Assembly (NCBI RefSeq): GCF_932294415.1
Contig: NC_065544.1
Coordinates: forward strand, 27,977,210 to 28,041,209
Direction of reading: 5' to 3'
Length of the DNA stretch: 64,000 nucleotides
From: Quercus robur
Lineage: Eukaryota; Streptophyta; Magnoliopsida; Fagales; Fagaceae
Shown here: piece after piece, positions 1 to 64,000 of the stretch
Layout: every line of letters begins with the position of its first letter
How positions within the stretch are numbered: position 1 is the stretch's first letter
The notes under the pieces: generated by a model
What the model was told of the DNA's origin: nothing
The model's database searches: none
Seen by the model: the letters and a program-made list of their open reading frames with translations, nothing else
Program-made: the position numbers and the translations under genes

Positions 1-1262
1 GTACTAGAACTTGGATGGTAATATCACAAGTATGGAAGTGGAACTGTGATAAATTTATGGTTATGTATATTAGTATGGTAGTGTCATAATTATCAATGCT
101 TATGTTTCAAAAGCACTTTATTTTGAACATGAACTTTCATTATTTATTATGTGTAAATTTTGGATGTATACAAGTATGCCTATATTTGATATATACCAAT
201 ATATGGGTGTGATGTATTATATAGGATTTTTGTTTTTCTTTCCTTTGAACCAAACACTAGAAAATAAAATATTTTCAGCAAGAGTCAAACACTATAAAAT
301 GCTTTTTGTAAAATATTTTATGATCAAAAAATATTTTAGGTCTAACAAACACATTAGAAGTCTTTAGTGCAACCAAACATGTAAGTTCTAGTTACCTAAA
401 TTGGTAAAATTTCTTGTCATCAAATAAAAGATCTGGAGTTCTAACTTGGCCTACACTAAAAACCAATTAGTATTTTAGCTTGGTGATAAATAGTGCAACC
501 AAACATAAGATAAAAAGAAGAAACTATGTAGTAGAAGCAACTATGTGTGCATGAGGTAGTCTTCTCTTTTGATATTTAATGGTATAGATAACTGGAAGTA
601 TATAATATACTAGCTTGATTATATTTATATAGATAAATTATGAAGCAAAAAAGAAACAATAATTAGTTTAGAATACTCCAATCACTCTCCCAGAGTGTCA
701 ATGCTACGGTTGTATCACCTTTGATAATCAAATCCTTCAATCCATTATATAATTATGTTCTCAATATACATTGTTGGAAATATAACAGTGAATAAACAAG
801 TTTGATACAACAAAAACTATCTCAAATAATTAGCAAGAATGTAAATTAGCAATAATATATATATATATATATATATACGTTTAAGTGTTATAGAATCACA
901 CAAAGAGCATTATCTTTAAAAGTTGATTTGTGTCACCAGGAGTAAAATTCAGTGTGACTGGTTTTTTTGGCCAAACAACTCTCAGGATTAGACTATAGTG
1001 TTAACATTCGTGATGGACGCACTTTCACTCATGAAGATTCAGGAACAACCTTTGGGAAAAATCCTAAGACACCCCTTGAACTTTTAGTGGTGGCCATTAC
1101 AACCCTAACCAATTTACTCTTTGAACTTTACTCATCTGTCAAATTAGTACCTTCTGTTAAACTAAGTAACGTAACTCACGTGCCTGTCATATGAAAACAC
1201 GTGAAAAAAAATGGAAATTAGAAAAACAAAGAGGAGAGGGGTGACAAAAGAGGGGTTCTCCA

Positions 1263-1296
<34 letters not shown>

Positions 1297-1760
1297 TTCT
1301 CTCTCAATCGGAGTCCCTCTCGCCACCACTAAAAAGAGAGAGTTGTCCCTAATACATAATGCCTTAAGTTTATACCTGGATAATTAATTCTAATAGTCTA
1401 CTAATCTAATAATTTCTCAAAAAGAAGAAAAGAAAACGCATATACATGTTATACATGAAAGATGAAATTAATTTAAATCACCTATAAAGTATAAACTAAG
1501 TATGCTTTTGGACTAACTCTTTGTTAAAAATTTATTTGCTAAATGTTGGATGATTGTTGTACTTAAAAAAAATAAAAATAAAAATAAAAGTTGGAGTCAG
1601 GAGTATGTTATATAAATTTCCAAGAATGAATTAGAAAAGCTCCCCCACATTGCTAAGACAATGCCTCTGTGAAAGCTAGTTAGTGAGAGTTTTTTTTTTT
1701 TTTTTAAATGTGTTTGGTAATGTTTGAGAATTTTCTTTGTGGCATTTAATCTCATACTTT
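1..1760. other. AT-rich intergenic DNA
   Basis: No gene is recognised here. The stretch holds a (TA)n run at about 853-877 and a (GA)n run at about 1263-1297. Short phrases such as 'accaaacac' near 250 and 480 suggest decayed small transposons, but no ends could be fixed. Confidence 0.5.
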
Positions 1761-1767
1761 GGATTCG

Positions 1768-2190
1768 TATTTGCTAGTGTTTGGGTAGCATTTGGTGTTG
1801 GAGGAGAGTGATGGTGGTAGTTGTGGCTACGACTGGGTTTTGTATTTTACATGCATATTCATATTTGGGAAGTTAAATTCAAGTGCTTGGTCAGCTACGG
1901 TGAGACTAATTAACGTGCAGCAGAATATGGTGGGAGGTTCTTTTGTGTCTTTGTGAGTTAATGATCGTGTTTGGTAGCTAAGAAAATGCTTGGAAAAAAA
2001 AAGGTGAAACAATTTGATTGTGTAATTGAATTACTTGTTGGGAGATTGAGTTTCTTGTATTTGGTAGTGTTTGGATAGCATTCGGTGTTGGTGGAGGAAA
2101 GTGGCGGTGGAAGTGGTAGCGGTTGGGTTATGTCATTTTGTGTTTTTTTGGGTTGCAGTGTTTGGTTGCCAAGAAAATTCAAGAAAAGTT
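1768..2190. repeat. Imperfect local tandem duplication
   Basis: The phrase 'gtgtttgggtagcatttggtgttgg' near 1776 returns as 'gtgtttggatagcattcggtgttgg' near 2066. Both are followed by a GT/GG-rich stretch and then by 'tttggtagctaagaaaat' (about 1970) or 'tttggttgccaagaaaat' (about 2161). The first copy carries about 85 extra bases in the middle. The text resembles 5' exon/intron sequence of a plant gene, but no coding frame is visible. Confidence 0.55.
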
Positions 2191-2199
2191 GGGTTTTTT

Positions 2200-3261
2200 A
2201 TTTTTTTTATTTTTAACTTCATTTAGTTCTTTAAATTCATCATTTCAAATTTTTTGTTTTATGAGGTGGAATTTTTTAAAGAAAAAATTATTGACGTTGC
2301 TTTTGTTAAGTTGCAATTTAATGTTTTTTATTATTATGTTAGCTAGGTGTGCATTAACAATGTAGGTTGTTTGCAAGGTAGGCATTTTTTCGTGTTAGTG
2401 GGGTAATGGTACTGCAAGTTGAAAATAACAGAGATTAAATTGATTGCTACCGAAGCGTAAGAATCGAATTGTAACCTCAAATTGTAGGGACCAAAATATT
2501 ATTTTTTGCGGATTTAATTTGGTACGATTAGATCAGATGGTATCATAGTAGTATTTAGATTGGAAAAAAATCAGGAGTATCTGAAATGCTTCTTACAATA
2601 CTACATTATATGAGATGTGAGGAAAGCGTGCAGAAGTTTAGAAAAAAGTTGATGGCACCAATACCATTCCGATAAAGAGTCTTGCTTTTGCAGTAATATT
2701 TGGCATATATCTCTTTCTCTTTCTCTGTTTTTACTAATTAGCATTTAGTACTCAAGGAACTGGACAGGTAGCTCATTAATTATAATTCTTTACTCCTCTA
2801 GTTCACCATCTGAGTCAACTACAATCTAATAGCATTAACTATAGTTTGATAAATTATAGAGCACAACCACCCAACTTCAACATACACAACTATATGATAC
2901 ATTGATAGTCACAATTATGGACAGAACTGCACATTTTTTCAAGAAAATTCTTCTTAATGACTTTCTACAAGGTAGGAAGCTTGTAAACATATTCATCTCA
3001 GTCACTGTGTGTGTGAATTGTGATTTTTTAAGAACTTGATGCTACTACTTTGTAAAATTTGATTGGATCAAACACAATTTATATGGATCTAACTGTAAGA
3101 TGGCGACCCTTGTCTCTTGTTTGGGAAAAGTTGACTCTTCTTTTGGCTAAAAAAAAGTTGACTTAGTTAATCTAATGTTATGTGATAATTCCAAACACAG
3201 TGAGCTTTGTAACTTGCAAGTATGTTGGGAGGGGCTGTTGGGCCAAGAGAGTTTTTCTCTT
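2200..3261. other. Intergenic, nothing recognised
   Basis: AT-rich sequence with T-runs. The short open frames have the low-complexity composition expected by chance. Confidence 0.4.
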
Positions 3262-3790
3262 TCTTTTTTTGAGAAAATGTTCAATTTGATATGTAAATTA
3301 ATAAGCCAGTAAAGCAACCATGATAAGAGAAAAAAGATTTGGAAGAACTGCCTCCATCCAAATTGAAAGAGTTCAAGAAAGTTTTGCTCTCTTAACTAAG
3401 GTATGTGCTAGTGCATTACCTTGCTGATAAACATAAGAGAAAAAAAAATAACTTATTAAAGAGTTTACATGAGCAGATCGTAGGATATCACCACGCTTGA
3501 GATAATTTATAATTATTTTAGAATCACCTTCAAGGATAGTTTGGTGAATCTCAATTTCCTAAACAAACAGTGCAACACGTCTAGCCTTCAAGAGTTCCAG
3601 GATAACCACAGAAGATGGTTTTGAGTTTTTTTTTTTTTTTTGAAAGAGATGTCATCACTACACCTTAAGAATTACGAACTACCACACCAATTCCAACCTC
3701 ATCAAAGTCTTCAAAAATGGCTCCATCAAAATTGGTCTTGGAACGCTAAAGAATCTGGTGGCTTCCATTTAATGTTCCAGGGCTAAGAAG
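3262..3790 (-). mobile_element. Decayed LINE 3' end with RNase H remnant
   Basis: Read on the minus strand, about 3750-3340 translates in pieces to the RNase H-like domain (RVT_3 type) found at the C-terminus of many plant L1-type LINEs. Visible blocks are NFDGAIFEDFDEVGIGVVVRN (about 3735-3672), ELLKARRVALFV, EGDSKIIINYLKRGDILRSA and QGNALAHTLVKRA. The first block carries the expected Asp, and EGDSK matches the usual 'E.DS' catalytic region. The frame is broken by stops and by a T-run near 3625-3641. A T-run at about 3262-3270 may be the remains of the poly(A) tail. An RNase H gene of the host is unlikely because the family context and decay fit a transposon. Confidence 0.7.
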
Positions 3791-3792
3791 GG

Positions 3793-5000
3793 TTGTTGTT
3801 GGTTTTGTTTTTGCTCTTGTTCTTTTTTTTCTTTATTATTACTATTAATATTATTATTAAAAGCTCCTTTTTTTATTTCATGTTAGTATTTTTTTTTCAA
3901 TTTTTTTGGGTTGGTGTTCGTTGGAAAAGAAAAGGAAAACCTACAAAGTCTATATTCAACTTTTTTGGATACAAGCTATTGTTTAGTAGTGCTACTTCCT
4001 TCATAGAGTGGATGCATCATGAGCATTGTTTCCCTTTTACCTACAAATATATTTATTCTAGTTTTGACCTTCCAGTCCAATTATATGAGGTTTTTAAAAA
4101 AAAAAAAAAAATGGTTCAAGTATAATTGTAAATAGAAAAGAAAAAAAAAATCAAAACTGTACTAGAGAAAATATGTTAAATAACCAAAAGAAAAAGTTAT
4201 TGTTTGCAAACACTAAAGGGACTTAATACAATATAAATAGAAGAATATAATGAATCCCTCTTACATATTCCCCTTTCCTTTTTTCCCCTTTGTTAGTTGT
4301 AGAGTATATATTCATGCCATCCATATATAAGACAGTGGAGTAACTTTGGTTGGCTCTCATAATATGGAGTATAACTGTATAATGGTAGAAAGAAATAAGG
4401 CTGTTTTTCTTTTTCTTTTTTCTTTTTTTTTTTTTTTTGAGAGAGAGAGAGAATTTCAACTTATAGCGTCCGCTCTTGATGATAGTTCTTTATCATCAGA
4501 CTAAAATATCAATCAGTTTTTGGTGTAGGTTGTTTTTCTTTTTGGCAAGTGTGTTTGAAATATTTTATATATCCTATATTTTATTGGGAAAAATTTGTTG
4601 CACACAGTGTAATACACAATACCCTATTTTATTTGTATTTTAATGGAATAATGCATTTTATTGGAATAAAGATAAAATTCAGGAAATATTTTGATAGTGG
4701 AATGGAACCAATTCACCCTAACTCCAAAGAATTTTGAGGAGGAATAGTCATGTTTGGTTGCACTGAGAATAGAAAGAACTGATAAAGTGTAAAGAATTAT
4801 GTTGTGTTTGTTTCAACAAAAGGATTTGCTTGACTGGAAGGATAAAATATGTGTGCTTTGAAGAGACAAAGAATGAAAAGATAAAAGAATAAATTACTAA
4901 AATACTTTCAAAGTAGAAGAACGAAAAAATGGGTATTATTTTGTACTTTTATTCTCAATGCCATTTTCTTTTATATTTTTATCCAATTTGGGGAAAAAAT
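3793..5000. other. Intergenic, low-complexity rich
   Basis: T-rich and A-rich tracts (3820-3910, 4090-4110, 4415-4450 with a short GA run) and otherwise unassigned AT-rich sequence. The part from about 4740 has the 'tttggttgcac' phrase common at ends of small plant transposons, but no matching partner end was found. Confidence 0.4.
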
Positions 5001-6356
5001 TGTTAGGATTAGTGCCCTTAAATCCTATTGTATGATACTATGTATGTTATTATATATGACTTAATGTTGTTATTAATAAAGTTGTTTTATTATTATCTAA
5101 AATAATGGTAACATGAATATTTGGACATTATCATATAGTCCATGAGATGCATAGTATGTGATTTATGTGAAAAGTCACAGAAGATATAAATCACAAGTTC
5201 TTTGTAAACTCAGAATTTTAGTTCGTAGTCGGTGATAAAATTGGGCATTTCATCTAGGAAGACTATAACATATCAACTAAGATGATTTGTCTTGATCATA
5301 GAAGTGAAAACTTCTAGTTGATGTGTTGATATGTTTTAAGAGTTAAAACATATTGAATTGGACCGCTGTGAGATTTATTATTCTTCTAATGACTGTCAAA
5401 TGAATAATAAATCTCACGACTTATATTTACATGAACTCTTAATCCTGAGAGAATAATGGACCTGATCATGGAGTGTAGGTTGCTTTGATATATCAGGAGT
5501 GAGATCTAAGATAATAGTCAATACCTCAGTATGTTGGGCAGCCACATTTAGTGTTGATAGAACATATATTCTCAAGATGGAATTCATAGTCTCTTAATGG
5601 AGATACAAAATATTCCCTTGAGATAAGTTTAATGGGTTTGTTATTTAAAGAGTTAGGCCTAACCACTTTGGTAAGAAATTACTAAAGTATATATTTATGA
5701 AATTGGATTTCATAAATATATGATGAATAACGTAAAAAGATTAAACCGGGTACTCAAGGATTAAGATGTAGTAATTTACAAAGTGGCAGTCCGCATTCAT
5801 GACTTTGTATTACTACGAATATTTTATGAAGGGGTTGCATGTACAATAAAGTCTTGGGATGGAATTTATTAATAAGGCCTAAAGTGCAATTATATTTATA
5901 TAGTAGTATTAAATATAATTAATGGTAACTTTTGACTTGTCAAGAGTTGACAGAAAAGCCCAAGGCTCATTGGAGCTAGTGTCTTATTTGTTCTCTTTTG
6001 GTCTCACTCCAAGCCACATACTAAAGCCCAATTGGAAAAGCCCAAAAGGCTAGCCCAATTAGATAATCAATAATATTGAGAGAAACATACAGAATTTAGT
6101 AAGGACATGAAATGGTATGTATGTGAGTGCTGGACACTTTTTCATTCTCTCTAGAACATACAACTGATTGAGAGACCACACTTCTTGGGCACAAGTGGAA
6201 TTGGAGTAAAGATTGAAAGTGTTCTCAAGAACTTCTAATCTTTGGTTTTGAATTTCACCGTACCAAGGTACACTTTCTTATTCTTAAATTTTGAAACTTA
6301 CATAGTGTATGTTATCAATTGTGAATGAAGTAGATCTGTTAATTTCTTCCGCTGCA
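5001..6356 (+). mobile_element. Probable LTR of a Ty1/copia-type element (fossil)
   Basis: The stretch starts with TGTTAGGATTAGTGCCC and ends near TTCCGCTGCA, the typical end pair of a long plant copia-type LTR. The sequence after the end (tgatatccat) weakly resembles the start of an initiator-Met primer-binding site. No internal coding region follows, so it is best read as a solo or truncated LTR. No matching 5-bp target duplication was seen. It is old and non-coding. Confidence 0.6.
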
Positions 6357-6889
6357 TACATGATATCCATCAAAAATGGTGGTCCAGGTGGAAAACTCTA
6401 TCCATGTGAATAAAGAACATTGCCTTGGCCCCTACTGCGTGCTAGGGCCTAGGTGAGAAGTCTGCTTAGTTTTTCAAATGAGTGCCTCATTACTCATCAG
6501 TTTGTATTTCATATATTCAATTTTAACTTTTTTTTTTTTTTTTTTTGTGATCAATTCATGATAACGGAGTTTATCAAGTTGAACCCAGAGAATTCTTAAT
6601 TTTGAATTTGAGTCCTAGCAACCATGAAATTGGAATGGCTAGCGTTAGTTACAATTCTACAACCGAAAAACTTTTAACTTTTTTAAGGAAATTTTATAAT
6701 AGAACCTCCAGAATCTCAATATAATGACATGAAACTTGATAAGTTAAAGAGAAACTTTTCTTTTTTTTTTAGAAGAAAAAAAAATTGTAAAATGTATAAC
6801 CAAGTTTTGTGCTAATGTTTAAATGTATATGGTCTTATTTTAATTATATTTCTACAATTGTTAATTTATGATCAGGAACATTTTAGCTA

Positions 6890-7470
6890 ACTTCACGGTC
6901 AATCTTCCGAACACAAGCTACGTCTTCCAAATGTAAGCTACGTCTTCCGAATGTACTGACTTCTCGGAAGTGGAAGACTAAATGTAGCAAATGCAATATA
7001 TCGCGTCTACTCCAATAAGTCATCTGTCACATACAAGAACGGACGAATAAGCACTTGCGAGCTTGACCTTATCACCAGCCTATCACCCCAATAGGCAGAC
7101 AGGTGAAGATGCGTATACGAAGCCTACACTACAACGCTCGCATGGTAACTATCACCTAAGACTCTCCTACATTCACGCAATTGCCAGCAAAGGGATAACT
7201 CGCATCTCCTACAAATCAGTTGTGGGATAACTCCCACCCCCTACAAGTAAGCTGAGAGATAACCCAAACTCCCTACAATTCAGCTAAGGTGATCATCCAC
7301 AGACCCCTATATAAACACCGGGACACCCCAATTTCAATGTACGTGAAAAACACATTTCTCAAGTTCTTTCTTTCAAGTTCAATGAGATTACTGTGAGTTT
7401 CTAAATTGATCTTCGAAGGGTCTTAGGCTGGCACCACATCAGTGCACTCTGAAGGTATTTTCATTCTGCA
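6890..7470 (+). mobile_element. LTR-like fragment with TATA box, Ty3/gypsy type (fossil)
   Basis: The region is less AT-rich than its surroundings. It contains a clear TATA-type promoter (cctatataaacacc, about 7307-7320) followed by a leader-like stretch. It ends in 'ggcaccacatcagtgcactctgaaggt', a phrase I associate with the U5 end of plant gypsy-type LTRs. The 5' limit is uncertain, and no internal region or second LTR is present in the window. Confidence 0.5.
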
Positions 7471-7492
7471 GGTTTTTTACTCTTCACCTTTA

Positions 7493-7714
7493 TTTTCATT
7501 CGACAAGTTTCTTAGGATCTGTTTGAAATCCGTTTATTTTTCTAAAACTAAAACTTTTTGCTGAAAGTACTGTAAATAATGGTAAAAGTTAGCTGAACTA
7601 GTACAATAGGACCCATGAATAATATCAAAAAGTGCAATGGGGCTTATGAATAGTAGCAAAAATAAGTTAAATAATAAAATAAACTGTCTTTTTAATTTGG
7701 AGCCAAATGCACAC
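7493..7714. mobile_element. Small non-autonomous DNA transposon (MITE)
   Basis: About 220 bp with the layout of a common plant hAT-like MITE: 'ggatctgtttgaaatccgtttatttt' near the left end, 'aggacccatgaat' and 'gggcttatgaatagt' in the middle, and 'ggagccaaatgcacac' near the right end, roughly the inverse of the left. A perfect 15-bp direct repeat (ttactcttcaccttt) lies at 7477-7491 and 7715-7729. That is longer than the 8-bp target duplication expected for hAT, so the flank may be a secondary duplication. Confidence 0.55.
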
Positions 7715-8243
7715 TTACTCTTCACCTTTTATGGAAGACCGCGGGTTTGGGCAATAGACCTACTGACAATTTTAAGCATTATCAATTTATATTCAAGTTG
7801 AATTACTAAGGTTAATGATGTTTCTACTAATGTTACTTAGTATTCAGGTTAAAGTACGAAGCTTATGTCCGGTCATATATGTTTCTAATGTATGGCTTAA
7901 TTTTTGAGCTAAAGAGGGCAGAGGCATGTTTAATTCTCTTAGGTACCTTCAAATGGTGGTGAAACTCAAGTTAACAATATTCTATGTGAAGAACATTAGA
8001 TAACGGTTATGGAATAAATGGTACTATTATGGCTATGTATAAGACATTGTATGGTAGTATTTTGGTTATGGAACAATTTTAGTGAAACAGGTCGCCCAAC
8101 CCAATCCAGTTTGTAATCCGATTGACCCAACCCGTTTCTAATGGTTTAAAATGACCCAACTTTGACTCAAACCCGATTAACCAGGCCCGTTTGTCATGTC
8201 TACCGCGATTTGTTCAAGTTGACTCACGAAGCTTTCAGGGTTT

Positions 8244-8250
8244 TATATAA
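8244..8250 (+). promoter_or_regulatory. Candidate TATA box of the PPR gene
   Basis: TATATAA lies about 40 bases before the first plausible ATG (8287). This position would allow a very short leader. It is a candidate only, because AT-rich sequence gives such motifs by chance. Confidence 0.35.
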
Positions 8251-8286
8251 TCAGCAGAACAAAACTCAAAAACAAGGAAAAAAAAA

Positions 8287-9602
8287 ATGCTTTATTCAAT
8301 CACGAGCAGACGGTCCATCGTTAAGTCACCCCCATCTCTCTCTTCTTTCCTCTTTCTCAATCTTTGTCAACCAAACCCATTTCACAATCCCACACGGATT
8401 TCGATCCCACCGCAGTCCACGAAACCCTCTACTCCTACTGCAATGACTGGAAGCGTGCTCTCGATTTCTTCAACTGGGTCCAAACCCAATCCCATTTCCA
8501 ACACACAACTCATACGTACAATCGTATGCTCGACATTCTATGCAAGTTCTTCGAATTCCAGCTTTCTTGGGACTTAATTCATCGAATGAAACAAACCCTT
8601 TTTCCAAACCAGACCATACCACCTTTTGGATTTTGTTTAAGCGATATATACAGTATATGTGCACATTTAGTTACAGAAGCTGTAGGTATTTATGATTCGT
8701 TAGACGAGTTTGGTTTGAAGGATGAGACGTCTTTTTGTAATCTTATTGATGCTTTGTGTGAGTACAAGCATGTGGTTGAGGCCTATGATTTGTGTTTTGC
8801 GAAGAAGAAGAAGTTTGGTGTTGATGCGAAGAATACCAAGATTTATAATATGATTCTTCGCGGGTGGTTTAAGTGTAGGGAGTTTTGGGAATAGATGGAT
8901 CAAATGGGTGTCCGTAAAGATTTGCATTCTTATTCGATATATATGGATATAATGTGCAAGAGTGGGAAGCCATGGAAGGCTGTGAAGTTGTATAAGGAGA
9001 TGAAGAAGAAGGGTATAAGGTTGGATGTGGTGGCGTATAATACGGTTATTCGTGCTGTTGGTCTTTCGGAGGGTGTGGATTGTACTGTTCGAGTGTTTAA
9101 GGAAATGAGGGACTTCGGTTGTAAACCTGAGGTTGCGACTTATAATACGATTATAAAGCTGTTTTGTGAAAATGGTATATATAAGGAGGCTTATGAGTTG
9201 CTCGATCGAATGCATGAGAAGGGTTGTGTACCAGATGTTATCACGTTCAATTGCATTTTTAGATGTCTTGAGAAGCCCAGAGAGATTCTTAGACTTCTCG
9301 ATAGAATGATTGAAAGCGGGGTTCATCCCAGGATGGATATTTATGTGATGCTTTTGAGAAAATTTGGGAGATGGGGGTTTCTTCGACCAGCTTTTATTGT
9401 GTGGGAGAAGATGGAGGAACTTGGGTGTAGTCCAGATGAGTCTGCTTACAATGCTTTGATTGATGCTTTGGTAGATAAAGGAATGGTAGATATGGCACGG
9501 AAGTATGATAAAGAGATGTTAGCAAAAGGGCTTTCGGCTAAACCAAGGGAGGAGCTTGGGACAAAGCTCGTGAGTGTAGGATCTCATGACAGTGATTTAT
9601 GA
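8287..9602 (+). pseudogene. P-class PPR protein gene, broken (At1g80550-like)
   Basis: Intronless P-class pentatricopeptide-repeat gene. Such proteins bind organelle RNA and help its processing or translation. The ATG at 8287 opens a Ser/Arg-rich, acid-poor leader (MLYSITSRRS...) typical of mitochondrial import. The body (FDPTAVHETLYSYCNDWKRA...) is in another frame from about 8360, so a frameshift separates them. A second shifted stretch at about 8615-8655 hides the expected TTFWILFKRYI block, and a TAG at 8892-8894 interrupts the frame. The segment before that stop (RGWFKCREFWE) seems to lack about six residues compared with the family as I remember it. From ATG 8895 a clean 235-residue frame carries six PPR-like units (SYSIYMDIMC, AYNTVIRAVG, TYNTIIKLFC, TFNCIFRCLE, IYVMLLRKFG, AYNALIDALV). 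The resemblance to Arabidopsis At1g80550 is from memory. Several independent lesions favour a pseudogene, although the 3' half could still be translated. Confidence 0.85.
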
Positions 9603-10740
9603 GAAGCATAATTATCTGAGGATGAAATTTGTAATTTATTGGTGTGATCTGAAGATACATAGTGCTGACATGCAAAGTGGATATACCTCAAGATTGTGAC
9701 AAAGACTGCTAGCTAGAAGGCTCTAGGTTTCATACTGGTGAAAGAGTTTGCTGCATTAATGGGGGATCTGTTAAGTGTTTGTGATGGGCCCATACTAAAG
9801 TGGATGCTCTTTCCCTATCAATACCTTACAAGTGAATGTTAAAAGCTTTTCTGGCTTAAGGATGTTCGCGTCATCTACACATGCTCAGGTATAAATCTAA
9901 TCTTTTTTTGCTTAATAGTAATCATTTATGTATTCCTTCGTGAGTATATTTGATTGGTCAATGAATTCTAAAAACTCAAGTCGTATCTAGACATTTAATG
10001 TTTGAGAGACATTTGTTTATTAAAAAAAAAAAAAAAACTTTTATGGATGTGATAAGTAGCTTGCAAGTTGAGATGCTCAAAAGGAGAAAATTTACTCTTT
10101 CAGTGCATGTTGTTATATTGTTAGTAGTTGTGGGGATGTTCTCTACTTATTCTTTTTAAAATACTGGATTCTGTTTTTTATATTATATTTGGTTGGTTTT
10201 GGAGATGGAGGTTTCAGATTTAACTTAGAGAAAAATTTTCATTACTAAGTTATATACTCTCTTTCTCTTTCTTTTATGTCATATTTAATTAGTTCTGGAG
10301 AGGAATGGTTTTTTCCTCTAGTGAAACTCTCCCTTTGTTTCTTAGCTCTCTTTTTCTTTGTAATTAGTTTCTTTCCTCTGTTTTTGCTTTTCTCTCTTTT
10401 TTTGTAATCTTTGATATGCTGTGTGCTTCTTTGCATAAAGTATTTTTTTGAATATACGTTTTTCTTGCTTATCAAAAAAATAAAAAAATTGTCCTTTACT
10501 AACTTAATCAAAAATAATTTTTTTGATTTTTTCTTTTTTTCTTTTTTTTTTTTGGGAATGAATGAAATATGAGAAGTTTATTTTTGAACTAATTGGAGTA
10601 CTTTAAGCTTCCAATGATATTATTATAGCAAATGAGCTGTAAGTAAACCCACTTTATTTCTTACTATTGAAGCTTCAAATGTATCCTCTTTTGACGAATG
10701 TAAATTCTGAAATATCTATTCATGGGTAAACCAATAAAGT
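9603..10740. other. 3' flank of the PPR gene, nothing else recognised
   Basis: AT-rich sequence with poly(A)/poly(T) tracts (10021-10036, 10530-10552) and a pyrimidine-rich stretch at 10255-10400. The short minus-strand frame here is Lys/Arg-rich by composition and is not a credible gene. Confidence 0.4.
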
Positions 10741-10743
10741 TAA

Positions 10744-11400
10744 CTTCTTTTTTTCTTTCCATGCAAAATTAATGATTGTTCTAGAATCTGATGATTTTGA
10801 TTGAAAATACTAGAAACTTTTTTAATTTTTTCATAAGTAGAAAATACTAGAAACCTTAGAAGTATAGATTCTTTAATGTAGCTGCCATACCCGTATGGTC
10901 ATATCTGATATTTATCTATCATAGATATGCCAATATTCATTTTGTAATGTATCTGGCCTGATGATATTTTGGTCTATACCATATTGGAAGAAGATGTAAA
11001 CTTCCCTTTTTTGCATAGAGCAGCTCTATGTGGAAAAGGGTCTTTGCATGAGGTCCACTCAACACATTTGTCAAAAATCAATAAAATGAACAATTTCTTT
11101 TTTCTTTCCATGAAAAATTTAATGATTGTGTGAGCATCTGATGATTTTGATGGAAGATACTAGAAAGCTAAGAAGAACAGATACTTTAGAGTAGCTGTCA
11201 TACTTGTATGGCCATATCTGATATATATCTAACACATATATGTCAATATACATATTGTGTATGTATCTGGCCTGATGATAATTTGGTGTGTATACCATAT
11301 TGAACGACAATGCAAACCACCTTTTTTTGCGTAGAGCAGCTCTATGTGAAAAAGGTGCTTTGCATGAGGTCCACTCAACACATTTGTCAAAAAATAGAAC
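10744..11400. repeat. Direct tandem duplication, two copies of ~330 bp
   Basis: Copy one (about 10744-11085) and copy two (about 11095-11400) share in order: ctttccatg(c/a)aaaa, 'atctgatgattttgat', 'tggtcatatctgata' / 'tggccatatctgata', 'gtatctggcctgatgat', 'gcagctctatgtg' and 'gcatgaggtccactcaacacatttgtcaaaaa'. The copies differ by many substitutions and short indels, so the duplication is not recent. No coding frame runs through either copy. Confidence 0.85.
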
Positions 11401-11469
11401 AAAGCCTCTGATTTTGTATCTCTCCCCTGAGATGGAATTGGCTAATGAGGGACCATCATAAGCCAAAGT

Positions 11470-13300
11470 TAATTTGTTATCACAGATATGATAGGATATG
11501 ACATGGATGCCTTTAGGAATAAAAATGGACCTTTTTATTTATTTTTATTTTTATTTTTAAAGGAAAAAGGGTTTTAATTTAAATGTAAACTATGGGATCT
11601 TGTGCTTCAGCCTTCAGAAAGTCAGAAATCTTCAAATACAAGAATTCTGAGAATGTCAAACATGGATCATGTGTTCTTTTGTTATCTATAGCATCTATGT
11701 TAGTTTCATTATTCTACCTTAAGTTTTTTGATAGGATTTTTCTACGTATTATATGCTTTTTGATGTTTCTCATTTATCTTTAAACTAAACATTAGCATAA
11801 TATGCATTTAAAAGTACTTATTTATTTTTTTTTGATAGGTATATATAAAAATACTTATTTATATATCAATTAGTTAATGTGTCCTTGTTGAGTTACATCA
11901 TATCCTAGGTTTTCAAGAATTGATGTTATTGCTTTGTCCCTATCATTTCATAAGAATTGATGTATTGCTTTGTTCCTATCATATCATACTCATGCCCAAT
12001 ATCTTTACCAGCTAGAAACTCTAAAATCTAAATCAGAATGCAGTTTTGGATCTCAACTTGTAACTTTGTTCTAATGCTCAGCATTGGAATTTGTTCACAA
12101 ATCTCTCATTTCCCTCATTCTTGTTTGTCTCGAAATTTACAGCAAGTTTTCTTGTTTCTATTTCATTTCCTCCCCGCCCTCCGTTGTCTTCACATTTATG
12201 TATGGCTATTGAGCTATCCCATTACATTTGGTTTCTCAATTAATGATATCCGTCAGTTTTCACAGAAAAACCTCTGAACTATACTGCAGGGCTGCCTAAT
12301 ATGAGCATATGTTCTGGGTGTTCTGGAGTGGTGGTTCTTTGGGAGCATCATCATCTCAATCAAAATCTTTAGCAAATGAATAGCACAAATACCCTAATAT
12401 GGCTAGGGAAGTCATTTTCAGGTGATTGGCACATATAAGCACTAAGCACATAGGCACCCAAAAGCCTGCAAAATTAATGTGCACAAACCCAGTTATAGAT
12501 AAATGAAGGAGAATCTGGTTGCAGAAAGGAGGAGGAGTGGTGGCTGGCAGGAAATACTGATGTGCTAATAAAAATTAAAATAAATTCTATGAAGCTATTT
12601 TAAAGATGTAGAGGAAGTGTGCTGAATCTTGTACAAGAAAAAGGTTATAATTGAAATAAGCTTTGGTGCTTATGCAAGCAAGCATCTGAAACCATTCCTC
12701 ATCTTCCTTATGTGCCTCGGCGAAATCAGTTTGGTTGGTCTCTTCTTCTCTGTAAGTTTCAGTAAGCATGTGATTCTCTTGATCTTTCTGCAAATTTGGA
12801 GGAATGTAAAAAATAATTTCCCAGGAAAGGAACATGAACAGGACTGCCGGAGACAAAGCAGCTGTAATATGTGGGAGAGTTGACAGTAAGATTTTTCCAG
12901 TCAAAAGACTCCCACAATGTGTAGGTAGCTTATAGAGCTGTGAAGCTAGTTGGTGAGTTTTATGCAGAAAGTTGGCTCCTAAAGCAGATAATAGTGTGCA
13001 AACTTTTAGTTCTAGGAGGAAGCTTCACTGGCAACAACCAGGAATGGGGTTTTCAAAATATTTGGAAAATCCTTTGACATCAACACAAGGATTGCTTATT
13101 TGATTGTAACAGTGGAGGCTGTGGCGGCTAGAGAAGGCATCAGTTTTGTTGAAGGTGGTGCTTGGAAAGTCATTTAAAATCTGAAGACAGGTCCCTTAAG
13201 GATGACTCTCAGGTAATTCTAAAGGAATGCATTCTTATGATGAGTTATGCCTGTCTGGTTCACCTCTACCTAGAGAGGTTAAAAAAGTGCGAAGCATGCC
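11470..13300. other. Intergenic, nothing recognised
   Basis: Base composition at 12,290-13,200 is less AT-rich than the surroundings and could be an old transcribed or transposon-derived stretch. No domain was recognised in the open frames on either strand. Confidence 0.35.
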
Positions 13301-13309
13301 TAGAAAATT

Positions 13310-13840
13310 CCCATTTTTGTATTGATGTGCACATTTCAGGATACTCCCTTGATTCAGGGAGCACGAAAACAATTTTATTTAGTTTTAAAAGTCAAATTGT
13401 ATTTTTTACCATTGGATTTTATTTTATGTCTGTTTTTTGACAGGGAGATTTTATTTTAGGTCTTGCTAGTTAAAATTATTTGTATTGTATTTAATTTTTT
13501 AGAGTCAAGGTTATTTTCATAATTCAATAATTGGGATTGTCCCCACGTCAAATTTGATTAGCTATAGTTCTAAAAGTCTACATAAGGGGGCTATTGTACT
13601 CCAATTGGTTAGTTTGCTTGATTAATAAAAATTTCAATCGGAATGACCTCCAATGGCCTGGTATGGATTTAGGACAACTCTAGGTGCTCATAACTAGCTT
13701 TTCAATCCTTGCTTCTTGTTAATTCCAAACAATATTAAGTGTTGATTCTTATGTCTATTTATTTTACATTTTGTTTTATCCGCAAATTTCTTGGAAGAAA
13801 GAATTTTGTGCTGCACCATTCCCTTTGTTGTAACTATTGT
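13310..13840 (+). mobile_element. Possible LTR fragment (fossil)
   Basis: 'tctacataagggggctattgtactcc' (about 13,575) followed by 'attaataaaaatttcaatcgg' and 'ggacaactctaggtgct' resembles the promoter, R and U5 order of plant LTRs. Ends were not determined and no coding part is attached. Confidence 0.35.
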
Positions 13841-14139
13841 CTCAATTTTCGCTAGAAACACTAAATTTTTACAGAAAAATTCTCAAACTTTCTCACAAAC
13901 TAATCTTACCGGGATCCATTACAACATAGAAGCTACTTAACTTAGGTGAAAAAGTTGGTGACAAACTTTTCCTTTCGTCTCAGCAGTAATGCTAGGACAA
14001 TTAACTAAAGCCATAACTTGCCAGCAACTTGTTCATGTGGCAACTTGACTTTTCCTATTATCTCAACAATTTTGGAGCTACATAAACCTACCACTCAACT
14101 TATCACATGTACAAGGTGTGACAAAAATCTCATGTTTAG

Positions 14140-14204
14140 TAGTGGCGGAACCACATTATGACTAAGGGGGGCCATGGCTCCCCCAACTTTTTTATAAAAA
14201 GTTG

Positions 14205-14288
<84 letters not shown>

Positions 14289-14727
14289 TCCTCTATGAAT
14301 TATCCTAAATTCTTTGAAAAAAATTCAAGTATATCATTTTGGCACCTCCTATCCTTCGATTAAAATCGGTTTACAATTCTATTAGTGACAAATTATTGGA
14401 TATTCATCAACCTATGATAATCACATAATTATTTAGAATCTCTCTCTCTCTCAAATCTTTTCTTTTTACTTCAATTGTCTATGAAAGTTAGTGTTTTACG
14501 GAATTTATATCCCAAGTCCAAAATTATTTTACTCCTTGCATCAATTTCAAGAAGAACACGTGTATGGCTAAAAGCCTTACTCTTTGCAACATGTATGGCT
14601 AACCTGTGTTTCAAGTACTAGTTTACACTAATGATGTACATAATATGAATATAATATATAAAAATAAAAACGTTCTATTTCATTCTTTAGTTGGCCCCCA
14701 AAGGTTAAAGTCCTGCCTCCGCCACTG
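14140..14727. mobile_element. Non-autonomous terminal-inverted-repeat transposon, hAT-like
   Basis: The left end TAGTGGCGGAACC (from 14,140) is matched in inverted orientation by CCTCCGCCACTG at the right end (to 14,727). Inner arms also correspond: 'ggggggccatggct' on the left and 'agttggcccccaaagg' on the right. The element is about 590 bp and has no coding capacity. Ends of the type YAGTGGCGGA are common among plant hAT-type elements. A clean 8-bp target duplication was not seen (atgtttag on the left, gtttggca on the right). Confidence 0.7.
14203..14286. repeat. (TA)n(GA)n microsatellite
   Basis: A TA run of about 11 units passes directly into a GA run of about 30 units. It lies inside the transposon at 14,140-14,727 and is likely length-variable. 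Confidence 0.9.
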
Positions 14728-14729
14728 GT

Positions 14730-15530
14730 TTGGCATTTGCTAAGGGTCCTAATTATAATTTATCTATTATTTTTGGTGTATAACACATATGCTTACCGTT
14801 TCTTAGATTGTAACAAATGGTATCATGATAATGCTTATACTATTTCAACAACAATTACCAAGCCTTAATTCCAAATAAGCGATGATCAAATCATGAATTT
14901 ATACAAAATCAACCAAGTCATGAACACATTTTCAGTTTCCCCTTTGACCCTATGTCAATTTTATTCTTATTCTGGATTTCTGCCCTCACGAATGAAAACC
15001 AAGTAATGTAGTTTGCACCGTTTAAGGACTCAACAAATTAATTCCCTTCACGAATGATTTTGACAATAACCTAAATAAATAAAACCAAAAAACGGTTTGT
15101 AGTTTGTACGCTAGTATAACAGATTATAACAATTTATATTGTGAGCTGAATGGCATTTTATAAGGGCCAAAAGAAGTATATCCATTGGGAAATGTATTAA
15201 GCATAGCATATTTATCTCCAGCCCTGAATGTCATGGACTCAGACATAGCTGCATAATTGCCCAAATTATGACTTCTCTATGAGAATGGAGAAGTATCATT
15301 TCTTCATTTTTAACCTCTATTATTCTGGTCCACACATATTTCCATACCAAAAATGAACATATTTTGATACCATGTCTAAAAATCAGACAAAGCAGTACAA
15401 ATTAACTCAACAGTATAATTATAGTTGACAAAAAGACAATCCAATTTTTGACAGCTTGGCTTGTACTGATTCCATCTGTGGTCAAAATTTCATATGCATG
15501 CCCTTTTATCACCTTAAATGATTCATATAA
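14730..15530. other. Gene-proximal intergenic, nothing recognised
   Basis: AT-rich sequence without a recognisable gene or repeat end. It lies just beyond the probable 3' end of the minus-strand gene that stops at 15,730. Confidence 0.35.
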
Positions 15531-15532
15531 TT

Positions 15533-15538
15533 TTTATT
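15533..15538 (-). terminator. Candidate polyadenylation signal AATAAA
   Basis: On the minus strand AATAAA lies about 190 bases downstream of the stop codon at 15,730-15,732, a normal 3'UTR length for a plant gene. It is a candidate because AT-rich DNA contains such hexamers by chance. Confidence 0.4.
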
Positions 15539-15729
15539 GTTTTAAAGTAAGAAATAACAAAATTTTGTTTAGCCAAGTAGATATTACATTGTCCACTTGA
15601 GCATGTCCATGCACGCTCATGTGACTTTCTGGAGCATATTACTGAATTGGGCATCTGCACACGCAAAACTCAATGACTCTCATACACACACATGGTCACT
15701 CACACAGAACAAGAAAGCAGATATATATA

Positions 15730-18700
15730 TTAAAGAGTGGAGGAAGTTCTGGACTTGTGCATCTTGTCATCTTGTGAAGGTGGAGGCATTGAAGGAGATG
15801 AGACTACCGCGTGATAAGATGAAGAAGCAAGCTGGGCAATAGCTGGAACGGCACCACCTGTAAATTTTCCAGGAGATACAATTTTCATTAGTTTACAGTT
15901 CCATCAGACATCCATTAGTAGAAGCAAAATAAACAATGATTAAAGTAAAAAATGTTTTTAGGATAACTAACATCACAACAGTCCTTTTAAAGAGATTCTA
16001 GTGTTCACAAAAACTGAAAAAACAACCAAACCATAGAAGACGAATAGGAGATGTCATGGTACCAGTTGTAAAAGAGGGATCACAGCTCAGAAATATATCT
16101 TATCTAGCAAATGCAGGCACTTGAAAAGCATTCATACTTTTCCTAACATCAGTACAAAGCTCCAAAAGTAACTTGGCCAAACTTCCTAAGATTGCCTTGT
16201 GGTATCCCAGAGACTGCCAGGTAATAGAATCAGCATTAATAAATTACAGGGCGTTTCAATATCCAATGTGAAAGGAAATTATTCCATTTGGCTTCCACAT
16301 GGCAAGATCTATAGAGATACTAGTAAAAAACTTAGGGTGTGTTTTATCTTACCCCTCATTTTTAATTGCCCCAAATTAGGGAGAATTTAAATGGAGAGGA
16401 TTCCATTTATATTAAAAAAAAAAAAAATTAAACTGCCAATTTTGCCATTATGATGTCAATCCATATCTATTCCTTAAATTAAACAAGAGCGGGGTATAAT
16501 TGTCAATTTATAATGTGTTTTTTTTTTTTTTTTCCTTTTTATGAACGTCAATTTATAATGTTAACATTTCCCATCATCCTGTTTTAATTTTCATGGAAAA
16601 TTACAGATACCATCCATGTGGTATACCCTTAAAATATAAAAATATGGAGCCTATCACATGGTTTATTTTGTGATACCCACCTCCACCGTAATTTGATTTA
16701 TGAGACATTTTTACTCTCTTTAAGAAAGAATTGGAGGAAAAAAATTCGTTCTATTGTCACATATTTGGTTTTGTCTCTAACTTTCTCATTCGATCCTTGT
16801 TTGCACTTTTGTTTGTTCAACAGGTGTAAACTTCAAGGAAAAATGATCTTTTTGCCTAAATTCTTTCCTAACAGGTGTTGTTGGCACTTGTCACATTATC
16901 AATTCTGTTAAAGTTGGTGAAAATGCCACGTAAGACAAATCATAGGAGAAATATCACAAAATAAAGCACAAGATAACTTTAGGGCACGTTTGGTAGACTG
17001 TAATAAACACTGTAGTGTAATAGCTAACCCTATGGTTTAGTTATACAGTTGTTTGGCAAAGTTTTTATTACAAGAAATAATTATTCCTTATGAATAGTTA
17101 TTCCTTAAAATGAGGAATAGTCATCCCTTACTAAAATGTCTGAATTCCTATTCCTTCACCTAATAACACACTCAATTGAAAAAATTCCCAAAAAATCCCC
17201 TCTTACCCACTTCTCCAAAACTTTCATCTCCCTCTCAAAAATTTTCTATCTCCCTCCCTTTTGAAATATTTTATGTCCCTCCTCTCAAAAATTTTAATCT
17301 CCTACAGATATTTTCTATTTCTATAGGTACAGTCTTTCCCTCCCCTCAGTTGCTGCTCTCTCTTCTTAAGAATTTTTTTCTCCCCTACTAGATCTCTGCA
17401 ATGCCACAGGTACTGCCCCCTTTTTCTCTCTCTCTACTATTTTTTGTGTTTTCAAAAACTTGTTGGTGTCCTTTATGCGCTTTCAAAAACAAAGCTTAGA
17501 AGGACAGAACAAACAAGAAACTTTATTTGTGATTGAATAGGCTGTTCTGAAATTATATTTTTTTGTTCTGAAACTTTTTGTTTTATATTTGTGATTTCAA
17601 AAACAATAAAATAGGAAACAAGCAGATAAAGAGGATAGAGTTGGAAACAATTCAAAGTCTACTAAGAAGATAAACACCAGAAGATAGATAATAGATGATA
17701 TGTATAGGATTCAAACTTGTATTTATATATGCCTATTCATCACTTGTAAATTTATTTAAATTATAGACTTATCGTAAATTGTTAAGTGCTATTTATACAT
17801 TAAATGAAAATCGTTAAGTGCTATTTATACATTAAATGAAAATCACTCTGGTACGATTGACAAACTAAAGTTTCTCAAATATTTTCATATAGCCTGTTTA
17901 TGCGCTGCTTTTCATTCTTCTCTCTTTGCGGAAAAATTGAGATTCTTATCGTTCATATTGGGGAAAAATTGAGATTGGGAAAAAATAAAATCATCTCAAT
18001 TCTTATCGTTCATATTTATTCTTTCTTTAAATTATCATTTTGTTCAATTATTAAAATTGTGTCTAAGCTTTTGTATATTATTTACATTTTATTTATCAAC
18101 TTCCAATTTTCTTTGTTAGTATTTTAGCTGCATTATGATTTGTCTTGTCTTTTTAGATATGGAATCAAATACACTTAATTCTCAAGGTCCTTTTAAACGA
18201 AAGTGGACTCCTATTGAAGATTTGAAACTAGTGGAGGTTTTGGTAGAAAATCACATGAAAGGGAAGGTAACCCTGAGAATAAGTTTAAGCCTGGACATTT
18301 GAAAGTCTTGGAAGGACAAATTTCTGCCAAATTACCTAATGCTGAGTTAAGAGCAAAGTGTTGGCTAATAGGTTGAGGGTGGTTTTGGATAATCTCATAT
18401 CTGAGACTCAAAATTCATTTGTTGGCGGAAGGCAGATTCTGAATTCAGTGCTTATTGCAAATGAATGCCTCGATAGCAGATTGAAGAGCAGAATTCTGGG
18501 TGTGGTTTGCAAGCTGGATATTGAAAAAGCCTATGACCATGTGAACTGGGAGGCCTTGTTTTATTTGTTGGGCCGGATGGGTTTTGGATTGAAATGGAGG
18601 GGGTGGATTAAGGCATGCGTTTTGAATGTTCGTTTTTCAGTCCTGGTGAATGGATCCCCTGAAGGTTTTTTTGGAAGTTCTTGTGGGTTGAGACAAGGGG

Positions 18701-21700
18701 ACCCACTATCCCCACTGTTGTTTCTTTTGATTATGGAGGTTTTAAGTAGACTCTTGAAGAAGACAGAGGAGTGTAATCTTATTTGGGATTTTCATGTGGG
18801 AGCTATGAACTCTGTTGGGGGGAGTATTTCCCATCTGTTATTTGCTGATGACACTATCTTGTTTTGTGATGCCTCTAAGGAACAGCTGCTATCCATAAGG
18901 TTGGTGTTGTCTTGTTTTCAGGCCTTTACGGGTTTGAAGGTCAATGTAGGGAAAAGCGAGATTGTCCCTGTTGGGGAGGTGAATAATCTAGATGCTTTGG
19001 CTAATATTCTTCATTGTAGTGGGCAGTTTGCCTATGAAATATTTGGGGATGCCGTTGGGATCTTCTTTTAAGACAGCCTCGATTTGGAATCCTATTTTGG
19101 AGAAAATGGAGAAGAAGCAATCTGGGTGGAAGCGTCTCTATTTATCTAAGGGTGGTAGGTTCATGTTATTAAAGAGTACTCTATCAAGTCTCCCAACGTA
19201 TTTTTTATCTCTTTTTACTATTCCTAAAGCTGTAGCGGCTAGATTGGAAAGTATTCAGAAGAATTTCCTTTGGGGATCTTCTGTGGGGTGCTTCAAATAT
19301 CCTTTGGTGGCTTGGGATAGGGTGTGTTTACCCGTTGAGATGGGTGATTTGGGGATAAGAAATGTGGCGCCGTTTAATCAAGCTCTATTAGGGAAATGGC
19401 TGTGGAGATATGGTCATGAAGTTACCCATCTATGGCGGCGTGTTATCTCCTCAAAATATGGCGAGGGTCAAGGGGGGTGGAGTACTAATGTTTGCATGAG
19501 GTCTCATGGGTGTGGCCTATGGAGAAGCATTAATGAAGGATGGGAGAGCTTTTCTAAGCATCTGTCTATTGTAGTGGGTGAAGGTACTCGTATCCGCTTT
19601 TGGCATGATAGGTGGATTGGTGACACTACTCTAAAAGATCTCTATCTTGAGCTCTATGTGTGTTCAGCGGTCAAGAATGCTTATATCTCTGAGGTTTTGT
19701 GAATTCCTGAAGGGGGTACTGTTAGAGTGTGGAATTTAACGTTTTATAGAGTTTTTGAAGATTGGGAGTTGGATGCATCATATTCTCTACTTTAGCTCAT
19801 CCAATCTCGTATTCCTCAGGGTACTAAGAGTGATTCCCTTTACTGGCAGCTTAAAGGGGATGGTAAGTTTGACACTCGGTCTTACTACCTTGCAATCCAG
19901 GGTGCTTCGATTTCTTTGTTTCCTTGGAAGGGGGTTTGGAAACCAAAGATTCCTAAGCGCGTGGCGTTGTTTTTGTGGACTGCTGCGCATGGTCAGACCC
20001 TCACTCTGGATAATCTAATGCTTAAGGGTCGCCCATTGGCTAGTAGGTGTTGTTTGTGTTGCTGTGATGAGGAGTCGGTAAATCACCTTTTTCTTCATTG
20101 TCCTGTGACCCATTCCTTTTGGACTTTTATGCTTCAGGCCTTTGGTATTCTTTGGGTTATGCCAGGTTTGGTGGCAGGTTTGTTATCTTGCTGGTATCAG
20201 TGGCATGGGAAGCATAACTCGGACATTTGGAACTTGATTCCAGGGTGCTTAATGTGGATTGTGTGGTTGGAACGAAATCGTCGATCCTTTGAGGACAAAG
20301 AGAAGACGTTGGATGAATTAAAGCTTTTATGCCATCGTAGTCTTTTGGAGTGGTCTCGTTGTTGGGGTTTTACTGATTGTTCTTCTCTCTCTGAGTTTTT
20401 GTCCTCCCTTAGCTTAGTTTCCTAATTTCCCTTGTTGTTCATCATCATGAACGTCTTGTATTTATCTTTTTTCTATCATTTATAAAAGTTTTATGCTTAC
20501 CTATCCAAAAAAAGAGCAAAGCCAGATATTGAATCAAGATTGAGAACTTTGATAAAATTGAGTATTTTACCACTGTTCAAGTAAGATTGTAGTTTGTTGG
20601 TCAAATTTTACAACTGTGGGACACTTGATTGAAGACCCACAAGAATTTTTGAAAGACCAATTGATTACTTATGTAGCTACTTCTGTACAATGAAATAAAA
20701 GCAATTTTATTTACAAAAAAGAAGAATAAGAGAGATTGGGTTTGTTGGAGGTCCTCTGTTCAAGATTGGATTCGTTAAACTAATCCTTATCAAGTGTATT
20801 TGTAATTTTATATTAAGGGTATTTTAGACAATTTAATTTAAAGTACTTTTATTCCATTGTCTTCAAGTTTTCTGTCATCAAACAAATGAATAGTAATAAG
20901 TATTATATTACAACATCTTGTATTCCTTGTAATACCTATTCCTATTCCTATGTAATCACCATTATAGCCTATCAAATGTGCCCTTAATGTTTCAAAGTAT
21001 GTCACAGGAATAGAATTTGTAATTCGTCCTAATTATTTAAGCATCCAAACAAAGGGGAGAGAGATATATTTCCCTACGCCTACATAATTTTTAAAAGATC
21101 CAAACAAGGCAAATGGTTTTCCATTCCCCTCCTCTCTCCTCTCCTTCCCCCTTGCACTGTCTACTCTCTCCTCTCTCCAAAATCCAAACACACAATCTAT
21201 GCTAAGGAATTAGAGTCCCCATTGAAAAAGGAAATAAATCGCTATTTGTTGTCATCTATTTGACAGATGTAATTGTATTTTCAATAAAAGATGTAGCTCC
21301 CTATTTTTATTATTGAAGGAGGGTTACATAGCTCTTCTCTTGTCCTAATGAGTCCCTGGCCAGTTATAAGTGTGCCTCTTGAGGGTTTTCTAATAGTAAA
21401 ATCTCATTAGGCACCAAGGTTTTTTTTTTTTTTTAATTTTTTTAAATTGGTAAGCTACACACTTTTTTTTTTTTTTTTTATAGGTATTGATTGGTAAGCT
21501 ACACAAACACCATGGGTCTTGAACTAACAACCCCATTATTATGGGAGAGTAGAACTATAGCTCATTGGTCTAGTTGGGAACCAAGATAATACTTAATTGG
21601 CTTCGACAAGACAAATGGCCATGAAAAGCTTGCTCAACTTAATGCATAGGCCAAGGGTTTTGAAACAGAGTTCTCAGAGAAAAAAACAAAAAAACCAATC

Positions 21701-24700
21701 TATTTATCTATCAGAATTTTGTTTAGTCAGCGAACAATAATGAGCTCTCCAGCATTTCAAGGGGAGACACTAGGTATCAAGCACACTATCAATTTAAATT
21801 TCTTTTTCTTTCTATCATATACATAAAGAAGAGAGAAAACAGTTATCCAAAATGGGATAGTCCTGAAGACTAGTGAGTGAACCAGTAAGATTATCAATTA
21901 AGGTTTAAGAAGCCACACCATTTAACCGAACAAAAAAAAAAAAAGAAGACACACAATTTAAGGATGAATCTATAAACAAGCATACCAAACGATAATACAT
22001 TGCTCTACATTTAACAGTCAACATAGCTTGTCAAATCACTAGAAAGTCCTGACATATTTTATAAGTAAACTTCCCAATTAGCATGGAGGATTGAACCTTT
22101 GTTCTACCACTTACATAGAGAAAGACCTAACGTTACTCTTGACACACAAGAAGAAATGAACCCATTTTTACTAAGGCGGACAGCCCAGATGGGAGAAAAT
22201 CCAATTTCAAAAATAACTATTGCTTTCCTTATAACTTGCATATGGAAGTACCCAAGTCAAATTCCAGACAATATAAAACATGTTTTAGTGATTTCAAATA
22301 TGTTCCCAAGAAAAGTTAGGGGCACCTATTAAAAACAATTCTTCACATGAGTTACTTTGGACAAAAAAATTTTTAATTCCATGTAAGTAATGGACACTAC
22401 TCCATATAAAACTTATATAGCATACCTAATAGGCCAAAACCTACAGCCCAGGAACGACAGAGGTCTCTGCTGAAGGAGATTATTAGGCAATGATATAAGA
22501 GGTATTTTTTTAATATAGTATCAGAAAATTCCATGTATTAATTATCACAAAAAAAAGGATCAAACTATCAATTCAACAATATTGAGAACATTACTACATA
22601 AACTAGAGCCAAGAAAGAAAAAAAGGAATAGGGAAAATCTCTGACCTGCCAATCCTGCACAAGCTGAAGAGAATACGATCACAGGTGGTGCCTGCATTTT
22701 AACAAGGTTTTAGGCACATAAGAGAGAGTAAACATCTAAATATTTAGCTGAAACGCATGCACAAAATAGCCAAATTCAGGAGTGTTCTGAGCCCTATGAA
22801 TTCTAAAATAAAAAATCCAAATAATAATTATAATTAAAAATGAAAGGATAAAACCGGGCTTTTTTTGAGAAATATGACCCTTTGGTCCTTACCATGGTGT
22901 TATCTACAAGTCAAAAAAGTTTCTTCAATTAATGTATGTGGTGCACCAATGGACAAGACAAATGGGGTTTTCGATCCAAGAAGAATCACTCTTGACCTTG
23001 AGGACACGATGGCCAAAAGCTTAAGGTAAAGGCTCCCAAGGGGAAAGGAAAGAAAAAAATAAATAAATAAATAAAAATAAAAAATCCCTATTTTCTAGTC
23101 CAAGTTTCAAAGAAGCATATAAGAGGAGTCAATTGATTGGTAAGGGATTGACAAGCATAAAATCAGCTTCAACAGCAAGAAACATGCCTTAGTGCCTCAT
23201 GTGGTCAATTGATGCCCTCAAGGGCTTTGGGAAATCCAATAAACACTGTCCCATTGTAATGCATAGTTATCAACATTTTGCTGATCTATGAATGTAGGCC
23301 CTTGGGCCAGATGGGTTTACTATGGCCTTCTTTCAGAAATGCTGGAGTGTTTTAGAAAGGGATATCATGGTTTTTTTCACGGATTTTCATAGCCAGTGTG
23401 TTTTTGAGAAATCTCTTAATGCCACTTTTCTATGTTTGATCCCTAAAAAGTCTAATGCAGTCAATATTATAGACTTTCGTCCTATTAGTCTTGTGGGCAG
23501 CCTTTATAAGGTTTTGGCTCATAGACTCCAAGGAGTTTTGGATAAGTAGATATCTGATTCTCAGAATTCTTGTGGGAGGGAGACTAATTCTTGATTTGAT
23601 TCTAATTGCTAATGAATGCTTAAATAGCAGGTTGAAGAGTGGCACTCCTGGTGTTATAGTTAAGCTAGACATTGAGAAGGCTTATGATTATGTGAACTAG
23701 AATGCCTTATTGTATCTTAGGAAAGGTTGGGCTTTGGAGCGAGGTGGAGTGTAATTGGATTAAGGCATGCATTTCTACAGTTAAATTCTCAGTTTTAGTC
23801 AATGAGTCAATGAGTCTCCTGCATGTTTTTTTGGTAGTTCTTGTGGTATTCACCAAGGGGATCCTTTGTCTCCACTTTTATTCCTTTTGGTTATGGAAAC
23901 GTTGAGTAGACCGTTGAAGAGAACGGAAAATGGTGGTTTTCTTTGTGGTTTTCAAGCGGGGTCCCATAGACAACAAGGTGTGCATATCTCTCATCTACCT
24001 TTTGCTAACGATACTATATTGTTCTATGATGCTGCTAGGGAATAGTTATTACACAGTCAGATGGTGCTGATCTTCTTTGAAGCAATTACGGGCCTAAAAG
24101 TTAATGTAGGCAAGAATGAGATTGTTCCTGTTGGTGATGTTGGGAATTTGAATGTTTTGGCTCGTACCCTTTGTTGCAAGGTGGGTACTCTACCTATGAG
24201 ATATCTGGGCATGCCTCTCGGGGCCCAGTATAAGGATTCGTCGATATGGAATCCTATTATAGAAAAGATAGAGAAAAGGCCGTCTGGTTGGAAACGACTT
24301 TATTTGTCAAAAGGTAGCAGGCTTACTTTGTTAAAAACGTACTCTCTCAAGCCTTCCCACCTACTTTTTATCTTTGTTTACTATCCCTCAGGCTGTGACA
24401 GTTAGAATAGAAATGATTCAGAGGAATTTCCTTTGGGGTGCCTCAGAGGATGTTTTTAAATATCCTTTAGTTGCTTGGGATAAGGTCTGTTTGCCAATTG
24501 AGTGTGGTGGTTTAGGGATCCAGAGGATTAGGTTGTTTAACAAGGCCTTGCTTGGGAAGTGATTGTGGCGTTTTGGGAAAGAAAGTAACAGATTATGGCG
24601 TCAGGTTATACCAGCCAAATATGGTGAGGCGAGAGGAGGCTGGTGCACTAGAGGGGTAAGACGTTCACATGGGTGTGGGATGTGAAGGAGTATTAAGGAA

Positions 24701-27700
24701 GGAATAGAGAAGTTCTTTAGTCGGATTCTGCATAATGTGGCAGAGGGTTGCCATGCTAGTTTTTGGCATGATCCGTGGAGTGGGTCTATTCCTTTGAAGG
24801 AAATCTTTCCTGCTATGTTTGCTTGCTCTTTATCTAAAGAAGCATGGGTCTCTAACTTGGTAGTATCTGCTTCAGAAGGAGGTAGTAGGAGCTGGAATTT
24901 ACTTTTCCATCATGGTCCTCAGGATTGGAAGGCAGAAACTGTTTATTCCTTTTTTGAGCTTATTTATTCCTCTATGCCGAGGGGTGAGGGGGATGATCAC
25001 CCAGTTTGGAGATTGACTACATTTGGGGTATTTGATGTACGCTCTTTTTATAAGCTGTTGTCTGGTCCTAACACTGATGAATTTCCTTGGGAGTGCATTT
25101 GGTGTGCAAAGGTGCCTAAACGAGTGTCTTTCTTATGGACAACAGCTAATGATGGGCTACTCACCATTGATAATCTTGCTAAGAGAGGTCAGTCCCTGGT
25201 TAATAGGTGTTGTTTATGCTGTTGCAATGGGGAATCAGTGGATCACCTTCTTCTTCATTGTAAGTTTTCTCACGCCTTATGGTGTGAAGCTTTTGCAATG
25301 TTTGGGATCCAATGAGTAAGGCCGAGGTTAGTTAGCTTTTTTTTCTTTATCTGGAGAAACTGGTTTGGAAAGCATCTTTCAACCATTTGGAATATGGTCT
25401 CAGCATGTTTAATGTGGTTAGTTTGACAAGAATGCAATACCTGCATTTTTTAAGACAAGGAGAGAACATTAGATCACCTAAAATCTCTCCTCTTTGGTGC
25501 TTTGTTTCATTGGGCTCGTATTTGGGGGTGTACGAATTGTATTTCTTTATCTAAATTCTTAGTCTCTATTTCCTTTAGTTCTTGATTAGGTTGTATTTGT
25601 TTCTTGTTCAAAATGTTCACCATCGTGAACATGATGTTCAATTTTTTTCAATAGAAGTCTTATTAGCTATAAAAATAAAAATAAAAATGAATGTGGCATT
25701 AAGATGCAAATGGCATCACGTGTAGAAATGGTTCCATGCAAATCTATCATTGTCACTTTATTGGAGGCAGATCTAGATAAATCCTCTGCTCTGTTGACCA
25801 TCACAAACAAGCTCAAACCTACCTTCAGCATTCAACCATAACCCTCTCTTATATGAGACTCTTACATTTGCTTAAACACAAATAAATAAGTAAACAGATG
25901 ATGTCTTGACAATACTGTTCATGCCACCCCATTCTGTGGACCCTGTTTAGTGATAACTTGTACACCTACAACAGACATGCCCTAACTTAACATAACAAAA
26001 AGCATAGAAACATCCCCCCTCCTCCCCCACCACCACCATAAAAAATAAATAAATAAATAAAAGAAGAAGAGTGCTTCATGTCTTCATGTCTTCACAGTAT
26101 CTACCTCAGCTTGCTCCATTCAAGAAATAAAAAAGGGGCCAACTATAAAGGATCCCTATTTAAGTTGTTAAGCAATTTCGAAGGAACTAAAGTCATAGAA
26201 AAACACATGCATGTGCACACACGTACACCCAGGCTAAGATCATACACACCCACACAGATACCCCTACAATACCATGGTTACCAGCACACATTGATTACCT
26301 ATATAATAAAGATTAAGATTGTTGCTAGGACACCTCATTACCTAAGAGGTTTATTCCTATTTCATATGATAGTCATGACGAATAAGAAAACCTATATAAT
26401 TTTTTGAGGAATTTAAGATATTAAGATACACCTCCAAAGTATAGGACTGCATGGACTTCAAAATAAACAAAAAAAAGGGTGTGACGGGGGAACAAAAGAG
26501 ACTAATAAGCACAAAAGAAGTTCATCCATATTGAAAGCATTGAGAAGGAGCTTACACCAATGAGAAAATGCAACCACATAGGGCCTTTTACCCACCTCCG
26601 GACTTTTGGCATTACTGAAATGGCAAACAAACAAAGCAATGAATCTCTTGATCACTGTTCATGCCTCCATAATAACACATCCATTTGCTCACTTAAGTCA
26701 ATATTTACTCACAAAAGCCAAATATAAAATAAGAAAACAAAGATATATGTTGACTAATGAACAATAGTTGCATTCACATATGATGAAACATTACATGATA
26801 AGCTTCACGGTTCATATTCATATATAATAAAATAGTTTTCCAGAGCATATTTGTGCAGGAAGCATGGAGACAAAAAGGAATTACGAAGTGAATCAGAGGC
26901 TCATAAGGTTTTGAAGGGTTGAGAGGGGAGGGGGATGAAGGTAATAGATGCAGATGTAGATGTCCTTAAGAAATTAAAATTCCTTTGTCTTGAGACTCCT
27001 ATTAACATCTCTTTACTAGTTGTGGACATCATATTTTATTAACAGGCGTTAGAATATCTCTTGCTCATATAAGACAGCTTTCTTTTCTTGGTAAGTAGTA
27101 TTACGAAAATCATAATGGTGGATCATTTACCAGTCATAAGTGGGTATTTCACATTGTTGTGTTTGCAAGGAGAATAAGAGTCGGTCAAACACATTTCTAG
27201 AATTATTCAATGACAACAGCCTTCATGGAGTAACAACTCTATCATTTTGGTGTTTACAGATTGCTTCCTAAAGATGCTAATGATATCTTTCTTAATTGAT
27301 ATATTTTTCCTTCTGTATCTTTGGTGGTTGGTTGTTGGAGGCCCCTAAGGACCCCATAGGACTGCATTTAGTTGCCATTAAAGCAATAAAGACCATCGTT
27401 CTAGATACACATTTGCATATGCCTACCAAAAGAATCATCGAGTAGTGAAGGTTTACCAAGCTGTGAAGCTAATGAATTGAATAAAATACAAGATAAAGAA
27501 ATCAATAAAAATCTTTATAATGAACAAAAAATTGAATATAATACCGTGGTTGAATCCATAGAATGCACTTGTTGTACCACCAACAGCTGAACCAATCTGC
27601 AGCATAAGAGAACACCACCAATAAAAACCAACACCCAAAATAAGAAGCAAAATTCAGAGAACCTCATTGAAACATTTAAACATGGCATTAGGTATGATAT

Positions 27701-28509
27701 AACAGGTTATAATCTGAACAAACCTATTGAAGCTAATTCACCAATTCGCCAAAATTATTAGAATTTAAGGGAAAAAATCGATTTGTAGAAGAAAGGTCAT
27801 GACTGATACAATAAAACACAACACCCAACACCCAAAATAGGAAGAAAAATTCAAATAACCCCACTGAATTATTAAAATATGGCATTGGGTATAGTAAAAA
27901 CAAAGCATAATCTGAACAAACCCATTATAGCAAAATCACCAAATCATCCCAAATTAATAGTATTTAGGGAAGAATTTATATCCGGATGAAGAAATTACCA
28001 TGGAAAAGCTATCCCTGATAAGTGGTGGAACAGTCCACTCACTAGTTTCCTGCAATCAAGAAGCACTATAAAAGGACTTGAAAATTATGAAGCAAAAAAA
28101 AAAGGGGTGTGGAAATAGATTATAGAAAAAGAAAAAAGTTTAGAACTTTCACCATGTCCTTGGAAAGAGGACCTGCACAGTGATGACATCTCATGTCAAT
28201 AGTATTCGCTTTCGATCCTGACATTCCCTTCTCAATTCTCAGTTCCAACTCATTGACTGCTCTTTTTTTTGTCTTAATTTGAAAACCCACAGTACCTTAG
28301 AGAAACAACAAGTAGTACAGTAAGTAACCCAAATTCAGCAACTGAAATCTAAAGTAGTAAATCAATAAAATGATTATACCCATTTGACAATATAAGCAAA
28401 ATATAAAATTCCTGGTCTAAATTTAAGAACTTGTAAACAAATGTGCATGTAACAATCAAATTTGAGCATCAAATGAAATGAAAACTCATCTGTTCTGTCC
28501 TCTTACCAT
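15730..28509 (-). CDS. Conserved plant membrane-type protein, seven-exon gene with TE-filled introns
   Basis: Minus-strand spliced gene assembled from splice sites and phase. Coding exons: 28,509-28,507 (ATG only), 28,272-28,153, 28,049-27,999, 27,596-27,545, 26,614-26,556, 22,691-22,646 and 15,857-15,730. All introns are GT-AG. The lengths sum to 459 bases, giving 152 residues and a TAA without a break. Cys30-His-His-Cys33 forms a CxxC motif, residues 57-75 are Gly-rich (IGSAVGG...FYGFNH), and residues 90-120 are strongly hydrophobic (LHFLIGAPPVIVF...). The tail is Ser/Pro-rich and ends [13 protein letters not shown]. It looks like a small membrane protein. The Gly pattern faintly recalls Tim17-type proteins, but I do not know its function. 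Phase agreement across six junctions is strong support. The start exon is less certain: the ATG sits at an exon end (donor gtaaga), joined to acceptor attaag at 28,273. Introns of 6.8 and 3.9 kb hold transposons. Confidence 0.85.
18159..18358 (+). pseudogene. Myb/SANT-like ORF of the Harbinger element, 5' part
   Basis: ATG 18,159 opens [36 protein letters not shown], the start of a Myb/SANT-like DNA-binding domain (Myb_DNA-bind_3 type) found in Harbinger second ORFs and in related host proteins. After KGK the reading moves to another frame ([22 protein letters not shown]), so the ORF is broken by a small indel. It is then split by a LINE. The next codons (about 20,522 on: [12 protein letters not shown]) continue the same domain on the far side. 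In the living element the protein would bind transposon ends together with the transposase. Confidence 0.75.
18359..20511 (+). mobile_element. 5'-truncated L1-type LINE (RT and zf-RVT part)
   Basis: A 2.15-kb LINE begins inside the reverse transcriptase domain. Visible RT blocks are [37 protein letters not shown] (catalytic Asp pair) and [15 protein letters not shown] frame change follows near 19,030-19,040, then [10 protein letters not shown], the zf-RVT region ([17 protein letters not shown]; cysteines in [18 protein letters not shown]) and the tail [17 protein letters not shown]. There is no RNase H domain, unlike the LINE at 37.7-43.4 kb. A 10-bp target duplication (AAGAGCAAAG) lies at 18,349-18,358 and 20,512-20,521, and a short A-run ends the element. 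The 5' truncation is typical of LINE insertion. It interrupts the Myb ORF of the Harbinger element. Confidence 0.92.
20987..22645. other. Intron sequence, repeats only
   Basis: Part of the large last intron of the minus-strand gene. It contains T-runs at about 21,420-21,480 and a CT-rich stretch at 21,125-21,180 ending 'aaatccaaacacac', which may be the end of another small transposon. No exon-like sequence was seen. Confidence 0.4.
23296..25686 (+). mobile_element. 5'-truncated L1-type LINE, same family, more decayed
   Basis: It starts with the RT block [14 protein letters not shown] and continues [49 protein letters not shown] and [16 protein letters not shown], then the zf-RVT part ([37 protein letters not shown]). 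Many stops and frame changes break it, and the FADD motif is altered ([11 protein letters not shown]), so it is dead. The 3' part matches the LINE at 18.4-20.5 kb, including 'gttcaccatcgtgaac'. An A-rich tail (ataaaaataaaa) and an 8-bp direct repeat ATGAATGT (23,288-23,295; 25,687-25,694) mark the ends. It lies in the host gene intron between exons 22,646-22,691 and 26,556-26,614. Confidence 0.88.
25695..26555. other. Intron sequence, nothing recognised
   Basis: AT-rich intron sequence with short A-runs. The open frames here have no domain and no splice-compatible exon was seen. Confidence 0.35.
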
Positions 28510-28540
28510 GACAGATCCCCAAAGAGAGAGAGATGTAGGT
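28507..28540 (-). other. Probable start-codon exon of the minus-strand gene
   Basis: On the minus strand 'ttatttcatag' (acceptor-like) precedes a 34-base pyrimidine-rich stretch ending ATG, followed directly by the donor gtaagagg. Joining this ATG in phase 0 to the exon at 28,272 gives [10 protein letters not shown]. The splice sites are good. An alternative is that the true start lies in another upstream exon. Confidence 0.5.
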
Positions 28541-28599
28541 CTATGAAATAACCCAAATAAATGGAAGGAGATCATTACAAGGAAAAAAAAAAAAAAAAG

Positions 28600-28720
28600 A
28601 GCACGCAGGACACGGACACAGGTACAAATACGACACAAGTACGGATACGGGGTATGGCATTTTTTGAAAAATAAGGGTATAACACGGCGATACGGCAATT
28701 AAATAATTAATTAAAATTTA
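28600..28720. repeat. GC-rich 'acacggac' repeat fragment, left part
   Basis: 'gcaggacacggacacaggtacaaatacgacac...gatacggcaattaa' is a fragment of a dispersed plant repeat built of acacgg-like words. A probable other end lies at about 30,602-30,700, beyond an inserted LINE. Confidence 0.45.
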
Positions 28721-28962
28721 TATTTAGGTATATTTTTTAAGATTTTTAGACATAAAATACGTTTATGTCTAGAATTTAAATTATGTAAGAACTACAAATA
28801 AGTAAACTAACACCCAAAGTAGTACAATAATACACAAAATGTTTAGAGTACAAACCAAAAGTTTAAATAGGCTACATTCAACATCAAACTAAAAACATAA
28901 AAGGAAAACATTATAATTTATAAGGCAAAAGGTTGAGTAAAGAAACCAAAAAAAAAAAAAAA

Positions 28963-30066
28963 TGAATCCACATCAAGCATTTTTTTTCTTCTAATGCTAC
29001 TGTTTTTTCGGCTAGCTGGATTTGGAAGGTAGATTTGTTGCCAAAAGTTAGATTGTTTCTTTGGTTGTGTGCCCACAATAGTATCGGTGTTAAAGTTTGT
29101 CTACGAAGAAGAGGAGTGGTTCAAGATGAAGTGTGTCCTGTTTGCTGCAATGGGGATGAAACTATATTGTATGCCTTGAGGGATTGCTCCCACTTGAAGC
29201 ATGTGTGGAATCAACTAGGGGTCACGGCTTCTAATCATGAGTTTTGGCATGTTAATTTGGTGGATTGGCTGTCACTGAATGTAAGGAAGAATGATAAGCT
29301 GCATGGTTCGGTTACCCCATGGAAAATTGTGTTTCCCTTTGGTATTTGGATCATTTGGAAGAGTAGAAATGATAACGTTTTCAATAGGAAAGGTTGGAGT
29401 CCAAATTTGGCAATGGATATTGTGTATCAAGCAAAGGAGTATCTTCATTGTGTGGCTGCACCAAGATTGCAAACACGTAGAGTCCTAAGGAGCATTCGAT
29501 AGGAGAGACCTGAGCAAGGGTGGAGGAAGTTGAACATGGATGGGGCTTGCAGTGAGCTTCGCAGTCTGGCTGGTTGTGGGGGAGTGGTAAGGAATGAGGA
29601 TGGGCAGTGGGTAGCTGGTTTTAGCAAGCATATTGGGATCACTAGCAGTTTTGCCGCTAAGCTGTGGGGGCTGCGTGAGGGCCTCAAGCTGTACTGCAAC
29701 TTAAATATCCGCTGTCTTGAAGTTGAGATGGATGCCAAGTCCATTGTTGAGGTGCTTCAGAATGCAGGTTATGTTAACTATGTTATATCCCCTATTTTAG
29801 ATGACTGTAGGCAATCGATTACACGGTTCCACAATGTCCGTATTAAGCATTGCTTCTGGCAAGCTAATCATTGTGCTGATGGCTTAGCTAGGATGAACTT
29901 TAGGTTGAATACTAATTTCATTATTTATGATAGTCCGCCTATGGACATTTTAGATGTGTTTGAGGGAGACCTCAATGGGATGTATTTCAGCAGGATTTGT
30001 CCTGAATCTTGCTTTGGTGCTTAGTTTTTTTTAATGCTATCGTCTTTCATCAAAAAAAAAAAAAAA
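28963..30066 (+). mobile_element. LINE 3' end with zf-RVT and RNase H domains
   Basis: A 1.1-kb 5'-truncated LINE. The zf-RVT part reads LPKVRLFLWLCAHNSI and CPVCCNGDETILYALRDCSHLKHVW. It ends LRSIR then a stop at 29,500-29,502, and continues in the same phase into an RNase H-like domain at about 29,530-30,020 (NMDGACSELRSLAGCGGVVR, LEVEMDAKSIVEVL, FWQANHCADGLARM). The Asp, Glu, Asp and His-region residues are visible, so the domain looks well kept. A poly(A) tail lies at 30,052-30,067. The flanks 'agaaaccaaaaaa' (28,940) and 'agaaacaaaaaaa' (30,067) may be an A-rich target duplication. This family differs from the two LINEs at 18-25 kb, which lack RNase H. Confidence 0.85.
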
Positions 30067-30570
30067 AGAAACAAAAAAAAAAATTTAAATATATATATAT
30101 ATACACACAGTATAACACGGTGAGAGTGGGATTAAAAAAAAAAAGCACGTGAGAAAGAAATTTATAACTTATAAGTAAGTAAAGTAACACCTGTTACCCA
30201 CCCAAAGCAGAAAAAAAAAATAGAAAAAAAGGAAGAGAAATCACAAAACAAAGAGCCTGTCCACACCGAGAGAGAGAGAGATCGGAAGGGACAGAGGGCA
30301 CGACGACTGTCTATGGAGCTCGCCGATCGGCCCGATTTAGCACCAGCAAGGGATAGAGGGCAGCAGGCAAAGGGAGGGTTGGGCTATGGGTTTCAACTTT
30401 CACGGTAATGATTTCTCAAGCTCAAGCTTTTTTGTTTTAGAGTATATCACAAAATTAATGGTAATGGTTTGTCCATCTGTCAAAATCTGTGAATTTTTGT
30501 TTTTTTTTTGTTTTTCACTGCTGGTGTGTCTGCTGTATCAGTGCCGCGTCGACGCCATGTTGGAGAAGTG

Positions 30571-30601
<31 letters not shown>

Positions 30602-30603
<2 letters not shown>

Positions 30604-30700
30604 CACCACTCGGACACCGGAGTCCGGCGAGTCTTACCGGTATCGGTGTCCGACACATGTCGGACACCGGTACTTTGCCAAAAATGGCATGTTGGTGCAA
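30602..30700. repeat. GC-rich repeat fragment with a near-perfect palindrome
   Basis: After an A-run of about 32 bases comes 'cggacaccggagtccggcgag' and then ggtgtccgaca/ca/tgtcggacacc, an 11-bp inverted repeat with a 2-base centre (about 30,644-30,667). Similar 'gtgtccgacac' words end a dispersed plant repeat family. Confidence 0.5.
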
Positions 30701-30709
30701 CCTAGATGA

Positions 30710-31680
30710 TAAGTACTTGTCACATAAAAGTCTTGATTGAGCTGAAACAAATTCTCACTTTGTATATTGCACATCTATGAACTTTATTGAATTATTCTAG
30801 CTATAGATATGATTCAATAATGTAGGAACCTTTCTAAGGAAGAGCCCTTTAGATTCGCCTCTAACCAGTAAAACCAACAAGCAACTAACTCTAACCGCTA
30901 GAACTAGTTGCCGGGTAATTCAGGGACATTCATAGATGGTCCTTTATTCATTTAAAGAAAATATGAGCTCTTTGTGTCATACACTCATACTATACTACTG
31001 GCTTTCACACAATCATGTAGGTGTTTCTTTGTATGAAATTGGACATTGGATAGATGTGATTGCAAATTCTATGGCTAAGATTGAGGGCTTAAAACAGCAA
31101 GAAAAGATAACTCAACTTACTTAACTATAAATCTTTCCCAATCCTTCCATTCCATAAATTCCTAAACAAAAACAAGGTAATCAAGGAGTACCAATAGATC
31201 CTAGAAGCAAAGCCATTGGAAAACGATCACATGGGATTAGATGTTAGGAATGGAAGATAGATCATCTATAGGGGGAAAAAACATAACAAAATATGGGTTA
31301 AAAATACAAAACAACTTGAAAAGAAAAGCAAAAGGCAAGCAAAGCTACCAACGCAATGGTGTCGCTTTCTACATCTTATATACTGCCAATAAAGATTCAT
31401 TGATCTCGGTCCTTGAGGTCAGTGGAGACAAGCAAGGAGATGACTAGGTGAGATATGAGGAAAGAGAGGGTCTGCCGTGGAGAATAGAGAAAAAAGGATG
31501 GCTTAATATTTAGGAAGGAGAAGATGGGTTAGGAAAATAAGAACTTGAAAAGGAGAGGTTTTAAAGTGAGAGTTAGACAAAATGAGATATTATGCTACTA
31601 AAGAGACTTCACCACACTTTTTATCTGAAAAACATATTTTCAAGTAGAAGAAAAAACAAAATGACTTTTAAGCCTAGGAA
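30710..31680. other. Probable intron or intergenic sequence, nothing recognised
   Basis: Upstream region of the minus-strand gene. No exon, domain or repeat end was recognised. Confidence 0.3.
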
Positions 31681-31790
31681 GCACGGGTGCGGATTCAGGT
31701 TTGGGTGCGGGTGCGGTGTGGCGACAGGACAATTTTTGAAAAAGTAAGACAGGTGTGGTGGGATACATTTTTTAATTAAATATTAAATAT
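31680..31790. repeat. GC-rich 'gggtgcgg' repeat fragment
   Basis: 'gcacgggtgcggattcaggtttgggtgcgggtgcggtg...ggacaatttttgaaaaagtaag' resembles the layout at 28,600-28,690 (GC-rich words, then 'attttttgaaaaataag') and is probably a related dispersed repeat. Confidence 0.45.
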
Positions 31791-31864
31791 ATTGTTATTT
31801 ATATTTTCTATATATTGCTAAACATTTTTTTTTCATATAATGGTAAACATATATCAATTTAAGA

Positions 31865-32740
31865 GCAATAGGATTTTCTCCTACCAAAATCAACCTCTTT
31901 CAAATTCAAATTATTCAATCTGAATTTATTTTGTTCCGGGATTTTCTCCTTAACCTTAGCATCTACATTAATACCACGGTGACTCCCCTCCACCCCACCC
32001 TCGGCAATTGGAGTAGCCTTATTAGTTGGAACTTCAAAAGCCACCACCTGAATCCCATCTTCATCTCTCGGAGGCGGCATAGTGTTCTCCACTACTTGAA
32101 TCTTCTCTGTTTCTTTAATGGAGGGCTGGAACGCATGCTTCCTTCCCTACATAGACGCTTTTACCGTTTCAACAAAAGACCGAGAAGGGTGAACCTCTGA
32201 ACCCAACTTAGACAATACAGCTTTTGGAACACCCAACGCATAATGAGAAGGTTCAAGCATTCTCTTTAATTCAATACCAAAGGCCCTCCAACCTCGTTGT
32301 GCCTTGCCTGCAGGAATAATGATCGATCTTCTCATCCCGCCAACTTTTAACTCTGTTACTAACAAATATTGCCCAAACGAGTTAGAGCCCCGTTGCACTG
32401 TGTATGCAGTGTCTCCTTCCCTGAGCGTGAAGAAGTGTTTGGGGTTAATCCCAATCACTGTGTGTTCCAAGCTTTGCATTAACCATCGTGCTGCACTCTT
32501 ACCCATAAAAACTGATTGCATGAAATACTTTCCCCGTTCATAAATCCTAAGGGAAAAAAAGTTCCCCCCTTCCTCAACCACCAATTGAAACAGCTTCGAT
32601 TCAATAAAAAAACTGCGAAATCCACCCATAACAATCCAAGACAGACGTAAAAAAATAATCGGGAACAATATTTCTGACTAATTTGAGGTAGCCGGGCCTC
32701 TAGAAATTCAGCAATGGTGAGTGGCAACCCAAACTTCAAG
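31865..32740 (-). mobile_element. LINE-associated ORF1-like protein fragment
   Basis: Minus-strand frames at 32,147-32,668 and 31,859-32,092 read as one kind of protein: GGFRSFFIESKLFQLVVEEGG, YERGKYFMQSVFMGKSAARWLMQSLE, HFFTLREGDTAYTVQRGSNSFGQYLLVTELKVGG and RRSIIIPAGKAQRGWRAFGIELKRML. I recall this pattern from the first ORF of some plant retroelements, where it precedes a LINE endonuclease/RT, but the assignment is from memory. The N-terminal part is present in a second frame (32,479-32,739). No RT follows, because LTR-element sequence adjoins on the upstream side. Confidence 0.5.
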
Positions 32741-32833
32741 GGAAGAGAGAGTAATTACTCCCTCTTAATAAATGAGACCTAAGAACAAAGCCTTAATCCC
32801 AAAATTTTGGATCAGCTTTGAATCCTGAACAAA

Positions 32834-34345
32834 CTAACCCCCATATTTTACCATTCTCAAAATCCTCAGTAGACAACTTGTACCTTTGAAAAAGTCAATA
32901 GAGTACTCATGCATAGGACATAAGGGCTTTGATAAATCTTTCAAAGAAAAATCAGTGCAATCTTTGAAAAAATTTGCTGGAATTTTAGGCACTTCTATAG
33001 GCTGGTCAGGTTTTATTTTGGTAGCTTCTGTTGCTACACCATAATTTTTAGCTTCGAGATCTTTTCCTTCAAAAAATTTTGGCTTTGATACTTTAAATTT
33101 ATCCATCTTGGCTAAGGTCATAGATTTCAAAACAACCTCCTTCTTACCAACTATTAAAGCATAGGTTTTTTCTCCCCCATAATGTTTTACATTTCGGTCA
33201 AAGAGCCAAGGTCGACCAAGAAGGATATGCATAAAGGATATGTATAACTTTCATAAGAATTATATCACACATGATAGAATCACTATAAATACTGCAAGAA
33301 AAAGATATAAGGCATCTATGAGTTACTGGAATAGGAGTGTTGTCTATCCAAGCCACTTTGTATGGTTGAGGATGAGGTTCAACCAGAAGCTTAAGGCGTT
33401 CAACCATGGAAGATGACACAACATTCATGCAACTTCCCCCATCAATAATAAGCTTCTTTGTTGGTTTCCACAACGAACCAACATCTGAAATATTGAAGTT
33501 TGCCTCCAATCCTCTTTCTCTGCTTTAGGGGCTGCTAAAATACGTCTCACAACAGATAACTATAGATAAAAGAGAAGTATCCACTTCATCCTCCTCCGAG
33601 TCATCCATAGCAAAATCTCCATAATCAAATGCATCCTCCATATTACCTTCATCTTGCTCACAATCACTCAATTTCCCCCTAAACAATCTACCTGATTGTG
33701 CAGACATGATGCAAAATCCCTGCTCTAATACCAAACTGACATAGGACAAGGGGGAACAACAAAATCTGATTTAGAACACCAGGGGCAGATCTGGTATAGC
33801 TTGGGTTTTGAAGAATTAGGGTTCGGTTTTGGTGGGGAATAGGTTAGAAAATAATAGGAATTATAGGGTTTCCAAAGGGGACAAGGATTAGTAGGGTTTC
33901 AGAATGAAAACAAAGGTGAAAATCAATATTTGGGTTGCTGTGAACAGTGTTGTGAATAGTAACCATGAATGGTAAAATTAAAGAAAATAGATAAATTATA
34001 GGCATCACACCTAGACTTCCTAAGCATCACACCTAGAGTTCCTTGGCATCATAACTCGGAGAAGGTTGCATCACACAAACCATAAGAAAGCTTCATAGCT
34101 CTCAAATTCTGAAAACATTAATTAATAATTCCCCCAGTAGAAAGTACTACAACTCTTTAAATAGAAAACTAAAACCTAATCCTAGTTGAACTAGGATTTC
34201 TTAAAACCCTAATAAGACTTGGACTTGGACTCAAGCTTTTACTAATAAGCCCAACTAAATAACCAAACTTAAAATAAAGCCCAAAAGAAGATCTAATGGA
34301 CTGTTAGCACAGCCCATTCCAGAATATTATGAAATTATAACACTG
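32834..34345 (-). mobile_element. Truncated Ty3/gypsy-type element: 5' LTR, gag end and protease (fossil)
   Basis: In minus orientation an LTR-like stretch (about 34,345-33,737) is followed by a primer-binding-site-like sequence TGGTATTAGAGCAGGG (initiator Met type), then a short acidic gag-type region (33,711-33,580), then a retroviral-type aspartic protease region (about 33,500-33,130; blocks LIIDGGSCMNVVSSSMVERL and HILLGRPWLFDRNVKHYGG). Reverse transcriptase and the second LTR are absent, so the copy is truncated as well as broken. It appears old. Confidence 0.7.
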
Positions 34346-34379
34346 CCCTTGATACATAAAATCAAATAAAATAATAAAT

Positions 34380-35836
34380 TTGTCTTCCCATTGCCTCCTA
34401 CATCACTCTCTCTCGCTCCACTAATCACTCTTCACCCAAGGGCTGATCACTCACTCCTCTAATCATTTTGTTCCATCTAGATCAATTGGGATTGGGAAAA
34501 CTCGCAACTCTAGGCTTGGTTTGCCTATATCCAGGTAATCAACTATGCCTTTTCCATTCTAAGACTTTTCTTAACTAATACAGTACACACAGAATTTTAT
34601 TTATGGATTGGAGTTAAAGATGGTTTAAGTGAATGGAAGAGCCTTAGATTTAATGGATTAAATTGCTACAGTGAAGGGATGAGGGTCTGCACTAGTTGGA
34701 CTCTACAGTTGCCTAGTGAAATCGGTTACTCTATTAAATAGATTTTTAGAGTGTTCCTTGAAGTGAGGTTTCTAGAGAGGATTAAATTCAGTGTAGGCAA
34801 ATAGGAATAAATTGGATTAAGTGGCTTTGTTTTAGTGTACAATTTAATTTGTGTATTTGATCGTATTAAGTTGAACTCCTAAACTTTGGTGTTCTTTTGG
34901 TATGGCTTTTGGAGGTAAGTAACCTTTCTCCTAAGTGGTTATATTTTTGCTTATACTACTGTATTTCAGCTACTAAACATTGTTTTACAATTGTTAAAAA
35001 TTTATTTCAATGGTTTTAGCTACATTGATTTAAAGTAAAGAATAACGAAACATCATAAATGAACTTCATTTACTATATATGATTTTGGACAATTTGATTA
35101 TGTTCTAATCTCTAATACCCAGCCAATGAAGGTTATTCATTAATACCATAACTAGTTTCATATAAGGCATCACAAGCCCATCGTGTTTCTAGACCTAGCT
35201 AATGGGGGATATACATTGGCACGAAATTAGTTTCTCCTAAATATGATGCCTAGTCACGAGGATATAGCGTGACTATAGTCATATAAGATTGTTAAGAATA
35301 TGAATTTGTTTGAATAATTGAACTGTTTTAAGTCCATGAAACTTCTTATGCTTTTGGAACCCATTGTAAATTTTGATATATGTGTGATCTTATGTACAGT
35401 GTACTACTTTGTTGATCTATATGCTTGATCCGGCTAGTTAGGATTTTGGTTACTTATTGAGTTGTCAACTCACCCCCTTTCCCTCTAGTTTCAGATTACA
35501 AAGAATAGCATGCTTGGGGACTTTTCCTGAGGTTGTGCACATGAAAGGAGATTAGGAACTTTTGGGCAAGATGATATTGTAATAATTGGTATTTCTTTTT
35601 GTTGATTAGTATTAATGCTCATGAAGTTTGGATTGTTGCTTCTATTGGTATTTTAGAGATCTTTTAACAATTGCATAATTAAGGATATTTTTGGATTTGT
35701 TTGAGGTAATTTTCTTCAAGGATATTTGTTAGTCTCTTACAGGTGTTGCACACTAGTAAGGTGTAAACCTTATAAGAGTGCAACCATTGTCATGTGCCTA
35801 GTCTAATGGTCAGGTTGGGGCGTGACGCTTGAAGAA
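34380..35836 (+). mobile_element. Probable long LTR of a Ty3/gypsy-type element (fossil)
   Basis: Non-coding stretch ending 'atggtcaggttggggcgtgac', with 'ttgagttgtcaactcaccccctttccctctagtttcagattacaaag' before it. This is an order I associate with the U5 side of long plant gypsy LTRs. There is no coding part next to it. Limits are approximate. Confidence 0.4.
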
Positions 35837-36310
35837 AATAAAAATCACAACTTAAAACACAAAAAGCTTAAATGGGATAGCTTGATGAGATCTAAAATAC
35901 TTATATAAGTAAAAGAGATTAAAATTGTGGCATGGTCAAAAGAGACCCATCTCAAGAACGTACATTGGGAAAGAGCGAAGCTTTGTTGTTTAATTTTCCT
36001 CAAGTTTTCTTAAGCAGAAAGGCTCTAGATTTATAGGGGAAAATGCGTTTCTAAGTTTCTGTGGAGTTTGAGGATATATGGAAACTGGATATCCAATTCA
36101 CACAGACAGTTGAGAGGAAAAGTGTGAGAAATGATAAATAATTGGGTGGATTAGGTTTTGCTTTGTGTTGGACTGAATTTATAAAGAGAGAAAAGAAGTT
36201 GAGAAAGAGAGAGATAAGAATGGTTGAATTTGATTGGGCAATTTGGGATAGTTTTGAATCATACTCAATATACATATAAGTATAACAGCATAGCATAAAC
36301 TGCCACAAAA

Positions 36311-36313
<3 letters not shown>

Positions 36314-36353
<40 letters not shown>
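36314..36353. repeat. Poly(A) tract of ~40 bases
   Basis: An almost pure A-run. It may be the tail of a lost retroposon or simple slippage. The sequence just before it is not recognisable as an element. Confidence 0.8.
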
Positions 36354-36354
<1 letters not shown>

Positions 36355-36505
36355 ATGCCGCCAACCACCCGTTGGTCCTCGGCCAGAAACACACGCACAA
36401 TCAAGTGGCTTCATACCAATCATCAAAATTTCATAATTTTCTACAATAACTCATCTAAAGACTTAAACTAAGTAAAAAAGACAAAGGAAAAGATGGATTA
36501 AATAC

Positions 36506-36550
36506 CTTAGAGCAGACTCTTAGGAAGAGACTACTTCTCAAAATGAGTTC
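36506..36550 (-). other. Candidate 5'UTR exon
   Basis: On the minus strand 'cttttcttctattgtgtttgctgaag' (acceptor-like with a pyrimidine tract) precedes 45 bases ending CTCTAAG with donor gtattt. It could be an untranslated exon of the gene at 15,730-28,509. No reading frame supports it. Confidence 0.25.
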
Positions 36551-37069
36551 CTTCAGCAAACACAATAGAAGAAAAGCATCACATCCATCCCTGCACTACG
36601 AAAAAAACATTATTACAAGGAATTGAACAAATTCTGAAAACTCCAAGTAAGCCAGCATACAATACATTGCAAACATAAATGCATCTAAAAGAAAATAAAT
36701 CTTTAAAATGCATAGTTGAAAAAGAGCAATTCTGTCTTAACAAATAAATAAAAGCTGAAAATCAAGCACACCCACCAAATACTTTAAATCATAAACAAAG
36801 AAAGGAGTTTTATTTTTCCACCTATGAAAGTACAAAAAAACTAACCATTTTTAATCTAATCCAAAAGAACATTAAAAAAAAAAAAAAAAAAAATTCATGT
36901 ACGTTATTATTATACATTTTGTTGATAGATGATAGTTTGAGAACAAAGTAGTGAATCCATCTTCACTGAAGCATTTTATCAAACAGATTGAAGTTTCCTT
37001 TGTACATGTATATTTATATATATAATAAAAAATAAAAATAAAAAACACATTTGTAATTTCGGAAAAAAC

Positions 37070-37190
37070 CTTGTTGCGAGAAAGCTTCTGGCGTTGGAGG
37101 TTGGAAGCAGTGATAAGGAGAGAAGATTTTGGGAATTTTTCAAGAGACAAAGGCCGGTCTCGTCAGAGAGAGAGAGAGAGACGGCAACGG
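37070..37190 (-). other. Candidate first (untranslated) exon with CT-rich leader
   Basis: On the minus strand a CT-repeat (37,189-37,168) leads into a GC-richer stretch ending CGCAACAAG, followed by donor gttttttcc. CT-rich leaders are common in plant 5'UTRs. If linked to the minus-strand gene, that gene would span about 21.6 kb for a 459-bp coding sequence. The donor is weak and the link is inferred from position only. Confidence 0.3.
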
Positions 37191-37221
37191 GTCTGGTGCC
37201 GTGGTGCGTTTTGGGGCAAAA

Positions 37222-37564
37222 TTTGCCAAACAGTGAAAATTCTGAAAAATTTTAGCCGGACAGCATGCGTTCAAACTTATTTAGTTAGTTAGACTGTTTT
37301 TGAAAGTCGAGTTTGGCAAACTCGACTTTGGGCTAGAATACAGACACAATAGTGGCGTTTGTCAAAAACACCACTATAGGTTCCCTATAGTGGCGTTTTC
37401 TATAAACGCTGCTATAGCCACTAAAAAAACGCCACTATAGTGTTTGTTTTCTAGCCCAAAGTCGAGTTTGCCAAACTCGACTTTCAAAAACAGTCTAACT
37501 TACTAAATAACTTTGAACATGTGCCACGCGCCTAATTTTTTCCCAGGAATAGTCTGTTTGGCAA
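37222..37564. mobile_element. MITE with long inverted arms (perfect 50-bp core)
   Basis: Positions 37,287-37,336 and 37,451-37,500 are perfect inverted copies, 50 bases each. Less perfect arms extend outward to 'tttgccaaacag' (37,223) and its inverse 'ctgtttggcaa' (37,553-37,563). Within each arm GTCGAGTTTGGCAAACTCGAC is itself nearly palindromic. The centre carries 'ctatagtggcgttt' and its inverse 'aacgccactatag'. Long nested arms without an ORF suggest a Mutator-like or foldback-type MITE. It lies just upstream of the candidate first exon at 37,070-37,190. Confidence 0.85.
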
Positions 37565-37765
37565 TTTTTTCCTGTGTTTTGGGGGTGAAAGAGGAGAGTG
37601 GGAGAGATTTATTTATTTATTTAAACAAAAGGGAAATAGGGAGTAAATAAATTTTAACAATTAATTAAAACACAAATACAAATATTAAATTTATAAAATT
37701 TAGCAGACTTGACTAATACAAATATTATTATTTTTTTTTTTTTTGAAACTAGGCCTGTCATGTTA

Positions 37766-39474
37766 TTAAACATTTAGAGAAACAGTGTCCATATACAATG
37801 CCTCAACAACGGGAAGGGGAGACTCCTCCATCCAACAGATATCATCAGAAATCAAGCTAGCATACCGAGCTAAAGAGTGGGCTACACTATTAACACTACG
37901 TTTAACACAACTAAAAGAAAGACTCCTGCAACCTGCTGCTAGTACCCAAATATCCCCATAAACATTACCCAGTCTGGACTTGATGGAGCGCAATGAAGCC
38001 AGAGCCCTTATAACCGTGGCATTATCACCCTCAACCTCCAACTCTGTAAAGCCAGCATCAACTGCAAACTCCAGAGCTCTCCAGCACGCGAGCACCTCCA
38101 CCTCTTCATTGTCCACAACTGTCGGTCCTTTCGCAGATAGCACCGCCATAACCTCCCCCATGTTGTTACGGATAACCACCCCAAAACCCGTTGAGTTCGT
38201 ATTGGTGAAGATCGCAGCGTCAAAGTTCAATTTGTAGAGCAGCCCCACTGGAGGTCTCCACGACTGCACAGGAGCTGTATTCACCGTAATCCCCAGCTGT
38301 ACTTGAGCCGCCCTAACCTCCTCCAGATAGTCTTTAGCCCTTTGGTTCAGTCTACCCAAGTCTTGGATAGCACCCCCATGCAAGATGGAGTTCCGTTGGT
38401 TCCAAATTAACCAACTTTGAACCCAAAACAATTCGAGCTCTTCATTGGTCAATCTGCCATGCAAATCTTTAACCAGCTGTAACATATCAGCGTGACCAAC
38501 CGTACCCTTTTGCAAGCAGCTCGTGCAACCAACCCATATGTCCTGGGCCAACCCGCAACCCCACAATGCATGGTACCCTGTTTCTGTAGCCAAAGAACAG
38601 ACACTGCACCTGGCATCCTCAATAATCCTTCTCCGAGCCAGATTCTCTCGTGTAGGAAGAATATCAAGGCAGGCTCTCCATCCAAACACTTTTATTTTAG
38701 TTGGGATCTTGAGCTTCCATAACTTCACCCAAACCGAACCTCCAATCACCCCCCTGAACTCTCTCCCTTATCTGCTTCCTGCTTGGAAATTAACCTTGCG
38801 GTGTGATATCCGGATTTCACCGTATATTCACCACTCTTTGTATGAAGCCAGAAAATTACATCAGGGACCTGTCTACGGCTTAAGGGAATTTGAAGGATTG
38901 CCTCTGCATCTGACCTCTGGAATTTAGACATTACCTCCTCACGGTCCCAAGAGTTTGTCCTGCAATCAATGAGGTCTGAAACACGCCACTCCCACTCTTC
39001 CTCCACTGGTGGGTACAGTACACGATTTGTGACTTGATTCGGTATCCACTTATCAGAAGTGACCCTAATTGCAGACCCATCACCCACCCTCCAACAACAC
39101 CCCTTTTTCAAAATAGTTTGTGCTGCCATTAAGCTCTTCCACACATAGGAGCTGTTAGGGACATCCGAAGCATCCAAAAAATTAAACTGTGGGAAATACC
39201 GTGCCTTAAAACACCTGTAGAGCAGATAGTCTTTTTCTTGAATCAATCTCCACCCTTGCTTAGCAAGCATAGCTAAATTGAAATCCTGCAAGTCCCGGAA
39301 ACCCATTCCACCTTCACGTTTAGGTAAGCATAATGCCCCCCAATTTTTCCAGTGAATCTTCCTTTCATCTCCCGTTTGACCCCACCAAAATCTAGTACAC
39401 ATGGCATTAAGTTCATGGCAAAGCTTTGCAGGAATTAGGAACACCCATTGTATATGTGGGGATTGATTGGGCAA
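37766..39474 (-). pseudogene. LINE ORF2 C-terminus: zf-RVT and RNase H
   Basis: Two frames (39,474-38,746 and 38,749-37,766) that overlap by a few bases hold the 'WRLIQEKDYLLYRCFKARYF' region, the zf-RVT domain (KLWKLKIPTKIKVFGWRACL, CSVCSLATETGYHALWGC) and an RNase H-like domain (NFDAAIFTNTNSTGFGVVIR, LEVEGDNATVIRALASL, VNSVAHSLARYA). RNase H Asp, Glu, Asp and the His region are visible. The single frame change near 38,747 is the only obvious break here. The plant LINE RNase H would remove the RNA template strand. Confidence 0.9.
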
Positions 39475-39723
39475 CAGCTTTAATCAATACTTCTTTGCCC
39501 GCTCTTGAAAGCAATTTCCCTTTTCACCCTTGCAACTTTTTCCAAACTCTATCTTTCAAAAAGGAAAAAGCTTGGTATTTTGATCACCCTAAGAGCGAGG
39601 GCAATCCTAAGTAGGTTTCAAATTTTCCACCTCCTTAATCCCCAACATATTTTTTATGAGTTCTCTTTGCCCCCCAGTTGTATTGCTGCTGAAGAACATG
39701 GATGATTTTTCAAGGTTGATACA

Positions 39724-40739
39724 TTAACCAGATGAGTCTGCATATAACTGAAGAATATCTATAATACACTGCACTTCCTCCTGGGATGCCTGGCAGAATA
39801 GCAATGAGTCATCTGCAAATAGTAAGTGTGAAATGCAAGGTGCACTCCTACAAACCTCCACCCCATTAAGCCTCCCTTCATTTTCTGATTTTGCCAGCAA
39901 AGTTGTAAACCCCTCTGCACATAGCAAGAATAAGTAAGGAGACAGTGGGTCTCCTTGTCTGAGTCCTCTCGAAGGAATAATGTTCCCGTATGCTTTGCCA
40001 TTAATGCAGACTGAAAATGAGGCAGTAGAAACACAGCACATCACCCTCTCAATCCATGTCATAAGAAAACCCAACCTGACCATTATACCTTTCAAAAACT
40101 CTCATTCAACCCAATCATAGGCCTTACTAACATCCAATTTTAGAGCTAGTGACCCCTTCTTCCCTGATTTTCCGCAGTGCATAGCATGCAGAGTTTCATA
40201 TGCCACTAACACATTGTCCATTATAAGTCTGCCTGGAACAAAAGCACTCTGAGTAGGGGCTATTAGCTGGGGAAGAATCTGTTAGCCAACACTTTTGAAA
40301 TAATTTTATAAATGACATTACAAAGGCTAATAGGTCTAAAATCAGAAATTTTTTTAGGAGACTTAACCTTTGGAATAAGAACAAAGCGAGTATAATTAAT
40401 TTCAGGAATCATGTAACCCGAATTTAGAAAATCAAGAACAGCAGCAATCACATCATCCCCAACAATATGCCAATATTTTTGATAAAAAAGAGCATTCATA
40501 CCATCAGGTCCAGGAGCCTTTGTTGATCCCATTTGGAACAACGCTGTTTTAATTTCCTCTACACTAAAGTCACTAGACAAAATATCCCGCATTGCTGGGG
40601 TCACCTTCTGTTGCACTGCATCAAGACATTCCTCCATTCTTAGACATGATCCTGAATGAAAAATACTCTCAAAGTACTCAATTGCCACACCCGCCACCTC
40701 TTCTAGTTCTTCCACCCAAATATTATGGTTATCCCTCAC
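39724..40739 (-). pseudogene. LINE ORF2 reverse transcriptase region
   Basis: Frames at 40,739-40,263 and 40,095-39,724 carry the RT order: MGSTKAPGPDGMNALFYQKYW, FVLIPKVKSPKKISDFRPISL, SAFVPGRLIMDNVL and LKLDVSKAYDWVE (both read at about 40,250-40,100), [13 protein letters not shown] and HLLFADDSLLFC with the catalytic Asp pair. Stops lie near 40,260 and 40,110. The region is otherwise well preserved. Confidence 0.9.
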
Positions 40740-40766
40740 CCCATGAATAAAATTCCTCCTCCGCCT

Positions 40767-41887
40767 TTAAGAAGCTTTGGAGTGAAAAAATTTAGTATTC
40801 TTGTCACCATGCTTCAGCCAAGCGACCCTAGACCATTGGGCCCAATAGATTTCCTGTTTGAGAAGTAAATCATCCAGTATCTTACAAGCAAACAAAAACT
40901 CAGACTTGTTTGCCACTGTCGGTTCAGCCTCACTTAACTCCTCCACCTTCTTTTGTACTTTTTTTATTTCTTCTGCATTCAGAGTAGTATCAGAAGCACC
41001 CCAAGCCTGAAGGGCTGATCCACATCTGCTGATTTTCTCCTTCATGCACCTCAAACTCGATTCCAAACTACCCATTAAACCCCACGCGTCAGTTATGACC
41101 TCTTCACAATCAGCCCTCGTTAACCAAGCCTCTTCAAACCTAAAGCTCCTTGTACTTTTGCCACGGCGCCTTAGATTAGATTTGGCATGTAGTAGTAAAG
41201 GCTGATGGTCAGATGCATAAGAAAAAAGATGGGTCATCGAGCTTGCATGAAATTTTTCCTTCCAACCCGTGTTGGCCACAACCCTATCCAACCTTTCCTG
41301 TGTGTTCTCCAGTCCTGGCCTCTTATTATTCCATGTGTAAGGATATCCAGTAAAGCCCAAATCAGCCAGCCTACAATCATCCAACAAATTACAAAAATCA
41401 TCCATCTGTTTAAACGAAGGAGGATACTTACTTTGTTTCTCTGATGAATGCAAAATTGCATTGAAGTCACCCACACAACACCATGGGCCATCAACAAAGG
41501 AGCGTAAATGATTTAGAAGAGCCCATGATTTGGTTTTTGACAAGCTTCAGGCCATCCATAAAAACACGTTAGCATCCAAGCAAAGCCATCTTCTTCCTCC
41601 ACTCTTGCTAGTATATGGTTGTCCGTAAAATTTATAATCTCCATCTTGACCTCAGATTTCCAAATAAGAGCTAACCCTCCTCCCCCATAAGGCTTTTTGA
41701 CAATAAACTTATTTGGGAAAGGAAGTTCGTTACAGTGTTTATTAAAACCCTCTTTTTCTAAGCGTGTCTCCATTAAGAAACATGCTGTGGGAGCTTGATC
41801 CCTCACCAACTTGTGAAGGCTACGAACTGTCCAAGAGTTCCCAAGCCCTTGGCAGTTCCAACTTAATAGCCTCATTGTGCTTGGCAA
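40767..41887 (-). pseudogene. LINE ORF2 endonuclease region
   Basis: Two overlapping frames (41,887-41,513 and 41,543-40,767) encode the exonuclease-endonuclease-phosphatase domain. RLLSWNCQGLGN carries the metal-binding Asn, METRLEKEG has the catalytic Glu, GDFNAIL holds the Asp-x-Asn motif, RLDRVVAN follows, and SDHQPLLL contains the terminal Asp-His pair. All key residues are present. A frameshift near 41,530 separates the halves. The product would nick target DNA for target-primed reverse transcription. Confidence 0.88.
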
Positions 41888-42450
41888 GGGTGTTCCTGCA
41901 CCCCCGCCGCTTCATCCATTTGAACATCTTCAAATTGTCTACCACGTTTCCCCACCTTACTGCCTGTGTCTGTATCTGCTTCAATTTCTGCATCCTGGAT
42001 TCTTCTTTTCCCCAATGATTATGAACTTGCTTGTGTTTCCCTTAACCTCGGCCCACACTCCATCCTAATAAGCCTGGTCCAAGTGGGCTTTTGTTTTGTA
42101 ACCTGAGGCCCATCTTGCCCCTTGCTATCCACGTGATCCTTAGATGGTTCTGGCTGCTTAACTCCCATGTGTTGCTCACTAGAAATATGAGATATGCTCT
42201 CATTATTTGAAAATGGCACCTCTGAGTTATTAGCCAATGAATGTGGCATCAACCGTTCCTTAATTGACACACCCGTTACGGAAACATGATCCGTGCAATC
42301 TGGTGATGCCCCTGTTTTCACGTCCTTTCCTTTTGCATGCAGGTCACCCTCTGTAGGGTTTGCTTCGTTGTGCACTAGCTCCGCCGCCGGCCTCACTTGA
42401 CTGCTGCCATTCACATTCTGCGCCTCAGCTGTACCTTCACTGCTTGGATA

Positions 42451-43228
42451 CTAGTTCTTGGCCGAGCCTATCCTTGAGGGTGAACGTGGACGACCACCTG
42501 CTGATTTCAACCACTCCCCATATTGACACCCTACCTCTCCGCCATTCTTGCTTTGTGCAAAATATTCAGCACAGTGCTTTAGATCATGGCCCAAGAATCC
42601 GCAAAAGTGACAGAACAATGGAAGGCGCTCATATTTAAAAGTAACCCAATACCTTTTCCCATCCGATCCACCAATAAAGCCACCCCGTCGAAGAGGTTTG
42701 GACATTGGGATTGCAACCTTAACTCTCATGAAAAAGTTCTGTGCTTCTAGTTTCTGTCGCTTCTCAACCTCCACCACCTCCCCCAAGCGACTCCCAATTT
42801 CAGATGCAACCTTAGGAGAGAACATGTCGAACGACGCCCCCCAAATCTGAACCCAAAGAGCAACCGAATCGAATTTGACATTTGCCGCAGTCATACCGGG
42901 CATCCACCTTCGCAACATGAGTACTTGGTTATCAAAAGACCATGGTCCTTCTTTGAAAACTCGGTCCATATCAAATTCCTTATCAAACTTAAACTGGAAG
43001 AGGTTGGAGCCTACTTCCACAATCTGCACCGACTCCTCTAATCCCCAAGCTCACCTAGTCTGAGCAACCCGTTTGTTAAACGATTTACATGTGAGAAACT
43101 TGCCTAGCAGACTCAGAGAACAACTTTCAATCTCGTCCCTCCTGTCTTCATCCAATATCGTTATCACTTCTTCTTCCTCCGTCGTCAACTTCATCTTCTC
43201 TAAGCCGTTAATGACATCTTCAGCCATG
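42451..43228 (-). pseudogene. LINE ORF1: DUF4283 and CCHC zinc knuckle protein
   Basis: ATG at 43,228 (context ccATGG) starts MAEDVINGLEKM. A TGA follows VAQTR near 43,055, and the same frame then continues (VEVGSNLFQFKFDKEFDMDRV, GPWSFDNQVLMLRRW), the DUF4283 fold of plant LINE ORF1 proteins. The zinc knuckle CHFCGFLGHDLKHC (residue pattern C-x2-C-x4-H-x4-C) lies near 42,610-42,570. The protein binds the LINE RNA. The frame ends at 42,451, and a further Ser/Thr-rich stretch (42,019-42,414) is probably the rest of the ORF1 tail after a stop. Confidence 0.85.
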
Positions 43229-43497
43229 GTTTAGGTGATAGGACTAAAGCAAAAAGAAAAGACAAACCCTGAGAAAGTCCTAGGGAAGGAGAAGTCTCAC
43301 ACCTAGTTGAGAAAGAGAACTCCTACACGAGGAGATTAAATTGACTGTAACTTAAAAATAACAGAGACCAAATTATACAAATATTAATTAAAACAACTTT
43401 CAAATGTATTTGTTCAACTTTTATATGGTTAATAGATAGATAATCGTCAAACGTAAAATTTAATAAATTAAATATTTTATTTATTAATTAATAAAAT

Positions 43498-43696
43498 TAG
43501 GGATGGCAACGGGTCGGGTTCGGGCCGGGTTTTTTGAAACCCGGACCCGACCCGCGGGTCTACTCCTGTTACCCGGACCCGACCCGTTTAATAAACGGGT
43601 CTTTTTTTTAGCCCCATACCCGGCCCGTCGGGTCTCCGTGGGCCCCGTGGGCCCCGTCCAGCCAGCCACTTCTGGGCCTAATCCGTGGCCCAATCT

Positions 43697-43729
<33 letters not shown>

Positions 43730-44637
43730 AATAAATAAATAAAAACCCAAACACAAACAGCAAAACAAATCAATCAACATTGTTGAAATGAGATTCTTAG
43801 ACAGAAAATAAATAATAAATAAACACAAAAAATAGAAGAAATAAAACACCATTTATCACATCAAAAAAAAAAAAAACTCCATTTATGGACCGATTTTTAC
43901 ATTAACACAAACATCAACTCCAATTCACATTTAAACCAACTCAAAATACACACATGCATTACATTCTATACAAATCGAATCCTCAAACAAATACCCAAAA
44001 ACTACTGAGAGAGGAAATGAACCCAAAACAAAAATGAACCAAAAAAAAAAAAATGAAGAACTCAGACCACTAAACTGACTAAAGCTCCATCGGCGGTGCT
44101 CCGATCTAACAACACGACCTCATCTCTCTCTGATCTAACAATCCCAAGCTCCGATCTATTGATTTAGTGCTCCTCCGTGACAAACGGCAACCACCATGAG
44201 ATCTTTGCTCCTCCACGAGGGTGAGGGTGGGTCGATGAATGAATGAGAGTGACGGTGAGGATTAGATGTGAGTGTGAGTGAGAGTCAGTGAGGGGAGGAT
44301 GAGATGTGAGTGAGCATGAGAGGGAGAGTCTGAGTCAGTGAGAGTGAGGCGGCTGAGTTGAGAGAGAAATGAGGGAAATGAGTTTTAGGGTTAGAGTTGA
44401 TGTATATATATAGGTAGGTTTTTTTGTAATTTTAAATATATCTAACCGGGTCGGGTACGGGTACGGGTTCGGGCCGGGTTTCTACCAAAACCCGGACCCG
44501 ACCCGGACCCGCTTCGGGTTTTTTTTTTTTTTAAAACCCAAACCCGACCCTATTCTTTATCGGGCCGGGTAAAATCCGACCCATTAGGGTCGGGCCGGAC
44601 CGGGTACCCGCGGGTCGGGTAGAAATTGCCATCCCTA
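43498..44637. mobile_element. hAT-type non-autonomous transposon with 8-bp TSD
   Basis: Ends are TAGGGATGGCAAC and ATTGCCATCCCTA, typical plant hAT terminal inverted repeats, flanked by a perfect 8-bp duplication AATAAAAT (43,490-43,497 and 44,638-44,645). Length is 1,140 bp. Both subterminal regions are dense in 'gggtcggg/cccgaccc' words in opposite orientations, likely transposase-binding repeats. No transposase frame is present. A (TA)n run lies at about 43,697-43,723. The perfect TSD implies a fairly recent insertion. Confidence 0.92.
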
Positions 44638-44649
44638 AATAAAATATGG

Positions 44650-45520
44650 TACGTGTATGATATGTTAAGTATACGACGGTTATATTTTAGCATCTTTCAT
44701 TAAAAATACGTTTCAAAAATTTGGCAAAAAAATACAAAAATAGAAAACGAACCGCATGTGCATAGTACGGATATAATGTGATTATATTTTTAAATTTAGC
44801 AACAAAAATATGGATGCATTTTCCATATAGAAATAAATAAAATAATCCAACATATTATAATCATATAGAAAATTCTTAACAATTTAATTAGAATACACTA
44901 ATGTAATACACACTTTGAAATAACTTTTTTTTTTAATGAGCACTTTGAAATAACTTAGCCACTTGATAAGTGATGATTGGATTATTTTTCACTAAATTTC
45001 TATTAAAGACCCATATATAAATGATATAACTCAATCACACGTAACAAATGTGCAAGTTGTTAAAGTGACATAAGTGTGTGCCTATAATAGAAAAATTGTT
45101 TTGAGTTGAAGGGTAGAACTTGGAATATCTTCACTTGGGAAATTGTGAGGCACAATCGCAATAAATTTCTTTTTTTAGATGAAAGTCATAATAAATTTCT
45201 TTTTTAAATGATAAAAGCACAATAAAATTTGATTGCAAAGAAATGAAGGAATAGTAGTGGAGTTTATATTGAATTGAAATCTATCTTTTAGATATTGCCG
45301 AGTTTGACGGCAACAACTAACTTCATTTGAGCAGAATTCTTTATCCTTTAAACTCGTATTCTAGTAGGTGAATATAACGCTATACGTAACGCACGCAAAA
45401 TGTACTTTTAACTATAATAAAACGCAATTTTTACGGTGAAAATGGCCAAATACCATCATTTTGCAAAATTTGTAGCAATTTAGCATGGTTTCGGAACTAA
45501 TCAGCAATCTACCACTTTTC
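44650..45520. other. AT-rich intergenic, nothing recognised
   Basis: No gene or element end was recognised between the hAT element and the palindrome cluster that follows. Confidence 0.35.
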
Positions 45521-45524
45521 TAGT

Positions 45525-45780
45525 ACTCGAGCTCACTAAACTTGAGTTCTAAATGGTACTTGAGTTTAGTAAACTCGAGCCTACCGTGCATTCGACCGTG
45601 GCACTATCTGACATGGCATTTAGGCATTAAAAAATGCCACTTGGTACTCGAGTTTCTAGGACTCAAGTACTATGTTAGTGTGTACCCGAGTTTCTATAAC
45701 TCGAGTATGGCTCGGGTTAATTTACTTCCATGATGCAAACTTATACTCGAGTTCACTAAACTCGGGTATGGCCGAGCTAC
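45525..45780. repeat. Cluster of ctcgag/aactcgagt half-palindromes
   Basis: About eight copies of 'actcgag(t/c)t' and its relatives occur in 250 bases. Several are paired as hairpins, such as tgagtttagtaaactcga (45,552-45,569) and actcgagttcactaaactcggg (45,746-45,767). The word family is the same as in the MITE at 37.2-37.6 kb. It is probably the decayed end of a transposon with subterminal palindromes. Confidence 0.6.
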
Positions 45781-45954
45781 TTAAAACATTTTTTCAAACT
45801 TACTCCCACTCAATCTTACTCTCTCATCTATATCAAAAAAAGTCTTACTCTCTCATCACTCTCACTTTCTCAATCTCCCTCTCACTCTCTCACTCTCTCA
45901 ATCTTGCTCTCGCTCTCCCACATGCTTTCATCTCCCTCTTAGTCACATTGCACA

Positions 45955-46056
45955 TTGATCGCTAGGTTTCTCGAGGTTGGAAAGTACACCAAGCGTGTTG
46001 GTGCTAGTGCTCCGATTTATCTCTCCGTCATGCTCGAATATCTCACTGCTGAGATA
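45955..46056 (+). pseudogene. Histone H2A fragment
   Basis: The frame reads [20 protein letters not shown] then [13 protein letters not shown], matching the H2A core (IARFLKAGKY..RVGAGAPVYL..VLEYLAAE), helix 1 end to helix 2. Nothing H2A-like precedes it. After TAE the text 'ataactaaacattttggc' looks like an intron start whose donor GT has become AT, followed by T-rich intron-like sequence to about 46,215. This is a captured piece of a genomic, intron-containing H2A gene, not a processed copy. It is non-functional. Confidence 0.8.
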
Positions 46057-46059
46057 ACT

Positions 46060-46645
46060 AAACATTTTGGCTTTTTTTTGGTGTTTTGTGGGATGGGAAT
46101 TTTTGATATTGGGGGTTTGGGTTTTTGGTTATTTGGTTTTGATTGGTGGAATGAAATTAGGGTTTTTTTTTTAATGATAAATTTGGTTAGTTTTGATTTG
46201 ATGAATGTTGTATGAATTTTCATTTTCAAAATTAGGGTTTGTGTTTTGAAATGCTGGGTTAATTGGGTTTTGATTTTTTTGACGGAAATGAGTATTTTTT
46301 GGGTTTGATTGTTTTTGCATAGTTTTTGGAGGGTGACATTGGTGTATCTTGTATCTCTGAAACACCGGTGATGTTCAAGTCAACAATAACTGGCATATCC
46401 CTAATTAGACCATCTGAATAGCTCGAATGCACTAAAGATGCTTTCACTGAATGCATAGAGTAGCTAGTTGCTACTAAGGGCCAATCAATTAACAAGAAAA
46501 TTTAAAAATGGGACAATCACATATTCAAAACCCACTATTATTTTAGCTTCTACAACCATCTAAACTGATCCAAATGCCCCAAAAAAACAAGCATATACGC
46601 AAAGATCCGATCTGAGATTCAATCTTTTCAAAAATCAAACAAAAC
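46060..46645. other. Intron-like and unassigned sequence before the 25S copy
   Basis: T-rich sequence follows the H2A fragment. A minus-strand open frame (46,495-46,259; LLIDWPLVATSYSM..., PVIVDLNITGVSE) looks less random than most, but I do not recognise it. Confidence 0.3.
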
Positions 46646-47506
46646 CCATAATGGGTGGCAGGAGCATGCATTGCTGCTAGCCTGGATTTTGACTTAGACG
46701 TGTTTAGTCATAATCCAGCGCACGGTAGCTTCGCGCCACTGGCTTTTCAACCAAGCGTGATGACTAATTGTACGAATCAACGATTCCTCTCGTACTAGGT
46801 TGAATTACCATTGTGACACTATCATCAGCAGGGTAAAACTAACCTATCTCTCGACAGTCTAAACCCAGCTCACGTTCCTTATTGGTGGGTGAACAATCCA
46901 ACACTTGGTGAATTCTGCTTCACAATGATAGGAAAAGCCGATATCAAAGGATCAAAAAGCAACGTCGCTATGAACACTTGGCTGCCATAAGCCAATTATC
47001 CTTGTGGTAACTTTTCTGACACCTCTAGCTTCAAATTCCGAAGGTCTAAAGGATCGATAGACCACACTTTCACAGTTCGTATTCGTACTGGAAATCAGAA
47101 TCAAATGAGCTTTTACCCTTTTGTTCCATACGAGATTTCTGTTCTCGTTGAGCTTATCTTAGGACACTTGCGTTATCTTTTAACAGATGTGCCGCCCCAG
47201 CCAAACTCTCCTTCTGATAACGTCTTCCACCCAGATCGGCCTGTTGAGGTGAGCCTTGGGTCCAAAAAGAGGGGTAGAGCCTCGCTTCCGATTCACAGAA
47301 TAAGTAAAATAACGTTAAAAGTAGTGGTATTTCACTTTCGCCTTTCGGCTCCCACTTATCTAACACCTCTCAAGTCATTTCACAAAGTCGATCAAGCTCA
47401 ATAGGGTTTTCTTTCCCCGCTGATTCTACCAAACCCGTTCCCTTAGCTGTGGTTTCACTGGATAGTAGATAGGGACAGTGGGAATCTCATTAATCCATTC
47501 ATGCAT

Positions 47507-47549
<43 letters not shown>

Positions 47550-49791
47550 TATAGTTACTCCTGTCATTTACCCGCTCTTGGTTGAATTTCTTCACTTTGA
47601 CATTTAGAGCATTGGGCAAAAATCACATTGCGTGAGCATCCACAGGGACCATCGCAATGCTTTGTTTTAATTAAACAATCGGACTCCCCATGTCCGTACC
47701 AGTTCTAAGTTGATTGTTCGATGCTCGGGGAAGATCGTTGAGGCGGTCGTTCCTAGTCTGTCCCCCGGCCGGCACACAGCGACCTACTCTCACCGCAAGA
47801 GCAGCTCAAGCAGTCTGCCGACAGTCGATGGGTTCGGGATTGGGACCCCCATGCCCAGCCCTCAGAGCCAATCCATTTCCCGAGGTTACAGATCCATTTT
47901 TCCGACTTCCCTTGCCTACATTGTTCCATCAACCAGAGGCTGTTCACGGTGGAGACCTGATGCGGTTATGAATATGACCGGGCGTGGGAGGCACTTGGTC
48001 CTCCAAATTTTCAAGGGCCGCTGTGGGCACACCGGACACCACGCGACATGCGGTGCTGTTCCAGCCACTGGACCCTACCTCCGGCTAAGCCATTTCTAAG
48101 GTGGGCAGGCTGTTAAATAGAAAAGATAACTCTTTCCGAGGCCCTCGCCGACATCTCCAAACTCCCTAACGTTGTCGTCAACCGCCATGTCCCAGTTCAG
48201 GAATTTTAACCCGATTCCCTTTCAAAGCTCATGCTTAGCACACTATCAGACGAGCTTCCCCCGTCTCTTAGGATCAACTAACCCATGTGCAAGTGTCATT
48301 CACATGGAACCTTTCCCCTTTTTAGCCTTCAAAGATCTCATTTGAATATTTGCTACTACCACTAAGATCTGCACCTACGGCAGCTCCGCTCGGACTCACG
48401 CCCCAGGTTTTGCAGCGATCGCCGCACCTTCCTGCTCATCGAGGCCTAGAACTTGCCCTGACGGTCGAGTATAGATTGCGCGCTTTAGCGCCATCCATTT
48501 TCAGGGCTAGTTGATTCGGTAGGTGAGTTGTTACACACTCTTTAGCGAATTTTGACTTCCATGACCACCGTCCTGCTGTCTTAATCAACCAACACCCGTT
48601 GTGGATTCTAGGTTAGCGCGCAGTTGGGCACCGTAACCCAGCTTCAAGTTCATCCCGCATTGCCAGTTCAGCTTACCAAAAATGGCCCACTTGGAGCTCT
48701 CGATTCCTTGGCGCAGCTCAACGAAGCAGTCGCGTTGTCTTACCTATTTAAAGTTTGAGAATAGGTCGAGGGCATTGCGCCCCCGATGCCTCTAATCATT
48801 GGCTTTACCCGTTAGAATTGGCACGTGGGCTCCAGCTATCTTGAGGGAAACTTTGATGGGAACTAGCTACTAGACGGTTCGATTAGTCTTTCGCCCCTAT
48901 ACCCAAGTCAGATGAACGATTTGCACATCAGTATCATTGCAGGCCTCCACTAGAGTTTCCTCTGGCTTCGCCTCACTCAGGCATAGTTCACCATCTTTCA
49001 GGTCCCGATAGGTATGCTCTCACTCAAATCCTTCCCAGAAGATCAAGGTCGGTCGGTGACGCAACCCTCAGGGGGATCCCTCCAATCAGCTTCTGTGCGA
49101 CTTACGGGTTTACTGGCCCGTTAACTCGTACACATGTTAGACTCCTTGGTCCATGTTTCAAGACGACCCGAATGGAGAGCTCGGAGGCTGATGCTAGGAG
49201 TGTGCAGATGTCGAGGCGCGCCGTGAGGCATGCGCTGCCAGCCACGATCGTGGCAACGACATCTCTGCAGGCATAACTACAGCCCGGGCTTGGGCCGCCG
49301 CCACAATCCATATCAGTCCACGCCCCGAGTCGATTGGCAAACCGGCTATTGCCGTTCCACATCTGACCGGGGCACATCGCCAGCCCCCATCCGCTTCCAT
49401 CCCAACAATTTCAAGCACTATTTGACTCTTTTTTCAAAGTCCTTTTCATCTTTCCCTCATGGTACTTGTTTGCTATCGGTCTCTCGCACGTATTTAGCCT
49501 TGGACGGAATTTACCTCCCAATTGGGGCTGCATTCCCAAATAACCCGACTCGCCGACAACGCCTCGTGGTGCGACAGGGTCCGGGCACAACAGGGCTTTC
49601 ACCCTCTTCGATGCCCCCTTCCAGGGGACTTAGGCTCGGTCCGCCGCTGAGGATGCTCCTCCAGACAACAATTCGAATGTGAGCTATTCCTAGTTTGCTC
49701 CCCGTTACTAGGGGAATCCTTGTAAGTTTCTTTTCCTCTGCTTATTGATATGCTTAAACTCTGCCGGTAGTCCCGCCTGACCTGGGGTCGC
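46646..49791 (-). rRNA. 25S rRNA, near-complete dispersed copy (pseudogene)
   Basis: Reverse complement of plant 25S rRNA. It runs from mature base 1 (gcgaccccaggtcaggcgggac, at 49,791) to roughly 100 bases short of the 3' end near 46,646. The sarcin/ricin loop is at 46,783-46,796 and reads AGTACGAGAGGAAT, where the invariant C is T. Nearby CGCACA reads CGTACA, and many other C-to-T or G-to-A changes fit decay of methylated DNA. At about 3.15 kb it is some 150-250 bases short, so internal deletions exist. No ITS2, 5.8S or 18S is attached. The 5' end is fused directly to SPH gene sequence in the same orientation. It cannot be a working rRNA gene: it lacks an rDNA promoter and spacers, and core residues are changed. 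Confidence 0.93.
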
Positions 49792-49847
49792 ATTGGGAGA
49801 AGGATAAACACAAAACAATAGAGTTGGGCTATGATCATTTGACTCAT
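49599..49847 (-). pseudogene. SPH copy 1: signal-peptide end fused to 25S (chimeric 82-residue frame)
   Basis: ATG 49,847 begins MSQMIIAQLYCFVFILL, the signal peptide of the neighbouring SPH gene. The frame then enters 25S sequence (PMRPQVRRDYRQSL...) and stops at 49,599 after 82 residues. The rest of the SPH coding sequence is missing and does not reappear on the far side of the 25S copy. A TATA-like TTATAAATAA lies about 55 bases upstream (49,901-49,910), as in the intact copy. Any transcript from it would contain 25S in sense. Confidence 0.75.
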
Positions 49848-52120
49848 TTTTCTAGTGCTCAAAAAAGATATTTGGTAACACTTGAAATGCATTGCCCTTC
49901 TTATTTATAACTGGAGATTGTCAGCTGTACATTTACAAAACATGTTCAAATATTAAATGATTGGTAGACATAATGAATGCACATTAACTTTACATTAGGA
50001 AAATTGCACTGACCTCCTTTGAGGTTTACTAAATTATATTGACATCTCCCTTCTTTCAAATTGTTACCGAACATCCATAACTTTTCAAAAAGAATTTTTG
50101 CACTCACCTGCCTATAATGTTAAAACATTAAATCTGATATCAAAAAATTTAAAAATTTAAATTAAATATTTTGTATACATTTGCTTTTACCCTTCATTGT
50201 CAAAGGATATAGTTTGTGCAATTTCCTCTAGACCAACTTCGGCCTCTGCCCATTATTAGCTTTTGTAAACATAAATTAGTAAGAAAATTGTTAACTTAAT
50301 GAAATATAGGAATGCGTCTTGCAAATTTCTGGGTAGCTTCTATTCAGACTTAAATTCACTAAACAAGGAAAAATAATGCACCATAAAGTTTTTGATCATA
50401 TTCCTAAGAACAATGTTATTTTTCTTGGGAAATCTTATATTCATTTGTTGGGATATATTTAATTGTGCAATATTGATACATTTTTAGATTTTTGTTTGTT
50501 ATTGAATTGTGATTAAAAATATTTTCCTTTTGTTTCTAAACCCATATTGATAAGAAAATTGGATTGTCATTTGTAAAGGAGGATAAATATATAAATACAA
50601 AAAATTTTCTAAATTATATTTAAAATTCCTTTACTTGATGGTTTTAAGTTGCAAGAAATGTGATTGAAGTTTATTTTTAAGAACAAGGGTATTTTAAAAT
50701 TAGAAATACATGGGAGGCCAATGTAATTTTTGTTAACATCAATGGCCGATAGTGCAAATTTTTCTATTTTTATTTTTGGCATTCATTAACAAATGTCTTA
50801 TCAAATGCTTTTTGTGATATCCAACATTAAATATAGTTGCATATTAAGTGTCTTAGTAAAACATTAAATGCATTTCTAACTTAAATTTTCAATATTTACA
50901 TACTAAATTTGTTGCCATATAAAAATTAAAAAAAAAAAATTGCAATAAATGTGCTAGTTTAATATTTGCACGGTTGCACCAATTAATTTGTCTTACATTA
51001 ATAAATACACAAAGTGAAATTGTCATTTTTTAGTTATTAAATGTCTAGCATGAAACTTGATTGTTTTATAAAAAATGATTTGTCATAATTAATTTTTACA
51101 TATTAATAAATATGACTAGTTAATTGTCTAGCATTAAATGTACTTGCTTGTTAAATATCTTAGCACTAAGTAAATATACCAAGCAGTAAATTACTCCTAG
51201 TCTATTAATAAATAAGTTTGCTTAAACAATAATACAATGTCTACTTTTTTATTAAGATTTATTGAGGTAGTCAGGAGTTAATTTGAGATAATTGTAGAGT
51301 TTCAAAAACTAAAAATTATTTGGCTTTTTAGGGGGAAGATTATCGTGGTTGACAAAAAGGATTAACAATCACCTAATATCTCTTTCTCAAGATCTCTCTC
51401 GAATACTCAAATGTTAAATGTGTTTTATTCCTCCAGTTATATAGTGGGAAACATTAAGAATTTTGTGCACCAAAATCCAATTTATATGACATTATCTAAC
51501 AAATAAAAGGGGTTATCTTTTATAAGAATTATATGAACATTAAACACTATCCATATGCCTTGAGATGCATCTTATTTTATTTAGGTGTGGGAATGAGATT
51601 TGCACATAGAATATCTAAGGCCATGTTTGGTTTCACTAAAAACATAACATTTTTGCTTTCTGCTTCATTTGGTTGGTCTTGAACTAATTCTAACAGCACT
51701 GTAAATAACGAAAAGAAAGGAAGCTAGTAATGTGGGGAGGCAAGTTATAATTATCTCTAGAACAAAAACCATAACATACACACCATTACATAAAACACAT
51801 GGAACCTCCTAATTCTCATTCAAGATTTATTTTACAGAACTTATTAAAAGATTGAATCGTTAAAATTAGGATTTTTTGGTACATTGCAAAATGATTTTTT
51901 TTACTCTTTTGTGAAGTTAAACGGATGTTACAAAATCGAGTGTCTATAAAAACAAAAGTTTTTATTTTTATTTAATAAAAGGAAGGAATAAAAGACCAAG
52001 CCAATATTGATGTCAACAAGACTTCTATTTCAGTTAGGTTGCAAAATCCATATAAATTTCTCCACATAAAATCGTCAATTTTATTTCTTTCGATATGTAA
52101 ACATTTCACCACCATAATAT

Positions 52121-52700
52121 TTATTTGTTCCAATCATGCATCTTCCGATTTGTATTCAAATATGTATTATATAAGTAGAATCCATCCTCTTGTACTGTCC
52201 AAATGCAATGGTCCCCTCCACATTTGAATTCAAGACTACTATCTTCTATATAAACATCGAAAGAAGCACTAAAGTTTTCATAAAATAAAAAAAAATTAGC
52301 AGTAGAAATCTGTGGTACTTGTTTGCTATCGGTCTCTCGCACGTATTTAGCCTAGGACGGAATTTACCTTCCAATTGGGGCTGCATTCCCAAATAACCCG
52401 ACTCGCCGACAACGCCTCGTGGTGCGACAGGGTCCGGGCACAACAGGGCTTTCACCCTCTTCGATGCCCCCTTCCAGGGGACTTAGGCTCGGTCCGCCGC
52501 TGAGGATGCTCCTCCAGACAACAATTCGAAGGTGAGCTGTTCCCAGTTTGCTCCCCGTTACTAGGGGAATCCTTGTAAGTTTCTTTTCCTCTGCTTATTG
52601 ATATGCTTAAACTCTGCCGGTAGTCCCGCCTGACCTGGGGTCGCATTGGGAGAAGGATAAACACAAAACAATAGAGTTGGGCTATGATCATTTGACTCAT
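52121..52700 (-). pseudogene. SPH copy 2 with its middle replaced by 25S rRNA sequence
   Basis: Both ends of an SPH gene are present. ATG 52,700 with the signal peptide (MSQMIIAQLYCFVFILL) stands at one end. The other end is the C-terminal part FYENFSASFDVYIEDSSLEF, KCGGDHCIWTVQEDGFYLYN to the stop at 52,121. The approximately 195 bases that encode AFGQSTSF...TTDFY in the intact copy are absent, and 330 bases of 25S take their place. The frame from the ATG gives an 82-residue chimera ending at 52,452. The C-terminal part keeps its cysteines and most residues of copy 3. The TATA-like box (52,754-52,763) is retained. Confidence 0.9.
52315..52644 (-). rRNA. 25S rRNA 5' fragment (~330 bases) inside SPH copy 2
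   Basis: Sense on the minus strand from 25S base 1 (52,644) to about base 330 (ggtacttgtttgctatcgg, reverse, at 52,315). It matches the corresponding part of the 3.1-kb copy nearly base for base, including the private changes 'ctctgccggtag' and 'cccgttactagg'. The junction 'ggggtcgcattgggagaagg' is identical in both copies. The other junction (ctgtggt/acttg) shares the bases TGGT between SPH and 25S, a sign of microhomology-mediated joining. Confidence 0.92.
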
Positions 52701-54963
52701 TTTTCTAGTGCTCAAAAAAGATATTTGGTAACACTTGAAATGCATTGCCCTTCTTATTTATAACTGGAGATTGTCAGCTGTACATTTACAAAACATGTTC
52801 AAATATTAAATGATTGGTAGACATAATGAATGCACATTAACTTTACATTAGGAAAATTGCACTGACCTCCTTTGAGGTTTACTAAATTATATTGTCATCT
52901 CCCTTCTTTCAAATTGTACCCAAACATCCATAACTTTTCAAAAAGAATTTTTGCACTCACCTGCCTATAATGTTAAAACATTAAATCAAATATAAAAAAA
53001 TTAAACTAAATGTTTTGTATACATTCGCTTTTACCCTTCATTCTCAAAGGATATGTTTTGTGCAATTTCCTCTAGACAACCTTCGGCCTCTGCAAAATTA
53101 TTAGCTTTTGTAAACATAAAATTAGTAAGAAAATTGTTAACTCAATGAAATATAGGAATGCTTTTTGCAATTTTCTGGGTAGCTTCTATTCAGACTTAAA
53201 TTCACTAAACAAGGAAAAATAGTGCACCATAAAGTTTTTGATCTCATTCCTAAGAATAATGTTATTTTTACTGGGAAATCTTATATTCATTTGTTGGGAT
53301 ATATTTAATTGTGCAATATTGGTACATTTTTAGATTTTTGTTCGTTGTTGAATTGTGATTAAAAATATTTTCCTTTTGTTTCTAAACCCATATTGATAAG
53401 AAAATTGTATTGACATTTATAAAGGAGGATAAATGTATAAATGCAAAAAAGTGTCTAAATTATATTTAAAATTCCTTTACTTGATTAAACTGTTTTAAGT
53501 TGCAAGAAATGTGATTGAAGTTTATTTTAAGAACAAGAGTATTTTAAAGTTAGAAATACAGGGTAGGCCAATGTAATTTATGTTAACATCAATGGCCGAT
53601 AGTGCAAATTTTTCTATTTTTATTTTTGGCATTCATTAACAAATGTCTTAACAAATGTTTTTTTTGTAATATCCAACATTAAATATAGTTGCATATTAAG
53701 TGTATTAATAAAACATTAAATGCATTTCTAACTTAAATTTTCAATATTTAAATACTAAATTTTTTGCCATATAAAAATTAAAAAAAAAAATTGCTATAAA
53801 TATGCTAGTTTAATATTTGCACCAATTAATTTGTCTTACATTAATAAATACACAAAGTGAAATTGTCATTTTTTAGTTATTAAATGTCTAACATGAAACT
53901 TGATTGTTTTATAAAAAATGATTTGTCATAATTAATTTTTATATATTAATAAATATGACTAGTTAATTGTCTAGCATTAAATGTACTTCTTGTTAAATGT
54001 CTTAGCACTAAGTAAATATACCAAGCAGTAAATTACTCCTAGTCTATTAATAAATAAGTTTTCTTAAACAATAATACCATGTCTACATTTTTATTAAGAT
54101 TTATCAAGGTAGTCAGGAGTTAATTTGAGATAATTGTAGAGTTTCAAAAACTAAAAATTATTTGGCTTTTTAGGGGGAAGATTATCGTGGTTGACAAAAA
54201 GGATTAACAATCACCTAATAGCTCTTTCTCAAGATCTCTTTCGAATACTCAAATGTTAAATGTGCTTTATTCCTCCAGTTATATAGTGGGAAACATTAAG
54301 AATTTTTTGCACCAAAATCCAATTTATATGACATTATCTAACAAATAAAAGGGGTTATCTTTTATAAGAATTATATGAACATTAAACATTATGCATATAC
54401 CACGAGATGCATCTTATTTTATTTAGGTGTGGGAATGAGATTTGCACATAGAATATCTAAGGCCATGTTTGGTTTCACTAAAAACATAACATTTTTGCTT
54501 TCTGCTTCATTTGGTTGGTCTTGAACTAGTTCTAACACCACTGTAAATAGCGAAAAGAAAGGAAGCCAGTAATGTGGGGAGGCAAATTATAATTATCTCT
54601 AGAACAAAAACCATAACATACACACCGTTACATAAAACACATGAAACCTCCTAATTCTCATTCAAGATTTATTTTACAGAACTTATTAAAAGATTGAATC
54701 GTCAAAATTAGGATTTTCTGGTACATTGAAAAATGATTTTTTTTTACCCTTTTGTGAAGTTAAACGTATGTTACAAAATCGGGTGTTTATAAAAATAAAA
54801 GTTTTTATTTTTATTTAATAAAAGGAAGGAATAAAAAACCGAGCCAATATTGATGTCAACAAGACTTCTACTTCAGTTAGGTTGCAAAATCCATATAAAT
54901 TTCTCCACATAAAATCATCAATTTTATTTCTTTCGATATGTAAACATTTCACCACCATAATAT

Positions 54964-55392
54964 TTATTTGTTCCAATCATGCATCTTCCTATCTGTATTC
55001 AAAAATGTATTATGTAAGTAGAATCCATCCTCTTGTACTGTCCAAATGCAATGGTCCCCTCCACATTTGGAATCAAGACTACTATCTTCTATATAAACAT
55101 CGAAAGAAGCACTGAAGTTTTCGTAAAAAAAATAGCAGTAGAAATCTGTGGTCTTAAAAAGAGCGAGTTTAAAAGAGAATTCCCAAACTCCATTGGGTTG
55201 AAGAGTTCTAAGGCCTAAATCACTATCCGCAGATTTACAATGATAGGTGAGGGCTTTGTTGTTGAGATGGTCGACAATTCGCACATAGCGCCTTGCTGGG
55301 TAGGATGCTAACTTAAAAGAAGTACTTTGGCCAAAGGCTAAGAGAAGGATAAGCACAAAACAATAGAGTTGGGCTATGATCATTTGACTCAT
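54964..55392 (-). CDS. S-protein homologue (plant self-incompatibility protein S1 family), intact
   Basis: Intronless 142-residue secreted protein of the S1/SPH family (PF05938 type). Members are small disulfide-bonded proteins. The founder is the poppy stigma S-determinant, and most others have unknown roles. Start ATG 55,392 gives MSQMIIAQLYCFVLILLLAF, a signal peptide of about 22 residues. The mature part shows family blocks VRIVDHLNNKALTYHCKSAD (residues 37-56), LQPNGVWEFSF, TTDFYCYF, FDVYIED and CIWTVQEDGFYLHN, and ends DRKMHDWNK. Cysteines at 52, 86, 110 and 115 are those expected to pair. A TATA-like box lies about 55 bases upstream. An upstream in-frame extension exists but lacks an ATG. 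It is the only complete member of a three-gene array. An intact frame beside two wrecked copies suggests it is under constraint, or is simply the copy that escaped. Confidence 0.93.
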   Translation of the reverse strand: MSQMIIAQLYCFVLILLLAFGQSTSFKLASYPARRYVRIVDHLNNKALTYHCKSADSDLGLRTLQPNGVWEFSFKLALFKTTDFYCYFFYENFSASFDVYIEDSSLDSKCGGDHCIWTVQEDGFYLHNTFLNTDRKMHDWNK

Positions 55393-55443
55393 TTTTCTAG
55401 TGCTCAAAAGATATTTGGTAACACTTGAAATGCATTGCCCTTC

Positions 55444-55453
55444 TTATTTATAA
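55444..55453 (-). promoter_or_regulatory. TATA-like box of the SPH gene
   Basis: TTATAAATAA on the minus strand, kept at the same distance from the ATG in all three SPH units (also 52,754-52,763 and 49,901-49,910). Confidence 0.6.
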
Positions 55454-56417
55454 CTGGAGATTGTCAGCTGTACATTTACAAACCATGTTCAAATATTAAA
55501 TGATTAACATCAATGGCAAACAATTTAATTTTTTCAGTTTTTATTTTTGGCATTGATTAACAATTGTCTTAACAAATGTTTTTTTGTAATATCCAACATT
55601 AAATATAGGTGCATAGTAAATGTCTTAATAACACATTAAGTGTATTTCAAAATTAAATTTTCAATATTTGTATACTAAATTTATTTCCATATATCAATCA
55701 AAACAATTATTGCAATAAATATGCTTGTTTAATATTTGCACAAATTAAATTGTCTTACTTTAATAAATACACAAAGTTAAATTGTCATATTTTAGTTGTT
55801 CAATGTCTGGCATGAAACTTGATTGTTTTATAAAAAATTATTTGTCATAATTAATTTTTTATATTTATAAATATGAGTAGTTAATTGTCAAGCATTAAAT
55901 GTACTTCCTTGTTAATGTCTTAGCACTAAGTAAATATACCCAACAATAAATTACTCCTAGTCTATTAATAAATATGTTTCTTAGTCAATAATACAATGAC
56001 TACTTTTTTATTACGATTTATCGAGGTAGTCAAGTGTTAATTTGAGATAATTTTAGAGTTTCAAAAACTAAAAATTCTTCGGCTTTTTAGGGGGAAGATT
56101 ATCGTGGTTGACAAAAAGGAATAACAATCACCTAATAGCTCTCTCTCAAGATCTCTCTCGAATACTCAAACGTTAAATGTGCTTTATTCCTCCAGTTATA
56201 TAGTGGGAGGCATTGGGAATTTTTTGCACTGAAATCCAATTTATATGACATTATCTAACAAATAAAAGTGTTATCTTTTATCAAAATTATATGAACATTA
56301 GACATTATGCGTATACCACGAGATCCATCTCATTTTATTTAGGTGTGGGAATGAGATTTGTATATAGAATATCTAAGGCCATGTTTGGTTCCACTAAAAA
56401 CATAACATTTTTTCGGA

Positions 56418-59400
56418 AAGAAATTGACTTGAGGAAGTGTTTTTTGACAAATATAACTCTTTTTGGACTAAATAAATATATTTTTGGAAAATAAAGACCA
56501 CGGAAACCGTAGGGCTTGCATATGCATACATGCGTATGTGCACGCATGCTCAAGCTCTGCGTGTGCATACTTCATGTATGTGTACACATACACGGGGCAT
56601 GCGTGCACATGCTAGGGTTCCAGAAACCAGAAAGGAAAGGTTTTCCACATTAAAAACTTAGTTTGGAATGAATCCCACATCATCTGGAAGACACCCCAAA
56701 CCCCTATTTTCGACTATATAAAGCTTGAAATAGTAGATTTTCAAAGGAGGATGATTTCTGAAGGAAAATACACATGGTTCACTAGAAAATAGTGAATCAA
56801 AGAGGGAGTTTTTCACAAAACACCCTTAAGTCAATATTTTTCTAATTGAGACCTTTTATGGTCTTGATCTTCAAGTTTCAAAGGTTTACTAACTAATTTT
56901 GGTTTGGTTGTGACTAGATTGACTGAGGGGAACGGTCAAAATCAAGCTCTAAAGAGTTCTTGTGTTGTGGTAAAGGTTCTATCTTTAGCTCTTCACTTTT
57001 TCTTAGTTTTCTTTGATTCCTTTGTTTGTTCATATGTTTTATGGCTTTGATATGTCAGTTTAGATTAGGTTTTCATTTTGTTTTATGTCTAAAGTATGTT
57101 AGGTTGCTAGATTAAAGCTTTGGTGTTTCTGGTCTGCAAGTTTATGGGTTTAGGGTTTATGGCATGTATGTGTGCACATACTTATTGCATGTGTATGCAT
57201 ATTCGAAGTATGCGTATGCATACAACTGGGCTGTGCACGCATGCCCTATGTATGCGCACACATACTCTTGCTAGAAACCCTAATCTATGTATGCTTTTCT
57301 GTTTTTCTTTTTTTATTTATGCAACATGCCTCTGTTTGAGTTGTTTTTCACATCTATAAGTCTTTGGTTCTCTGTTTTGTTTTGTGTCATTTATTTTGCC
57401 TCTATGATGCTAGTTAGGATTTGTCTTGTTTGTTTACTATGAATATGCATGTGAGTATGAACATGTATTGATGCATAGGTGTTGTGATGCGGTGAGGTAA
57501 GTGAGGTAAGTCATGCATTCACATGAACATGCATTTGATGATGACATTGCCTTATGGATGGATATGGACATGCTTGTTTGAATGTTATGCGTTTTGATGT
57601 TTAGATCACTCTAATATGTTGATTCTACCATAACATGTCTCTGCCTTAGGATGTTTCTACCCTTAGAAATATATGTTTAATGCTTGCTTGCTTTAGATGC
57701 ATGCTAGGGTGTGTGTGAGTTAGGATAACAATGTTGAGTATGCCTTTAATGGGATTAAGACGTGAAACACAATGAGTGGAAGCCGACCCATGAGTCGGGT
57801 GAGGTTGGGTGTCTAACACCTTCCCATCCCTAAACCTAAACTCCGAACACGTGCTTTAGTAGTAGATTAATCCTTCCATGAAGGACGCTAATTGTGGACG
57901 CAAGGGGGGGGGGGGTCGAAATGGAGTCGCCACCTAGTTTTTGCAATGGTTTAGGAACCATATATTTAGCGTCCTTTCGAGGAAGGACCTTTTGATCTTA
58001 CTACCAGAGATAAGGGTTCAGAGTTAAGGTACAGTCTTGGGAAGGTGTTAGGCACCCAAAACTGCCAAACCCTAAGGTTGACTTCTTATCATTGTGTCTT
58101 ATGTCTTAATCCTAAAGGCACACTCAATACTTGTATCTAACTCACACACACGGTAACATACATCTAGCAATCAACATGGCATCAAACATCCCTAACCATA
58201 CATCTATCATGCTTGCAAACAAAGCCTACCATACATCTAATCATGGCACAACATCTCATCATAGACCCTAGTATTCATCTAGCTTGGCATCTCCTAACAT
58301 ACATCTAGCATGCTTCATCACAAGTCATATCACATCATAACATACCTTAACATAAATCTCATCATATCATCCCAGCATTCATCTAGCATGGCATCATATC
58401 ATATTCAAGGTAGCAACATGTATAATCAAATCAAGGCATAAGCATAAGCATAAGAAAAGATCAAGCAAACATGTGATTAAGCATAACTCATCCAAACAAG
58501 CATATTCATCTCTAACAAGCATATTCATCTCTAACACCAAAACAAGATCATATACAAATGCATAAACATTTCAAATGCATGACTTACCCTGCACTTACCT
58601 TGCAATAACTCAGCACCTATGGCCTCATGCATAAGCATATGAATGAATGATCATGTCATCAAAACAATAAAAACACAAAATAAACCATAATTCTATCATG
58701 TGATAGCAAACAAGCAATTAAACATATGAAACAGGGACTTTAAAAGAATAAAAACATGAAAAAAGAAGCTAAACAAACAAACATGTGAAAACAAAAGCAA
58801 AACAATCAACAACCAAAAATTAGGGTTTCTAGGCAATGGCTTGCGTACGCAAGAACAAAACTGCGTACGCATAATCATGCTTGCATACACAAGCAAGATT
58901 AAGCGTACGCAAATTCTTGCCCAAAAACAGGGCAGAACCTCAAAACGGGAATTCTAACAACCTAACATGCATTTTAAACATACAAATATATAAACCTAAA
59001 CTAGATAAACATGTTAAAGCATATTATAACAAAGAAACATGACAAACAGAAAGATTTAAAGCAGAAAAAGAAAGAAAGGAAAAAGAAAAGTTTAGATTAG
59101 ATACCTCAAAGAAAAGCTCTCCAAGCTTGATTTTTACCGTTCCCTTCAGTCAAATCTATTTAAAATTCAATAAAAAAAAAAGTGATTAGTAAAGATTAAA
59201 CTCAAAGATTAAGGCTAAAAAAGGCCCTAATCAAAAGAAAATTGACTTAAGGGTGTTTTGTGAAAAACTCCCTTTTGATTCACTATTTCTAGTGAATCTT
59301 AGTCTTTTGCTATGGGATTTCTGTGTGTTTTGAAAATATACCATGTAAGGCTTTTTATAGTGTGAAAAAAAGGGGTTTGGAATGATCCCCAGACGATGTG

Positions 59401-59640
59401 GGATTCGTTCCAAACCTCAACATAAATGCAAAAAACTTGCCTTATATAACTTTCTAGAAATCGCTATGCATGCACAAGATCAAGCCTACATACGCATACA
59501 AAAAGCCACATATGTAGGCTGATTCACGCTTACGCATAGTGAGGGTTTCCTTTGGCCTTATTTTTCAAAAACTGATATATCTGTTCATTAAATGTTATAT
59601 TTTTCATTTTAACACTTCTCAAGTCAATTTAAACTTCTGA
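56418..59640. repeat. Two copies of one repeat in inverted orientation (~1.5-kb arms), LTR-like
   Basis: The left arm (about 56,418-57,890) and the reverse complement of the right arm (59,640-57,975) share landmarks in the same order: aattgacttgag, 'cacatcatctgg'/'cacatcgtctgg', TATA-like 'actatataaag'/'actataaaaag', 'agtgaatcaaa...gggagtttttcacaaaacacccttaagtcaat', 'tagaaaccctaat', 'gggtgtctaacaccttccca' and 'aaggacgctaa'. The centre (57,891-57,975) has a run of about 12 G and 'ggagtcgccacctag', a phrase I associate with sequence next to LTRs of Ogre/Tat-type gypsy elements. The arms are likely two LTR-type fossils facing each other. They are clearly diverged, so old. Non-coding. Confidence 0.75.
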
Positions 59641-60020
59641 TTGGGCCCTAAACCAACATTGGGGTTTTAGAATTCAGCATCATTGAGGAACGGGGGCCCT
59701 AGTCATAAGGGATACAAAATGTGGTGTCTATGGATGCCCTTCTTTTGATTCGTGAGCTTTGCTAGCAGAATCAAAAGAATAAGAGACAAAACATTTTGTT
59801 ACGACGTACGACTCAGGCCCAACCCACGCACATGACACGTTTCACGCACACATAGGGCAGGGTGCAACTCCGAAGAGTTATGTAGGATTTCATACATTCG
59901 AATTCCCGCCTTTGTTGCTCAAGAAATGAGCAATGATAGGTTTGCTATCCCAGAACCTATTTTGCCAATTGCAAGCAAAAGGTGAGTGACTTACTATCCG
60001 AGAGTCACTAAAAAGAACAA
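59640..60020. other. Unassigned sequence between repeats
   Basis: Contains 'ttcttttgattcgtgagctttgctagcagaatcaaaagaa' (59,750-59,785), an imperfect hairpin. No gene was recognised. Confidence 0.35.
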
Positions 60021-60026
60021 CAAAGG

Positions 60027-60112
60027 AGCTCTTACGAGCTCAAACAATCAAACAAGGGTGCTCTTACAAGCTCAAACAATCAAACAAAAGTGCTCTTACG
60101 AGCTTAAAAGGA
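60027..60112. repeat. Short tandem repeat, ~33-bp unit, 2.5 copies
   Basis: 'gctcttac(g/a)agctcaaacaatcaaacaa' recurs at about 60,029, 60,060 and 60,092, the last copy partial. Unit length is about 32-33 bases. Confidence 0.85.
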
Positions 60113-62778
60113 TATATCTTTGCGGTGTCCATCTGGGGCTCTTGCCTCAGGTTGAACTTGATAGGCCAAGAATATATTGACCCCTTTGGCAAATTAATTA
60201 ATTAATTACCCAAGTGAATTAATTAAGTCAATTTAACATGCAATAGCATGGTAGCACAAATAAATCACCAATTAAGTTAAATGCAATGGAAAATAAATTT
60301 GACACAGGTGATTTGTTTACGAATGGGGAAAACCACCGAGACAAAACCCCATTAGGTGAATTTAAGGTCACCACTCCCGAGAACCCACTATTATCAAAAC
60401 AAGCGATTACAAGTACTAGGAATCCTAGTACCTAATACCAACCAATAGTTGAATCCCAGTACATGACTAACATACCAACTTGAGGAAGATGTTGGCTACA
60501 AAGTTCTTTAGTTCATCAACGATGAAGATCAAGAAGCTCTTTGGTCACAAAAAACTTGGCGTAAAGACACAGTAGCTTCTACAGAGAGAGAGATGAACTA
60601 GGGCAATTTCTGTCTCCAATCACAATATACATGTAACAACATGTGCAACAACCTTTGCATTAAGTGTGATGGCCCTTAAAATAATTCTTATATATGTCTA
60701 GGGTTGTGAGAAAAGAACTCCTACTCAAATACTCAAGGACATGCGTGTAATTAGATCTAGAATTTTTGATTTCGTAATTCTCGACAAATATAGCTTCTGT
60801 CGAGCTTCTATCGAGCTTCAACATTAAACCTCGATAGAAAGGATTTTGTCAAGATATCTGTTGAGCTTTAAACAACAGCATTTCTTCACTTGTTTCTTGG
60901 TCAGACTTGCTTGGCTTCAATACTAAACTTGAATACTTGTTTCTTGAAGTACTAAACACATCCTAGATCTACCAAAGTACAAGTAAAATGCGTTTTGTCA
61001 AAGGATTAGCTAATTGCATCAAATATGTCCCTAACAATCTCCCACTTTGGCAATCCGTGACAAAACCATAACAAACAAATGAATCATGAGAGAAGTCTTA
61101 AATCACTAAACTCATAATCACTTGTTGAATTACAAAACAAATCTAACCCTAACATAAACTCTTGAAAAATTTTGCAAGAAGAGAGTTCATGGCATGGTAG
61201 ACTTTCACAACTTGTCTTTCTGAAACACTTAAACAAAACTCATCAAGGCATCTTGTGTGATACAGAAATAAAGGATTGCATACATAAAGAAACATGTGTA
61301 TAAAGAGAGAAAAGAAACAACACATGGAGAGATAGGTGGAGAAAAACATACATCATCATATATAAATAAAAATATGAGTACAATGTATGTCAATAAATGG
61401 TCACAAGACCAGTATACATGAGGTTAAAGTAAAAGAAAGAAAAGAAAATACATAAGAACCTCACTACATCCCTCAAGATCTATAAACACTCCCCCTAACA
61501 AAAATGTCCTATACTAACTCTCCCTCTAAGTACAAGACTACTTTCATCCCAAAACTACTCCATTTTTTTTGTCACAAATGACAAAGGGTAAGTCACCGAG
61601 AGGTCGTCATCTCATCATCACTGAAAGAGCTAGCATCCTCATCATCACCATCATCACTATCCTCATCATCCTTATCTGCCGAAGCCTTTGGAGAAAGAGA
61701 GGAGAAGCAGCAAAACCACCAAGGCGAGCCTGTCATCGTGCTATACGACCAGCACGGGTGTTCACCTGACACAACTCATCAATGAGAGTGTCAAGGCGAG
61801 CATCCAAGCACTGAAGTTGCGCCATGATAGCCTCTAGGGTCACATCACCAATTGAGGAAGAAGAAGAAAAGGTGGAAGGAATAGTAGGAGCTGTAGGACC
61901 AGTAGACTCCACACATGGCCACTTCGGTCGAAGTTGAGCCTCACTTCATCGAACAGAACTGGCGTCGATGGCACCTATGGTGGTGTAGTATAGAGAATCA
62001 GGAATAGGGATGGAAAAGTGGCAATGGATCTGCGTGATAGCCGAAGGAAATATGAGCTTATCATGGGTTGCCGTATCCTGATAGACATTGATGATAGAAG
62101 TGATGAAGTGAGAGGGGAAGTTTATAGAAAGAACCTCTAAGAGGGACAAAGAAAACGAGCACGAGGCTCTGTGATAGAGTTATAGTGAGACAATGGAGTA
62201 AGAGTAAATGTCATCACCATGTTAAGGAATCTTGGACCTTTTATAAAGCCTGAGCACGGGGTGTTTTGCTTTCCACCCTATAAGGCAGGCGTCTCATAAA
62301 ACTGAGACAGAAGCTCGTCTCTAGACACAGTTCGAAGACGATCACAGTCGGGGTAGTTAGGATGCGCTACCCTTGGAAAATGTAGAACTTCAGATATAAG
62401 ATCCAAGGTAACTACGATATGTGTACCTCGAAATGTCGTGGCAAACTGAGGTACAGAGGTATCGATGTAGTGTATATTAGAGTAAAACTCATGTATAAAC
62501 ATGATGGGACACCTCAAGGGACTCTCAAGCAAAGATTCCTAGCCCATAGTTCAAATAAAAGTGGGGAAAGGAGTGTCAGAAAAGTCTGACAGAATAACAT
62601 GACGCTCCGGATGAACACCACGTTTTTGAAAGTTCTCCAAGAAGTCCTTTCGAGCCTTCTCATCATGGTACCGAACGTGAGGAGGGGGAATGGGATCAGA
62701 AGAAGAAGAATCGAAACCTTGAAGAGGATTCTGGCTCGGAGTGGATTTACGCGCTTTGGGTGCCATGCAAAGTTTATT

Positions 62779-62808
62779 CGCGAGAGAGAGAGAGAGAGAG
62801 AGAGAGAG
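62779..62808. repeat. (GA)n microsatellite
   Basis: About 14 GA units just upstream, in minus orientation, of the ORF start at 62,766. It looks like a CT-rich leader. Confidence 0.85.
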
Positions 62809-63269
62809 AACAACATTACAATCAGAAAACAAGAATAGAAAAAGAAAAGAAAAGACGTATGCATGAACATGTGACGTGCAAAATTTAAATTGCATTATGG
62901 GTAAAACCTAATCCAAACCTACCAGCACACATTCCAATAATCAAACACACATCTAAATGCATGAAACATTGTTAAAATGCAGTGAGAACGCAATGCATGA
63001 ACATATAACATCAAATCAAAAACACCCAACCCAACAATTTTACAAAAATCTCAAAAACCCCAAAAATTTTCAAAAACCCCAAAACCTAGGTGTAAAATGC
63101 ATGAATGCATGAAAAATGAGGGTTTTAGGAAGCTTACCAAGTGATTTGATCTTGATATAGGCTAAAAATGCAATGGGTAGAGAGATTTGAGTGAGAAAAG
63201 AGTGTATAGAGGGAGAGAAAGAAGTTTTCTATTGAGAGAGAGAAGAAGAAATGAAATTTATTCGCGCTC

Positions 63270-63600
63270 AGACCTTAAATAGAAATTGCAGCTCGATAGA
63301 TTGAGATATTTGTCGAGCACTAAATCTAGACAGAAATGAATCTGTCGAGGTGCTATCAAGGATCTATCAACGGCAAAAACACCTAGATGGATCGAGAAGC
63401 TGTCAAGAATCTTTCGACTAGATAGAAAGTTGCTCGATGGATCGAAGTAGCTATCGAGCATCTATCGAGAAGAAATCTAGAAACCTCGATGGATTGAGAT
63501 TGCAATAAGATCTATTGAGAAAAGAAGAAAGAGGGGCTCGATAGAAGAGAATTTGTCGAGGATCTGTCGAGAAGCTATCGAGCTTGAAGAAAAGGAGTTT
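63270..63600. repeat. Cluster of 'tcgatagat/tctatcgag' words
   Basis: More than a dozen variants of 'ctcgatag', 'ctgtcgag' and 'tctatcgag' in 330 bases. The same words occur in the LTR at 60,780-60,860. They look like a degenerate short-motif array within the LTR-type element's leader. Confidence 0.6.
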
Positions 63601-63649
63601 TTCAAAGAAGGGAAAAACACAAAGAGATGAATGCAACAAGCAAGCTACT

Positions 63650-64000
63650 CAAACATAGATCCAATCAACATGTTAAGCTCTCAAAACATCTCTCAACAAA
63701 TATGCAAAGCATTCAAGATCCAAAATACACACGCGCATACACTAAACAAGTCTAACCAATTTTATATTTCAAAAACAAGTTAAGACAGTTTAGTAAGCAT
63801 ATATTAACACATGTATTCCTTATGATGGCCAAATCACATTGTACCTGCACATGTATCAAAAGTAGCAAAGAATTTGCGTGTTGTGTGTGAAAAACATTGC
63901 AAGAGTTCATAAGTGTTTCATATTATGACAATTCGAGATATGAGAAAATCAAATACACTTACACATAATCATAACTTCTTGAAGGGGATTATCACCTTCG
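63650..64000. other. Unassigned AT-rich sequence at the window edge
   Basis: Probably a continuation of the LTR-type element's non-coding part. Nothing specific was recognised. Confidence 0.3.

What the first reader, a model, noticed from the sequence alone, without database searches (positions are those of the whole stretch)
46646..55392. 25S rRNA sequence fused in sense into tandem SPH genes
Seen directly: three SPH units in tandem. In unit 2 the central ~195 bases of coding sequence are replaced by 25S bases 1-330. In unit 1 the SPH signal-peptide exon runs into a nearly complete 25S copy. All are in the same orientation, and the 25S part starts exactly at mature base 1. A start at the mature RNA end suggests that the donor was processed rRNA or its cDNA, not rDNA with its spacers. 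rRNA-templated repair of a break, or template switching during retrotransposition, would explain this.
Basis: partly seen in the sequence, partly recalled or inferred. Interest (0 to 1): 0.85.

Follow-up and report, generated by a model that had tools for sequence, protein, structure and literature searches.

The report
25S rDNA fragment in SPH genes
In what is probably an oak-family genome, an old piece of ribosomal DNA became joined to the start of a secreted-protein gene and the joint was later duplicated; it looks like an ordinary rearrangement scar rather than proof that RNA was written back into the genome.

Summary
On the minus strand the first 17 codons of an SPH (S1-type) gene run into 25S rDNA at 49,791 (about 3.1 kb, 3' end missing) and at 52,644 (about 332 nt); an intact single-ORF SPH lies at 55,392-54,964. 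The host is most likely a Fagaceae. Three points change. (1) One fusion, not two: 49,460-52,316 and 52,313-55,152 are a tandem duplication, and unit 2 is its breakpoint (4 shared bases). (2) The 25S does not start at mature base 1: CCAAT precedes it, matching the ITS2 end CCAAC decoded from two reading frames of Quercus rubra rDNA ORFs. This removes the main argument for a mature-rRNA donor; a pre-25S RNA donor is not excluded. (3) The 25S is decayed, mostly by C-to-T/G-to-A change; a rough transversion clock puts the decay after the older SPH duplication and around or before the tandem one. Best reading: an rDNA fragment joined to a broken SPH copy during DNA repair, then duplicated. Both hybrids keep an open 82-codon frame, without evidence of constraint. 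Host rDNA, reads and transcripts could not be examined.

The parts
54964..55392 (-). Unit 3: intact SPH gene in one ORF (142 aa plus stop), Self-incomp_S1
   Evidence: named homologs mostly in Quercus and Castanea
52650..52700 (-). Unit 2: first 17 SPH codons
   Evidence: identical to unit 1, 1 base different from unit 3
52645..52649 (-). CCAAT, read as the ITS2 3' end with one CpG C>T, unit 2
   Evidence: ITS2 end decoded from Q. rubra ORFs P0054 and P0176
52313..52644 (-). Unit 2: 25S 5' part, 332 nt
   Evidence: cmscan 225 bits; 5 of 331 sites differ from unit 1
52313..52316 (-). Tandem-duplication breakpoint, 4 shared bases (TGGT on the + strand)
   Evidence: unit 2 follows unit 3 up to 52,316 and unit 1 from 52,313
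52121..52316 (-). Unit 2: SPH 3' part, lying after the stop of the hybrid frame
   Evidence: tblastn 87.5% over 56 aa; ORF 52,121-52,342
52452..52700 (-). Hybrid ORF of unit 2, 82 aa (17 SPH codons, then ITS2/25S)
   Evidence: no Pfam match up to E 0.1 for its 97-aa form
49797..49847 (-). Unit 1: first 17 SPH codons
49792..49796 (-). CCAAT, read as the ITS2 3' end, unit 1
46650..49791 (-). Unit 1: 25S pseudogene; 3' end missing (end certain to 46,666, about 46,650 by recall)
   Evidence: decay
49599..49847 (-). Hybrid ORF of unit 1, 82 aa
49460..52316 (.). Tandem block copy 1 (25S 5' part, SPH start, upstream DNA, SPH 3' part of unit 2)
   Evidence: 95.15% to 52,313-55,152
52313..55152 (.). 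Tandem block copy 2
55504..56412 (.). Upstream of unit 3, older duplicate of 53,583-54,496 and 50,733-51,654
   Evidence: 90.4% and 88.5%; 81 and 91 of 908 sites differ
45958..46071 (+). Histone H2A fragment beyond the 25S 3' break

Best explanation
A fragment of nuclear 35S rDNA (the last few ITS2 bases plus about 3.1 kb of 25S) was joined to the 5' part of one of two older tandem SPH paralogs. The likely setting is break repair in which rDNA acted as filler or as the other broken end (inferred). That SPH copy lost the rest of its coding sequence. The 25S no longer evolved as a gene and decayed mainly by C-to-T/G-to-A change. Later one tandem duplication, with breakpoints inside the 25S and inside the intact neighbour's coding sequence and 4 shared bases, made the second, shorter hybrid (shown by the anatomy). 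The hybrids are most likely pseudogenes; the neighbour keeps an intact SPH frame. The stated confidence covers DNA-level joining of rDNA whether or not the donor had already begun to decay.
For: Block duplication explains unit 2 fully. CCAAT equals the Q. rubra ITS2 end except for one CpG transition; the two-frame decoding has exactly 1 solution. Decay: 110 of 1467 upper-case Rfam consensus positions differ and 6 more are deleted; 70 of the 110 are C>T or G>A against 20 A>G or T>C (binomial p 1e-7). Order by transversions: older duplication 46/908 pairwise (2.5% per branch), 25S at most 20/1467 (1.4%), tandem duplication 44/2830 pairwise (0.8% per branch). No SPH sequence was found beyond the 25S 3' break. 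Annotated Q. rubra proteins P0087 and P0192 are translations of altered rDNA on long contigs.
Against: One end of the fragment lies only 3-5 nt from the mature 25S 5' end. Random breaks in a roughly 9.5-kb unit (assumed length) would put either end within 5 nt of any of six mature rRNA ends in about 1-2% of cases (my arithmetic). The tandem-duplication clock is uneven: transversions between units 1 and 2 range from 0/166 and 7/656 to 23/760 in different segments, and the fastest segment (1.5% per branch) would make the 25S decay no older than the duplication. The 25S keeps a CpG observed/expected of 0.81 against 0.32-0.54 nearby, so deamination is far from complete. The SPH/ITS2 junction shows no clear microhomology. 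No host rDNA could be read (genome search did not complete), so the DNA nature of the donor is inferred.
Confidence: 0.66

Rival explanations
1. RNA donor: a nearly mature pre-25S rRNA, still carrying 3-5 nt of ITS2, was reverse-transcribed (LINE enzyme or a repair polymerase) and the cDNA joined to the SPH break.
For: The 5' break lies within 3-5 nt of the mature 25S end, where an RNA template would stop. 5'-extended 25S precursors exist: 26S pre-rRNA in yeast (PMC2806520, passages) and 25S-C2 in Arabidopsis xrn2 xrn3 mutants (PMC10623804, passages). LINE-type pieces with RT and endonuclease domains lie in the window.
Against: Those precursors carry extensions up to the C2 site, not known ends 3-5 nt from mature 25S, and 5'-extended 25S was not seen in the nol12-4 mutant. 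ITS2 bases are present, the 3' end is internal, there is no A-run, no flush repeat of 5 nt or more (the longest shared word near the breaks is the non-flush 7-mer GTTTTGT), and no SPH sequence follows the 25S. The nearest LINE piece identified ends at 43,029, more than 3 kb away.
Confidence: 0.22
2. The DNA donor was already a decayed dispersed rDNA pseudogene when it met SPH (a variant of the best explanation; the two overlap).
For: 7.5% mismatch at conserved positions, many in non-CpG context. Divergent rDNA clusters are reported in oaks (titles of Muir 2001 and Mayol and Rossello 2001, seen only as citations in PMC4294445).
Against: Transversions in the 25S (at most 1.4%) are fewer than the per-branch value of the older SPH duplication (2.5%; p 0.018, uncorrected), so the decay fits the time after the fusion. 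In none of the 120 listed hits did I see the two replacements RRDYPLS to RRDYRQS of the window. The text of PMC4294445 also says that rDNA paralogs in oaks need not be pseudogenes.
Confidence: 0.25
3. The hybrids are young functional genes encoding a secreted 82-aa peptide, four fifths of it read from ITS2/25S sequence.
For: Same open frame in both copies. The 166 nt of 5' region and SPH start have 0 differences between units 1 and 2 (p 0.003 against the rest) and 2 of 164 against unit 3 (p 3e-5 against 91 of 908 upstream).
Against: The three differences between the two ORFs are two replacements and one silent change. The native stretch after LILL, LAFGQS, is lost. The conserved tract ends at heterologies on both sides, which gene conversion explains. 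No hybrid relative among the 120 listed of 148 hits. No transcript data.
Confidence: 0.07
4. Assembly artefact joining SPH reads to rDNA reads.
For: rDNA is a common source of misassembly (general knowledge); raw reads not available.
Against: The 25S is decayed and the two copies differ by 5 of 331 sites inside a tandem block that differs at 102 of 2830 sites.
Confidence: 0.03

Closest known systems
Dispersed nuclear rDNA pseudogenes and divergent rDNA paralogs (oaks: Muir et al. 2001, Mayol and Rossello 2001, seen only as citations in PMC4294445)
   Same: Decayed 35S rDNA sequence, rich in C>T/G>A change, in a probable Fagaceae genome
   Different: Here a solitary 25S fragment is joined to a protein gene and duplicated with it. 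A passage of PMC6526317 calls rDNA pseudogenes relatively uncommon across eukaryotes
Filler DNA and microhomology in plant break repair (review PMC8395108, search listing and start of abstract only)
   Same: Unrelated genomic DNA between two broken ends; 4 shared bases at the duplication breakpoint
   Different: The filler would be about 3.1 kb of rDNA; the SPH/ITS2 junction shows no clear microhomology
Retrotransposed (processed) rRNA pseudogenes, as described in mammals (recalled)
   Same: 5' break close to a mature rRNA end
   Different: ITS2 bases kept, 3' truncated, no A-run, no flush repeat, target gene not continued
SPH / plant self-incompatibility protein S1 family (PF05938)
   Same: Unit 3 is an ordinary member; tandem copies
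   Different: Unit 1 keeps only 17 codons, unit 2 these and the 3' part

Membership tests
SPH (PF05938), unit 3 | S1 domain over most of a small protein | tested here: met
   residues 42-145 of 147, profile 2-104 of 104, E 4e-25
SPH (PF05938), hybrids | S1 domain in the reading frame | tested here: not met
   no Pfam match up to E 0.1 for either 97-aa ORF
Dispersed rDNA pseudogene | rDNA homology outside an array | tested here: met
   LSU only in 64 kb at gathering score; SPH and H2A sequence on the two sides
Dispersed rDNA pseudogene | Loss of constraint at conserved positions | tested here: met
   110 of 1467 positions differ, 70 of them C>T or G>A; no functional plant 25S was run as a control, and part of the 110 are ordinary plant differences
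Dispersed rDNA pseudogene | Spacer sequence next to the rRNA part | tested here: met
   CCAAT against decoded Q. rubra ITS2 end CCAAC; only 3-5 nt, host ITS2 itself not seen
Processed rRNA pseudogene | Begins exactly at a mature rRNA end | tested here: not met
   3-5 nt upstream of it, depending on where the plant mature end is placed, which I did not look up
Processed rRNA pseudogene | Target-site duplication and 3' poly(A) | tested here: not met
   no flush repeat of 5 nt or more with the SPH break in 80 nt of the 3' side, no A-run at the 3' break
Tandem duplication | Block repeated head to tail with one novel junction | tested here: met
   49,460-52,316 and 52,313-55,152, junction TGGT

The most novel reading that the evidence does not exclude
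A nearly mature pre-25S rRNA served as template for repair of a break inside an SPH gene, and the resulting SPH-25S hybrid frame, kept open in two copies behind an SPH promoter region, is a young gene for a small secreted basic peptide.
Probability: 0.03. Interest if true: 0.8.

Novelty: new member of a known kind. Interest (0 to 1): 0.3.

Why it matters
As a duplicated rDNA-gene junction whose steps can be put in order, it shows how rDNA pieces reach single-copy regions and how one event plus a tandem duplication can look like two. If an RNA donor were proved it would be a natural example of rRNA-templated repair in a plant.

Tried and rejected
Two independent 25S insertions: rejected, because one block duplication explains unit 2. 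A signal-peptide exon: rejected, because unit 3 is one ORF. A donor decayed long before the fusion: my first idea from the 7.5% mismatch; the transversion clock argues against it but does not exclude it. Capture by a transposon with terminal inverted repeats: of the 25 longest of 35 inverted pairs in 40-64 kb, four (I11, I14, I17, I19) do span the 25S/SPH block, but they are 21-33 nt, 73-90% complementary and AT-rich, so I take them as chance; no long pair flanks the block. H2A as the interrupted host gene: one clear H2A piece in the window (the only other hit had E 3.5). A functional plant 25S for comparison: a conserved plant 25S pattern gave 0 matches in viral contigs and genome contigs, and the window's 25S gave none in plasmids or phages in 'near' mode. 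A hybrid SPH-25S protein elsewhere: none among the 120 listed of 148 hits. Literature: searches (3 papers; 0; 6; 10 of 14 listed; 1; 12 of 73 listed) showed no title or abstract start describing a plant 25S/protein-gene fusion; many papers are not held and lists were cut, so this is no proof of absence.

Limits: the mature 5' end of Fagaceae 25S was not looked up. Recalled human and yeast starts would put it up to 2 nt further upstream, so the spacer part is 3 to 5 nt. The ITS2 end comes from Q. rubra proteins on contigs of the same length (P0054, P0176), not from the host. That upper case marks strongly conserved positions in the Rfam consensus is recalled; the consensus is eukaryote-wide, so the 20 transversions are an upper bound. 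The count left out 49,358-49,131 and 47,825-47,720 (variable or poorly aligned) and everything below 46,666; the 33 pasted blocks were checked afterwards and all 33 match the window exactly. Transversion rates compare GC-rich 25S with AT-rich flanks, and the p values are uncorrected.

Full report
What is there. All features lie on the minus strand. Rfam finds LSU rRNA at 46,423-49,790 and 52,309-52,620 and no other family at gathering score in the window. The alignment of the long copy is solid to about 46,666; I place its end near 46,650 from recall of plant 25S. An intact SPH gene lies at 55,392-54,964, one ORF, Pfam Self-incomp_S1 E 4e-25. Of 42 protein relatives, the named ones are from Quercus and Castanea, with one more distant from Morella; many others carry no name. 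The host is therefore most likely a Fagaceae. The first 17 SPH codons recur at 52,700 and 49,847 and run, after CCAAT, into GCGACCCCAGG, the 5' part of 25S.

One fusion, then one tandem duplication. BLAST pairs 49,460-52,316 with 52,313-55,152 at 95.15%. The low end of the block lies inside the 25S and the high end of copy 2 inside the coding sequence of unit 3. Unit 2 follows unit 3 up to 52,316 and unit 1 from 52,313, so the junction shares TGGT. The apparent replacement of the SPH centre by 25S in unit 2 is therefore the duplication breakpoint. Shared orientation and shared 5' junction are inherited, not repeated events.

The 5' junction. Q. rubra protein P0054 reads ...ASTALPTRPQVRRDYPLS in one frame and P0176 reads ...IDGASNATPGQAG in another. 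Enumeration gives exactly one DNA sequence that satisfies both, GCATCGACGGCGCTTCCAACGCGACC, taking the first 25S bases from the window. The window has CTTCTC-CCAAT-GCGACC, where CTTCTC belongs to SPH. CCAAT equals CCAAC apart from a C-to-T change in CpG; the four other bases would match by chance with probability 1/256. The copy therefore reaches 3 to 5 nt into ITS2, depending on the exact mature end, which I did not verify. The closeness of the break to the mature end is still noteworthy, about 1-2% by chance for random breaks (my estimate).

The 3' break and the target. The 25S ends near ...CCTGCCACCC and continues in AT-rich DNA that leads to a histone H2A fragment. tblastn found no SPH sequence beyond it. 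There is no A-run. The longest word shared by the two break regions is a 7-mer flush with neither break, and no suffix of 5 nt or more of the SPH end recurs in 80 nt of the 3' side. This is not the anatomy of a simple insertion.

Age and decay. At 1467 upper-case (strongly conserved) Rfam consensus positions, 110 differ: 70 C>T or G>A (28 in CpG, 21 CHG, 21 CHH), 20 A>G or T>C and 20 transversions; 6 more are deleted. The bias (p 1e-7) is that of unselected, probably methylated DNA, although CpG is not exhausted (observed/expected 0.81 against 0.32-0.54 nearby). There was no functional plant 25S to serve as control. Transversions per branch are 0.8% for the tandem duplication (44/2830 pairwise), at most 1.4% for the 25S (20/1467) and 2.5% for the older duplication of the upstream region (46/908 pairwise). 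The 25S value is lower than the last (p 0.018) and higher than the first (p 0.042), both uncorrected. So the likely order is older SPH duplication, then 25S fusion and decay, then tandem duplication. The clock is rough: segments of the tandem block range from 0/166 to 23/760 transversions, and the fastest segment would put fusion and tandem duplication at about the same time.

Hybrid frames. Both hybrids have an 82-codon frame starting MSQMIIAQLYCFVFILLPMRPQVRRDY. Within it the copies differ by two replacement changes and one silent change. There is no Pfam match up to E 0.1 and no hybrid relative among the 120 listed of 148 hits in the protein collection. The 166-nt tract of 5' region and SPH start is unusually alike: 0 of 166 between units 1 and 2, 2 of 164 against unit 3, while the DNA further upstream differs by about 9-10% between unit 3 and the others. 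The tract ends at the 25S on one side and at a roughly 770-bp indel on the other, which suggests gene conversion; selection on the promoter is possible but not shown.

Mechanism. Shown: one shared junction, block duplication with 4 shared bases, decay, five bases equal to the Q. rubra ITS2 end but for one transition. Inferred: that the fusion arose in break repair with rDNA as filler or partner. A pre-25S RNA template is the main rival. 5'-extended 25S precursors are described for yeast (26S; PMC2806520, passages) and for Arabidopsis xrn2 xrn3 (25S-C2; PMC10623804, passages), but the latter paper saw no 5'-extended 25S in nol12-4, and the 3' truncation, the missing tail and the missing continuation of the target argue for DNA.

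Verdict.

Noticed in passing
49797-49962, 52650-52815, 55342-55505: The 5' region and SPH start are nearly identical in the three units (0 and 2 differences) although DNA further upstream differs by 3-10%; gene conversion or selection.
   Followed up: partly
52816-53582 against 55505: About 770 bp upstream of the hybrids are missing upstream of unit 3, joined at a short TT overlap; probably a deletion in unit 3.
   Followed up: partly
45958-46071: Histone H2A fragment on the + strand, 61% over 38 aa, running into an intron-like stretch; no second clear piece in the window.
   Followed up: partly
37769-43029: LINE-type pieces on the minus strand: RVT_3, zf-RVT, a weak endonuclease match (just below Pfam's cut-off) and DUF4283/zinc knuckle.
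   Followed up: no
18358-20422 and 24737-25312: Further LINE-type pieces (RVT_1, zf-RVT) on the + strand.
   Followed up: no
43500-44640: AGGGATGGCAA...TTGCCATCCCT ends around GGGTCGGGT-rich DNA, resembling a non-autonomous hAT-type element (family name recalled; sequence).
   Followed up: no
56661-59415: Imperfect inverted arms upstream of the SPH cluster (56,661-57,111 against 58,953-59,415, 71.6% over 472 columns), possibly a decayed DNA transposon.
   Followed up: no
8895-9599: Pentatricopeptide-repeat gene piece on the + strand, PPR_2 E 1e-44.
   Followed up: no
P0087 and P0192 (Quercus rubra proteins): Annotated proteins that are translations of altered 5.8S-ITS2-25S DNA, on long Q. rubra contigs, pointing to dispersed rDNA pseudogenes in oak.
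   Followed up: partly
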